Part shown: in pieces, positions 1-64,000 of the stretch
Layout: each line of letters begins with the position of its first letter
How positions within the stretch are numbered: position 1 is the first letter of the stretch
NCBI RefSeq assembly: GCF_008831285.2
Contig: NC_045141.1
Coordinates: 19,774,848-19,838,847 of the forward strand
From: Nymphaea colorata
Taxonomy: Eukaryota; Streptophyta; Magnoliopsida; Nymphaeales; Nymphaeaceae
Reading direction: 5' to 3'
DNA length: 64,000 nt
The notes under the pieces: model-generated
Database searches by the model: none
Told to the model about the DNA's origin: nothing
The model's input: only the letters and a program-made list of their open reading frames with translations
Made by a program: the position numbers and the translations under genes

Positions 1-614
1 CAGGTTAAGTTCCTTTGGATTGTAGTGTATGACTTGGAAGATTAAAAATCATTGAAATTTTTCTTCTTTCATTAAAACTTTTGGCTCTGCCCTCGAAACA
101 TTCTCTGTAAATACATTACCTGGCACATACATATGCAGAGAAGAGTTATTCATTTTCTGGATATCCAAATATCTGGACAATCACAACATCCAAATGTCCT
201 CCACAAGTTCGTTTTGGAGAAGGGCGGTGTGACTTGTGAGACGTATGACAACTCTGAAAAGATACAACATGAAGCCGAGACGCCCACCCACTTGAGTCAC
301 CACAGTTAAGCAGGCATCTTTATACAATGTGATGATGCTTCCTTTCGGCTGCATCTTTTGCTATGGAGCCCAATGACCATCTCCCATATGCTCAACAAAA
401 TTTGAAGCATAAACCTTCCACTTGGCCATTATTTTTACAAACTGAATGAGAGCTGTTTCACATTGCACTTGTAAGGAGTAAGGGCCTGCTTGTTTCACAG
501 ATCTTCTAGCCTGAACAGGCCATTTCGTCAAGTAAATGATAAATTTTCTGGGTTGCACATAACATACAGCAAATAAACGGGACCTAAGAAAACAAAAAAT
601 TCCGACATGCATTT
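1..614. other. 3' flank of the glycosyltransferase gene
   Basis: No coding frame that I recognise. This stretch lies downstream of the stop codon (TAA at 615-617, minus strand) of the glycosyltransferase gene and probably holds its 3' untranslated region. The short open frames here have no family motif or splice context. Confidence 0.4.
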
Positions 615-3600
615 TTACATCATTTCAAGTGCCTGCATGCACCCCAATTGCTTCAACGATCCGCTGCAAAGAAATCGCCTCGCCCACTTCTTTTTATCAT
701 CCAGCCCAGCTAAATGCACCATGAAATCTCCATCCGAGAAAGCACCTGAAACCACCAAAGCATGCCTGAGTACTCGCCGGAAACCAGCCAAAGAGCTAAC
801 CCATCAAGTGCCAAGAAGCAAATGCCCTTATTCTTACCTCGCCAAGTGGTTTTGGGGGCGGTGATCAGCCGGAAAGTGGATTTGAGGGAAGGGATCCAAG
901 GGTAGGAGTTGAAGAGGCACTGCATCCTTGCGATCCTGACATGGTCCCGGAACTGCTCCGGCGGCAAGCTGCCCACCAAGTGTTTGAGGGCATCGTTGTC
1001 GCCGCTCTTGGTCGATCCGACTTGCCGGATTATAAAGGACGTCTGGTTCCACCAGGTGTCGAGGAAAGCTTGGCTCCACGACGAGTTTCTCATGAAGAAC
1101 ATTCCTGTATTCATATGCCCCGAAAGGCGAAAATCCAAACAAGTTGAGGCAGTTGCTGAATTAGATGGAGATGGAATCCACCGTTTGGTTAACAACATCT
1201 TGAGAAAAAGGACCTCTAATACTCCGGACGCTGAAGTGAACCGCCCCACCCAAAGAGGTTTCTACCAATTGCTACCTTTATCAGATTAAGGAGTACACCA
1301 ACATAATAATAATAATAATGACAATAATTAATAATTTTAAATTTTTATTTAAAATAATTAAAATAGTCAATACAAAGCATTTTTAGCTGATTGGTCCCCT
1401 TTTTTTTCTAGGAACATAGTGATACGCCTCAGGGGTTATAGGATCCATCGCCCAATTCTGTAAGTCTTGATTTCCATCTGATGGGTATCCTGTTACAGCC
1501 TTTGAAAAGAAAAAAAAAATTGAACTTCTAAATTGATTTTTCAACTTAGTCTCCACCTTTTAATTGATGCTAGATATATAGGGTTCTGGTAGCTAATATA
1601 TATATATATATATATATATGACAAGAGTAAGAATCTGTTTACAAAAGTTCATTATTATATTAATGGTTGTTTAATAGTCTGCAAACTCTGTGTGCATTAA
1701 TATAATAATGAACTTTTGTAAACAGATTCTTACTCTTGTCATACAGCTAATATTGGACTTACTACAGTTCGTAGCCGCCGTCACGTGATGAAGCACCTTT
1801 ATAAGATCAGGATTACTTTAGATATTAGTAAAATATTCTTTTCCCTTCTTTTTTATGGAAAATTCTTGCTTTTTCTTGTTCAAAGTCACGTTTATGCACA
1901 TAGTGCACTATCAGCCTAAACGAAAACGACGAGAGGAGCCAAACCTGCTTCGACGGCTGATTCAGCCGCTCTCTGCCTCGTTTTTAACAAAACAATATTA
2001 GAAATTGTGAAGTTTCAGGGGCATCTGATAGCCTCGTGTATGGGATTGAGGTCATTGAGAACTTTAGATCGGCAGATCTAAAGTTAGACTCCGTCCTCAT
2101 CCACCCTCAAGTCTGAGAATTTGGCTATAAACTAAGTATGATCTTAAACTACCTTTTTCACGTGATGGTAAAATTTGTTCTTTGTTTATACAACATGACC
2201 TATATCAAAAAGGATCTTAGATCAGTCTCGGATCTCATATCAAACACACCCTTAAATAAAAAAAAGAAAAATCTTTCCAAGCTTACGGATCATTCAGAAG
2301 AAAAATATATGGAAACCCTGATACCGACATTAATATAAAAACCAGCAGCTACATTTTTCCAAGCTGTCGTACTTCTTCGAGTCATTCATTCATGCGGGTC
2401 CCTGAGCAGCTGGGATATACTTATGAAAGTATATTGTCAATTAAATAAAAGATTCAGATAACTAAACACGAAGACGAAACCTACCGACTCTCAACCAATT
2501 TTTTTAGTACTTACAATTCTCTCCTACCATGTAGAACTATTGTGGGCAATGAAAAGTAGGCATATTATAAAGGGATATTACTTGTCACACTGCGTATTGC
2601 ATTAATTGCTAACGCCATACTTGGCTAAGAACACACTCAACGGCAAATATCAGAACTCTTATTAAATGCCCATGATAACAACTCCCTCTTAAGGCCTGTT
2701 GTGGCTCTACCAGTCTAGCTACAATATTCAAACCAAATTAAGCACATGACAGGAGCTGCCGGTCAGTCGCTTTAATTTTTTTTTTGTACTTCGGTTAAAA
2801 ATTTCCCTTCCGAATCACATTTTTCAAAACTAAGATGAATCACAGGAGTAAGCATTTTTTTAAGTTTTGAGTCTTGGAGAAGGGGAAAGAAATCCACAAA
2901 AATCCCCATTGTTCAAGGTCTCCTCCCATGGGGGAGCGTGCTATATTAATATATTTCATTTTTGGTGAAAAAAAAGCACATAATAAAAAGGATATCATCT
3001 TTATCGTCAAGAATATTTGATCCTACTGTCTATCAAAAGCCGAACATCCATGGAAAGCCAAATCTCTTACTCTTCTTCCATCTTCAAACTACCAGGCCTG
3101 CTTTAAATGACTTAAATTTTTTCATTTAACAGAGACAGGAGACGCTAGAATGCAATGGCCTCGTCTAAATGTATATGTCAACTGCGTTTTTCATGAACCC
3201 AAGTGCACGAACGTAATCAAGTAGATCATGGCTCATGTGTTGTCAGGTAAAGATAGCTTACCCAAGAAGTATGATTAATATCAACTTGACTTTAAGAAGG
3301 CGCTTTCAAGGTGGCGTCATCTGATCTATTGAATTATAAGTTTTTTTTTCACGGATTGCATACATTATGACACACATTCCTACGCAAACTAGATCGAATA
3401 CAACTCCGGAAAAATCCTTACTTTCAGAATTCTCTCTCTCATCACCCCTATTTTTATGAAACGTAGTTTCATAGGACCAAAAGAAAAAGAAAAAAAGATG
3501 AATAAAGAAGCGAAAGTAATTAGCTTTTGTCAACATCTAATTTCAGCACACACTCACAAACACCCAGTTAAACCACATTGTTTTAGCTGATCTTCGCGAA

Positions 3601-5890
3601 GGTAACTGTAAAATGGTTAACGGACAAAATTGGTACTACGGGAAAATAATTGTTTACCTGCGTTAACTCCATTGACGTCCGTGGTTAAAATTAAGTCCGG
3701 AAAGCTTTGAGCATGACCAATATCTCCAATTGCATCTGCCAACACTTCTTCCTGAATTTCAATTAAAGTTGGCAAACATAATCAGCTGCTAAGCAAAGTT
3801 CACATGCAGCCTGAATATTAAATCTTAAGTTCTTAACATCCTTCAATTCAAGGCTCTCCAGTCCAAATCTGCTAGTCAGGTGGTGGAGATCTCAACTTAC
3901 TGTTATCCAGACCATCCACAATAATAATTTCCTTTTTTTTTAACAGCAGTTTGTCAGCCAACTGCAGGTGTCGAAAACTTTTTAAAGAATAAGCAAACTA
4001 TATTAAAAACAAACAGACTATAAATGAATTAGGACCTACACATGGAGACCACATAATTTTCCAAACCATAGTTTTAAAAAGAATCTGCAGGCACCACCAT
4101 CCATTTTTATGATATAGCCACCATTATAAGCATTCATGATCTATACTTTTAGCCCTGCAACTGCTGGTAAAGAGGGGAAGATTCCTCAGGAAACGTGATT
4201 TGATAGATAAGCATTACCTACCATTACAGGAGGTGAACAGGCAGCAAGAGTGAGTTGTGATAAATCAAGCATATTCAGGGCATTCCTTTCAAAGAACCAG
4301 TACACTGCATTTTATAGCCTCGGATCTTAGATTGAGATCCGCGCTGCTGTAAACAAACACTGGATTTCGGATCTCAAATGACTTCGGATCTTACATCCGG
4401 TTTGAGCCACATTTTAGAGGTGGGCCTTATATGTACAATTTAATACACAATTCAGTATAATAATTTGATATACCCACTACAGCGACCAAATGGAAAACGA
4501 ACGTGGTTCGGGTAGTCGGGAAGAGGAGAAGGTAAAGTTTGGTCCCATTCCTGTGACCATTGTTTGGTACCAAAGCAAAAGCAAAGAGAAGTACACAAAG
4601 CTCTTAAATGGTTCAAACTGGAATTCTACACAAGGCTCTGGTTGGGAGGTAGCAGTTGGAAAAAGTTCAAAAGAAGAAGCTGCCAAATTCCGGTAGCTGC
4701 CACCCGCAGGAGATGAAAACTACCAAACTTACAAGTACACAAGGGAGAGGCCCCACTTCTCTTTTACAAAAGACAGAACCAGAAGCTCTGTAGTTGCTAT
4801 CTCCCAAACAACCCACTAGAAAGACTTTTCTCAGAAGGGGCTGCCACTTTCCCTTCAAATCTCAAGCTTGGTCGAAGGGTTTCAAGTTTAAAGGTTCAAT
4901 TTTCTTTCAAGTAGAATCCACGGCATGCTTTGGTGTTATATGGATGCTCAATAAATAAAAGAAAGTGAAAATTAAGCATGTTTTTGTGGTACCATTCATT
5001 CAATGTTAGGCGTGTTTCGATTCAACTCCATTGCCGACTTGATATAAAAATTCAGAGAGGGGAGAGAAGGGCTCTTACTATGGAGATGTCAAAGTTCGTC
5101 ACCAGCGAATCCTGAGTACTCATAAGCGCCGTATGGTCACAAAAAAGAAAAAGAAAAACCTCTAGATTAGTACAAAACAAGTTAACAACTAAAAGAAGAG
5201 CAGGATTTTTTTAAAAAAAATGTATCCCGGTCTTAAATTAATCTTTGAATGTAATTTTTAAAGATGTTTTTCTTTCAAGAAAACAACATGATTATCTTTA
5301 GAAAGCAGAAGAAAGAACGAGTTAATTGGATGACATTGAAAAATCTTTTTGAGTAACACAAACTGTCCATTGTAAGGAACGCTTTCGGAAAGAAGATCCA
5401 AAAAGAGGCGGCAAAAGCCAAGTAGAATACGATAAAAGGGAGAAGGAAAACTCACGGCGTCATTCCAGAAAACCCAGTCATATCTGTGTAAATGACGTTT
5501 GACGGCGAGAATTTTGCTCCAGCTGGGAGGCCTACTCCTGTCCACCTCCTCACTGGCGTCGATGAAGTCGTACCCTCGCGCCTCCGCGTACCTCTGCTTC
5601 CCGGGCGTCACCAGCTCCATCAGCCCTTGGAAATCGCGCGGACCCGCCTCCTCCCCCGACGCCGCCGAGCAGCTCACCATCGCGATCCTCGCCCGCTCCC
5701 ATCCCGGGAGCCCGCCCGGGTTCCCGCCGGACCCGCATCTCCGGCCGAGCACGTTGGCTCGCCGGAGAACCAGCCCCGCGCAGACGGCGATCAATCCCAG
5801 CGCCAGCGAGAGGGCCCACAGCGCATACACGCCTGATCGCCGGAGCTGCTGCGTCCTGCGCAGCTGTCCCCCGGCGAAGCGGCGGACCAT
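615..5890 (-). CDS. GT34-like (GMA12/MNN10-type) Golgi glycosyltransferase, five exons
   Basis: Coding exons in transcript order are 5890-5456, 5111-5079, 3751-3658, 1104-838 and 745-615. All junctions are GT-AG and phases agree, giving 319 aa. Seen: a short basic N-terminus, one hydrophobic segment (about residues 22-42) typical of a type II Golgi membrane protein, then a luminal domain with SWSKILAVKRHL, WVFWNDADSLVTN (DxD at D144-A145-D146), DLILTTDVNGVNAGMFF, RNSSWSQAFLDTWW, KSGDNDALKHL and a C-terminal DGDFMVHLAG. This motif order matches the GMA12/MNN10 (GT34) superfamily, which transfers hexose or pentose from nucleotide sugars to cell-wall glycans or glycoproteins. The exact donor and acceptor cannot be told. 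The start is the first ATG (5890); the in-frame TTG six bases upstream is less likely. The gene is compact (classical plant xylosyltransferases are longer), so it belongs to a shorter GT34-like branch. Confidence 0.85.
1617..1743. repeat. Perfect 49-bp inverted repeat (hairpin) in a glycosyltransferase intron
   Basis: Arms at 1617-1665 and 1695-1743 are exact reverse complements over 49 bp, with a 29-nt loop. It lies inside the 2.5-kb intron between exons 3 and 4 of the glycosyltransferase, just after a (TA)n run at about 1597-1619. It could be a very young MITE-like palindrome or a small-RNA precursor. No target-site duplication is clear because the left side merges into the TA run. Confidence 0.85.
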
Positions 5891-6240
5891 TCCCAATTCT
5901 CCGGCTGTTGCAGATTAAGTGATACACCAGTACTCCAATCGTCGCGCCCAGAGGGGAAAGGAGGAGAGAGAGAGAGAGAGAGAGAGAGATTCCCGTAGGA
6001 TGGCGGTGGCCAGGGTCAAGCGGCGTGAGGAGGAACACGGAGATAACACTTTCCGTGTGCTCCCTTTAATATGGAACAGACGCAAATCACCAACTTGTGC
6101 CGCACTTGCCGTTGCGAATATTGCATTTACATATAGCCACTCAACGTTTAAAATTTACACTTTGCTGTTTAAGTTTGTCTATAATTCACAAGTACTCGCT
6201 TTCACTAGACTCTTCTCAAATTAAGACTCAGTTAAGTGGA
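5891..6240 (-). promoter_or_regulatory. 5' leader and proximal promoter of the glycosyltransferase, with (GA)13
   Basis: Upstream of the start codon lies a purine run, (GA)13 at 5964-5989 on the plus strand (pyrimidine-rich CT in the transcript sense). Such CT tracts are common in plant 5' leaders. The transcription start is not evident. Confidence 0.4.
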
Positions 6241-6244
6241 GGTA

Positions 6245-6430
6245 GGGGTGAACAACTACTCGTTAAAGCTCGACTCGTGAACGAGTTCGAGCCGAGTCAT
6301 TTGCTTAATGAGTTGAGTTCAAGTTTATGAATCGACTCGTTCAAATAATCGAGTTGAGTTTGAGCTCAATACGTTATTGTTGAGTCGAGCTCGAGCCTTA
6401 ATTGAATATGTCGAGTTTTAATCAAGTCGA
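6245..6430. repeat. TCGAG/GAGCT-rich dispersed repeat relic
   Basis: The stretch is dominated by overlapping variants of ACTCG, TCGAG, GAGCTCGAG and GAGTTGAGTTTGAGCTC. This composition is typical of a degenerate plant repeat found in many genomes. No coding frame is visible. A looser GAGTCA/ACTCG-rich stretch occurs at about 10900-11120. Confidence 0.5.
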
Positions 6431-6499
6431 TATATTCGAATGCATTATGAGTTTTTTCAGTATCGTTAAGAGTGAGGGCACTCTATCGAGCTAAGACAG

Positions 6500-8800
6500 C
6501 CTAACGCTCACATTGGCCCCAATACAATTCAAAGACTTTTGGACAGTGGGTTGTTAACCTCTTGTTCACTTAAAATGATAGGTATATGAACCTTTCGCTT
6601 ACTATTCTTATTACTTAGAACAACAAATTTATTAACCATTTACTTGTTTGTTCATATGTATTATTTGCTTAGGAAATATGAATCAATCATTTTGGTTGGG
6701 GCTCAATTTCCTATTTTCTAAATGTAGTTTTCTCTGTCTTGAAAGTAGTGCTAATGGACAAGCTTGCCAACACATTTGAAGCAGACAAGGCGATTGTGAT
6801 TGATGAGCGAAATTCGTGTGATCTCTTTCACAGGTTTCATATCATTGAAGGGCACTTAGAGAATTAGATTTCGAGGTTACTTTTTGAAGAAAAATGGAAT
6901 GGCTACCAATAATATGTGTGCATCTGAACCTCCATTTTTTGACCCTTCAAATATATGAGATTGTGACCCAAGTTGCAAGATTTAGCTAAGGCGTGTTCCC
7001 ATTGATATATGAATATACACATCAATAGGAATTTAGAATCAACGGCTCAAAATTGATTAAAAAAAAAAACTAGAGAACTATAAAGTATAGTCATTGAAGC
7101 AGGACTATTGGCCTTATTGATGCATCCTCTGGAAGAGATCAGTTTATCCTTTGGAAGAGATCAGTTTATGCTTTGGTCTTCTTGATTTATGGCTTGGATT
7201 TGTACGACGACGGACCTGCCCAGTAGCAAAGCTTCCTTGCGGCTTGTGTGAGCAATTTTATTATGATAATGCTCGACTCAAGCCTCTGGTGCTTACACTA
7301 GACTTAGGTCATTGCTTTGTAGTCCAACATGCACTTAAGTCATTGCAATAATAAGATAGTTGAGTATTTCTCAACTAAAATTTCTGGCTTGGTCACTTAG
7401 GACTTGACCCCACTCTTCAATTTTTTTTAAAAAATTATATCTAAACTTTAGAAAATTTAACTTGTTTTATATAAAAACATTGAAAAATGATATTTCAACC
7501 CTAGTTAAAATTTAAAAACTTTAATTAAGAATTTTTTTTAGCACCGCTCGTGTTTGGCTGAACAGCGAGCATGACGGTGACCTAGCCGTTGCTAGGCAGC
7601 AAGGCCCAATGGTTAGTCTCTCTGCGGCGAAGTTCACCATTTGACTGATTATTTTTAATATTTTGTTATGCGAAGCAGTTGCTTGGGAAACACAAGGAAA
7701 AGTCGAACCGTGTGTGTTGTGTTATTCACTCGCTTGTTGAGTTGTCGCTTGCAATTTTTTTCTTTTCTTTAATGGTTTATTCTGGAGGGCTTCTCGAACT
7801 ACGGCTCTGACTTGCACGAACAACTTGGGGGCAAGTTGAACGGTTCGAATATTTATTTACGGGTGGTAAATCTAGAAGAAGAAGATTTGAATTTTGCTTT
7901 TGATCACTTTTAAAGTGGCAAATAAAGCACGAAAAATCCTTGCATTGAATGTATTGAATTTGAAAAAGATACGCAAGGTTCTTGTAACAGTGTTTTAAAA
8001 AAAAAAGTTTCCGTATTTGCTGTATTAAACCATCATACTCCTTATGTTTCCTGTTTTGTTTATATTTATGCTTGGTTTTTTTGAGCCATAGTTATGAATT
8101 ACCTAAGAACTTGGGGCAAGTTTTAATTGGCTGAATAGTTAATCTGGAAGAAGAAGATTTGAGTTTTCGGTTGGACCATTTCATATCCTGAGAATCCTCG
8201 TATTGAATCCGTCAAGCTTGAAGAAGATGCACAAGATTTTGTACCGTGTTTGAATGACCCTGGTAAAGTGACCAAACTTGCTGCTGCTGGTCTATTTGGA
8301 AAAGGAAATCAAGGGTCCCCAAGGGACATGGTAGAGTTGGTTGGATAGGCAGTGCGTTGAAGGGATGTCATCAGTTTGATTTTCATGAGTGCCACTTTTT
8401 TAAGTCGTAAATGGTGGGATTATGACATTCTTTAATGGGTGTACCGTATCCGACCCAGGTCCTGATACAACCAAGGATCTAGGGGCAGAATGAAAACGAG
8501 GAGCTTTCACGCCTTTTTGTCAGATAGTGGGTTGTTAATCTCTTGCTCACCAAAAAAAAAAAAAAAAATCAAGTACACCCAATATTTGGGCTTCGTCTTC
8601 ATTGTTTCCATTGTCAAACTAGTAGTAGAAGTTCTAAATTATTTTCAGCAGAAGTTCTAAATTTTCAGTTGGACACTATTAGAGTGAACAAAAAAACATA
8701 ACTATCTCTACATTGTTTGTGTTAAACTTGAAAATGATATGCAAGACTTTTGTAACGATGTCTGAACGACTCTTGTACAATGCTCACTTGTATACTGCAT
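6500..8800. repeat. Degenerate, internally repeated intergenic segment
   Basis: Diverged copies of one block recur in direct order at about 7800-8000, 8095-8260 and 8635-8775. Each has an AGAAGAAGATTTGA- or AGAAGTTCTAAAT-like start, then TTGAATT-GAAAAAGAT-GCAAG-TTTTGTAAC. A second shared motif, CAGTGGGTTGTTAA followed by CTTG(T/C)TCAC, occurs near 6544 and 8526. No gene is recognisable. The small frame starting at 6752 (ending 6869) has no family signature. Confidence 0.4.
7415..7540 (+). repeat. Dispersed repeat family H, copy 1
   Basis: An A/T-rich block with the ordered landmarks TTTTATATAAAAACATTGAAAAATGATATTTC, then AAAATTTAAAAACTTTAATT. It matches the copies at 12795-12945 and 34060-34200 in the same orientation and 33725-33905 inverted. 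The outer ends of the best copies resemble the CAGGGG(C/T)GGAGCC ends of non-autonomous hAT elements, so this is probably a relic of such a family. Confidence 0.45.
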
Positions 8801-9430
8801 TGACGCTAATTAGTACATTGACAATAAATTAAATTTTCATTTAAAACTTTAAACAACACATTTTTTTTGAAAAAAACATTAAAAACGAAAAAAACATGTT
8901 TTTAACGTGTTTTTTTATATTTTTTTCATTTTCTATTTTTTATTTGTTTCTGACCTACTTATCTTTTGATGTTTGTATTATTAGTATCTCATTTATTTTA
9001 TTTTTCCCTATTTTTAGTTTTTTTTTTAATTTTTAAAAAATTACCATATTTTTCCTTTTTTTTCAAGCTCACCCGCCGTATTATACAAAAAAAAAAACAT
9101 CGCCGTTTAAAACTCCAAAACGTTATTTGTGATTATGATACATATAAATCTGGTGACGATTATGGTCATCACGATGATTAGACCTCGACCTCCGCTTGCA
9201 GAGACAAGCCATGGCATGAGCGGGTTCTTGGAGTAAACAATATACATCTCTTTTCAAAACGGATATATACATATATATACACACACACACAAGAAATATT
9301 CATATTTTTAAATTTCAATAATATAGATACGAGGAAAAAAAATACTTGATACCTTGCCTTCACAATTAGCTTGTTTATGAAAGCAAATGACTTATGTTTA
9401 CGAATTTAGGACATATTTAGGGATATTAAG
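8800..9430. other. T/A-rich low-complexity intergenic DNA
   Basis: Long T and A runs with a short TATA/CACACA microsatellite near 9262-9292. Nothing coding is supported here. Confidence 0.4.
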
Positions 9431-9499
9431 GGATTGAACTCGGAGCAGATATCGGACTAAAAACTAAGATAGAAAAAAGCATTTGGTCGTTAAGAAAAC

Positions 9500-9850
9500 A
9501 AATTCGATTTTTAAGAAGTAACATTCATTCGGTTTTAAACAAATATTCAATCATATTTGGATTTGGATTCAGTTTCAAATAAATATCTTATATTCAACAT
9601 CTGTACATTTTAAAAGTCATTCCTTAAAATATCATGATGTGGTTTGGATACTGCGTATCTAAAAGTCAGATTCAGATTTAGGTGCAAAAATAAAAGTCAT
9701 CCGATTGGATTTGGAATGCGTCTTTAAATTCAAATAAAAAAATTTGGATATGGTACAAGACTATTTGTCATTTGTATTTAAATCCAAATTTGAATTCCAA
9801 TAGATGAAGATCCGATAAATTGGATACGATAAATGGTACATTTGCTTTGA
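9500..9850 (+). repeat. Dispersed repeat family W, copy 1
   Basis: Degenerate ATTTGGATTTGGATTC, AAATAAATATC, AAAAGTCATT and GATGTGGTTTGGATAC steps appear in order. Comparable order is seen at 17450-17640, and in the opposite orientation at about 12290-12510. The family is AT-rich and non-coding, of unknown class. Confidence 0.4.
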
Positions 9851-10115
9851 TCTAACCCGTGACATCCACACCTGGAAGCATTGTCGTCTTCAAACTAGTA
9901 TCTAACATAAATCGGCGATATGGCTTGGTTTGCATGGTCGGCTTCAGCCGATGAACATCAAGAAACAAGTCAGGAAGATAACTCAGGAATCCGATATTGA
10001 TGTCATAAAATGGTTAGCCTCCCTGAACTTTCATGTACATTTGATGTCACCTTGACAAAGGTTATATCCACCAAGCTAGAAATACTCTGTTTGGAACCTT
10101 GTTTATATATATACC

Positions 10116-10360
<245 letters not shown>

Positions 10361-10552
10361 AACATATATTATATATATAATAGAGTTTCTGATAGATATA
10401 TATCTAAGTATGTCGGTGTGTGTGTGCACGCATGTCAGGGTGTATAAATACCTATGTGTGTGTGTTTGTGGGCTGCATTATTTTTCACATCAATCCATAC
10501 AATATGGATTCTACATGTGTGCAAACTTGGATTTTACATGTGAAATAATAAA

Positions 10553-10556
<4 letters not shown>

Positions 10557-10601
<45 letters not shown>
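10557..10601. repeat. (AT)n microsatellite
   Basis: About 22 perfect AT units, ending at ACATGTATTC. Confidence 0.95.
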
Positions 10602-10608
<7 letters not shown>

Positions 10609-11134
10609 TCTTATATTAAAGAGTTTAGAAGCAACCTCTGAGCTTTTTTAGCCAGCAAAACTCGGCTACAGTGTTTATCATGTAGAATTCATGCATTTGG
10701 TGACTTCTTATGCAAACATATAACACTTTGTATAAATTATTTCTCGGATCTACATTCTCCGGACTCATCGTGAACCAAACAGGTGAAGTTCCACTGGGAG
10801 ATATGCCAACCCTAATTCTAACTAGGTGTCCTTTTAGGCGTTGAAATGAACATCACACTGCAGATGCTTCAATGGGTTTGGTGCATAGTTGACAAATTTG
10901 TAATTTGGATTCGGATCGGCAGATGACCGGGTCACTGTGTCAGTGAGTTGATTCCGTCGAGTTTTAAAGTTACTTGAATCGAGCAAGTCAGGATGAGTCA
11001 GGGGCGAGACAAGCCAAGTGAAGTGAAGGGTGAGTTGCCCAACCTTGACTCATCGCCAAGTTTTCTAACGTCCGAACTGACCCAAACGATTCCCGAGTCA
11101 ACTCGGTGTGTAGCCAACTATGGTTTGGTGTAGT

Positions 11135-11151
11135 CAGGGGCGGAGCCAAGG
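11135..11151 (+). repeat. hAT-like terminal sequence
   Basis: CAGGGGCGGAGCCAAGG matches, as a reverse complement, the end of the repeat at about 33888-33904. Ends of this kind are typical of non-autonomous hAT elements. The rest of the element here is not recognisable. Confidence 0.35.
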
Positions 11152-11458
11152 TAATGCCATAAATTTGTCTAAGGGAGCTGAAGCATAGGCTTTTACCGAG
11201 AATTTTTTGATGGATAAGCAGATTTAATCGGATCTAATTTGTATGGGAAGAGAATTTTAAGCAGAAGGAACACGGACATGTTAGAAAAAAAATACCGAGG
11301 ATGAGATTTTTATCACGGGCTACAGAATTAGCGACACTGAATTTTTTAATGTGGAAAGTGAGATCCAAACTTCCAACCAGGAGTCACTCTGCTTCTAATG
11401 AGTGTGAGAGTTGCGGACTCGCGACTAAGTAGGTGGGCAGCGAGAATGTTGTTGAGTT

Positions 11459-11669
11459 TCAAAGAAATGGCGACATTCTGATGTCTAGATCTTGAAGTGC
11501 GTCTAAAACTTGCTGCCATTTTTGAAAAGCTAGCTGAAGCATCAAGAACTTTAGGAAACGTAAAAGCTGTCTGTCTCTCAAGGTCATATGACTAGACAGC
11601 TTTGCTATTTCGATTCCTCGAACCAGAAGTGTTGCCATTTGTAAGAACAGAATGATAGCTCCTCTGAAA

Positions 11670-11700
<31 letters not shown>

Positions 11701-12430
11701 CGAAGGAATCTGTGTGGCCGTCCGTCATCTGTCATCTTGCTCCTCTTGGACTCATGTGCGCGTCAATGGACGCATAAAGTGGAATATGCAAGCAAAAGTA
11801 GGAGCATGTGAAGTGTTCTACTGTCATGGCATTGGCTGCTTTCTTTGTCCTTCACAGGTGGAGCTTTCCGGCCATGGGAGATCTGTCCCTAAGGTTCACC
11901 GCCATTGGTGACACCCTGCTTTCACATCGATCAACTTCTTCTCCATCTGTCGGCAAGTTCTTTTAGGATGCTGCACTCAGCCTTCGTCGCCATTGATTCC
12001 CTGTCATCCGCTCTCTATCCTCTCAAAAAGAAGTGGAATCTCCAAAACTTTGTGGGTAATTCATTGGCAGATCATGTGATCTGTTCCCATAAGGATAATG
12101 TAGCTGTTGGCGCTAATGAGGAATCGATGGCAGATCCACCGAAGTACCTTCCTTGCTTCATGATTGGGGAGGATATGGGCCTTCCATTCGTGATAGCCAT
12201 GTCAATGTGGTATCGACTCGAACCATCTTATAAACTTTTCATGAATGTATATGAATGTCGAAAAATTGATCAAAATTCCCCATCTTCGAATGCAATGTCT
12301 GAATTTATTTTCTTTAAATTTGCCATCCAAATTCAATCTAATCCGAATCTGGACCATATGATGATATTTTACGAACGTACTTTTAAAATATATGGATATT
12401 GGATGATGATATTTATTTCAAAGTAAATCC
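11459..12430. other. Unrecognised intergenic segment with two longer open frames
   Basis: A minus-strand frame (11728-11459) and a plus-strand frame (11905-12426) are open, but I recognise no domain. The minus frame has an alternating hydrophobic/charged stretch and a (GA)n microsatellite (about 11674-11693) in its first part, so it could be the last exon of a lost gene. The plus frame runs into repeat family W at its end. Neither is called as a gene. Confidence 0.25.
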
Positions 12431-12510
12431 GACTTTGATTTTTTTTAGTTGAAATTACCAAATCTGAATCTAAGTTCAAACAGACGTCATTTCTTAAATC
12501 ATGGGCTTTT
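12290..12510 (-). repeat. Dispersed repeat family W, copy 2
   Basis: It carries the ATCCAAAT, AATCCGAATCTGGA, ATATGATGATATT and GGATGATGATATTTATTTC steps that mirror copies 1 and 3 in reverse complement. Confidence 0.35.
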
Positions 12511-12794
12511 TTTTTTTTTTCCATATTCAACTCTTTTTAGCATCTCTGCTCCATATCTAATTTTAGTTTGATCCATTGACATCCCTACCCAACCCACAGT
12601 ATTCTAGAAAGACTTCTTACATAAAAAAGTTGAGAATCCTTATGCCATGCATTGGCCAATTTTTCAGCCCATGCTCTGATTGTAACACAAAAAACTTTTT
12701 CCAAAGTTAAAGATACGGCTAAATTATGGAGAACTCCGGCCAAGGTGTCTTGACAAGCATAGTGTAGCTGGTCGCAAGGGCCCTGACTCCGCCT

Positions 12795-12945
12795 CAAAAA
12801 AGAAACTTTAAAAAAATTACATGTAAATTTTTGAAAATTTTATTTGTCGTATATAAAAATTTTGAAAAATGATATTTCGGCCCATGTCAAAATTTAGAAA
12901 CTTTAATTCGGCCAACCTCATGAAACATTTTTGGCTCCACTCTGG
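12795..12945 (+). repeat. Dispersed repeat family H, copy 2
   Basis: The clearest copy. It runs from ACATGTAAATTTTTGAAAAT through TTTGAAAAATGATATTTCGG and AATTTAGAAACTTTAATTCG, and ends in a degenerate TTTTTGGCTCC. Confidence 0.55.
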
Positions 12946-12959
12946 CTGGTTGGACTCGT

Positions 12960-15900
12960 GGACATCTAGATCACACTTTTTTGTTGTTTTTTCTTTGGAT
13001 ATGGGAAAAATCATGGGTTTTGGTTCGATTTACACCTAACCAAGGCTTTACGTACTTTGCTGCTTTTTCATCACCGATTATGCATGATTTTTCTGCTTCT
13101 TTATCAAATATAGAAATCCAAATGCAAGAGCTGTGATACTAATTGATATCAGAATCGAGTGGTTGATTGGTGATTACGTTGATCAACAAACATTACAAGA
13201 CGATCTTTCATTTACAACCATTTAATAAGCTTTGCATGACCAATCGTTCTAAAACAGATGTACATCCGCACTTAATAGTTGGCTGGACCAGCTGAGAACA
13301 AGTAATGCCTGGCGGGACGAATCACGAGTTACACCAAGCCCACATGGTTGGTGGGCATGACCCAACTGGGACCTTGTTTGATCGTTCAAGTCTCAGCCAC
13401 ACGATGCAAAAGGTGGACGCCCTTTCCCTTTTATTAGGGGTCAGATTTCATGGCCCGGGACCAATTTCTAACATACTATTAATTAACAACTAAACAATAC
13501 GCTTGGCATGACCACAAATCCATCATATATAAACTAAGAGGAGAAAAATAGTAGTTTCTAACATTTGAAAAGTTTTTTCTTTTTTTTTTTTCCAACCCGA
13601 AGAAGGGTCTAAGCCCTCCCCGTTTTTAGACCTACCGTATACCCGTTAATTAAAATGTTGTGCATGTCACTTTTTTCTGTCTAAAGTAGTAGCTAGCAGA
13701 CATAAGAATCAAATTGATGATGTGCGATTGAAGCACTTGTCTTTTCGATCAACTATGTTGCGCCCTTTGAAGCTGATATTTTTTCCAAAAGAGTTGATGG
13801 AAAATAAAATCTTCCCAAACATGTGGAGAGATGTTGTTCCACCTATTGAAATCAGGGGACCATGAGGATTAAAGACTCTGAAGTACGGCGGCTTGCTCAT
13901 CCCTGAAAGTTGGATGGAATAAGGCGGTGATCTCATTAATTCGATTGAATATAAGGTTTAAACTAACAAAATTGCTATAAAGATTAGGGAAATACTTCTT
14001 ACGATCAAAAGCAACACCCATGAAAATGAGATATTAGGGTCCCGGTCAACGATTTTCAGGATGACATTCAAATATTCAGCATCATTCGTAAGTTTGCGGT
14101 AGAATTTGAAAATTACCCTTATGTTAAGTATTTAATTTTGTCTCTACTTCTTGATAAGATATTAGCTCAAGATATTTATTTAAATGTGAAGTTGCTTAAT
14201 AACTAATTGGCTTTTCTAATTGTTCAAGCAATACTAATGTCGATTGACGCACATTGAGCATTGTCTGCTGTCGATTCCATTCGTTTTGAATTGCCCGAAT
14301 CATTTGCGACAGAAAATTATGATACCAATAATGCTGCTGCTGGTTTAAGATGGAACTTTTCAATAGCCATGACCTGTTCTGCATTTTTCAAGAAAGATTT
14401 TCAAGGCAAATGTCACGTCCCTTCATGAATAATTGTAATTCAACATTGAGATCTTTTTTTTTTTTTAAAAAAAAGGTGAATGGTTCATTCCACCACCCTT
14501 AAGATAAGCCCCTGTCTTCTTATGCGTCCACCTTTCGGGTTTTTCACATAGCATAGTTCAGACTTTTTTACATGTCAAAGGTAGAGCGCATTGTGACGTG
14601 ACAGTGACCACTTCAAGACTCAAACCTGAGTCCTTAGAAAAGTCAAACCACCTTGTTTTTAGTTATAAGTTTTTAATCATGAAAATTTAAGATCAAAGAT
14701 TCCCAACTTTTGCTTGTTTTTAAACAAGCATGTTCTAATTAGTCACGATGATCTGATAGTTGACCAATTCTTGCTTAAAATAACATTGGATAGAACCAAA
14801 AAAAGATGTAATATGAAGATAATGCAGTAGAATTGAGATACAGTGGTTTCACGTTCTCCAAAGCAACTGTTATTTGCATTAGTTGACAACTTATGTGTGG
14901 TGCAATGGACTTGGACCTACCCTCCTCCCAAGAATGTACTCTGAAGTTGATATTCATTCCATACTTTGTGAAACCCACTGCTTAAAACAAACGGTGGATT
15001 TCATATCCACGTTAAATAGCAAAGACAGAATGGAATTTTTACTCTTATGCGGTCCAAGGAAATCAAAACATTTCCAGATCTCTTTTGTCGCAATGAGAAA
15101 CCTATCAGCCTCCAAATTCCCAAGAATGTGACAAAACAAAAGTTGGCGGTTCGTAATCTTGATCAGTCACGTCTTCTCTCACACCCAAACATAAGAGATA
15201 AGGAGAGAAGACAAAGGTTTTGGATCTCATGTCTTGAGTGCATGAATGAAAGATCAACGGGAGAATCCATGAATGGGTACTACCAACGTTAGGAGAAAAT
15301 TCATAATTTTTTTTGATAGGGTGCTAAACATATAGTTAACAATTTTTCAATTGCTGTGTCTTATGGAGCAGTCCTATATAATTGAATCCACTAATTTAAA
15401 CTTTCACGGCATGAGCTCTGTGGGGGCATACGCCCCATGAAACCCCACCTATCTATGACCTTGACCAACGTCCAAAAGCACTCTTTTCAAATTCAGTTGG
15501 GATTCTAGCTCCAAGAAGGCTAAAAACCTAAGATATAGTCAATCCCTTTTGCAAGTTCCATTAGATTTTTCATAATCTTATTATAATGTTAAACTTTTGA
15601 GGTGTTACAATCAGAGCCCTTCTTGTTACTAAACTCTTTTATGACTATGATGGGTAATAAAAAGTTGAGCCTTCCATTTTTCTCTTTCTTCCTAAGGTGT
15701 AGAGCTGCTGCTTATGCATGGGGTTGATGCTCATGGGAATCGAATTAGGGACTAACCCTCTGGATCATAAAAGGTTCCGAAGCATATTCTGTAAAAACCG
15801 AGAAGGGCAGATACAAGAGAGGAGAGAGGATGACCTCTCTTATGAGTGGTGGAATGAACCACTCATCCTTAAAAATGAAAGAGACTGAGGTTGATGCTCA

Positions 15901-17440
15901 TGGGAATCGAATTAAGGACCGACCTACTAATTGCTGGTTCAACAAAACCCTTTTTTTTTTGTTTTATAACTCCTTAAAACCCATCAATATAGCTGTTAAT
16001 CTGTCATTGCCCGGTAATAATTGTAAGAGGAGCTCAATGATTTAAAGTTACTATTCGTTTTATTTATGGTTGAGTGAGTTGGTTCCAGACGTTATAGCCT
16101 AATCAAGTCACAAATGGTCCATGTTCACCTACCCCTAGCCGGCAAGTCTCCCTTTTAATTTAAAACAGGGTTTTTCATAAAACCAATGGAATTTAAAAAA
16201 GAAAAAAACACTACTTTTGAGAGAGAGAAAAATAAAAATTTCAAGGGGATTTTAATAAAGAAAAAACACTACTTTTGAGGGATAAAGAAAAACACAAAGT
16301 GGTGTTCACAAAAGTACTTTTTAAAAGGAATCAAGTTCGCACCACACAATTTTTTCTTAACTAGAATCTTATGATTTTCCACCATAACATGAATATTTGA
16401 ATGGAAATTTTTGCATTATACTTTGGCTTCCTTTTAATGAGTAGAGTCATAGATCCACTCAGGTTGCATTTGATTATCATAGAGAATTTGGGTGCTAAAA
16501 TCCACACAATGGAAATAAGATGAAGCTTGCAAATGATAGAGGTGTTAGAGTTGGAGGTACCAAAGATCTCAGCCGTTAGTCTTGGTGATGAATGATCGCC
16601 GTCAGACTGCTGACAACTTAATTGGATGTTGGGATGTCAGATCGAATTTCAGAACGTGATCTCATCTAGGCTCTCGATTTCGTTGTTTTGAAAAAATCGG
16701 ATTGTGAGGGGCCACCAATTCCTATCTATCTATTCAACTGAATTAATTGTGTATTTGGCAAAAATCATTTTTAAAAAATATTCCAAAAACTAAATATTAT
16801 TAAAAAACTGAAAAAAAAAAGAAAAGAATAATTCTTAAGCTACTTGAAAAGTAGTTAAAAGGATGTGCTACTCGGAGGTGAAATGATCGCCCCTTTTGCC
16901 AATACTTTCCACAAAGCATGCTTATGGTGGGGGCTTTGCTCGTGACGTGATCGCACAAAACACTCGCTTTTCAATGGTTATTACCACTTAGTACTCTTGA
17001 ATCGGACATAGAATCGAATCAGTTTCCTGTCGATCAATTCGAACCGATTCTGATACCACTGTGTCGGATCTGGTAAATGGTCAGTCTCGTGATTCAGGCA
17101 CGAGCTCGCAGTCCTTCATGAAACTAACGATCAATGTTTACTTTTTCTCTTGTTGAACTTGTGTTCTTAATTATCAGTTTTTGTCAAGATCTGGTTTAGT
17201 TCAGAATGTGAAATGTGAACAAGCTTTCTTAATCACAAGGCCATCCCATCCTTTGTTTGGCAAAATTCTCAATCACCCCATCTCTTAAACGTGAAGCCCA
17301 TCTACCCCACGCCCTTCTTTTTCCTCTTTAGAAAAGTTATCTTCTTTTGCCTCATATTTCTATGCATGTCCCTCGTTGTTTAGAAGTTACAGTTCAAGTT
17401 CGCCCCAATTAGTTGACATTTTACTGTGAATTGGATCAAA
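12960..17440. other. Gene-poor intergenic region with small repeats
   Basis: No coding sequence is supported. Visible local structure includes a direct repeat of GATGCTCATGGGAATCGAAT at about 15727 and 15894, a short palindrome ATGAGTGGT/ACCACTCAT near 15840-15865, and a tandem AACACTACTTTTGAG block at about 16206 and 16265. A TGATACCAC near 17050 could be a decayed copia-type primer-binding site on the minus strand, but no LTR pair is visible. Confidence 0.35.
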
Positions 17441-17449
17441 CTCACAGTG

Positions 17450-17640
17450 CGCATGTGATTTGGATTCATATTCAGATTTAGATTCGGTTTTAAATCAATA
17501 GGCATCCGAACTTCGAATTCAGATTCATATTTAATTTCAGATAAATATCCTACATCCAAATATTATAAGTTTTGAATGTCAGTTTTTAACATATGATAAT
17601 GCGGTTCAGATTCCACGTGAAACAAGTTTGAATATTAGAG
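17450..17640 (+). repeat. Dispersed repeat family W, copy 3
   Basis: It shows GATTTGGATTCATATTCAGAT, AGATAAATATCCTACATCC, AATGTCAGTTTTTAACATAT and GATAATGCGGTTCAGATTCC in the same order as the copy at 9500-9850. Confidence 0.4.
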
Positions 17641-19100
17641 TACTGATAAAATGGAAAGACGGAATAAGTTTCATAACAACTTTGGAAAGCGTGAAAATGC
17701 AAAAGACGAGACAAGGCAAGGTGTGTGATTAAATATGTGAAAAATGGTACGGTTAACCCTGATTATAATGAAGCAATATAATGCATATATTAATGGCACG
17801 ATTCGTTGTCCAGAGAGTGCTTTTTCTGGGTGTTTTTACCTAAATTTGAATGAACAACAACGAAGTTTTTTTTCTTATTTGGTTGACGTTTCATTTGATT
17901 TTGAGCATTAGAAAATGTACTGCAATGAGAGAAGTAATTTTGCTTACTATACTTTTGAGACATCTAGAATAAATCTTACGAAAACAATCAAACGTACAAT
18001 TATAGGAATGAAATTTCCGAAAGAGGAAAAAGAATAATGCGAGAACAAAAGAATAATTGATAAATGAATTGGGAGAATCAAGCTTCGGGCTTTCCACTAA
18101 CTGAAAATGAGATTTTTTTTGTTTTTCTCATCCTTCTTTCTTTTTCCAAGAGAATCTGAAGTCTTGTGCTTTCCAAGAGAGCTTTTAGACGAAGTGCGGT
18201 GCTGATGGAAAATTACGATTTGCATTTCAATTGGGCAGCTGACTAACTGGATGTCAGTTGTCATCCCTGTAACCGAGTAAGAAGCATTCATCATTTTTAC
18301 AACTTCAGAAAACAAATCGTTTCTTAAAAGCTCAAAATCTCGAAATGTAAGTGGAATACCAGGTAAAAAGTAGGCTTTTCTCGTTTCTTTTTCCTCCTTG
18401 AAACCACCACCATCATTTTTACTTATACTGTAGCATCTAAGTAGCACCATGTTAGAGGTTTTGCACCAAAACGATTATCAAACAGTAAGATCGCAAGTAA
18501 GAAGTAACATGGTGGAAGGTAAAAGCATTAATTGATGATTTAAAGTCATGGCTACGGGCAGAAGGGTTAATCTCTCTCTTTCCCCTCCGATGTCCCCTCA
18601 AGCCAAAAGAAGGAAAAAGGAAGAGAAAAAAGAACCAATGAAAGGGGGATAGAGAAAGAGCAGAGGTGGATATGAGTACAAGAAAGTGGGGTCCTGGGGG
18701 AGAGGAGAGGGGACGGAGCAGCAGGACGAAGAAAACTGCGTCCAGGTTCTCTTCATGTTCTGCTTCCCCAAGCGCACATGCCCACAAGTGAAAAACCGAC
18801 TTACATTTTTTCACTGCGCAATCTGTCCTCCTCAAGTCCTTCCTCCCTGGAGTTCACCCCTCCTTGGATAAATGACCCTTTTCTGAGTTCTTCTCCAATT
18901 GCAGCTTGTGGTTTCTGTATCTTACAGAGAAAGATACAGGTGTGGCTTTGAGTAGGAGAGAGGGAGAGAGGTCGGGCTTCCCTGGATTTTGGCATTTGTT
19001 CCTCAAGCAGACAGAAATGGAAGCAGAAAAACTTTTCTGAAGCCGATAAAGCAGAGGATGCTTCTTTCCTTCTTTGTGTGTTAATCGTGGGAGGCTTCGG
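17640..19100. promoter_or_regulatory. Upstream region of the ethylene receptor gene
   Basis: No gene is recognised. The last few hundred bases before 19100 are richer in C/T and probably contain the core promoter and transcript start of the ethylene receptor, but no TATA box can be assigned with confidence. Confidence 0.3.
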
Positions 19101-19168
19101 GGTGGCTAAATGGGTCGGAATGATGGGGTAACGTGTCGGCTTGGGGATTTAATGAATTCTGATCTTCC

Positions 19169-20655
19169 ATGGCGGATGATCGTGCTCGGGTGAGTTGTGC
19201 TTTCCTCTTTCTTATTTCTTTGGCGACGGGTTTCATTCATTTGCAAGAGTAGAAGACTCAAATTTTTGTACGAGTTTGTCTTATTGTCATTGTGGGGGTT
19301 TGGGTATTTCTGTTTCTCTTTCTCCTTTTCTCGTTTCTGCTTGAGTTGGAGTTTCAGTGCTACAATTTGGTGGCGTCGTAAGAAGTTCATTTTTTTCCCT
19401 TTTCGATGTCCTTTTGGTTTCTTTTTGTTGTTTTGGTTGCATGGCTTGGGTTTTCATCTCTGGAAAGCTGTTATTCTTCTCTTCTGGGGCTTTAGGGTTT
19501 TAGTGAATGTAAGGGTCTCCATTTTTGTCTTTTGCCTGGAAAATTTCGGAGTTCTAAGGTAGGGATTAAATTGTGAGATTTCGGATTGGATGATCTTTCG
19601 TTTTACTTTTATTAATTGGGTAATGGGATATTTGGAAATTTGGCTGGTTTCTTCTATCTTCAAAACCGAAGGTGATCTTGATTTTTGTCAATTGAATTAA
19701 ATATTTGGGTCGGTTCTGTCACCCGGAAGTTCTGCCTTGTTTCACACGAGTTCCTTGAGCATTCTGGGCTTTAAGTTGGCATGTGGCTTAAAAGGCTTTT
19801 TCCTTCTTCTTTTTTTTCCTCATGGCACCAGTTTTGGATTAGAAGCTGGCCACTTGTTCCTTGGTTCCCTGTTTCTTGCATTCTGGCCTGCAAAATGGAT
19901 CCAGTATAGTTTATTGGTATTGGCAAAAATCGAAGCCAGAGGTTGAGAAATTGGATTAGAATATCGGCATTCTACTGAATCCCCTTGTAAATTGATAAGG
20001 ATGAATTGGAAGTTTCAGATATATTTTGCCATTTCATCTTCTTTTAATTGTCAGACACGCGATTTTGCTAGGAATCTGTGTAAACATTTATGTTACCCTT
20101 GTTGCATGAAATGAATCTAGGAATTTAAACCAACTTGTCCTCTTGAGCTTTCATCTGAGCATTACTTTCTAATTGGATTTCAGTTTTCGTTAGGTTTGTC
20201 TTTTCATATTGATAATTCATAATTTAATTTCACCTATGTGATTAGTACAGGACAAATAACTTCCAATTCAGAAAATACTAGGAACTATAGATACCTTCCA
20301 TTACGTTCTTTGTGGTGTTAGGCAAGAATGTGCAACGCTCATCCTGTCATTTGGTTTCAAGTTCTAATAGTTGAGAGGTAGGAGCCCAGCCAGGTTCAAG
20401 GCTGAGGTCCCTATTAATGATACTGTAGAAAATAGAAAAGGGTATTGGAACAATAATGCTCTTCTCCATTGTTGTCAAGAAATTTATGAGTCCTTACACT
20501 TTCGTTTTCTTCTGATGGAATAACATTGTATCTGATTGTTTTCCATTTTACAGGTTGTGGTCCTTCTAGGACCTAAAATCTCTAATGGAAAGGGAAGGTT
20601 TATTTGTGCATTTCCTTCATCGGGGCTTGAAGTTGTATTATTGATGCAATGTTAA
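19169..20655 (+). promoter_or_regulatory. Likely spliced 5' leader of the ethylene receptor with an overlapping upstream ORF
   Basis: A strong donor (GTGAGT at 19190) and acceptor (TTTTACAG ending at 20553) fit a 1.36-kb 5'-UTR intron. If it is spliced, an upstream ATG at 19169 gives seven codons, continues from 20554, and ends at TAA 20653-20655. That is a 41-codon frame whose stop overlaps the receptor start codon (20649) in another frame. Such a uORF would be expected to lower translation of the receptor. The splice and the transcript start are inferred. Confidence 0.4.
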
Positions 20656-23600
20656 CGTTAGGGCAGGGTCTTGTAGTGATTTCTGTCCTTTTGTCTGTGT
20701 CTGTTGCCCATGGGGATTTTCCTCGTTGCAATTGTGATGATGATAGCCTCTGGGGCATAGAGAACATTTTGCAGTGCCAGAAAGTGAGTGATCTTCTCAT
20801 TGCCTTGGCATACTTTTCAATCCCCCTTGAGCTTTTGTACTTTATAAGCTGTGCCAATGTTTTTCCGTTCAAGTGGGTACTCGTTCAGTTTGGAGCATTT
20901 ATAGTTCTCTGTGGTTTGACACACTTATTGACAGTATGGACCTATGCCCCACACTCTTTCCATCTCATGCTAGCACTTACCATTTTCAAGTTGCTCACTG
21001 CTCTGGTGTCTTGTGCAACTGCTATTACCCTGGTTACCCTTATTCCTCAACTCTTAAGGGTGAAAGTTCGTGAGGTTTTTCTGAAGCAGAAAGCTCAGGA
21101 GCTTAACAGGGAGGTGGGGATGATGAAGAGACAGGAAGAAACTAGCTGGCATGTTCGGATGCTCACACAAGAAATTAGGAAGTCTCTTGATCGGCACACT
21201 ATTCTGCAGACCACCCTTGTTGAGCTCTCAAAGACGTTGCTACTTCAAAATTGTGCTGTTTGGATGCCAAATGCCCAGAAAACTGAAATGGTTTTGATGT
21301 ATGAGTTCAAAAATCGAAATTTAAAGCTCTCTGTTCCAATTGCTGACCCAGATATTATTGATATCTGGGCCACGAAGGAGGCAAAGATCTTGACATCAAA
21401 TTCATCACTGGGATCGGCAAGCAGTTGCGGTTCGACAGCTGAGAAGGGGGTTGCTGCCATTAGGATGCCAATGTTGAGAGTTTCAAACTTCAAAGGGGGG
21501 ACCCCTGAATTTGTTGAGGCTTGTTATGCTATTCTTGTTTTGGTTTTACCAGGTGAAACTTCACATGTTTGGAGTGACCAAGAGCTGGAGATTGTAGAGG
21601 TTGTCGCTGATCAAGTAGCTGTTGCTCTCTCTCATGCTGCTGTTTTGGAGGAATCTCAGTTGATGAGAGAGGAGCTGGAGGCACAAAATAGAGCACTACA
21701 ACTGGCAAGGAGAAATGCTATGATGGCCAGCCAAGCTAGGAACTCGTTTCAAAAGGTGATGAGTCATGGCATGAGGAGGCCTATGTATACCATCTCTGGC
21801 TTGCTATCAGTTATTCAGTTTGAGAATCTGGATTCCAATCAGAGGTTGATTGTCGATATGATGGCAAAAACTGGTAGTGTCCTCTCCAAGTTGATCAATG
21901 ATGTGATGGAGATTTCAACTGCTGATCATGGTGGGCTGTCTCTGGAGCTGCACTCATTTCCGCTGCATTCCATGATCAAGGAAGTGGCAGCATTGGCAAA
22001 GTGTCTTTGTTCTTGCAGAGGGTATGATTTTGAGTTTGGGGTTGGAAGCTCTGTGCCAGATCAGGTGATTGGTGATGAAAAACGGATTTTTCAGGTGATA
22101 TTGCATATGGTTGGAAACATGATAAGTTGTGGCCCTGAAGAGGGCTTGAGTTTAAGTTGTAGCCCTGGACAGGGCCTGATTTCATTCCGTGCTTATGTTG
22201 AAGATGATAATGAGGTGAGCCATACACAGAGGTGGTCACCATGGAAGCCAGAGCCACTCTCTAATGGCTATGTGTATGTGAAATTTGAGTTTAGAAATAA
22301 GAGCAACGTAAGCAATAAATCATCCTCTGGAACAAGTCAGTTGACAAGGAAGGTCAGCGGGGAAGGTTCACGGGAGGGACTTGGCTTCACAATGTGCAAA
22401 AAGCTTGTGCAGGTATGAATTGTGCATCGACAGCCCTTGCTTTTTTTTTCTTTTCTTTTCCAATGTGTCCATATCCTCTGTTGAAGCCCATCCAGTTTCT
22501 TGATAGGTCTTCTTAGTTTGATGTTTTAAAGTCCATCGGTTGTCGTAAACTTGAATTTGACATCAATTTCAAGCATTAGTGCAAGTTTTGCTGGATAATT
22601 TGAGATACACGAAGCTAAATTCAAAGAGCCTGTCAAAGTGATATTCCATGTATACCTGCACAGCCTTCTTTTAAAGTTCTTAACTATCGATAGTGCATGG
22701 GTGATCTATTCCTTTTAAATCTGTTTTTCTCAGACTATCCTGTCAGGTGTTATGTTCAACACAATGATGGTCACTCTCCTGCCAACCTTAAATCAACTCT
22801 CTCCAGGGCAAAGAGAGAGTGAACTGAACTGACCATGAGATAAGAAATAGCAATAATTTTTTATCTTTCCAGATCTTCTATTCTAATTTCTAAATATCTC
22901 TGTTATTCCGATGGATTCTCTTGAAGTATTTGCACGTTCAGTCTCATCTGACATATTATTGTAACAGCGACACTGAAGGCAGAACCCGTCGCACTAGACT
23001 TATGCCCTTGGATTTCGGTTTCTCCTTGCAGATTTCAAGTTGATGGCCTCTAACTTCACTATGTTGTTGTCCAATATTTCGAACAAAAATTTTCATTCAT
23101 ATCATTAACTTTTGGTTATCCGTCAATTCAGTTTTGGTGTTCACATTCAAGATTATGGCCTGGAACTTCTGTATCTTGTAGCCCAATGTTGCGGACAAAA
23201 AAATTTCATGTGTCATTGGCTTAGTTGTCTGTTCCTACATTTAACTGTTTGTGCTTGTGTATCATGCAGAGGATGCAGGGTAACATATGGGTAGTCTCAG
23301 GCAGAAGAGGCCCAGCCGAGAGCATGACTTTGCTGCTGAAGCTCCGTCCGCAGCAACCAATTCGGGTGCCCACTGAGCCAGGATCTTCTGAGCCCCTCAG
23401 TCGCTCAATCCTTAAAGGGCTAAATGTTCTGGTGGCCGACGGTGATAGTGCAAACCTTACGGCCACACGCAAGATATTAGAGAAATTGGGCTGCCGAGTC
23501 TCAGTTGTGGGTTCTGGTTTCGACTGTCTTAATGCTCTTGCCTGTCTCAGCGACCCTTGGGACCCCATTCGTGTGGTGATCTTAGACATTTACATGGCTG

Positions 23601-23809
23601 GAATGGATGGTTGTGAGGTTGCTCACAGGATCCGGAAATCCAGTGGCCTGTGGCCGCTGATCGTCGCATTGACTGCAAGCACAGACGACGATATACAGGA
23701 GAAGTGTCTGCAGGTTGGGATAAACGGGGTTATAAGAAAACCAGTCTTGTTGGAAGCCATGGCTGACGAGCTCACCAGAATTATCCATCAGGGGGGTCCG
23801 GTTGTTTGA
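20649..23809 (+). CDS. EIN4-like: Subfamily II ethylene receptor (EIN4/ETR2-like)
   Basis: Exons 20649-22412 and 23270-23809 give 767 aa. Seen: an N-terminal hydrophobic extension (about 1-22) typical of subfamily II, the disulfide-type pair C27/C29, and a three-helix ethylene-binding domain (about 47-135) with copper-ligand residues C88 and H92 in VLCGLTHLL. A GAF domain (about 182-331) and a short coiled segment follow. The kinase-like region keeps the H-box His (H373 in VMSHGMRRPM) and a GLGF glycine motif near 580. A receiver domain (about 638-760) has phosphoacceptor D694 and K745. Family knowledge: these receptors sit in the ER membrane and, without ethylene, activate the CTR1 kinase to repress EIN2 signalling. 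Kinase activity of subfamily II is degenerate or Ser/Thr-type. Length equals the family norm. Both junctions are in phase 0. Retained His and receiver Asp favour EIN4-like over ETR2-like, but a tree is needed. Confidence 0.95.
22413..23269 (+). other. Intron of the ethylene receptor gene
   Basis: 857-nt intron between the kinase-like and receiver coding exons, with a GTATGA donor and a TATCATGCAG acceptor. It has the same position as the conserved intron that precedes the MQGNIW motif in this family. No other feature is seen in it. Confidence 0.85.
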
Positions 23810-24940
23810 GGTCGAGGCGTTTAGTTTTGATAAAGTTTCTCTTTCCACCAGCTCATTCGAAGTTGATTGGCTTGAGCCGCTGATTCTTTTCTGTTTTTTC
23901 TGAGGAAAAAAATGAAGTAAATGATCAGAGCGATGCTTCCCAGTTGATGGACGTCGGCAATGTCGCAAAGAGATAGAGAGATAGAGACCGTTAATCCTTC
24001 ATAGATAGATTGAAACTGAGATGTATAAATTTGGTTATGTCGAGGCACAAGTTAATTTCAAGCAAAGTCGATCGAGGAGTATGAGATAAGCATGTGAGAT
24101 TATCTTTTTGGCTTTGGGAGAAGTAAATATCCTTGAAACGGGGGGAATGACATTTGGTGCACTGTATTGTACCATGTTCTCCATGGAAAGCCGTCGTCCA
24201 GTCTGGAGAACTTTCCTCATTATACATTAAATCATAACATGTCCTTAGAAAAAGTAAAGGAGCCATATTTTTATACAGAAACATTCCTTCTCTATTGTCT
24301 ACTGATTTTCGAATCTGCTTCCAGGAAAGAATGGATTTTTCTTGCTGAAGTATTATTGTGGTATTGACTGTTGATTTCTAAATCTCTAAAATTACGTGTG
24401 CTTGCATGAGAAGATGAAGGGTGCGTGAAGATGTTAAGGGAGCAGGGTCGAAAATGCAGAAGACGCGAGAGAGAGAGAGAGAGAGAATCTCCATGGTGGG
24501 TCTGTTGTTTTTCATCTTCGCAAGTGTAGGCCTGTGAGTTATAATACAACACTGATAACAGCAATGGCATGCTGAAATCTTCCACCATGAACTCGAAGTG
24601 CAGTTCAAAGGAGAAAAAGAACGTGCACTAATGGGATATCACATGACAAAGCGACAACAATGTTGTGGACCTGTGGTACCACTGGAAAGGAAAATTTCAG
24701 CGATAATGGTGTTATGAAACATAGTTGCAGAGTTTGCCAGTGACTGTTGCCTCCCGATGACAAAACAACAAACATGCCCTGTGGAACTAAGAAGAGACGT
24801 GGCTAAGAAGTCAGGTCTCTGGAACCATCCGGGGTTTATCTTCAATGGAGACCCGCTAGTTAGCCAAATCATTTGAAGGGTGTTCATCTTCTTAATTTTT
24901 TTTTCCTTCCAACAAAAGATGCTGGGTTAGACCTCTGCAT
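23810..24940. other. 3' flank of the ethylene receptor and intergenic DNA
   Basis: The first about 430 bases are probably 3' UTR. A (GA)n run lies at about 24469-24486. No gene is recognised. The minus-strand frame 24887-24639 has no motif. Confidence 0.35.
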
Positions 24941-25545
24941 TTAAAAAAGAATATCTTCAGTACCACATTCAGATGCAGTATCCCACTCTGAAGACAGGTC
25001 CACCCATTGCTTATAATCAATGTCTCTCAACTTATACAGCAGCTGCAAGGAGACCTTGTTATCCACAGGATCATTACAACAGTTGATGTAAGGGAGGGTT
25101 TACTTCACATAAGAAAACCTTGAAAGGAGCTCAGAGGCTCCTCTAATCCAGCTTTTAAGCTGCTGTTACTTGCCGTCAGCCAAAGAATACTCTCTTGATC
25201 CAGAGCCCCAAAAACGGAATTCAAAATCTAGTTTCAGGCTGAAGAGTCCCAGCAGGATGCCCACTTTAAATCGTTGTCCTGGATTCACCTTCATCTTGCT
25301 GATACATGGAAAACAACCCATCTTAAACTTGCTTATGTAAATGCTGATAACTGTACCAAGTATTTAAAAAAATCTAAGGACCTCATGGCCCATCTGATAG
25401 GAGTTCTTTATTAATTTTAGCAGAAACTGATCAACTTTTAATTCAATTTTCATTTGTTGTGGATGTCCTAGCTCGGTTGAAATCATATGCATCTTTGCTC
25501 CTTATTCATTTACTTTCCCATTCACTGCAAAAAACTTTCATGACA
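24941..25545 (-). pseudogene. Stop-interrupted coding frame of unidentified family
   Basis: Reading the minus strand in one continuous frame from about 25500 down to a terminal TAA at 24941-24943 gives a protein-like sequence broken by three in-frame stops but no frameshift. Recognisable blocks, in order, are KMHMISTELGHPQQMKIELK, MGCFPCISKMKVNPGQRFKV, LLGLFSLKLDFEFRFWGSGS, LKSWIRGASELLSRFSYVK and LQLLYKLRDIDYKQWVDLSS, then an acidic tail. The even amino-acid mix and the lack of introns suggest a decayed gene or retrocopy. I do not recognise the family and assign no function. A chance frame is possible but unlikely over about 170 codons. Confidence 0.5.
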
Positions 25546-25549
25546 CAAC

Positions 25550-25880
25550 TATAAAAAAAAAAAACGAAGGAGATGCTTTCTCTTTGATGGCGAAGAGACC
25601 ACCTTTTGGAGTAATGCCACTTGGCGAGTGGTGAGAGAAGTGAGAGGCCAATTAACCTAAGATAAGTTAAAAAACAGAAACTCTAATAACCACATGCTCA
25701 TGTGGCTGGTACGCTAATTTTAAACTTTCAAGCAACAAACCACGAGAGGAAGAAGAAAGATCTGTAACTGCTAAGGCTGAACTCACAAGAAAAGCATAAG
25801 TTTTGTGATCTATCGAATGGCATAGACGACGATCTACACGGTAAAGATATCAAACTCTCTCTCTCTCTCTCTCTCTCTCG

Positions 25881-25915
<35 letters not shown>

Positions 25916-28000
25916 GGAATTATGGATTTGGAAGTTGGTCTTCTTCTGGCCTCTGCCTTGAGTTCTCCCTTGGCTTGGAAAATTGGACCTTTGTCAACCT
26001 TTATCTCCTAATTATGTTGAAAATGGCATTCAAAAGGGACAATTTCCATAGGTTGACTCACCATGGTTTCATTTTTTCAGTCTTCAAAGTTTCAAACTTA
26101 CTTTTCGCCTACCATCGATTCGGTTTCAAGAAGAGCTCCTTCCATATCACAAGGACACGTCATTTTCACCTTGTGCCTCTCGTGGACACGACTAGACAAG
26201 CATCCCGGCTGCGCACAACATGCATTGGTATTATTTTAATACTATTTAATTGGTTTTCAAAACTTTGAAATTTAGAAGAATTTTTTAATCATTTGTTTTT
26301 TTAATCAAAATTTTAATTACCAAATTTAAAGTAAAAAAAAAACATGTACTCGTGTCCCAACTAAGAAAAGGATTTGTATTTGCGAGTAGGCCAGTGTCCT
26401 ACTTAATCTTGTTAGTGTGTTATGATAGGGTTCTTCTGTGACCCTAACAAATGTAATTGTAAATGTGATAGTTTGGAATCTTAAATCCAAGACTTCATAA
26501 AAAGGTATGTTTTGAAAGTTCCTCAATTTAAACAAACTCAGGATCTCAATAGCATAGCATGAATTTTAAATTCATGCTAGATGTTAAAAACCATGAATTT
26601 AAGGTCAGATTTTGAGGAAGAGAATGTTTGATTGTAAATCCATGGATCTAAGATCCTAGAATCTCATATCATTGTAGATCTCAAAAGAAACACAACCTAA
26701 AACGATCAGGACACCACTTAATTGCGGCATGCGATGTTTTGTCTTGGAGAGCGAAGCTAAGAGGTACGTTTGGACATGCAACTGCCAAACTAATTAACTG
26801 TTGGACCCCTAACCTTTTGTTGCTTCTTAACCATTATTTGTACCTAATAACTAGAAAAAGTAAAGAAACGACATAAAATCAACTCCTTCGGATCAAGACC
26901 ACTCAAACCTTCAACTTTCGAGACCTAATCGGACCCACTAGCCGCTACTCCTTCTCGATATTTTTCAATATTTCAATATGTTTAGGTACTTATAGTTAAG
27001 TACGTTATAGAATTTATTCAATGCATTCAACGAAATGCGGTCAAATGTTTCAGATCTCCGGTCGCGTCCTTTCCACTGATTGTGCGGCAAATCCTCACGA
27101 GTCGAGTAATGAAGTCAACTCTTCTCCATTACCAGAGCTCAACTTTGAACTTGGGCACCATCCTTTCCTTTTCTTTTTCTCTCTGCTTTCCTTTTTACAG
27201 CGCCATTGATCCAGTTTTAAACTCCAAAGAAACGTAACCCACGGGCAGCCACAAATGCAAAGAGGAGCTCGTGGCGTAGCAGCAGCAACCGGCGGCGAAA
27301 ACGGGAGTAGAATCTCCAGCAGAAACATGATAGTTAAATTTCTAACGCCAGATTTTTAAACTTGCAAGCAACAAACACCCTGCTCAAGGAAGAAATTAAA
27401 AATGATAATGTAAAACGGAGAAATATCTGAAACTGCTAGGAACAAGTTAACCACGGTGTCTGAGAACCACATACATGAATCTTGCTTAGAAAGTGAGCAT
27501 CCCCATGTTGACGTCCTTCTTTGGTGATCATTTGACCGCCATTGTTGAAAACGAGTTTTAGTCAGTTATCCTTTGTGCTTCTTGTGTCGAAGAAGAGTGG
27601 TTTCGGTTTGGTGAAACCCCAAATGAATACTTTCTGAGTTAACTCTCCAAGGTCAATCTGATCTAACTTATCTGGTCGAGCTCCACTTCACCGCAGCCCG
27701 TTTTTCAACTGCACTTTTTGGCCTAATATCGTTCTGATCATGCTCCACCTGCTCAGAATTCTATGGGTCAGATCATGAGATTTGGCGCCACGCAGCCGTC
27801 CATTGGAAGAGGCCTAAAACTTAAGAGCTCCATTCAATCTATCTTGTGTTTGACGCTAGCCATACCATTTAAACCCATTCAATGAATTTGCCATTTGATT
27901 ACTGGTTCTCCTCTCGCCGGAAAGTTCGTTAACTTGCTTTATTTTTTTGTGTTCTTTCCCCTTGGTCCACCAACATTCTCCCCATCCTCGATCTGCTCCC
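25550..28000. other. Intergenic DNA upstream of the polygalacturonase
   Basis: It contains a compound (CT)n(AT)n microsatellite at 25855-25915 and otherwise AT-rich DNA. The small frames seen here have no recognisable domain. Confidence 0.35.
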
Positions 28001-28020
28001 GATCCACCTCTTCAAGACTC

Positions 28021-28030
28021 TATATATAAG
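28021..28030 (+). promoter_or_regulatory. TATA box of the polygalacturonase
   Basis: TATATATAAG lies 112 bases before the start codon, followed by a C/T-rich leader. This spacing fits a transcript start near 28050-28060. Confidence 0.6.
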
Positions 28031-28141
28031 TGTTCACGGCCTTTCTGTTTCTTGTGACTTCTCGCCTTCTCCGTCTCGAGCGCACTGCAGCTGTGCCCTG
28101 GCAAAGCATTTAGAGCTGCAGATCTCCTCTCTTATTTCCCC

Positions 28142-30629
28142 ATGGCGAACTCTATCGCTGCCTTTCTTACCACCCTCTGCGGGCTCTTTGCCCTTGTCTT
28201 TCTCCGGCCTGCCAGTGCCGCCTACGTCATTACTAGTTATGGTGCTAAGCCCGATGGCGTGAGCGACAGCAGCGGTGCTTTCCTCAAGGCCTGGAATGCG
28301 GCGTGTAACTCCGCCGGACCTTCAACTGTTTATGTGCCGGTTGGAAGGTTCCTCTTGCTGCCGGTGGAGTTCTCTGGCCCTTGTAGGAGCCGTAGTATCA
28401 CCGTGAGGATCGATGGCACCCTGGTGGCGTCGGGGGATTACTGGCGGCACAGTGTGGCTGGGCACTGGCTACTGTTTGATAGTGTTGAAGGTGTAACGAT
28501 TGAAGGAGGGACTCTGGATGGCCGGGGATCTGCCTTGTGGGCCTGCAAGGCTGCTGCCGGAAACTGCCCTGATGGAGCTACGGTGACTTTCTCTCTCTTT
28601 CTCTTTTTTGCATTCTGCTCATGGTCGCGTGACTTTGTTTGTTCTTCTCCATGCAGTCTCTCTACTTTAACAATGCAAAGGACGTTGCAGTAAAAGGCCT
28701 CGCGTCCATCAACAGCGAGCTCTTCCATATTGTGTTCCTTGGCTGCGTGGGAGTGAACGTAGAGAGAGTGGCTATCTCGGCCGCCGGCGACAGCCCCAAT
28801 ACGGACGGCATACATGTGGAACGATCGTCCAGGGTTTCCATTACAAACACGAGAATACAAACCGGCGACGACTGCATATCGATCGGTCCGGGTGCACAAA
28901 ACCTATGGATCGAGCAGGTCTCATGTGGCCCAGGACATGGCATAAGGTATCCCCAATTTCATAAAACCTCTTAAACCATGCATCACATTCGTGCATGAAT
29001 TTTTTTTATGTGGTGGTATGATTAATGACTAAAATACCTTTAGCTTAATTATTTGTAAAGATAAAACTGAAAATAAAAAAAATAAAAAGAATCATAGAAA
29101 ATATTTCTTTTTAATAAATTATCAAAATGTCCTTTCATTTTTTATGCACACTGTGTGTCCGACACATGTAACTTTCTCTCCTATAATCCAAGATTCTAAC
29201 ATGGTCCTTCACTAGCTGAAATTATGAAAACACCGTTAAGAAAGAGTTGCAAGAAAGGCCTCCACATAAGGATAAAATAGGAACATGAGTTTGTTTTCCT
29301 ATTTTACCCTCCGTGGAGGGACATAGTATGTTCGGTCCTCAAGCCAATATATCCTTTTATATCCCGAACCATACCCTCCTCTCTGTTCGGCCCTCAAGAC
29401 ATGCACAGCCCCCGAACATGTTCGAAGATGAGCATACAAATTGGAGTACATGCAACGAAAGTTTGATCTACTTAGCCTTAAGTGGTTGGACTTAAAAAGA
29501 CGAGTACACGATCTAAAAAAGGTCAAAAGTTTGATAGATGAAACAAATTTTCTTCATAAGTTGGTCGGAATCATGGCATCACTTAATTATCAGAGATCTG
29601 CCTAACTCACCTTCCCTAAGACTTGTCTTGTCTACCGTTCTCTCCTCGTATATTTTGTATGCGTATATTTTGTATATCATGATGCATTCGTAGGTCTTGC
29701 TTTTCATTGTCATACATGAAAACCTCTACCCACACAAGTCAAAATCGATTATAATTAGAGATTATTTGGCAATATTGTACAATTAATTTGTCTCAAAATT
29801 AGAACAGATTCATAAAACAATATACAAACCTGATTTAATTTTTAGACCTGCTTTAATTTTTAGAGCAGATTCAGTGGACATGTCCTTGCCAAACAGCCTC
29901 TTCCACAACTGAAAAAGAGCTTTCAAGTTGTACAAAATGTAATCAGGCAGTCCTCAAACCATGTAACGAAAATATAAGTTTGCCTTTCCTGAAATTTTTT
30001 GGGGTGATTAAATTATTTTCTTCCACAATTGCAGCATTGGAAGTCTGGGCAAGGACGCTACAGAGGACGGGGTTCAGAATATCACGGTGAAAAATACTGT
30101 ATTCAGAGGGAGTCAGAATGGCCTGAGAATCAAAACATGGGCGAGGAAGAGCACCGGCTTCGTTCGAGGCGTCGTCTTTCAGACTGCCACCATGCAGAAT
30201 GTGATAAACCCCATTATAATCGACCAGAACTACTGCCCCCACTACAAGAACTGCCCAAATCAGGTATTAATGATCTGGCTTTCTGCTTCTTCCAGGAAAT
30301 AGAAGCGGCAGCCGTGGAACTGCCAGTAATGAACGTTGTTCCTGTATATTAATGGTCGTGCCTGGCCAATAGGTTTAATCTTCTTCTGAATCTTCGTTTC
30401 CTTGATGTAGCACTCTGGCGTGAGGATATCGGGAGTGACATACAGCAACATCAAGGGCAGTTCGGCGACGCCGGTCGCCGTCAAGTTCGCCTGCAGTCCG
30501 GCTGCACCATGCAAGGCGATCAGGTTGGCGGATGTTAAGTTGATGTACCAGCAACAACCGACAAAATCATCTTGCCAGAACGTCGTGGGGACTGCTAGCG
30601 GTCTGGTGGTTCCACCAAGCTGCTTTTGA
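28142..30629 (+). CDS. Polygalacturonase (GH28, exo-type), four exons
   Basis: Exons 28142-28582, 28657-28946, 30035-30263 and 30411-30629 give 392 aa. Seen: a signal peptide (about 1-26, ending in ASA), YVITSYGAKPDGVSDSSGAF at the mature N-terminus, and a beta-helix body with the four GH28 signatures: SPNTDG (D197), GDDC (D218, D219), CGPGHGIS (H241) and RIKTW (R275, K277). All catalytic residues are present. Family knowledge: these secreted enzymes hydrolyse homogalacturonan in the pectic cell wall, often in pollen or separating tissue. Length and the CPDGATSLYFNN join fit the clade of exopolygalacturonase-like genes. Intron 2 (28947-30034) holds a MITE-like insertion. The 3' end and flank recur at about 36020-36215 as part of a duplicated block. 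Confidence 0.95.
29755..29905. repeat. MITE-like element in polygalacturonase intron 2
   Basis: The stretch is bounded by ATTATTTGGCAA and the inverse-type TTGCCAAACAGCC, with AT-rich contents. Similar GGTTGTTTGGTAA ... CAAACGGCC ends bound a segment at about 58117-58292. These look like short non-autonomous elements of one loose group. Confidence 0.35.
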
Positions 30630-31388
30630 GTAGAGATATTAGCTTGAGGGGCTGGCTTAACTCAGTGGGTACTGTTTAAGTTAAAGATTGGTCCTGTATC
30701 ATATTAGAGCCCGGTAGGCATGGATACAGCCCTGGGCTCACCCGCTGGGTTAGTTCTCCCTGGTTTTATAGCTCTAGACAACTACATACCACATATACAC
30801 ACATACATTTGTAACCAAACTTTAGGGAATATAAATATATGAAATTTATTATTACATAGTGTGTATGTGAGAGGGAGTCTCTGCTTCCTTTTTCAAGTTG
30901 GTAAAATTTATCTTTCTTCAAATCCAATTTGTGAATAACTCGTATTAATGACAACGTGCTCGTCTTAATGACAACATATAATTAAAGCAATCTACTAATT
31001 GTTTTTGTTTTGAAGATCGTCTTGGTGAAGAATGAATTTCTCGGTCAGGACTCACCGTTATGCACGACGTCTTAAAAAAGTTTTTAAAATTGAATAGCAA
31101 AATGAGATTTTATGTTCGTAAAGAAAAAATTCTACGACGATGTGTAATAAGTTGCCGGCGGACGACAAGTAAGTCGTCTGGGTAGGAGGGGGCAGAAGGA
31201 AACGTGGGCAGTGGATTTGGCGCTAGCGCTTCTTCTTTCCGGCCCTCCCTCGTTCCAAAAGGAAAGAGAAAAGAACAGAGGACCACGGACCACCGACTCG
31301 CTCCGACGGTGGAGGCCTTCTTGCCTCCATTTTCCGAGCACCGCCACTACCCTTTTCCGGCTGGACCGTCTTTCTCTCTCACACACAC
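30630..31388 (+). repeat. Duplicated block, copy 1: polygalacturonase 3' flank to DOHH promoter
   Basis: This stretch has counterparts at about 36068-36633 in the same order: TTTGTAACCAAACTT, GGAATATAAATAT, GACAAGTAAGTCGTCT, GAGGACCAC, CACCGACTCGCTCCGACGGT and CTTTTCCGGCT. It therefore carries a copy of the DOHH promoter and leader. No independent gene is seen. Confidence 0.75.
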
Positions 31389-31690
31389 ATGGTAATGGAA
31401 TTGGAGGCCTCTGGAAGTGGATCCCATGCGGCACCCGAGACAGGGGTTCCTCGGCGAGAAGCTGATCGATCAGGGCCAGCCGATCTCGGAGGGGTAGAGA
31501 GCCAGCCGATCCGGGACGCCTTCATTCCATCCACCTGCCTGGATCTTTTTCTGTCCCCCTTCTGTTTTTGTACGTTGGTTTCTTCTTATCTGCTTCTTTC
31601 GTTCGTTTGTTTGTCAATCTGCTTCTGTGGAGGCTTCTGCGATCTTCTCACAATTACGGCTCATTTGAGTTTGTTGAAGGGCACTTTCCA
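31389..31690 (+). pseudogene. DOHH exon-1 pseudogene with part of intron 1
   Basis: ATGGTAATGGAATTGGAGGC begins a copy of DOHH exon 1: GCCTCTGGAAGTGG and GCGGCACCCGAGAC match 36634 onward. The frame is lost after the Glu-Thr codons by a small deletion, and the block coding for [13 protein letters not shown] is missing. Similarity then continues into the start of DOHH intron 1 and stops at the edge of the large inverted repeat at 31692. None of exons 2-7 is present nearby, so this is a truncated gene copy. Confidence 0.8.
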
Positions 31691-31691
31691 T

Positions 31692-32831
31692 TGGCGAACA
31701 AAACACGGATTGGTGAATTAAAAGCTAGTTCAACAAGGTGAACAAGCGAGGGAGATCAGTAGACCTTTCGAAAGAAAAAGTGGACGTCAAGGATAATGCA
31801 GATCAGCAAAGAGCAAAAACTAGAAGAAAGAAGAAGAAATAGAACCTGTTAAGAAGGCTTTAAAGAGCTATCAAACAAACACCCCTTTACTAGACCGACA
31901 AGGAGAAACTATACGGTAAGCCAGGAAAACGAAAAATTTTCTTGAAAAAGCAATACAAACTGGGGTGCATGTCAAAGAATTTTATGACAAGTAATCTCAT
32001 ACATGATATCTCATGTCGTCAACGTCTGCCATTTTGGGCAAAATGGTTTCTTGAAGTCATTCCGTTTTGTTGCCATCTATCTGAATGCTAATGGGAGTTC
32101 GTAAAACGTTTGTTAATTTAGACATGAATTCATGAATGGAGGAAAATATGATTCAATTTCCATAGTAGCAGGAAGTGAAACAGTATAAATAGAGAACCAG
32201 TTTTGGGTCGTGCACTCTCAGCCGGAGGATTGATGTCTGTGATTTCCTTCCAATTCATTCGAAAAAAGTAAATTTATTTGGCAATTGTGGTTGAATGAAA
32301 CATGATCCCTTTTTCTGAAATCAGGTTGCAAAAAGCCACCCTTAGGTAGAAATTTGCTCAAAATATGGTACCATATTTTCCTCCATAGACTTCATGTCTA
32401 AATTAACAAACTTTTTACAAACTCCCATTAGCATTCAGGTAGATGGCAACAAAAAGCAATGACTTCAAGAAACCATTTTGCTCAAAGTGGCAGACGTTGA
32501 CGACATGAAATGATCATACAATGTATGAGATGAGTTGTCATAAAATTTTTTGACATGCACCCCAGTTTGTATTGCTTTTTCAAGATAATTTTTTCGTGGC
32601 TTACAGTATAGTTTCTCCTTGTCGGTCTAGTAAAGGGGTGTTTGTTTTGATGGCTTTCAAAGCCTTCTTAACAGGTTTTATTTCTTTTTCTTTCTTCTAG
32701 TTTTTGCTCTTTGCTGATCTGCATTATCCTTGACGTCCACTTTTTCTTTCGAAAGGCCTACTGATCCCTCCCTCTCTCTTGTTCACCATGTTGAACTAGC
32801 TTTTAGTTCACGAATCCGTGTTTGTTCGCCA
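31692..32831. repeat. Large inverted repeat, arms of about 460 bp
   Basis: Arm 1 (31692-32150) and arm 2 (32372-32831) are near-identical reverse complements separated by 221 bp. Shared landmarks include AGTGGACGTCAAGGATAATG, CCCTTTACTAGACCGACAAG, CAATACAAACTGGGGTGCAT, CATGTCGTCAACGTCTGCC and GTTTGTTAATTTAGACATGA. The outer ends read TGGCGAACAAA on both sides. There is no long open frame, and no clear target duplication. It may be a foldback-type transposable element or a post-insertion inverted duplication. If transcribed it would form a long double-stranded hairpin. Confidence 0.85.
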
Positions 32832-33724
32832 TATTGTCAGTTTCACCTGAATGAATGATTGATTGTAGGTTTGAAGTGCTCGGCTACTTCACAAAAGACC
32901 CCTCAAAATTGACGCGACTCCGTTTCTGTGTTCCATGATCTTACGACACATATAGAGAAAGGCTAAACTAGCGATCTATGTAACTATTTGGGTTAGAACC
33001 ACACAGTGAATGGCGCATTAGTAGAATAAACAATATCGTTGAAGAATGCTTTTTGTTTTATGCACGTCTTTCTGATCAGTTATTTTTTATAAATTCATTT
33101 TGTTGGTTGGCAGTTATTTTATGAACAGTTATCATCTCCTACCTTTGTTCTTTCAAAGGTGGAGCAAATTTGAAGGAATGTTTTCACAAAAACCTTCGTT
33201 TTATAAAGCCATTTGTGCAAACTATTGTTGTTCTACATAATTGGAGTCTTGCCTTAAATCTTAACTTGGGCAGATTTTAACTTGTGCCCCCCCCCCTCCC
33301 TCCAACAACAGCTTCGGCTTTAAAAAAGTTAAGAACCAAGATAAGCAACCACTTAAGAATTATTATAAGTTTTTAAAGATCTCTCACAAACTTTAATACA
33401 ATACCAAACTTTTGAAATGTTATACGGATGCCCCTAAGCATGTTTTGTGGTTCTTCTCATTTTCATTGGTTGGGCATGGATGTGGTTAAGTGTACTTAAC
33501 CATGTGTTCTTTTGACTGTTTAAATTCCTTTTTGGTAGTATATTTGAATTTGAAATATGCATTCATTTTAGGGGCACGAATGGGGCTTTTCACTTGCTAT
33601 GAAAATGCATGCATGTGTTATGCATGCATGTGTTATGTTTACTTGCTAGCAATTGAAAAGCCCTGGTTCTTGTTCTCCAAAACACAAACAACTAGAAGGA
33701 ACAGACAAGGTGGACATGAATGGA

Positions 33725-33905
33725 ATCAGAAATTTTTTATGAGGGAGATCGAATTAAAGTTTCTAAATTTTAACTAGGCCGAAATATTATTTTTCAAAAT
33801 TTTTATGCAGAACAAATAAATTTTTTTAAAATTTACATGTAAATTTTTGAAAAAAAAAAAGGTGGGGCTGAGACCCATGCGGGCCTACCTTGGCTCCACC
33901 CCTGA
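33725..33905 (-). repeat. Dispersed repeat family H, copy 3 (inverted)
   Basis: The inverted copy shows ATTAAAGTTTCTAAATTTTA, GGCCGAAATATTATTTTTCA and ATTTACATGTAAATTTTTGA, and ends CCTTGGCTCCACCCCTG, the reverse complement of the CAGGGGCGGAGCC-type end at 11135. Confidence 0.55.
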
Positions 33906-34059
33906 AAGTGGATGATGAATGGGTTGGTGTCCACTTGCTTCCCGTTGATGGTAAGATATCAAGGCGAAAGAACGAAAGAACGCAGACGAAGAGCACCAAC
34001 TCCCCGACTAGGGCGAAAACAAGGGAGGCTGGCAGAGGTTTTGGCCATCCCCCCCTCTT

Positions 34060-34200
34060 AATTTTTTTTTATAATTTAAATGTAAATTTTAAATAATTTT
34101 ATTTATCTTAAATAAACATTTTGAAAAATTATATTTCTACTACTGTTAAATTTTGAAACTATAGTTCCTCTCTCTCATAAAAAAATCTTAGCTCTACCCT
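34060..34200 (+). repeat. Dispersed repeat family H, copy 4
   Basis: A weaker copy with TTTAAATGTAAATTTTAAAT, CATTTTGAAAAATTATATTT, AAATTTTGAAACTATAGTTC and AAAAAATCTTAGCTCTACCC. Confidence 0.45.
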
Positions 34201-35756
34201 GTCCTGACCTTGCTCGTTCTCTCTCTCTCTCTTCCTCTCTCCAAGTAGTCTCATAAGTGCATCGAAAACAAAACGAGAAATCGAACTTTTGATACACAAA
34301 GAGTTGAAGCTTGAAACAGTGCGACGCCTTTCCTTCTTCTCTTAGTGAGAAAACAGATCGCTGGATCTATTTTTTTCATCGAGTGAGGAAAGAAAAAAGA
34401 GTTCACTAAGGACTTGAAAAAAAGAAATGAAAGAGAAAGTAACATATGGAAGGACCACCAGAAAGTTGGAGCAACATGGACTCAAGAAGGAACTCCAAAA
34501 GAGCTTGGGATTCCAAACAAATAAAAAACAGAATGAAAACTCTTTTTCTACTAGACTAAAAAGCTTCTCTAGTAGCACGGACAAACTGAACACCCGATCG
34601 ATATTTGTCTCCCCAAATCAAGCAGAGGAAGCAAACGCCAAAGAAGACTACCATCCACCAGAGAAAGCTACCGGGAAACTTTGGAGTGGCCGGAGCTAAC
34701 CAGCTGGTTCCAGTCCTGCTTCTGGACATAGGAACCAGATCGAGAATCTCTCACTTCTAAGTAGAGGTGGGAAAGAAGGGATAGGCTTTTAATTTTTTTT
34801 TTAGCTGAAATGTTCTCTTTCTTACTGCACTTGGAAATCGCACTCAACCCAATTTCTGTGGATCCACCGTGGCCAATGCACTTACCATCTATGTTGCTAA
34901 AAGGAAGTCACCTATGTGTAAGTTGAAGTATGGTGGGAACGGCACCCCACGACACCGAAAGCAAGTCCTGCATCTTAAAGATAAAAGGTTGAGTGAAAGC
35001 TTTGATCTTCTATCGAGTAGTGTAAAACCCTGATCACACTAACCATTGCCAATACACTTTTCACATATTAAAAACCGAAGTTTGACGGCTTAGTGGTATT
35101 ATGCAATATGGTCACTCCGTCACATTAAATTGATCAAGCATCAAATTTTTATATAGTTCTGATCTTTATTCTATCCACATGCTTCATGATAAGTACACTT
35201 ATCATGAGAAGTACACTTAACCACATCTATGCACATGTACAGCCTACAAAAGTTCCAGTCTGAAAGAAAAATCATCTTTCCGAAGTTCTCATTCTCAATT
35301 TCTTTTTTCAGGTGATTGTTGAATAGAAGACATGTTGACAAGGATATTGCATTGCCACGATGATCTGATGCTGCCCAATTGATCTATTTCGTGAATTGGA
35401 TTTTTTGTAAATTTAAAGACTTTGGGATATCACAGGCTTCTGTACTCTGCATTTTTATGAAACTTTGTTTTTGAGGGTGCAATTTGATTTATTACTCAAA
35501 TGTTGGTGGTTGGAAGTTAGTTGATGACGATGCCTCTGCACTTTGGTTTTAATTAAAAATTGTTTAGAAAAAAAAATGCAAGGTCATCACAACGTCATCA
35601 CCACAGTGGGGAAGCGGCATGGTGGCTTGCTTACACCAGCTTCATAAAATTAGTTTGAAATATATGTTAATGTTTTAATATATTTGATTGTTGTATATAT
35701 AAGTGCCCCAGAGAAATTAAAGGTATTGAATGAGTGCTCCCACCAAAAAAAATTTT

Positions 35757-36068
35757 TGGATCGCTAGTGATTATGGTGCTAAGCGCAAGCGACAACAGCA
35801 GAGCTTGCCTCAAGGCCTGGATTAATGTAGCATCTAACTCGGTCAGACCTTCAACTCTGTACTCTGGTAAGTTACTCTTGCAGGGATTTGAGTTCTCTGG
35901 CCCTTGTACAAACTGCTATTGAGTTTTATGGAGTTCTCTGGCCCTTGTACAAACTGAGTTTTATGGCATTAGCGGAGTCAGAAATTTTTTCAAGTTGATG
36001 TACCACATTTGCGCGGTTTGGTGGGGCGACTTCTAGCGGTTTGGTGGTTCCACCAAGCTGCTTTTGAG
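35757..36068 (+). pseudogene. Polygalacturonase pseudogene (exon 1 joined to exon 4)
   Basis: The first part matches exon 1 of the intact gene: TTATGGTGCTAAG, CTCAAGGCCTGGA, CCTTCAACT, GAGTTCTCTGGCCCTTGTA. A stop codon and frameshifts break it. The sequence then jumps to the end of exon 4 (AAGTTGATGTACCA, then AGCGGTTTGGTGGTTCCACC and AAGCTGCTTTTGAG). Exons 2-3 and both their introns are gone. A piece of about 37 bp around AGTTCTCTGGCCCTTGTACA is tandemly doubled. The junction contains AGCGGAGTCAGAAATTTTTT, which resembles a family H end, so an element may have taken part in the deletion. This is the upstream partner of the DOHH gene in the duplicated block. Confidence 0.85.
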
Positions 36069-36633
36069 TCAGGTTATGGCCTCGGTTAACTTTCTCCGGG
36101 TTCATAACTCGATCTACACAACTATTACATGATATATACACATGTATTTGTAACCAAACTTCAGTGAATATAAATATGACATTTAGTCTTACATGCATGT
36201 ATATGAGAGGGGGAAATAATATCATTTACTCGTTCAAGTATGTCAAGTTTACTTCCTTCAAATTAAAACTGTAAAAGAATAACTAAAGTATCGGTTGACC
36301 ACTTGACCAAGTTTTTTTAATTAAGCTGAAACTAAATGAATGTCATATTGAAGAAAATTTTGTTTTCGCGACGGTGTGTTTCCAGCCGACAAGTAAGTCG
36401 TCTAGAAAATGGTAGAAGTGGGCGGAAGCGAGCGTACGTGGCTGTTTGTAGCAGTTGACGTTAGCGGTGGTTTTCGCGCTGGCGCCTTCCCACTCCCTTC
36501 CCTTCAAAAGCAAGGAGGAATGGACAGAGGACCACCGACTCGCTCCGACGGTGGAGACCTTCTTGCCTTCGTTTGCTGAGCACCGAGATTACGCTTTTCC
36601 GGCTAGACCATCGCCCCGCTCTCTCTTGTGGCA
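36069..36633 (+). promoter_or_regulatory. Promoter and leader of DOHH copy 2 (duplicated block, copy 2)
   Basis: This is the counterpart of 30630-31388. It probably holds the core promoter and 5' leader of the DOHH gene that starts at 36634. The CACCGACTCGCTCCGACGGT segment is shared by both copies. Confidence 0.5.
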
Positions 36634-39600
36634 ATGGAGGCGTCTGGAAGTGGACTCCAGGCGGCACCCGAGACGGAGAAGTTCCTGTGCGAGAAGCTGC
36701 TCGATCAGAGCCAGCCGATCGCGGAGAGGTACAGAGCTCTCTTCGCTCTCCGGAACCTCAGCGGCCCCGCCGTCCGCGATGCGCTCATTCAAGGTTGTCT
36801 CTGTACCCACACTGCCTCGCTCTCTTCCTGTCCCCTGAATTTTCTGTTTTAGTTCGTGGGTGTCTTTTATCTTTCTCTTTTGCTTCGGATCGTTCTTTTG
36901 TTGGAGGCTATAACTTAACATGTGGTACTCTATGTCTGCGTCTTTTCTCTTCTTTCACCAAGGGCATTATATTTGTATAATGTGGATATCTATGTGAAGA
37001 TTGATATATAGAACTTTCTTTCTTTGGTTTTTTGTAAATTTGGAATTATTCGGAGTCAGAGTTATTTGAAATCTTTCAATTCATTAACTTTTTTGTAGTT
37101 GGTGATATTGAAGTTTGTGATGAAACTTTTAAGTTCTTTCATGTTGGCAGCTATGAGGGACTCATCAAACCTTTTAGCCCACGAATCAGCATTTGCATTA
37201 GGTCAGATGCAAGATGTTGAAGCTGTTCCGGCTCTAGAGAGGATTCTTCAAGATCTTTCTCTTCATTCTATCGTCCGCCAAGCGGTACCATTCTACCAAT
37301 GCTAGTTCTGAACTTGTCTAAGATGGATTCGCTCATAAAATACATGCATGGTTCATTGGTTTTTCGGCTTCATTACAAGGAAAATGAGTTGGCTTCTTGG
37401 ATTACTTGGTGTTGCAGGCAGCTGAATCTCTTGGGGTGATTGGTTTGGAAAGAAGTGTTCCAATTTTGAAAAGAAGCTTGGATTCAGACCCTGCAGAGGA
37501 AGTTCGTGGAACGTGTGAACTTGCTCTACGACGTATGGAAGAAAAAGCAAGCAGGGGACAAGTCTCTGAGGCACCTTCAGGAGTTCCATCTCCATTTCTC
37601 TCAGTTGATCCTGCTCTACCAGCGAGTGATGTATCTTCAATAGCACAGCTCAGGTATCGCAAAAATGGGAAAGATTCCATTCCCTCATGCATATCTTTGC
37701 TTCAGTTTGCTGATAATGCTTCTGTTCTTTCGTACTTCAGAAAGGTTCTTTTGGATGAGAATGAAAGCTTGTACAAGCGCTGCGCTGCTCTGTTTGCTCT
37801 TCGAGATCATGGAGGGAAAGAAGCTGTTAATGCTATTATTGCTTCTTTGGGTGCTGCAAGTCCTCTTTTACGTCATGAGGTCAGCCTAAGCATACGTGTG
37901 CCTAAGCATTCTTCATGTTAAAATCTGTCGTGCAGATTAAGGACCAGGCATGGTCCTTGTGTAGCGGATAATGTAATTGCAGTTAATTTTTTACTACAGA
38001 AATGTTTATCTGCTGCTTACTTTTTATTCTTTAAAACATTTTTATTCCGAAAGATGGTCGCTGCTTAATTGTCTTTTATTGAAAGTTTGTTGATTGGCTT
38101 CCATGTTCAGACGTTCTGTGTGTCACTGTATGATTTGTAGGGGTCTGTTTTTCTTTTGATGGTAGTTTGTTTTTGATGTCCGCAAAAATATGAAGTTCTA
38201 AAGGCACGCCTGAGGATTTGGCTGTAATAAAGAAGCAGCCAAGTTTTACCTAAAACTTTTCATGGTTGAAAAGGTACTGAAGCTTCCTCTTTATGGTTGT
38301 TGGTGAAAGTTTATGCGTAGAGAAGTTTATTTTAAGGAAAATCAATGAAAGGTAAGGCAAAGTTTCATTCTCAAACTGATGTCATTTTTCGTTCTAAAGA
38401 ATCATACTTTTATTCTGTTGAAGCCGTCGTATTATTTATAGTACATTTACATTTCTTTGTTAGCAAATTCTTCTTTCATCATATCTGCCATTCATTGAAA
38501 ACAGGTTGATTGGATCTAGATTTGACTTCGAGATTATGAGGAGCTGGAACAACGCTAGCAAATATTTCCTGTTTCTGCTTTTTATTTGGAAACAGTGTCA
38601 TGGGATCTGACGGTAGCCCATAGTTGTAATCTGTAGTCTTAATTCCATTTGGCAGGTAGCCTATGTGCTAGGGCAACTGCAAGATAAAGCTGCTTCTGCT
38701 GCACTTTCAGCAATACTTAAAGATATCAATGAGCACTTAATGGTCAGGCACGAAGCTGCTGAAGCTCTTGGCTCCATTGCAGGTAAGTTTTTGAGACCAG
38801 TATTGTGCATAAGCTTGTCTTTTTTCCCTGGAACACTTTGCGAGATCTCATGTTAGTTGAAATGTAAAAGTAAACTATTAAAAGTCTGAGATGTAGATGA
38901 CAACCAAGCCTTGTTAGATAGAGTCTGAACTTTTCAAAAGCCAAGTCAGTAAACCTTTGACAAGAGGTTTTGTGGAAATTACTGGATGGTTTAATACCCT
39001 CTTATACAATAGTAGTGAACTTTAGTGACCTCAAGATTGGTATTTGTTCCATCTGATTCTTCAACATGTCCACTTGAAGATGTAGACTATGAAAGAGAAT
39101 ATATATGTGTTCTTCTCATTTTGTCTGAATGAGCTGAGATACGGCAGCAAACTCAGAGGAATGCCGATGGGCATTTTCATGGGCAGGTTGTCCATTGTCT
39201 CTATTGGAGGATTAGTGTGTGAAAATCCCAAACTTTGTGTTTATGAATTGCCTCTGAAATGGTTAATGCTATGGCTTCATTGCCAACATGGTGAATTTTC
39301 TCATCATCCTAAAGGCGTTACATGAAACATCTGCTGAGCGATTAGTATACCTGTTTGTGGAGACAAAAAGTCTCACAGGCAACAGCTTACTATTTTTCTT
39401 TTGATGTTTGTTCATATGATTGAGCTGCAGATCAAGCAAGTGCTGCCCTTCTTAAGGAATTCACAAGGGATGTCGAGCCCATTGTTTCTCAGAGTTGTGA
39501 AGTAGCACTTAGCATGCTGGAGTTTGAAAGATGCGGCAAGTCGTTTGAGGTATCGTAGACTTGTAGATCAATGAAAACTGATTCTTCTAAAAATCTTTGG

Positions 39601-39670
39601 GAAAATTACTTCTAAGCTCGTTCTTTTGTTTTTTCAGTTCTTGTACATGCAGACACCGCAAGTGATGTAA
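36634..39670 (+). CDS. Deoxyhypusine hydroxylase paralogue lacking the second His-Glu pair
   Basis: Exons 36634-36793, 37151-37284, 37418-37653, 37741-37879, 38656-38782, 39431-39549 and 39638-39670 give 315 aa. It is a HEAT-repeat protein with the DOHH layout of two four-helix-pair halves and a variable linker (about 144-176). Family knowledge: DOHH hydroxylates the deoxyhypusine residue of eIF5A in the cytosol with a di-iron centre held by four His-Glu pairs. Seen here: H64-E65 (LLAHE), H222-E223 (LLRHE) and H255-E256 (MVRHE) are intact. The pair expected at 97-98 reads Gln-Ala (IVRQA), where the sister gene has HE. Two base changes in adjacent codons cause this; splicing and frame are intact. 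EEVRETC is also EEVRGTC. Intron 3 (87 nt) is stop-free and in frame. Catalysis is doubtful; a structural or regulatory role, or early decay, is possible. Confidence 0.9.
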
Positions 39671-41186
39671 GAGACCGACGTGGAGTCTAGTGTAGTGTTT
39701 GTGTCATGGTTACTTCCAAGTCTTATGTAAATGTCGTAGTAGTGTCACTTGTGTCTCTTCGTTATAAACTTTAAAACTTCTTGTTGTTGCAACCGTGCTG
39801 TATAAAGAAGTTGGTACACTTTTGGACATGCAGAAAGCTCAGACGTGAGAGCAAGCAGCCGATATGCTTAGTGGCGAGCTTGATGCTAATGACGAGAATT
39901 TTGTTCAATCTATTAAAGTTTTTTTTACAGTAAGGAAGATGCACCATAACTTCCACGACTGGATGGTGCAGCTTGATTTTCCTTTCGCCATAAGCTAACT
40001 GAGGTCAGGTCTATCCTGCTTATTGATGTTAAAGAAAAGCGAGGTCAAGTTCTAAAGTCTCTGCAGAATTAACCTTTAGTTTAGTGGACGTGGTGCATGC
40101 TTTTGTGCTCCAACAATTTGACTCCACTGATGAGTATTGATGGCTCATCGAACTACATGGTACTAAACTAACACGGTTGCGTATGGGGGTTTCCGCGTTC
40201 AAATAATATCTTGTGATTTAAAGTCAGATAGTTTTGATTCCTAATTCAAAGAAAGTATGGTTCTCTCGACACACGCATGCAAAAGAGAGAACAGATTGCA
40301 TCACCAATGGTTGCTAATTTAAGAAGAGTGTTGGATCAGGGTTTTGGAGATGGGTTTGCGTTGCATGTACACACCAAGCGCAATGCAGGAGCTGCACTAG
40401 CGCCACACTGAATAAACGAAGTTGTGACCAACCGACCATTTCTTATGGCACATACAGCGAGGAATTGAACCTCTAATCTTGAATGCCTTCATTGTCTCAT
40501 TAACCAGACAGCGTCTAAAAGCACGTCCAGAATTTGCAAGATTTCTTCGAGCATGATCGATAAAGAGAAGTCCCCGCATCCGTTTCTTAGCGTCACTTCT
40601 AAGTACTGAACTTCCAAACCACTAGGCCTGGCCTGATCCATGCAACTGCATGGTGCATAAGTCTATCTGCAATGAATCTGGATGGGGAAGATTATGTGGA
40701 GCTTGATTGAGAAAGAGAGAGTCTGTATTGCAAGATGGGCGGAGCGGTGGAATTGGCCGCTGAGATGCGTTGCCTAATCAGACCTGCAAATTAAAGGGCA
40801 ACTTTGAGGGACAGACGCTTGTTTGAATCAACCCCCGTGGTGACTGTTGCGGATAGTTTGCGAATTCCACTCCAAAAGTAAGCGGCTGATCTCAAATATC
40901 AGACGGGTATCTATTAAAAAAAAAAAAGAATTTGCGCGCCTTTTTCTGTCGTGCGCGCGCGGTTTTGGACGCGAAAAGGCCAGGTCGAGTTTGGCGCTGA
41001 CCCTCTCTCGCAAAACCGGCGGAAAATCCTTGGGGCGTTCGATCGAATCTCCCGTTAATTTTTCTCCCCAACATTACAAAACTCGACCTATGAATTACCT
41101 CTCCGCAAGACGTCTTTGTCTCTGTATTCCCGTCATATTTCAGGGAGCGTTGCTGTTCTTTTTCTTCTTCTTCTTCCTTTGTGGTC
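39671..41186. other. Intergenic DNA between the two DOHH genes
   Basis: The 3' flank of the first gene and the promoter of the second. The stretch 40930-41186 is C/G-richer and ends in a CTT-rich leader, TTCTTCTTCTTC, before the ATG at 41187. The long minus-strand frame 41590-40892 lies antisense to that promoter and exon 1 and shows no domain. Confidence 0.4.
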
Positions 41187-42926
41187 ATGGCGCCTAAGCG
41201 TGAATTCCAGGTGCCGCCTGAGATGGAGAGGTTCCTGTGCGACAAACTTGTCGATCCAAGCCAACCGATAGCCGAGAGATTCAGGGCACTCTTCTCACTC
41301 CGAAATCTCAGTGGGTCATCAGTTCGAGATGCCCTCATTCTAGGTCCCGGTTCTCTCTTCCCTTTTCGCAGATTTAGTGCAGCAATTTTTTTCGTGCTTC
41401 TTTTATGATTCCGATAAGACTGTTTGATATTTCTCCGCATTTTGTCGAGGTCTTGTGGTTCTTCTTTCCTCAAATTGGAGAAACTGAAGCTCATCGCGTT
41501 GCCGGTCGTTTGTATATGATGATTTAGTGAATCTTGTGTCAAAGGCCATGATCGTTGCTTATGAAGATCAGTGCCTTTTGCTTTATACACGCGGGTTTTC
41601 GTAACAAAAGTTTAGCTGTTCATATCTCGGTTTCTAATAGTATTGATCGTTGTGGGCAGTTTTTTTTATCTTCCGCTTGCTTTCCATGCGCAGTTAACCT
41701 ATTCGACTGCCAACCCTGGAAAGCCTAGCGCTATGTGAGTTGCAATTTATCAATTTTCACTAGCTATCCTGGCTGAAGGATGCGTTTTCTGCGTAGGCTG
41801 CTATTTTTTCATTGTGCAAGAAAAATGATAGAATTTTGTTCTGATTTTTGCATTGGTTATATTTAGTATGGAGAAGATACCTGGCAGCATCATTGAAGCA
41901 CGTGCCACCGTTCACATGTTGCACAGTAACTGTAACTTCTCCCAGTAAAGAGTTGCATATGTGGTTAGACTGTTAAGCTGTCTTATCTCAATTTGGTTTT
42001 ATTGTATAGCTCAATACCATTTTGTCTTGCTCTTTTCTCTTTTTCAATAAATTGGTAATGGACCAATTTGATCAGGTGATGGCTGAATTTACCTCTTGCA
42101 TCGTTTCAAGGATTAGTTGTTCCCTCGATTAAAGAGGGCAACAACATCGGTGCCATGAATGATAGCTTAAAAGGACATGTAAATGGAATTTATGGTTCAT
42201 CTTTGGACGTATTTGCGGCTATGTATAGCTGATGAAGAAGTTGGGAGAAGCTTCCACTGGAAAAACCTTTGAACGCTCTGTGTCCTCTTGAGGCATTTTG
42301 CCATGACAGTTGTGTGCACAGAGTCATGACCAACGGTTTCTCCTCATGTGAAATGGTCTAATTTTATAGCAGAGGTGATAGTTCAGCTTTGCAAGTGGGT
42401 TTTTGATATGTGATCTATGTTATCAAAGGTCCTAGAAGAATCTGGGTGCTAGACCCCATAAAAGGCCTAATCAGATCCCAGGTGGCACCTATTCAGAGCC
42501 TAGGTGGACTTATTCAACAGAAAAAAAGGGGAAAAAAAAGTACAAATGGGGGCTTTTCAGAAAACTTTGCCTCAATCAATATTCTAGAAGATAGAACAAA
42601 CAAAAAAGGAATGGAATTTTTATGGTTAGAAATTAGAAAAAAAAATATATTTTTTTAGGACTCCCTAGGTGCTCGCCTAGGCATTTAGGTTACCATCCAG
42701 TGCTTGGGGGCAGCCTAGGCACTCTTTTATTTGCAAAGATTTTTGCATCTTAGTTTCACGTCCTTAAGTGTAACCACCTAATGCAAAAGGGCTTCCCTTT
42801 GTAACTCATATTTAATTTTTTGCATCAGTGTCAATATGCCATGCTAATTCCTGAAAAGGACAAACTTTTCCAACATCCGAAAGAGCTAATATATTAGCCC
42901 ATTGTGCTAAGCTTTTGCAGTGGAAG

Positions 42927-42974
<48 letters not shown>

Positions 42975-45774
42975 ATATGTGTGTGACTGGGTTCCCATTT
43001 CTCATACATTGGGGGAATGGGTGGGACTAGTCAGCATTTTTACTGGACAGACCAGTCACAAGCATTTCTTCTTTTTTATTATTTTCCCCCATTTTCTTGT
43101 AAAATTCTCCATGTGCATTTGATCTTGACAGTCAAAAGGTTGCAAATCCATATAAACCTGGAAATATTTTAGGTGTGTAACTAATATTTTATAAATGTTT
43201 AGTAATCAATAGTCATTTTTTTCTTTTTTGCTTATAGAACCCACACTTTATTTCCAAAAGGTAACAATTTTTATTTCGATTTTCATATTTTGAGACATGA
43301 AAAAACATCTAGATATTTTTTTTTAATGTAATAAAATGTGATTGGACATATTTGAGCAACTGTTTTCTTGTGGAAATATGCACTCAAATAGGTTATACTA
43401 TCTCTAGATATGTGCACTTTTTGCGCTGGGGAACATTATATTAATATATGCACTTTCATATCATCTCTCTAAGTATGTGCATTTTCTTCATTGAGGAATC
43501 TAGCACTATCATGTGCTTTCCATATAATATCTCTACTCTACATTGAGTAAAACTATCACTTTCAGATCTACCATATCATATGAAAGGAACTGTCTTGTTT
43601 CTCTCTTTCTCTCTCTTCTTTTATTCTGCACCAGGCAAGTTCTCTATCTGGCAATGTTTTTACAAGGAAATGATGATTTTTTTTGGATTCTATATGCTGG
43701 CAGCGATGAGAGATTCATCAAATCTTCTTGCCCATGAGTCTGCATTTGCATTAGGTCAGATACAGGATGTGGAAGCAGTCCCAGCTTTGGAGAAGGTTCT
43801 CAATGATCTTTCTGTTCACCCTATTGTCCGCCATGAGGTACCCTTTCTTCAATGTGTTGTTGAGTTTGTGTTTTTCCTATTTTGTATATTTGGATTAATG
43901 GACATATATTCAGCTGTATGCTTTCACTTGGCTTTTTCCCCTGTTGGATAATTTTGTGGTGCAGGCAGCTGAAGCACTTGGTGCAATTGGTTTAGTAAGC
44001 ACCATTCCAATTTTGAGAAGAAGTTTAGTTTCTGATCCTGCAGAGGAAGTTCGTGAAACATGTGAACTTGCTCTCAGACGAATAGAAGTGCAAACGAGCA
44101 TAGATAACGGTTCTGAGACATCTTCAGAAGTTGAATCACCATTTCTGTCAGTTGATCCTGCCTTGCCGATGTCTCAAAATTTTTCTGTAGTCCAACTGAG
44201 GTATTGCCTTATGAAATGCTCACATTCTCTTTCTTGGTGAATGCTTTTCCTTGTGTTTGTTATTAATTTTGGGGTGTAACATCTCAGAGAAGTCATTTTA
44301 AATGAAAAAGAAGGCATATATGAACGCTATGCTGCTCTGTTTGCCCTTAGAAATCATGGAGGGGAAGAAGCCATTTGTGCTATTATTGCCTCTTTGGGTG
44401 CTAGAAGTGCTCTTCTGCGGCATGAGGTTGGTCTTAGAAAACTTGTATCATCTTTTGGTCTGAAAACAGTTTTGGTAGAACAGGGAAATTTGGTGCTCTT
44501 CTATAGCAGATAACTTGATAACACAATTAAAGTTAAAGAATCTTTTATTTGTAATATGATTTGCTTGGTATATTTTATATGTCTATAATCTATATTTACT
44601 TGATAGATGTCCTGCCATGAGATCATGAGTAAATATGTTATGTTATCAGAATCTCCTTTCTATTCATAAGGTCTTTGTACTTTAGGTTTCATTGGGTTCT
44701 TAACCTCAATTGATTGCCAGGTGGCATATGTGCTGGGGCAACTACAAGACAAAGCTGCTTCTATTGCACTGTCAGAGGTACTTAAAAACATCAAAGAGCA
44801 TCCAATGGTCAGGCATGAAGCTGCTGAAGCTCTTGGCTCTATTGCAGGTATGCTTTGAAGTTTGAACTACCAGTACTTCTTGTGCTGCGATCCTTGAATC
44901 TGTTTTTTTCTTCTTTTGCCTGTTTAATATGGGGACACATGGACGATTCTGTCAACTGATAGTCTGAAACTGAAAGTGTCAAATGTTTCACTCAGGAACC
45001 TTTTGCTGGTTTAACTGTTTAAGGACACTTGGTGTGGGTCAGTTAGTTGGAAAGGCCATTTGGGCCGACATCTAAACATTCGAGATCAAGAAGACTTTTG
45101 TTGAGAAGGTTTAGGAAATCAGTGTTGCTAATAGCCAAACATATCAACCAGGCTGATACGCATTTGATTGATGGTACGTATGATTTTCTTGGTTTTGGAT
45201 ACAAGATGGAGACTGAGTTTACAACATTGGTGTGGATGATATCCTTGGCTAAGTTTTACAACAAACCCAAACGCTGTGCACTGAGCTTTTAGATAATGCT
45301 TATGATGTCCAAATAGTAACAACAGGAAGTTGTTGGTCCTTCAGGTATTTGGAAAATATGGATTTCATGAACTTAAAAGTATCTCCAGCTTATCCTTATT
45401 GCCTTTGGACATAGAACTTTTATCTGGAGGTAGGACCAGACAGGGACAAGACTTTTTCTGCGTTATAGATTTCTTCTCAAATAAATAGTATCATATTTCC
45501 AGCTGAGAATGTTTAACATGTCTTCGTGATTGAAGTGTAGATCATGATAGTGTTGCACTTCTTGAGGAATTCACAAGAGATCCTGAACCTATTGTTTCCC
45601 AGAGTTGTGAAGTTGCACTCAGCATGCTAGACTTTGAAAGATGTGGCAAGCCATTTGAGGTAAAGTATCGTAGATTATAATTGAGATCCGATGAATTCTG
45701 AAATCTTGAAAAACCAATTTCTAATTATACTTTTCTTCCAGTTTTTTTACATGCAGGCACCAGAAGTGGCATAG
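41187..45774 (+). CDS. DOHH: Deoxyhypusine hydroxylase, complete active-site set
   Basis: Exons 41187-41343, 43704-43837, 43965-44200, 44288-44426, 44721-44847, 45541-45659 and 45742-45774 give 314 aa, with the same seven-exon plan and phases as the upstream copy. All four metal-binding pairs are present: LLAHE (H63-E64), IVRHE (H96-E97), LLRHE (H221-E222) and MVRHE (H254-E255). The 33-residue spacing within each pair of motifs equals that of characterised DOHH. It should carry out the last step of hypusine formation on eIF5A. Its first intron (2.36 kb) is much longer than that of its neighbour (0.36 kb) and holds repeat DNA. Its third intron is also 87 nt but contains an in-frame stop. Being intact, it is the better candidate for the housekeeping enzyme. 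Confidence 0.95.
42418..42730. repeat. CCTAGG-rich repeat relic in DOHH intron 1
   Basis: Variants of GCCTAGG, CCTAGGTG and CTCGCCTAGGC recur, with an A-rich centre and a TTTTTTAGGACTCCC step. This is a common kind of degenerate plant repeat with no coding capacity. Confidence 0.4.
42929..42970. repeat. (CT)21 microsatellite in DOHH intron 1
   Basis: An uninterrupted CT run inside the first intron of the intact DOHH gene. Confidence 0.95.
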
Positions 45775-46212
45775 GCTTGGTTTCATGTATAATATGACCC
45801 CATTGACCTTAGTCAACAATGTGAGTTTTGTCTTGGCTGCTGACCTGTAGTGTGTCTTCTCTTCTGCCCTTTGACTATCCTATGGGTTCTGTAAGAAAAG
45901 TTCTTAGGTCTGGATTGGACTTGGACTATGAACAAGTGGATCTTACGATGATGTGGATTACAGTTTGTTAGTACATAGAAGCTTGTCCGCTTTTGTATAT
46001 GTAGGTCTTCCGTGCATGGCACTTAGAACGACATTAAAGAGTGTAGGTGGCATATGTTAATCTGTTCAGAGTGCGCGGTGAGAATATCTCTGGTAAAGTT
46101 GTGTTAGTGGAACCTTGAGACTCCTCTTATGTTATCAGCCCTTTGATTTTGAACGTGCTCTTTTATGGATCCCTGAAGTCCGTTGGAACTACCAATAAAC
46201 AAGGAAAAAATT
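45775..46212 (+). other. 3' flank of the intact DOHH gene
   Basis: Probably the 3' UTR and spacer up to the start of the tandem 10.7-kb unit. No coding frame is supported. Confidence 0.35.
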
Positions 46213-46912
46213 TGTTGCTACGATCATGATTCATATGTAGCTAATTTTGTAACCCGACCTGTTAGGCCCATGGTCATGTTGTAGTACCTTTAGAGGTCGT
46301 TTGGCAGTAAAGACACTGAAAATCTCATAAATCTGTTTCAAAAATTGGGGCAGGTTCATCAGGCACTAGAATTATTGTTCCATGAACCTGTTTCAATCTT
46401 TGGGTAAATTCATGAAACAATTAGAAGGTGTCCCTGCTACCAAACTACTCCTTATGGATGATCTATACTTTGTTATATACTGCTTTTATTGGTTGACGTC
46501 CCTTGCTTCTTGTTCGTTTTCATCTGCATCTAAAGTTGGATCAGCAGATGCAACAAAACCAACCATTTCGGTTGTATGCTTCTGGTTTCCAAAAGGTTAT
46601 TGCATTTTGTCTGTCTGATTTTTATATGATGCTTGTACGCTGGATGAATCTTCCTCTCCTAGTCATGCTTCTATATTTTTCACTTGTCTCTACAAGCAAA
46701 GCCTGCTGCCTGCACAAAACGTGACTCCCATCCATTCCAGTAGAGGTGGTACATGCATTTGCTCCATTCATCGGCAGTTACCCGTAACCAGAACCAAACA
46801 GCCAGTTTTGGTTCAGCAAATCGGTGAGATATTGACCCAAATATGGAAACCCTTGTGCATACGAATCAAACGTGTGCATCCAATGGTTGGATTTTTCGTA
46901 TGAGCTTGATGG

Positions 46913-46993
46913 TTAATTCAAAACATAAATTTTGTTCATTAAGGTTGTTGATTAATTCGTTAATTCAAAACAAAAATTTTGTTCATTAAGGTT
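46913..46993 (+). repeat. Short imperfect tandem repeat
   Basis: TTAATTCAAAACA(T/A)AAATTTTGTTCATTAAGGTT is present twice at a 47-bp step. Confidence 0.7.
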
Positions 46994-47159
46994 TATCTGC
47001 TTCGTTTCTTCCTGATCTATCTTGATGCATGATGATCTGCCTGACCTCGCCACTCCACTCTTACTGTGGATTCAAGCTTTTCCAAGGCTGACTAGCTTGG
47101 AGTGTGATTTATGTCAATAGTGTTCGTGGATTTAGGCATCTGATGCCTTGTACTGTTGG

Positions 47160-48017
47160 GATTTCTTAGAGCTTGTGGCGATATTATAGTTGAAATGTAT
47201 CACGTGGAATTCTTTCATTACACTGTCATTAAACTTGGCAACTATTGGCCGATCCGATCCATGCCCATGTGATACCAGCTGATGCATGTCTAATTTTTTT
47301 TGGTTTTTTAAGTGAATTTCAAATATTTATATTTTTAAATTTACTTATACTGCACAGACCAATATGACACTGATACTCATATTGCCAAGTGACAACTGCA
47401 TTTGTTTATATCAGTGAGCAGTTGTTGTCGGTCATTTTATTCCACAGAAAATAAATCAAACTAGTTCGACAGTTGAGCGTCCAAGCTTGAAACTATCCCT
47501 CTCTCTCACGCCCACACAAAAATCCAACAGGAACCGACACCTAAGCTCTCGTGAAGCACACCTGTTGAAAGGTACCGTTGCACCCTACAGGGGCTGGAAA
47601 CAACTGGAACCGTATTGGATGTGAGAGGAATCAGCACGGTAATGGCATCATGGCGTAACAGGTCGAGTATTAGATGGATAGCTAGGTATTCGATTCGATG
47701 GATAGCTAGGTATTTGGTTCGTAAAGCTAAAACTCTGCCCAACATATATATATATATAGTGCGCACACGTGTGAGAGAGAGAATTGTGATTCTAATTATT
47801 AGAAGTCATCAAGTCATCTAACCACAACTGTGTTTTTGATGCAAATAATGATTAAGAGAAAAACATAAAGCAAGAATTGAAAACTGATATTAGATGAGAA
47901 AATGTTATCATCTTTTCTTTGTTCTTTGTTGTTTTTCTTTGAACAGTCCATCATGATAAATCGAATTATTTTAGTTAGATGGCTGAGCGATTCTAAAGAA
48001 ATTAGAGTCACCATTCA

Positions 48018-48061
<44 letters not shown>

Positions 48062-48899
48062 GGCCTACAATATTTGCAATCCTTTCGTTTAGAAACATTT
48101 GGTGTATCACTGATGGCTTCCTTAAAAACTTTTCATGTGTTGTTGATTACACTCGTATAAACTCTTTGTATGTGTTGATGACACTTTTAAAAACTCTAGT
48201 CAAGTCTTGAAAAGTTTTTGAGATATTAAAATAAAAAATATTAAAAGTTTCAAATATAGGTAGATATCGAACTAAAAACCCAGTAGGTATAAAGTTTACA
48301 ATCAACTCCAGCCCTGATGTACAGCTTGGGTTGGCCTGGACTGGCCCGATGTCCAGCCCTATCCACAACTAAGCCCGCCTCCACCAAAGGTAGAACCTTA
48401 GTAACTTACATGTTTAAGTCGGTTGAGTGACTGGAACGATTAACCAGGCAAAAAAAAGTATGATGATTTCGATTCGAGAAATCATGGCGGCATCCGTGGC
48501 TTTCTGGCTGGCTTAAAGCAGTCGAAGGTCATTTCTGGTATGATGTCCTGCAGTCAAACAGATAATGACATGGTTGATAACTGCATGTCAAAAACCTTGC
48601 AAATAGAAATCTCATATTTATCGTTTGATCTTACATATCGAGTTTTTAACTCGAAAAGTTCAAACCATTCATTCTGCAATCCTTATAAAGTATCTGCACA
48701 TTTTTACGGAACATAATGCAGTATAGATTAGGGGACATCGCCATAGAAAAATAATGGAAGAAAGGAAAGCCTGTAATGTGAGTTCTACGTTGTGGATATA
48801 CACCGAGAAGTTGCCATCTATCTGGAGGCATTTGAAAAGCCTACTTCAGTGTTGCAATCTTTGACTAGTGGAAATTCAGTTTCCTACAGAAAGCATGGT
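47160..48899. other. 1.7-kb segment present only in unit A
   Basis: In unit B the flanking sequences lie next to each other near 57690. The segment contains a tandem ATGGATAGCTAGGTATT at about 47672 and 47699, a (TA)n at about 47742-47758, and (TA)18 at 48022-48058. No recognisable coding domain and no clear terminal repeats were found, so insertion in A and deletion in B cannot be told apart. Confidence 0.55.
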
Positions 48900-49015
48900 G
48901 AAAGGCACACGCATAAATTTTTAGTGCATGAAAAGTATAAAATGTAGGAAAGATAACTGATCTCTTATCAGCAGTTCTACACCTCTTGATTATCCAGTAG
49001 CTTCCGAGAAAACAG

Positions 49016-49060
49016 GAGGGAGGACGGGAAGAGGAGGCGGGGGCGGGGGCGGGAAGGAGC
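49016..49060 (+). promoter_or_regulatory. G-run cluster (potential quadruplex) upstream of the unit A gene
   Basis: GGGAGGACGGGAAG is followed by two GGCGGGGGC-type runs, giving at least five G-tracts of three or more. A shorter version sits at the matching place in unit B (about 57819-57860). It lies about 1.1 kb before the start codon. Confidence 0.4.
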
Positions 49061-49618
49061 TTCTAATTCAATTTCTTTCATTTCTCCGAAGGAGTTGCGA
49101 CAAACGTCCTTCCATTTTTCCTCTACATCTTTCGCAAAACCCTTCTTCACTCTTCGTATCATCGTATGGGAATAAATTGTGTGAATTATTCCAGTTGGGG
49201 GGCCAAAGTTTTCAGTATAATTCTAAAACCATCGATGCTCAGCTTTTGCCCTCTGTCCTTTGCTATCATGGCTCCTTACACTTTTGTTTCGGTAAAAATC
49301 GCACAGGCTTTTCAAGTTAAATGTGAGACAGAAGAAACAAATAATAAAATTTCAGATGTTCCTAAAGTGACGGACTTTCAACTGGGATTTTTCCTTGACG
49401 ATTATCAGTAAACTGAGAAGCTTGTTTGTTAGCTATAACAAGGAAGCTCGTTTCTGGAAGTGTGACAGAAGATGAGGTGTTAAATGAATCTTCCCCTAAA
49501 CGTACCGGTAAGTGAAGGAAAACAAGCAAAGCCACCAAAGCGCAGCGAAAGGCCTTTTCCGTCGTTTCTGTTTCCGTCCCCCATTTCCTCCCTCCCCCGC
49601 CTAATCAAGGGCACCGCC

Positions 49619-49657
49619 TCTCTCTCTCTCTCTCTCTCTCTCGCTCTCTCTCTCTCT
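49619..49657. repeat. (TC)n microsatellite in the unit A leader/promoter
   Basis: A TC run with one CG interruption, about 470 bp before the unit A start codon. The same site in unit B has only a few units (GCGCCTCTCCGGGAG at about 58514). Confidence 0.85.
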
Positions 49658-50122
49658 GTGGGAGCTTCAGATTACATCTATTCCCTTTTTCTGGTATTGT
49701 CCGTGCTCGATCTCTTTGCCCCTTTCTTTTCATAAGTCCATTCGCAGTTTCTACGGTTTCCCCTCCTCGAATTTAGTTGATTTTCTGTAAATCTAGCTGC
49801 TGGGCAGCATTTATTTTGAGGAAAAGGAGGGGTTATGGTAAAATTTGCGTTCCTGATTCTTTTTAGTGATGAAAAGTTTCAATCTCAACGAGCTTTTGGA
49901 GCTTCCGAATGTTGGTGGTGCTTTTCTTGATTTCTTTTTCATCTTTTTCCTGTTGGTGGCGGGCTTGCCCCCAAAATCTCTCTCTCTCTCCAGCCTTTCA
50001 TTCTTGATATGATTTTGCTGTTTCTGGTTTCCTATTCCAATCAATCCCTGCTGTCTCTCTTTTACAGATTATGTTTTCTTCAGTGTGATTACTGGAGGCG
50101 AGGTTTGTATATATGTTGTCTT

Positions 50123-53100
50123 ATGGCCCGTAAAAAGCGGCTCCTGCAAATGACATCTTCCAGCGCCATAGCTCCCGTCACAGAGCCCCGCGACCAGGGC
50201 AGAGTTACTAGGTCACGATCCCGCGCCAATGCTGCAGATGTGCATACCGAGCCATGCTCTTTGCCCGACATCTTCAAACCTAGGAAGAAGGGTCGTGGGG
50301 GGGCAGTCGTTGCTGCTTCGCCATCCCCAAGTGCGAAAGGAACTGAGGAAGGTAAGAAATAGAAGGTCATTTAAGAAATTAAAATGTTGCTGCACCCAAG
50401 TTCGTTCCGGGGTCACTGGTACGCAGAACTCATGCTGTAACTGCTATTTCCCTGTCAGATGGTGAGCAGTCTTGTGGTCCAACTGAGGAAGAAGCTGGTG
50501 GTGATGACGATAATGGTGCTATTGTGGTGGCGGATGATCCTAGCGATCGCGATGTTGTTGTGATGGCGGATGATCATGGCGACTATAATGTTACGAGCAA
50601 CACCACCTGTGATGGCAATAACAGTAACCCTTGTGGGGGCAAGGATAATGTCGGAACTTCCTTGACCGGTCCCGGCGCCTCACAAGAATCTTTAGAAACG
50701 ATTCAAACGGTAACGCCTTGGTTTCTTCTCTGTCTAGCATCGGAGCGAATAGGCACTTAGTGGCATTTTGATGCTCTGGACCATGTCAATGAATAAAAAT
50801 GCAACGCAAAATATGATTATTTTCTTTATCTGCATTTACGTCTGCCGTGAACTGTTCAGTTTGGGTTCTAATGATAGGCGAATCACCTCTATTATTAGAC
50901 CTGGGCCCCTGGAGTCCAGCTAGATGGAGTACTGCTGACCGCCTACAAAAGAAACCCACCTCCTATGGTTTTTCTGCCGCAGTGCTTCATTGTTGAGTGA
51001 GATAAACAAGTGTTTTCTGGTCATTGCTTCCAATTGCTGGCTACTGCAAGGATCATGCCAACGAGGGACTGTCTACCCTCTTCAATCCACCCTTTGCTTT
51101 CTATTTTTACCGCCATCAACGTGTCTTTATCATTTTGCTTGAATGATTTGAACAAAGATCGAAAGAAATGGTCAGTGTTTTTTATTACTACACGCTTTGA
51201 TTGGCAAATAGTGCTTATTCTTAGGTTCTTGTTCTTTGATCACACAAATATAAGGTGAATGACGTTAATATCTTAAAATGCTTGGAATGAAGGTGTTGGT
51301 TCATCATTTGTTGGTTCATTCTCGATAGCAGACTATAGTTTTCTGATTCGGCTCTGCTTTATCTTCATTGGAAGTCCTTGTTCATGGTTGTTTCGGTTGT
51401 TTGCTATTTGTGGTATTGCTTATAAGTTATAACCTAAAAGCTGAAGCTATGTGTTAAAATAGGCAGTCTAACAAAGCTCAGCTAGACAGTACGACTGAAA
51501 AATAAATTGTGTTTCGTGTACTTCTCCTCTGTTTTTATTTCTTTTCTTTTTTTCTTAATCATCTACTTCTTGCCTATTGGATCTTCCTCCTGCACTCTTT
51601 GTAGGCATCATTCTCAAGATTATTAGTTAGAAGACATGTTTTTTCCTCATCTTTTATTACATCTTGTAATTGAATTAAGGGCCTGTCACTGTAACTTATA
51701 AATTCAATTACCATTAGCCAAAGCTCTTCTCACATGCCAACTTCTCATGTGTTCTTTCTCTGTAACCATAGGTAGTTAATCATGAAGGATGTGTATGACA
51801 AAAAGTGTGCCTCCTTGGTCATCTTAGATTTGTGCTACTTTATTGAGTTGTAGATACGGGAGGATAATTCTTGCTTTACTAAAAAGGAGGAGGGGATGAT
51901 GTAAGAATAATTTTCATTTCTTTACTCTTTCTTGCTTGCTATTTCATCCAATGATACTACATGAAGACTTGAACATGTAAATGATTTTACATGGTCAGAT
52001 TTCCTTTATTTATTAAAAAATTTTTAGACTTTGAACCCAACAGTTGAGTTTCACAATATTGACACTCAATTGGCTAAGCGGTTATTTTAAGAAGCTGAAA
52101 ATGTCTGCTTAGAGCAACAAACAATTAGAATGATGAATAAACTTTTTTTGACAAAATGTTCTTACTATTTTTAGCTGTCATTGAGGGTGAGTATAATATT
52201 CATATTTTCTAGCTTCCCATGGTAAAATCAAGATCAAGAGAAGGTTTCCGAATCGTGTTTTTTTTTTATTGTAACAAGAGTGGATGTTCTTCTTAATTGT
52301 CTTTCCTATTTCATTTTTTGTCTGAAAATATGAAAGTCTTCGTCTTTCTTTTAATAATATATCAATTTACTATTATTAGCGAACTTTATGGGTTATGTTT
52401 GTGCACTTACCAAAAGCAGTCATCATTGGATATTTTGCCCTGAGAATTGTATTCACGCCTAATCGCCCATAGAAATGTGATTTGAGTAAGTTGATTGACT
52501 AGGAGCCATTTCATATTTTTGAAACAAGAGAATGGCTTTTGAGCCCTTCCATTAACCTACTTCTGCCATGTACTCTGATGAATCATTAACAGTTAAGTTG
52601 TGTCTGTCTTCTCCATTCATACACAGTGGGCAGTCTGAGCTCCAACGTTTAAGGCATGGTTTCCAAATTAGACAGAACAGGTGTTTCAGGAGTGGTTTTT
52701 TTCAGATATCAACTGTTGTTTGGTGTTAAATATACAAAAGGAAAGCACGTGAATTTAAAAAAGAGAAGATTTTTGGTGATTGATTTTCATTTCTGCCAAT
52801 GTTGTAAAAAGCGTATCGTAAGGCGTATCGGTCGGGCTTTAAGATACGCCGTATCGTAACGTATCGTAACGTATCGTAACCGTATCGTAAATTTTTAAAA
52901 AATAATAATAATAAATCAGAAAAAATTTAAAAAAAAATCAAAAAATTCATAAAAAATCAGAAAAAATTAAAAATAATAAATTCTTCATAGAAAACATGGT
53001 TTAGTCTTTTAGATAATGATAGACTTATTATTTTGCTAAATGCTATAAACTTACACGTTCACGGTTCATCATTCATACTTCATAGACATCAAAATTCATA

Positions 53101-56031
53101 ACAATATCATTCTTTTTCATCTTTATCTTCATGGTTTAAAAAAAAACCATTTCCTCTCAATGGGAATCAGCCACCCATGCACAAATCCATGGTTTAATAG
53201 ATGATTTCACGGTGACAATCGATGATTTCACAATGGAAATCGATGATTTCACAATGGAAATCAATGATTTCCCTCTAAAACGGTACAATCTATAGATTAG
53301 AAATGAGGAAGGGGTGGGTTTTTATAAAAAAAACTCGAAAAAATGGGGTTCAAGTCTCCTTTTTAGAAATCAGCCCGTATCGTACGATACGGGCTGTATC
53401 GCACCGTATCGCACGTATCGTACGATACATGTACGATACACCCCCATTTGCGATACAGGGGGTGTATCGTATCGTATTTTGCAAACGATACGATACGTAT
53501 CGTACGATACGGCCCCGTATCGTACGATACATACAACACTGATTTCTGCAGTTCATCCTTGATTTAATTGGACGATGCATAGATGGTTCCTTGAAGAATG
53601 ACCATAGAGATTGTATCCATAACCTTCTAAAATCAATAAGGAGCTGTAAAAGATGAAAAAAATGCAAAACATAAAATTGGCCACCTCCATACATATTGGA
53701 TGCATCATATCCTGCCATCTAGAAATTCTGAAGTATGGATAGCTGTCCAGCACATCACGGTTGTCTGTGCAACTTTTTTACTGCAAATCTAACAATATGA
53801 ATGTAATTTACATGCTCAAAAATCTTTGAAGAAAAAGATTATGCATTCTTGATACATAGTTTGGATAAACTGTAACGGCTTAAAAACCAAGGGTGTGAAT
53901 TTTTAACATATAAAACCTGGTTTATACTTTATAATGAAAAGGATGGCTTCCTTAATTACCATGTTCTTGGACATATATTCAAATATCCATTTATATCGTT
54001 AAATTTATCTTAACATACTCATTTATTATACACATATAGACAGACATAATCAGGAATGTTTCTCTGATTCTACAGCACTGGTTTTCTTGTCCCTTGGCTT
54101 GATAACACTTTTTTCATAGTCTTTGCATCTTTTAGTGCTCTTATCTCCACTTGAAAGTGTCGGTCTAGATTCATGATTGAGTAGCCCTTTGGCAGACTTT
54201 GCAGGAGGTGGCTAATGTCATGTCTGCTATCACTACCTTATTGGAAGAAGTTCAACCTACATCCCACTCATCTCCGATGGAGGCACTCTCTTCACCCAGC
54301 AGCTTGCAGGAATATTCTAAAGGTTTAGTTAGAACTTCCAATTTTATCGGATATCTCTGAAGAGACCAGGTTTAGTTATAACTGTATTATCATGCCTCTG
54401 ATGTGTATTTCCCTTGTTTATGTTCTGAGTTTCATTTTTTCTTTTAAAAGATTCTGCTGATCATTCACGAAGAAAACGAGGCCCTACTCGAGCTTTGGAT
54501 GTACTTTTGCTGCCAAAGGGTGAAAAAATTAAAGTTATGAACAATGAGCTTGGGCAGGCAATTGGGAACAATGCAAACAAACTCTCAAGTTTCATGGGCA
54601 CAATAGCCCGTAATGGATGTATTGCACCTCTTACTTACAAAGATTGGAGAATGATGCCACAAATATACAAGGATAAAATGTGGAACTGTATTCTGGTATG
54701 TGAATTCTTATTTTTTGTTTTAAACTTTCTTTTTTTCTTGTGAACGTATGCAAATATGCATCATCAGGAGTCTAAAACATGCAGGAAAAATTTGACATCG
54801 ACAAATGTATGAGGCGTTGGGTCATGATGTCTTTGTCAACAAAGTGGAAAAAATGGAAGTCTAGTCTTAAGAAGGAGCACTATGATGCCCACGAAACTGA
54901 TGAGGAGCGCCTAGAAGACTGTGATGAACGGGTTTTGCCAGACCAATGGACAGAACTTGTGCGCTTTTGGAGCTCTGAGGAGGGAACAGTATGTACTATG
55001 TAGTGAGATTCTGGGAATACTGGTCTGAACTATTAGATTTTTGTTTAATATCTCACATGCTCAAGTTTATGCTTTGTGTTTGATTCATGTAGAAATTGTG
55101 TGAAAGAAACAAAGCTAATCGGGAAAAATTAACTTGCATTCATACAATGGGTACAAAGAGCTTTGCACGTTTACGTGAAGAGGAGGTAAACTATCTCATT
55201 TTAATTTACCGTGCATGTTATGTTATTTCTTGAAGTTAAATTGTCTAAACAAAACTATTTCCACCCTTTGTTTAATGAGGGCAGAAAGCTCGGACATCAG
55301 ATGGGTTAGAGCCTAGTAGAGTCGAGTTCTTCATAAAGACCCATCAGAAGAAGAGTGGTCAACCGGTGGATGATAAAGCAAGTAAAATAATTGTAAGTTC
55401 TTACACTACGTGAGATTGTTGATTCCCGTTTGCTAGTCATGAATTGAGTTTGGTGCAGTTATTAGCTAAAACTTGTGTTCCTGTGCAGGCAGAGTTCAAC
55501 AGACTGTTGTCTGAACTTCCAGAGGAATCACAAGACAAGACAACTAAAGATAATATTTTTGCTCAAGTCATGGGAAGAGATCAACATGGGCGTGTGCGAA
55601 CATATGGGCTGGGTCCTGTCCCATCTGATTTTTATGGTCCAAACTCAAGCCATGCTGAATCGACTGCAAGATCTGAAAGGAGAGCAGCAGTCACAGAACA
55701 AAAGATAAGTGATCTGAAAAAACGGATTGAAGAAATGCAGCAAGAGAACCAGAATTTGCAGGAAGAGAACCAGCAGTTACGCCAAGAGAAAGAAAAAACA
55801 AAACAAGCGGAAGAAAGAAGTACTTTAGAAAAGCAGTTGGAAGAGATGTGGCAAGAAAGCGTACAGTTGCTGCTTGGCAATGATAAATTGAAAGAGGCAG
55901 AACAAAAGATAAGTAATCTACAAAGGCAGATGGAAGAAACATTGCAAGAAAACCAACAGTTGCGGCAGGAGAATGAAAAGATGACAAAACAGATAAAGAA
56001 GATGATGGATATCTTGACGAATGTCCTGTAA
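50123..56031 (+). CDS. Plant Ptta/En/Spm transposase-family (Transposase_24-like) protein, unit A
   Basis: Exons 50123-50351, 50459-50709, 54205-54322, 54451-54695, 54785-54988, 55093-55185, 55285-55392 and 55489-56031 give 596 aa with every junction in phase. Layout: a basic N-terminus (MARKKR, RSRSRA), an acidic linker (about 85-130, DDDNGAIVVADD), a basic patch SRRKRGPTRALDVLLLPKG (about 205-223), the conserved core NELGQAIG, KLSSFMGTIARNG, PLTYKDWRMMP, FDIDKCMRRWVMMSL, VLPDQWTELVRFWSSEEG, NKANRE, GTKSFARLREEE and DQHGRVRTYGLGPVPSDF (to about 465), then a C-terminal coiled coil (about 484-590) with two EQKIS(D/N)L repeats. The core is that of plant Ptta/En/Spm proteins, related to the DNA-binding TNP-type proteins of CACTA elements. 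There is no DDE catalytic domain, no CACTA termini and many introns, so a host-resident, possibly domesticated DNA-binding protein is likely. Confidence 0.85.
50710..54204 (+). other. Large intron 2 of the unit A Ptta gene
   Basis: 3.5-kb intron between the acidic exon and the EVANVMSAIT exon. It is AT-rich and matches the 3.0-kb intron of unit B over most of its length, apart from the hAT-like insertion. No other gene is seen inside it. Confidence 0.7.
52797..53541. mobile_element. Non-autonomous hAT-like element, 745 bp, with 8-bp target duplication
   Basis: The element starts CAATGTTGTAAAAAGCG and ends ATACAACACTG, so its ends are CA(A/G)TGTTGT inverted repeats. It is flanked by ATTTCTGC on both sides (52789-52796 and 53542-53549), an 8-bp target duplication as made by hAT transposases. 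Both ends are packed with variants of CGTATCGTAC/GTACGATACG, including GTATCGTACGATAC palindromes. The centre is AT-rich, with a repeated GATGATTTCACAATGGAAAT step at about 53208-53262. No transposase is encoded. The matching place in unit B (about 62301-62312, TTCAGTTCTGTAATTC) is empty. Confidence 0.85.
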
Positions 56032-56159
56032 GAGTAAGACGGTCCTTGTATTGAAAAGTGGAATTGCTACATATGTGCAAATGTGGAGTCAAATTACCAA
56101 GCGTAGTTGTCTAGACGGGAACTGTTTCAGTTACTGAAGGCATTGCCAGCCAAACATTG

Positions 56160-56344
56160 CTATATATATATATACAATTGAACGGTGCCCGCTAAAATAG
56201 TATTAATTTTCTGTTCATCACATTTATGATTTCTTACGAGAAAAAGTGAGTTAGGGACATTGGGGGTACTATTTTGGTGGGCATGACTCTCCCCATATGT
56301 TTATATGTATGCAGTATATATCTGTCTAGCCAAAAACATAGAAC
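56160..56344. other. Spacer with (TA)n after the unit A gene
   Basis: 3' flank of the Ptta gene with a short TA run at about 56161-56175. Nothing else is seen. Confidence 0.4.
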
Positions 56345-56932
56345 AGCATGAACTCATGGTTCTCATGTTTAGTCCCCAATAGCCTCCACAGCCACCTCTT
56401 TCTCATCTCCAAAGTCGTCAACTCTGATGTTCAGGTTGGCCTCCAAAGCCTGCTTGGGGACACCTGCTTCTGGTATTTGATCTCAAGGCTTGCATTGGAT
56501 TGTCTTGCATGGGCGCAGGAAAGTATTCACGCAGACGCCATCAAAATTTGCTTAGACGGATATGCGATGCACCTCCTAACTTAGTTGGCATGTACTGCGG
56601 GCTTCGCTGACTGGATGATGCTCGCGAATTGTTTGACGGGATGCCTAAAAGAAATGTCTTGTACGGTGTTCTGGTGAAAGGGTATGTATAAGTCTTCCAG
56701 GGGAAGAGAGGCTATGCAGCTCTTTGATCAGATTCCGGTAGATGGTGTGAAAGTAGAGCCTGTTCTTGTAATTGGCTTGCTCCAGGCTTGTGTCTTGCTC
56801 TGTGCTAATAGTGAAGTAAGAATGAGGTTCATGTACTCCAACCTGCTTTTGAATACTTGCCCGTTGATACGTGTGCCAAATGGTGGTTGGTCGCATTTCA
56901 TGTTTTTGATCAAATTCAACACAGGGATGTTG
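56345..56932 (+). pseudogene. PPR protein pseudogene fragment
   Basis: Frameshifted fragments read as a PLS-type pentatricopeptide repeat protein: LDCLAWAQE, HADAIKICLDGYA, CGFAD, DARELFDGMPKRNVL (in a shifted frame), LVKGY, then GREAMQLFDQIPVDGVKVEP and LLQACVLLC. Stops and frame changes occur at several places and there is no start or C-terminal domain. It ends where unit B begins, so it marks the unit boundary. Intact PPR proteins bind organellar RNA; this one cannot be functional. Confidence 0.65.
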
Positions 56933-58116
56933 TTGCTACTTGCTATGATGATGATGCAAATGTAGCTAACTCTGTAACCCGACCCGTGTAGGCCCATGGT
57001 CATGTTGTAGTACGGTAGTACCCCTTATGGATGATCTATACTTTGTTACATACCGCTTTGGTTGGATGACGATCCCTTGGTTCTTGTTCGTTTTCATCTT
57101 TACCTAAAGTTGGATTAGCAGATGCAACAGATGACCGATCATTTGGTTGTATGCTTCTGGTTTCCGAAAGGCATCGTATTACTGCTGAGTTATGGAAATG
57201 GCGTCTACGCTTGTGCTTGTCTGATCCTTGTATGTTAGTATATTTGTTAGATCAATCTTCCTCTTCTAGTCATGCTTCTTCCATTTCCTTCACTAGTCTG
57301 TGTAAACAAGACCTGCTACTTGCATGAAACAAAACTATTTTCCCGTCGTTTCCAGTAGAGATGCTACTTGCATTTGTTCCGACATTCATCGGCAGTGATC
57401 CCATAACCAGAACCAACCAGCCATTTTTGGTTCAGCAAATTGGTGAGACGTTGATTCAAATATCGGATTCCTGCATGTGGTTGCCGTTGATCTTCCCGGT
57501 GATAGCATGAATTAAATATGGCATCCAATTGTTGGAACTTTCCTATTCATCTGTCCGTGTTCTATCTGGATGGATCTGATGGTCTGCATGACTTCGCCAT
57601 GCAACTCTGCAGTGGGAGTGGAGTCCTTCCAAGGCTGATTAGCTTGGAGTGTGATTTAAGTTCTGCTCGTGGATTTAGACATCCGATGTGTTGTACAACG
57701 AGTGGCACACGCATAAATTATTGGTGCATGAAAATTATAAAATGTAGAAATGATAGCTAATCTCTATCAACAGTTCTATAACTCTGATTTATCAAATAGA
57801 TTCCGCAAGAACAAGAGGGAGGACGGGAAGAGGGAGGCGGGGGCGGGAAGGAGCTTCTAATTTCAATTTCATTTCATTTCTCCGAGGAGTTTCATCTTCT
57901 TCTACATCTTTGGACAAATCCTTCCTGCCTCTTCGTGTGAGAATAAATTTAAGATATATTCCATTTGGGAAGCCAAAGTTTTGAGTATAATTTCAAAACC
58001 ATCGTCACTCATCTAGTCAGCTGTCGGTATCTGTGCTTTCGTATCGTGACTCCTTTTACCAGACTAAAGAGTTAGTTGCACAATAAACTAAAGAGTAAGG
58101 GAAGAAAAACTCTTGG

Positions 58117-58292
58117 GGTTGTTTGGTAAACGGAATATTTCATGAATGTTTCATGCGTTTGTTCTAAAAATTATGTAAATTTATGGACATACAATTTTAG
58201 TATTTTATGAATATGCTCCAATCCTCTATTTATTTAAAGTAGATTCATTAAAGTGACACTTATAAAGTATTTCAAACGTCAAACGGCCCTTT
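58117..58292. repeat. MITE-like element private to unit B
   Basis: Bounded by GGGGTTGTTTGGTAAACGG and CGTCAAACGGCCCTTT, with an AT-rich core containing ATGAATGTTTCATG. The matching part of unit A (about 49400-49450) has no such stretch. The ends resemble those of the segment at 29755-29905. Confidence 0.4.
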
Positions 58293-58973
58293 AAAATACA
58301 TAGGTTCAGGCCCAAACAAATGTCAGTAAAGGTTGATTTCTTACAAAGAAGCTCGTTTTCGGAATTACGACAAAAGATGAGGACTTAAATGAATCTTTCT
58401 TTAAAACGTACGGGTAACTGAAGGAAATGAAGCCGAAGTCACCAAAGCGCAGCGAAAACCCTTTTCCGTCGTTTCTGCCCCCGTTTCCTCCCTCCCCCGC
58501 CTAACCAAAGCCAGCGCCTCTCCGGGAGCTGCAGATTACATATATATTTCTTTTATCTGGTATCGTATGTGATCGATCTCTTTCCCCCTTCCTTTTTCAC
58601 AAGCCCCCTCGTGGTTTCTACGCTTTCCTCTCCTTCTTCTGTAAATCTAGCTGCTGGGCAGCATTTATTTAGAGGAAAAGAAGTGGTTATGGTAAAATTT
58701 ACGTTCCTGATTCTTTTTGGTGATGAAAAGTTTCAATGTTAATGTGCGTTTGGAGCTTCTGAATGTTGGTGGTGTTTTTCTTGATTTCTTTTTTATCTTT
58801 TTCGTGTTGGTGACGGGTTTGCTCCCAAATCTCTCTCTCGCTCCGCCTTTCATTCTCCACATGATTTGCTGTTTCTCCTTTCCTATTCCAAATCAATCCT
58901 GCTATATTTCTTTTACAGATTATGTTTTCTTCCGTGTGATTACTGAAGGCGACGTTTGTGTATAGGCAGTCTT

Positions 58974-61900
58974 ATGATGGCCCGCAAAAAGCGCCTGATG
59001 CATATAACATCTTCCAGCGCCATAGTTCCCATCGCAGAGCCCGGCGACAAGGGCAGAGTTACTAGGTCCCGATCCCGAGCCAATGCTGCAGATGTGCATA
59101 CTGAAACATGCTCCTTGCCCGACAGCTTCAAACCAAGGAAGAGAGGTCGTGGGGAGGCGGCCGCTGCTGCTTCGCCATCCCCAAATGCGAAAGGAACTGA
59201 GGAAGGTGAGAGATAGAAGTTCATTTAGATGTTGCTGCTACCAAGTTTGTTCCTGAGACATCGGTACGCATAACTCACGCTGTAACTTCTCTTTCAGGTT
59301 TAGATGGTGAGCAGTCTTTTGGTCGTGGGGAGGCGGCGGCGGCTGCTGTTGCTGCTTCATCATCCCCAAATGCGGAAGGAACTGAGGACGGTAAGAGATG
59401 GGAGATCATTTAAGATGTTGCTGCAACCAAGTTCGTTCCTGAGACATTGGTACGCAGAACTCACGCTGCAACTTCTATTTCAGATATAGATGGTGGGCAG
59501 TCTCATGGTCGAGGGGAGGCGGCTGCTGCTGCTTCTCCATCCCCAAATGCAGAAGGAACTGAGGAAGGTATGAGATAGGTGATTTAAGATGTTGCTGCAA
59601 CCAAGTTCGTTCCCGGGACATTGGTGTGCATAACTCACGCTGTAACTGCTATTTCAGGGTTAGATGGTGAGCAATCTTATGGTCCCATTAAGGAGGAAGC
59701 TCGTGGTGATGACGATCATGGTGCTATTGTCGTGGTGGATGATCCTAGCGATCACGATGTTATTGTGATGGCGGATGATCATGACGACCCTAATGATACG
59801 AGCAACACCACCTCTGGTGGCAATACCAGTAACCGTTGTGGCGGTGAGGATAATACCGGAACTTCCTTGACGGGTTCCGCTGCCTCACAAGAATCTTTAG
59901 AAACGATTCAAACGGTAACGCCTCGGTTTCTTTTCTGTCTAGCATTGGAACGAATAGGCATTTGGCATTTTCCTTTTACGAACCATGTCAATGAGCAAAA
60001 ATGTAATGCAGAATAGGCTTATTTTCCTTGTCTGCACATACCACTGTCATCCTGTTGACTTTGGCTGGTAAACATAGGCGAATCATCTCTAGTGTAAGAC
60101 CTGGAATGCAGCTAGATGGATACTGCCGACCGCCTCCAAAAGAAATCCACCTCCTATGGTTTTTCTGCCGCACTGCTTCTCTATTGTTGAGTTGAGATAC
60201 TAAGTGTTTTCTGGTCATTGCTTCCATTTGCTGGCTACCATAATGATCATGCCAATGCCATCCAGTGCACCCTCCCTCGCTTTTTATAAATGCACAGAAC
60301 ATGAATAGCAAGGAAAGCGAAGGACTGTCTACCTTTCTCAATCCACCCTTCTTTTTTCACCCTCAACAAGTTTTTATCATTTTGTCTTAAATGATTTGAA
60401 GAAGGATTGAAAGAAATTGTAATGTTTTTTTTATTGCTACACACTGTAATTGGCAAATGGTGCTTATTCTTAGTTTGTTCTTCTTTGATCACACAAATCT
60501 ATGGTGAATGGTGTTAATATCTTAAATGCCAGAATGAAAAAACAAATGATGATGTTGGTTCATTCTCGATAACAGACTACAGTTTTCTCATTCAAATGTG
60601 CTTTACCTTCATTGGAAGTCCTTCGATTGTTTGCTATTTGTGGTGTGCTTATCGATTATAATCTAAAAGCTGAAGCTCTATGTTAAAATAGGCAGTCTAA
60701 CAAAGCTTAACTAGACAATACTATAGAAAAATAAATTGTATTTGTTGTACTTCTTTCTTCTTTATATCTTTTCATTTTTCTTAATCACCTGTTATTGCGT
60801 TCCTACTGCAATGTTTCTAGGCATCATTCTCTAGATTATTAATTAGAAGACCTTCTTTTTGTTCATCTTTTTGGCATCGTGTAATTGAATTGAGGGCCTG
60901 TCGTTGTCACTCATAAGTTCAATGGACATCGACTAAAGCTGTTTTCACATGCCAACTTGTCATGTGTTTGCTTTTTCTGTAACCGGAGTAGTTGATCATG
61001 AAGGACGTGTATGGCAAAAAGTGTGCCTCCTTGGCTCATCTTAGGTTTGTTCTATCTTATTGAGCTTTAGATATGGGGGGATTTCTTTCTTTACTAAAAA
61101 GGCGGAGGGCATGATGTAAAAATAATTTTCATTTCTTTAATCTGTCTTGCTTGCAATTTCACCCATTGATACTACATGATGACTGGTGCATCTAAACAGC
61201 TTTGCATGGTCTAATTTCATTTCTTTCTTCATTAAAATTGTTTAAAATTTGAATCCAACACATCTTTCCTGGTCTTTTTTCCTCCTTTGCTTTTCGCAAA
61301 TTGACATTAAGAAAAGTAGGCAAAGCGGTTATTTAAGAAGCTGAAAGTGTCTTCATGGAGCAACAAACCATTAGAATGAGGAATAGACTTTATCCAACAA
61401 AATGTTCCCTTTTTTGTTGGGCATATTTTTAGGCTTTTAGCAGTCATTGAAGGTGAGTATTATATGCATATTTGTGGGTATTAGTAGTTAACATTCTAGC
61501 TTCTCAGGGTAATTTCTAGTTTTCATCAAGATGAAGAAAAGGTTTTGAATCATGTTCTCTTATAACAAGAGGATGTTTCTTCTTAATTGTCTTTTCTATT
61601 TCACTTTTTGTCTGAAAATAGGAAAGTCCTTATGTTTTTTTAATAAGATATGCACTTATTCATTACTATTAATGAACTCTATAGGTTATGTTTTGACACT
61701 TGTCAAAAGTAGTCATCATTGTGTTTGCCCTGAGAATTGTATTCAGGCCCATAGAAATGGAGACTTGAATAAGTTGACTAGGAGTTGTTTCATACTTTTG
61801 GAAACAAGTAAAATAAGAGAATGACTTTTGAACCCTTCCATTAGCATACTTCTACCATGTACTCTGATGAATCACTAAACCGTTCAGTTGTTTTTCCCAC

Positions 61901-64000
61901 TTGAATATATTACAGATATGGGATATGCTACATTAAAGGTAAATTTTTTTCTGCCGAACCGACTATCACTATTTTTTTGAGTATTTTTACTTTTTCGATG
62001 CTAATTTTTCTTCTAGGCCTTTCAATATACATGACACCGCTAAATAGGTACAGGCTAAAACTAATTTGATCTTTGCATTATGAAATGTGGATGAATTGGT
62101 TGAGTTGAGGTTCCGCTAGAATGGAACTCAAAATAGCCAATTGGATCAACTAACAAAATAACTAATAGTGTCTGTCTTCTCCATTTATATACATTTGGGC
62201 AGTATGTGCTCCAATGTCAGATATCAACTGTCGTTTTGTATTAAGCATAAAATAGGAGATCTTGAGAATGTGAAAAAGAAAAGCTTGTTGGCCATTGATT
62301 TTCAGTTCTGTAATTCGTCCTTGATTTAATTGGACGATGCATAGATGGCTCTGGGATGAAGGACCATAAAGATTGCATCTATAACCTTCTAAATCCTGAA
62401 AAGGGGCTTTAAAAGATGCAAAAAAATGGAAAACATAAAATTGGCCATCTCCATACATATTGGATGTATTGTATCTTGCCATCTAGATATATGATGTCTG
62501 GATAGCTGCCCCGCACAAAAGGGTTGTATGTGCAATTTTTTTACTCCAAATCTAACCATAAGACTGTGATTTACATGCCTGAAGACCATTGAAGAAAAAG
62601 ACTATGCTTTCTTGATGTATAGATTGGATAAACCATACCTTAAAAATCCAGAGTCTGGACTTTAATATATATAAAATCTGGTTAAAACAAGACTTTTTTA
62701 ATTCCCTTGTTGTTGGACATATGTCTATTTATATTGTCACATTTGTCTTAAACACTCCTTCACGTTCACATAGAAGACATCCTCAGTATGTTTCTCTATT
62801 TTCTTTTTGCAGCACTGGTTTTCATTTTTACGTTGGCCTGATAACAATTATTTTTTTCTTACTCTTTTCATTTTTTTACTCTCTCTCTCTTCCCCCACTT
62901 AAAAATTCCTGTCTAGATTTATGATTCACTAGTCCTTTGGCAGACTTTGCAGGAGGTGGCGAATGTCATGTCTGCTATCACTAACTTATTGGAGGAAGTT
63001 CAACCTATATCCCATGCATCTCCGACGGAGGCACCCTCTTCACCCAGCAGCTTGCAGGAATATTCTAAAGGTTTGGTTAGAATTTAAAACTCACATCTAT
63101 GATGTGTATTTCCCTTGTTTTTAACATTTTTCTTTTAAAAGATTCCGCAAATTGTTCACGAAGAAAGCGAGGCCCTACTCGAGCCTTGGATGTACTTTTG
63201 CTGCCAAAGGGTCAAAAAATTAAAGTGATGAACAATGAGCTTGGGCAAGCAATTGGGGACAATGCAAACAAACTCTCAAGTTTCATGGGCACAATAGCCC
63301 GTAATGGATGCATTGCACCTCTTACTTACAAAGATTGGAGAATGATGCCACAGATATACAAGGACAAAATGTGGAATTGTCTTCTGGTATGTGAATTTAT
63401 ATTTTTGTTTTGAACTCTGTTTTTTCTTGTGAACATATGCAAGTATGCATTGTCAGGAGCCTAAATATGCAGGAAAAATTTGACATCGACAAATGCATGA
63501 GGCGTTGGGTCATGATGTCTTTGTCAACAAAATGGAAAAATTGGAAGTCTAGTCTTAAGAAGGAGCACTATGACACCCATGAAACTGATGAGGAGCGACT
63601 AGCAGACTGTGACGAACGGGTTTTGCCAGATCAATGGACAGCACTGGTGCGCTTTTGGAGCTCGGAGGAGGGAGCAGTATGTTCTGAGAATACTGATGCT
63701 GACCTATCAGATTGTGTAATTTCTCACATGCTTAGGTTTATACTTTGTGTTTGTTTCATGTAGAAATTGTGCGAAAGAAACAAAGCTAATCGGGCAAAAC
63801 AAACTTGCATCCATACAACAGGCACAAAGAGCTTTGCACGTATACGTGAAGAGGAGGTAAATTATTGTTGTCATTTTAATTTAGCCTGCATGTTTATGTT
63901 ATTTCTTGAAGTTAAATTGTCTAAACCAAGCGACGCTATCGTTTGTTTGATGAGGGCAGAAAGCTCGGACATCAGATGGGGCAGAGCCTAGCAGAGTTGA
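58974..64000 (+). CDS. Plant Ptta/En/Spm transposase-family protein, unit B (3' end beyond window)
   Basis: Exons 58974-59205, 59298-59390, 59484-59567, 59658-59914, 62953-63070, 63142-63386, 63473-63676, 63764-63856 and 63960-64000+. All visible junctions are GT-AG and keep one frame. The start is MMARKKR. Two extra small exons, compared with unit A, each repeat the alanine-rich GRGEAAAAASPSPNA-GTE block that ends exon 1. The conserved core (GPTRALDVLLLPKGQK, NELGQAIGDN, KLSSFMGTIARNG, DWRMMP, RRWVMMSL, FWSSEEGA, GTKSFARIREEE) is intact up to the window edge. The HGRVR motif exon and the coiled coil lie outside. It is the tandem sister of the gene at 50123; both seem able to make protein. 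Confidence 0.85.
59140..59570 (+). repeat. Tandem exon-intron module in the unit B gene
   Basis: The alanine/proline-rich exon end plus its downstream intron is present three times, at 59150-59297, 59298-59483 and 59484-59657. The intron copies share GATGTTGCTGC, ACCAAGTT(C/T)GTTCC, GACAT and ACTCACGCTG(C/T)AACT. Unit A has a single copy (about 50300-50458). All copies keep splice sites and phase 1. Confidence 0.8.
59915..62952 (+). other. Large intron of the unit B Ptta gene
   Basis: 3.0-kb AT-rich intron collinear with 50710-54204. It contains the empty site for the hAT-like element near 62305. No internal gene is recognised. Confidence 0.65.

Follow-up and report, generated by a model that had tools for sequence, protein, structure and literature searches.

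Gene A of Nymphaea colorata, a homologue of deoxyhypusine hydroxylase (DOHH), carries Gln97-Ala98 in place of the second of the four His-Glu pairs of the family, and is probably (at roughly 0.58 by our estimate) a DOHH pseudo-enzyme that was kept for its scaffold. The gene lies in a window of 64,000 nucleotides, the whole stretch of DNA analysed here (C4:19774848-19838847), within a genome of 407,766,735 bases in 783 contigs; positions given without a contig are those of the window.

In a hand-made splice model, gene A occupied 36634..39670 of the plus strand with seven exons (36634-36793, 37151-37284, 37418-37653, 37741-37879, 38656-38782, 39431-39549 and 39638-39670), which encode 315 residues in 948 coding bases including the stop. 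All six introns were of the GT-AG type, and neither internal stops nor frameshifts were found, so that the open frame and the splice sites show none of the disruption expected of a pseudogene. When the protein was compared by phmmer with human DOHH (PDB 4d4z), residues 18-304 of the 315 were aligned at an E value of 1.3e-66, and Pfam detected both HEAT_2 and HEAT_PBS above their cut-offs (PF13646, 109.1 bits against 27.7; PF03130, 90.5 bits against 20.9). The near full-length homology and the HEAT repeats identify the putative product of gene A as a DOHH by descent.

The loss of the pair is real. Exon 2 of gene A ends in CGC CAA GCG before the GT donor (gtacca), as the original prediction had stated, whereas that of the tandem neighbour, gene B, ends in CGC CAT GAG (followed by gtaccc); both endings were confirmed in the sequence and in the splice models, and exon 3 of A starts at 37418 after ...ttgcag. 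The codons CAA GCG (37279..37284, plus strand) are separated from a pair-bearing sequence by two separate base substitutions, CAT to CAA and GAG to GCG. In alignments with B, with a third gene (D) and with human DOHH, Gln97-Ala98 fell on the second pair, the VRHE of the human protein (4d4z chain). By our own count, the pairs of that chain are at 61, 94, 212 and 245, which give 56, 89, 207 and 240 in the numbering of PMC9117371 after subtraction of a constant 5, and the site in A corresponds to human His89-Glu90 (chain residues 94-95). The splice model also bore out the rest of that description, with frame, seven exons and the remaining three pairs intact: the first pair (64-65) is encoded at 37180..37185, the third (222-223) at 37874..37879, at the end of exon 4, and the fourth (255-256) at 38749..38754, all on the plus strand. 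Thus, three of the four pairs that characterize DOHH as an enzyme are present in A, which is also unchanged where it aligns with human Glu57, Glu208 and Glu241 and at the glycine of each LGQ motif.

The three plus-strand frames of 36634-39670 contain four HE dipeptides, three of them being the pairs of A. The fourth, in an intronic LHETSA at 39321, was the only one outside the exons of A and was rejected as a source of the missing pair, being unrelated to it. As no other usable HE was found in these frames, no alternative exon on the plus strand of gene A restores the pair. By U1 pairing, the donor that follows CAA GCG was weak, ranking 16 among the 18 donors of the three genes, and the exon 1 donors of A and of B paired more weakly still.

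The roles of these residues were taken from the review PMC9117371, in which the di-iron centre of human DOHH is described as anchored by His56, His89, Glu90, His207, His240 and Glu241, all six of which matter according to alanine substitutions, and the deoxyhypusine side chain as bound by four glutamates, Glu90 included, and two glycines (the review prints G65 for the glycine that our numbering places at 63). The four pairs are called strictly conserved in this review, and the four motifs are called conserved across all the eukaryotic homologues examined in PMC3306375. By alignment with these assignments, two of the six iron anchors are changed in gene A, each of them in the N-terminal half, together with one of the four substrate glutamates; that is, an enzyme homologue has lost residues essential for catalysis, as pseudo-enzymes do. 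Because the anchors were defined by mutagenesis and the same pair provides a deoxyhypusine-binding glutamate (PMC9117371), loss of hydroxylase activity in gene A is strongly expected, and both the di-iron centre and the hydroxylation of eIF5A(deoxyhypusine) are predicted to be absent. The earlier claim that every His-Glu pair serves the di-iron centre holds for both residues of the second pair, but in the account of the review only six of the eight residues are reported as anchors (PMC9117371).

Gene B begins about 1.5 kb downstream of A and has the same seven-exon structure. According to its splice model and phmmer, it extends over 41187..45774 of the plus strand (exons 41187-41343, 43704-43837, 43965-44200, 44288-44426, 44721-44847, 45541-45659 and 45742-45774) and encodes a DOHH of 314 residues that matches the human protein at an E value of 1.9e-73, with four His-Glu pairs at 63, 96, 221 and 254. 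Of 314 residues aligned between A and B, 231 were identical. Another DOHH gene, D, modelled from two stretches of C12, is unlinked (C12:1787252-1819787) and also consists of seven exons, encoding 310 residues with four pairs; its exon 2 ends in CATGAG, its protein reads VRHE at the site lost in A, and 220 of 309 residues were identical between A and D. Intron 4 of gene D was about 29.6 kb long (L015 and L017, C12:1788900-1818494), whereas the corresponding introns of A and B measured 776 and 294 bases. Since all four pairs are present in D, two normal copies of DOHH, B and D, remain in this genome.

A search of the genome with the B protein returned at least 20 scored matches, six each in A, B and D plus two to exon 1 on C10 and C2, all these counts being lower bounds. 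The corresponding DNA search gave four matches, namely A itself, B, a fragment C and D, none of which represents a second haplotype of A. Fragment C (30587..31599, plus strand), detected by blastn as four pieces with 73-93% identity to 36025-36880, is a copy of the upstream region of A, some of its exon 1 and the beginning of intron 1. Its decay is seen in exon 1, where a stop interrupts the frame and the alignment has a 2-base gap, and its surroundings gave no significant match to later DOHH exons. Sequence from around exon 1 of gene B also occurred as two dispersed fragments, L018:3614-4010 on C10 and L019:4454-4849 on the minus strand of C2, each of about 400 bases and 78-80% identical to B, one of them with an in-frame stop and the other with a two-residue gap. 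Such recurrent dispersal of first exons may reflect transposon capture. The DOHH complement of this genome therefore comprises two four-pair genes, one three-pair gene and decayed fragments. One scan of viral contigs for relatives, carried out with the single protein B, yielded one pattern match and none that was confirmed.

Elsewhere in the window, a second local duplication was seen between 49002-52795 and 57801-62310 (six pieces, 74-82% identity). The window also contains an ethylene receptor gene (20649-22418 and 23225-23809), with ETR1_N, GAF and HisKA followed by a response regulator receiver domain in the next ORF, and the first part of a polygalacturonase-like gene (28142-28693, Glyco_hydro_28).

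The protein tree does not settle whether A and B are sisters. Among the 203 codons that specify the same amino acid in all three genes, a silent codon choice was shared by B and D alone at 39, by A and B at 33 and by A and D at 24. As neither the tree nor the codons settle the relation of the three genes, the branch of A may predate the tandem arrangement. Between B and D, dS was 0.74-0.97, depending on the method, which falls within the range of a KS peak of about 0.9 tied to a whole-genome duplication (PMC7015852); an origin of gene D in that duplication is a guess.

Pairwise values between A and B were 0.15-0.17 for dN and 0.63-0.77 for dS. Selection on gene A was analysed with the GY94 codon model and F3x4 frequencies, using our own script on 309 codons of A, B and D. 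A single omega for the three genes was 0.186, and a separate omega for A, 0.255 against 0.152 in the other two genes, did not improve the fit significantly (p 0.10). In contrast, an omega of 1 for A was rejected (2dlnL 18.9, p 1.4e-5), its likelihood profile giving a 95% range of about 0.16-0.42 that was nearly unchanged without the two changed codons. The dN/dS check suggested in the original prediction, in which neutral evolution would appear as an omega of about 1, thus found no neutrality for the branch of A as a whole. When neutral decay was simulated, 6.25% of the runs were free of stops at 0.1 substitutions per site and 1.6% at 0.15, and the dS of A's branch was 0.44-0.53, against 0.24-0.31 for that of B, in models with free or shared omega. 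Taken together, the simulated stops, the dS of the branch and the rejection of omega=1 argue against free drift over most of the branch of A, which was for the greater part shaped by purifying selection. A plain pseudogene over the whole branch was rejected, as it disagrees with both the omega test and the stop simulations.

This constraint is measured over the whole branch of A, in which selection before and after the loss of the pair is inseparable in these data. With or without the two changed codons, the likelihood profile allowed a neutral share of the branch from zero to about 0.30, with the best fit at 0.05-0.10 and zero fitting nearly as well (2dlnL 1.14), so there is room in the branch for recent decay. 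Over the 275 gap-free columns in the alignment of A, B and D with human DOHH, lone departures from the residue common to the other three numbered 15 in A, compared to only 3 in B and 8 in D (A against B, p 0.0075). Such a number is what weakened constraint gives, although part of the excess accompanies the longer silent-site branch of A. Five of the changes in A fell within 13 residues near the lost pair (p 0.029), but only three when the pair itself was left out (p 0.69); therefore, as the other changes are not clustered near the site, they do not demonstrate a local remodelling independent of the loss. For the stretch 85-106, a Fisher test (p 0.0023) was discarded, because the stretch had been chosen after viewing the data.

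The room for recent decay bears on a rival explanation that we consider tentative and clearly less probable than preservation for the scaffold, namely that A worked as a DOHH for most of its life, lost the pair recently and now drifts under the shield of B and D, its low omega being a memory of the earlier working period. The excess of changes at conserved sites would fit such a course, as would the best neutral share, the weak donor after CAA GCG and the presence in the same genome of decayed pieces of both genes, A and B. Nevertheless, A is free of stops, frameshifts and broken splice dinucleotides, a neutral share of zero describes the branch nearly as well, and neutrality over the branch as a whole is rejected. 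The original prediction had named both possibilities, and each was borne out in part: dN/dS favours the preservation of a pseudo-enzyme over most of the branch, although the data also leave room for a late loss, and a recent loss agrees with a neutral share of up to about 30%, but the shield is double, with D on another contig in addition to the neighbour B.

It is improbable that A has retained activity, either with one metal in the C-terminal half or with other ligands, and carries out a slow or different oxidation. In favour of such an activity, A retains the first pair (64) as well as those at 222 and 255, but all six anchors matter by alanine substitution in human DOHH (PMC9117371), and the sequence of A gives no hint of substitute ligands. 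Even more improbable is a base error in the assembly that conceals a true CATGAG. It would have to comprise two separate substitutions with the length unchanged, and the errors left uncorrected in long reads are predominantly insertions or deletions, which counts against it. Since 83 of 314 residues differ between A and B, mixing with the reads of B would favour CATGAG at this place, and not the reverse. The N. colorata genome was assembled from PacBio RSII reads, with Illumina reads used for polishing (PMC7015852).

If gene A is a DOHH-derived pseudo-enzyme, as we prefer, family knowledge predicts that its product, devoid of two N-terminal iron anchors, would neither hold the di-iron centre nor hydroxylate deoxyhypusine, and the C-terminal half, with the pairs at 222 and 255, would hold at most one metal ion. 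What remained would be a scaffold without the metal centre but with the fold and a large part of the inner surface preserved, which could have been retained for its HEAT-repeat surface, with hydroxylation supplied by genes B and D. Less firmly, this surface may possibly bind eIF5A(deoxyhypusine), as guessed from family knowledge and from the conservation of the other pairs and of the LGQ glycines. That A has long acted as a regulatory pseudo-enzyme, which would bind eIF5A(deoxyhypusine) without completing the reaction and so set the level of full hypusination, seems unlikely to us.

The bilin lyase family protein NblB and the artificial alphaRep are metal-free HEAT/PBS proteins of the same fold family as A, and alphaRep repeats vary at the places of the residues changed in A. 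Among A, B and D, only in A did the best stretch against NblB span the changed repeat (residues 69-144), which appears to fit the ordinary metal-free HEAT pattern. The NblB scores of all three were far below the family cut-off, with A at 50.8 bits against 300, and A is instead a homologue of DOHH along its length.

Compared to human DOHH (PDB 4d4z, 4d50), gene A is alike in the homology of residues 18-304, the HEAT repeats, three of the four His-Glu pairs and the LGQ glycines, and differs in having no equivalents of His89 and Glu90. Genes B and D have the seven-exon structure in common with A, but carry all four pairs and depart less often from conserved residues. Human DOHH is a monomer. In trypanosomatids, DHS is activated about 3000-fold by a catalytically dead paralogue, DHSp (PMC3663545), which, like A, is found beside a working enzyme of the hypusine pathway, the deadness of A being predicted. 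However, DHSp belongs to DHS, a tetramer, and activates its partner, whereas A belongs to DOHH. For the DHS step of hypusine formation, a dead enzyme copy is already on record (PMC3663545). Among the matches listed in literature searches for DOHH pseudoenzymes and for plant or Arabidopsis paralogues, no DOHH pseudo-enzyme was named in titles or abstract openings, although an earlier description is possible, and deoxyhypusine hydroxylase in Nymphaea gave no literature match.

In the case of a late loss, gene A would represent the ordinary decay of a redundant duplicate. If the regulatory role were true, A would be a plant counterpart, one pathway step later, of the dead DHS subunit of trypanosomatids. 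DOHH has been described with a single substrate (PMC8309165), and a copy truly preserved without one of its pairs would mean that the scaffold can serve beyond hydroxylation; such a gene would also offer a natural variant for asking what the binding of eIF5A alone may do.
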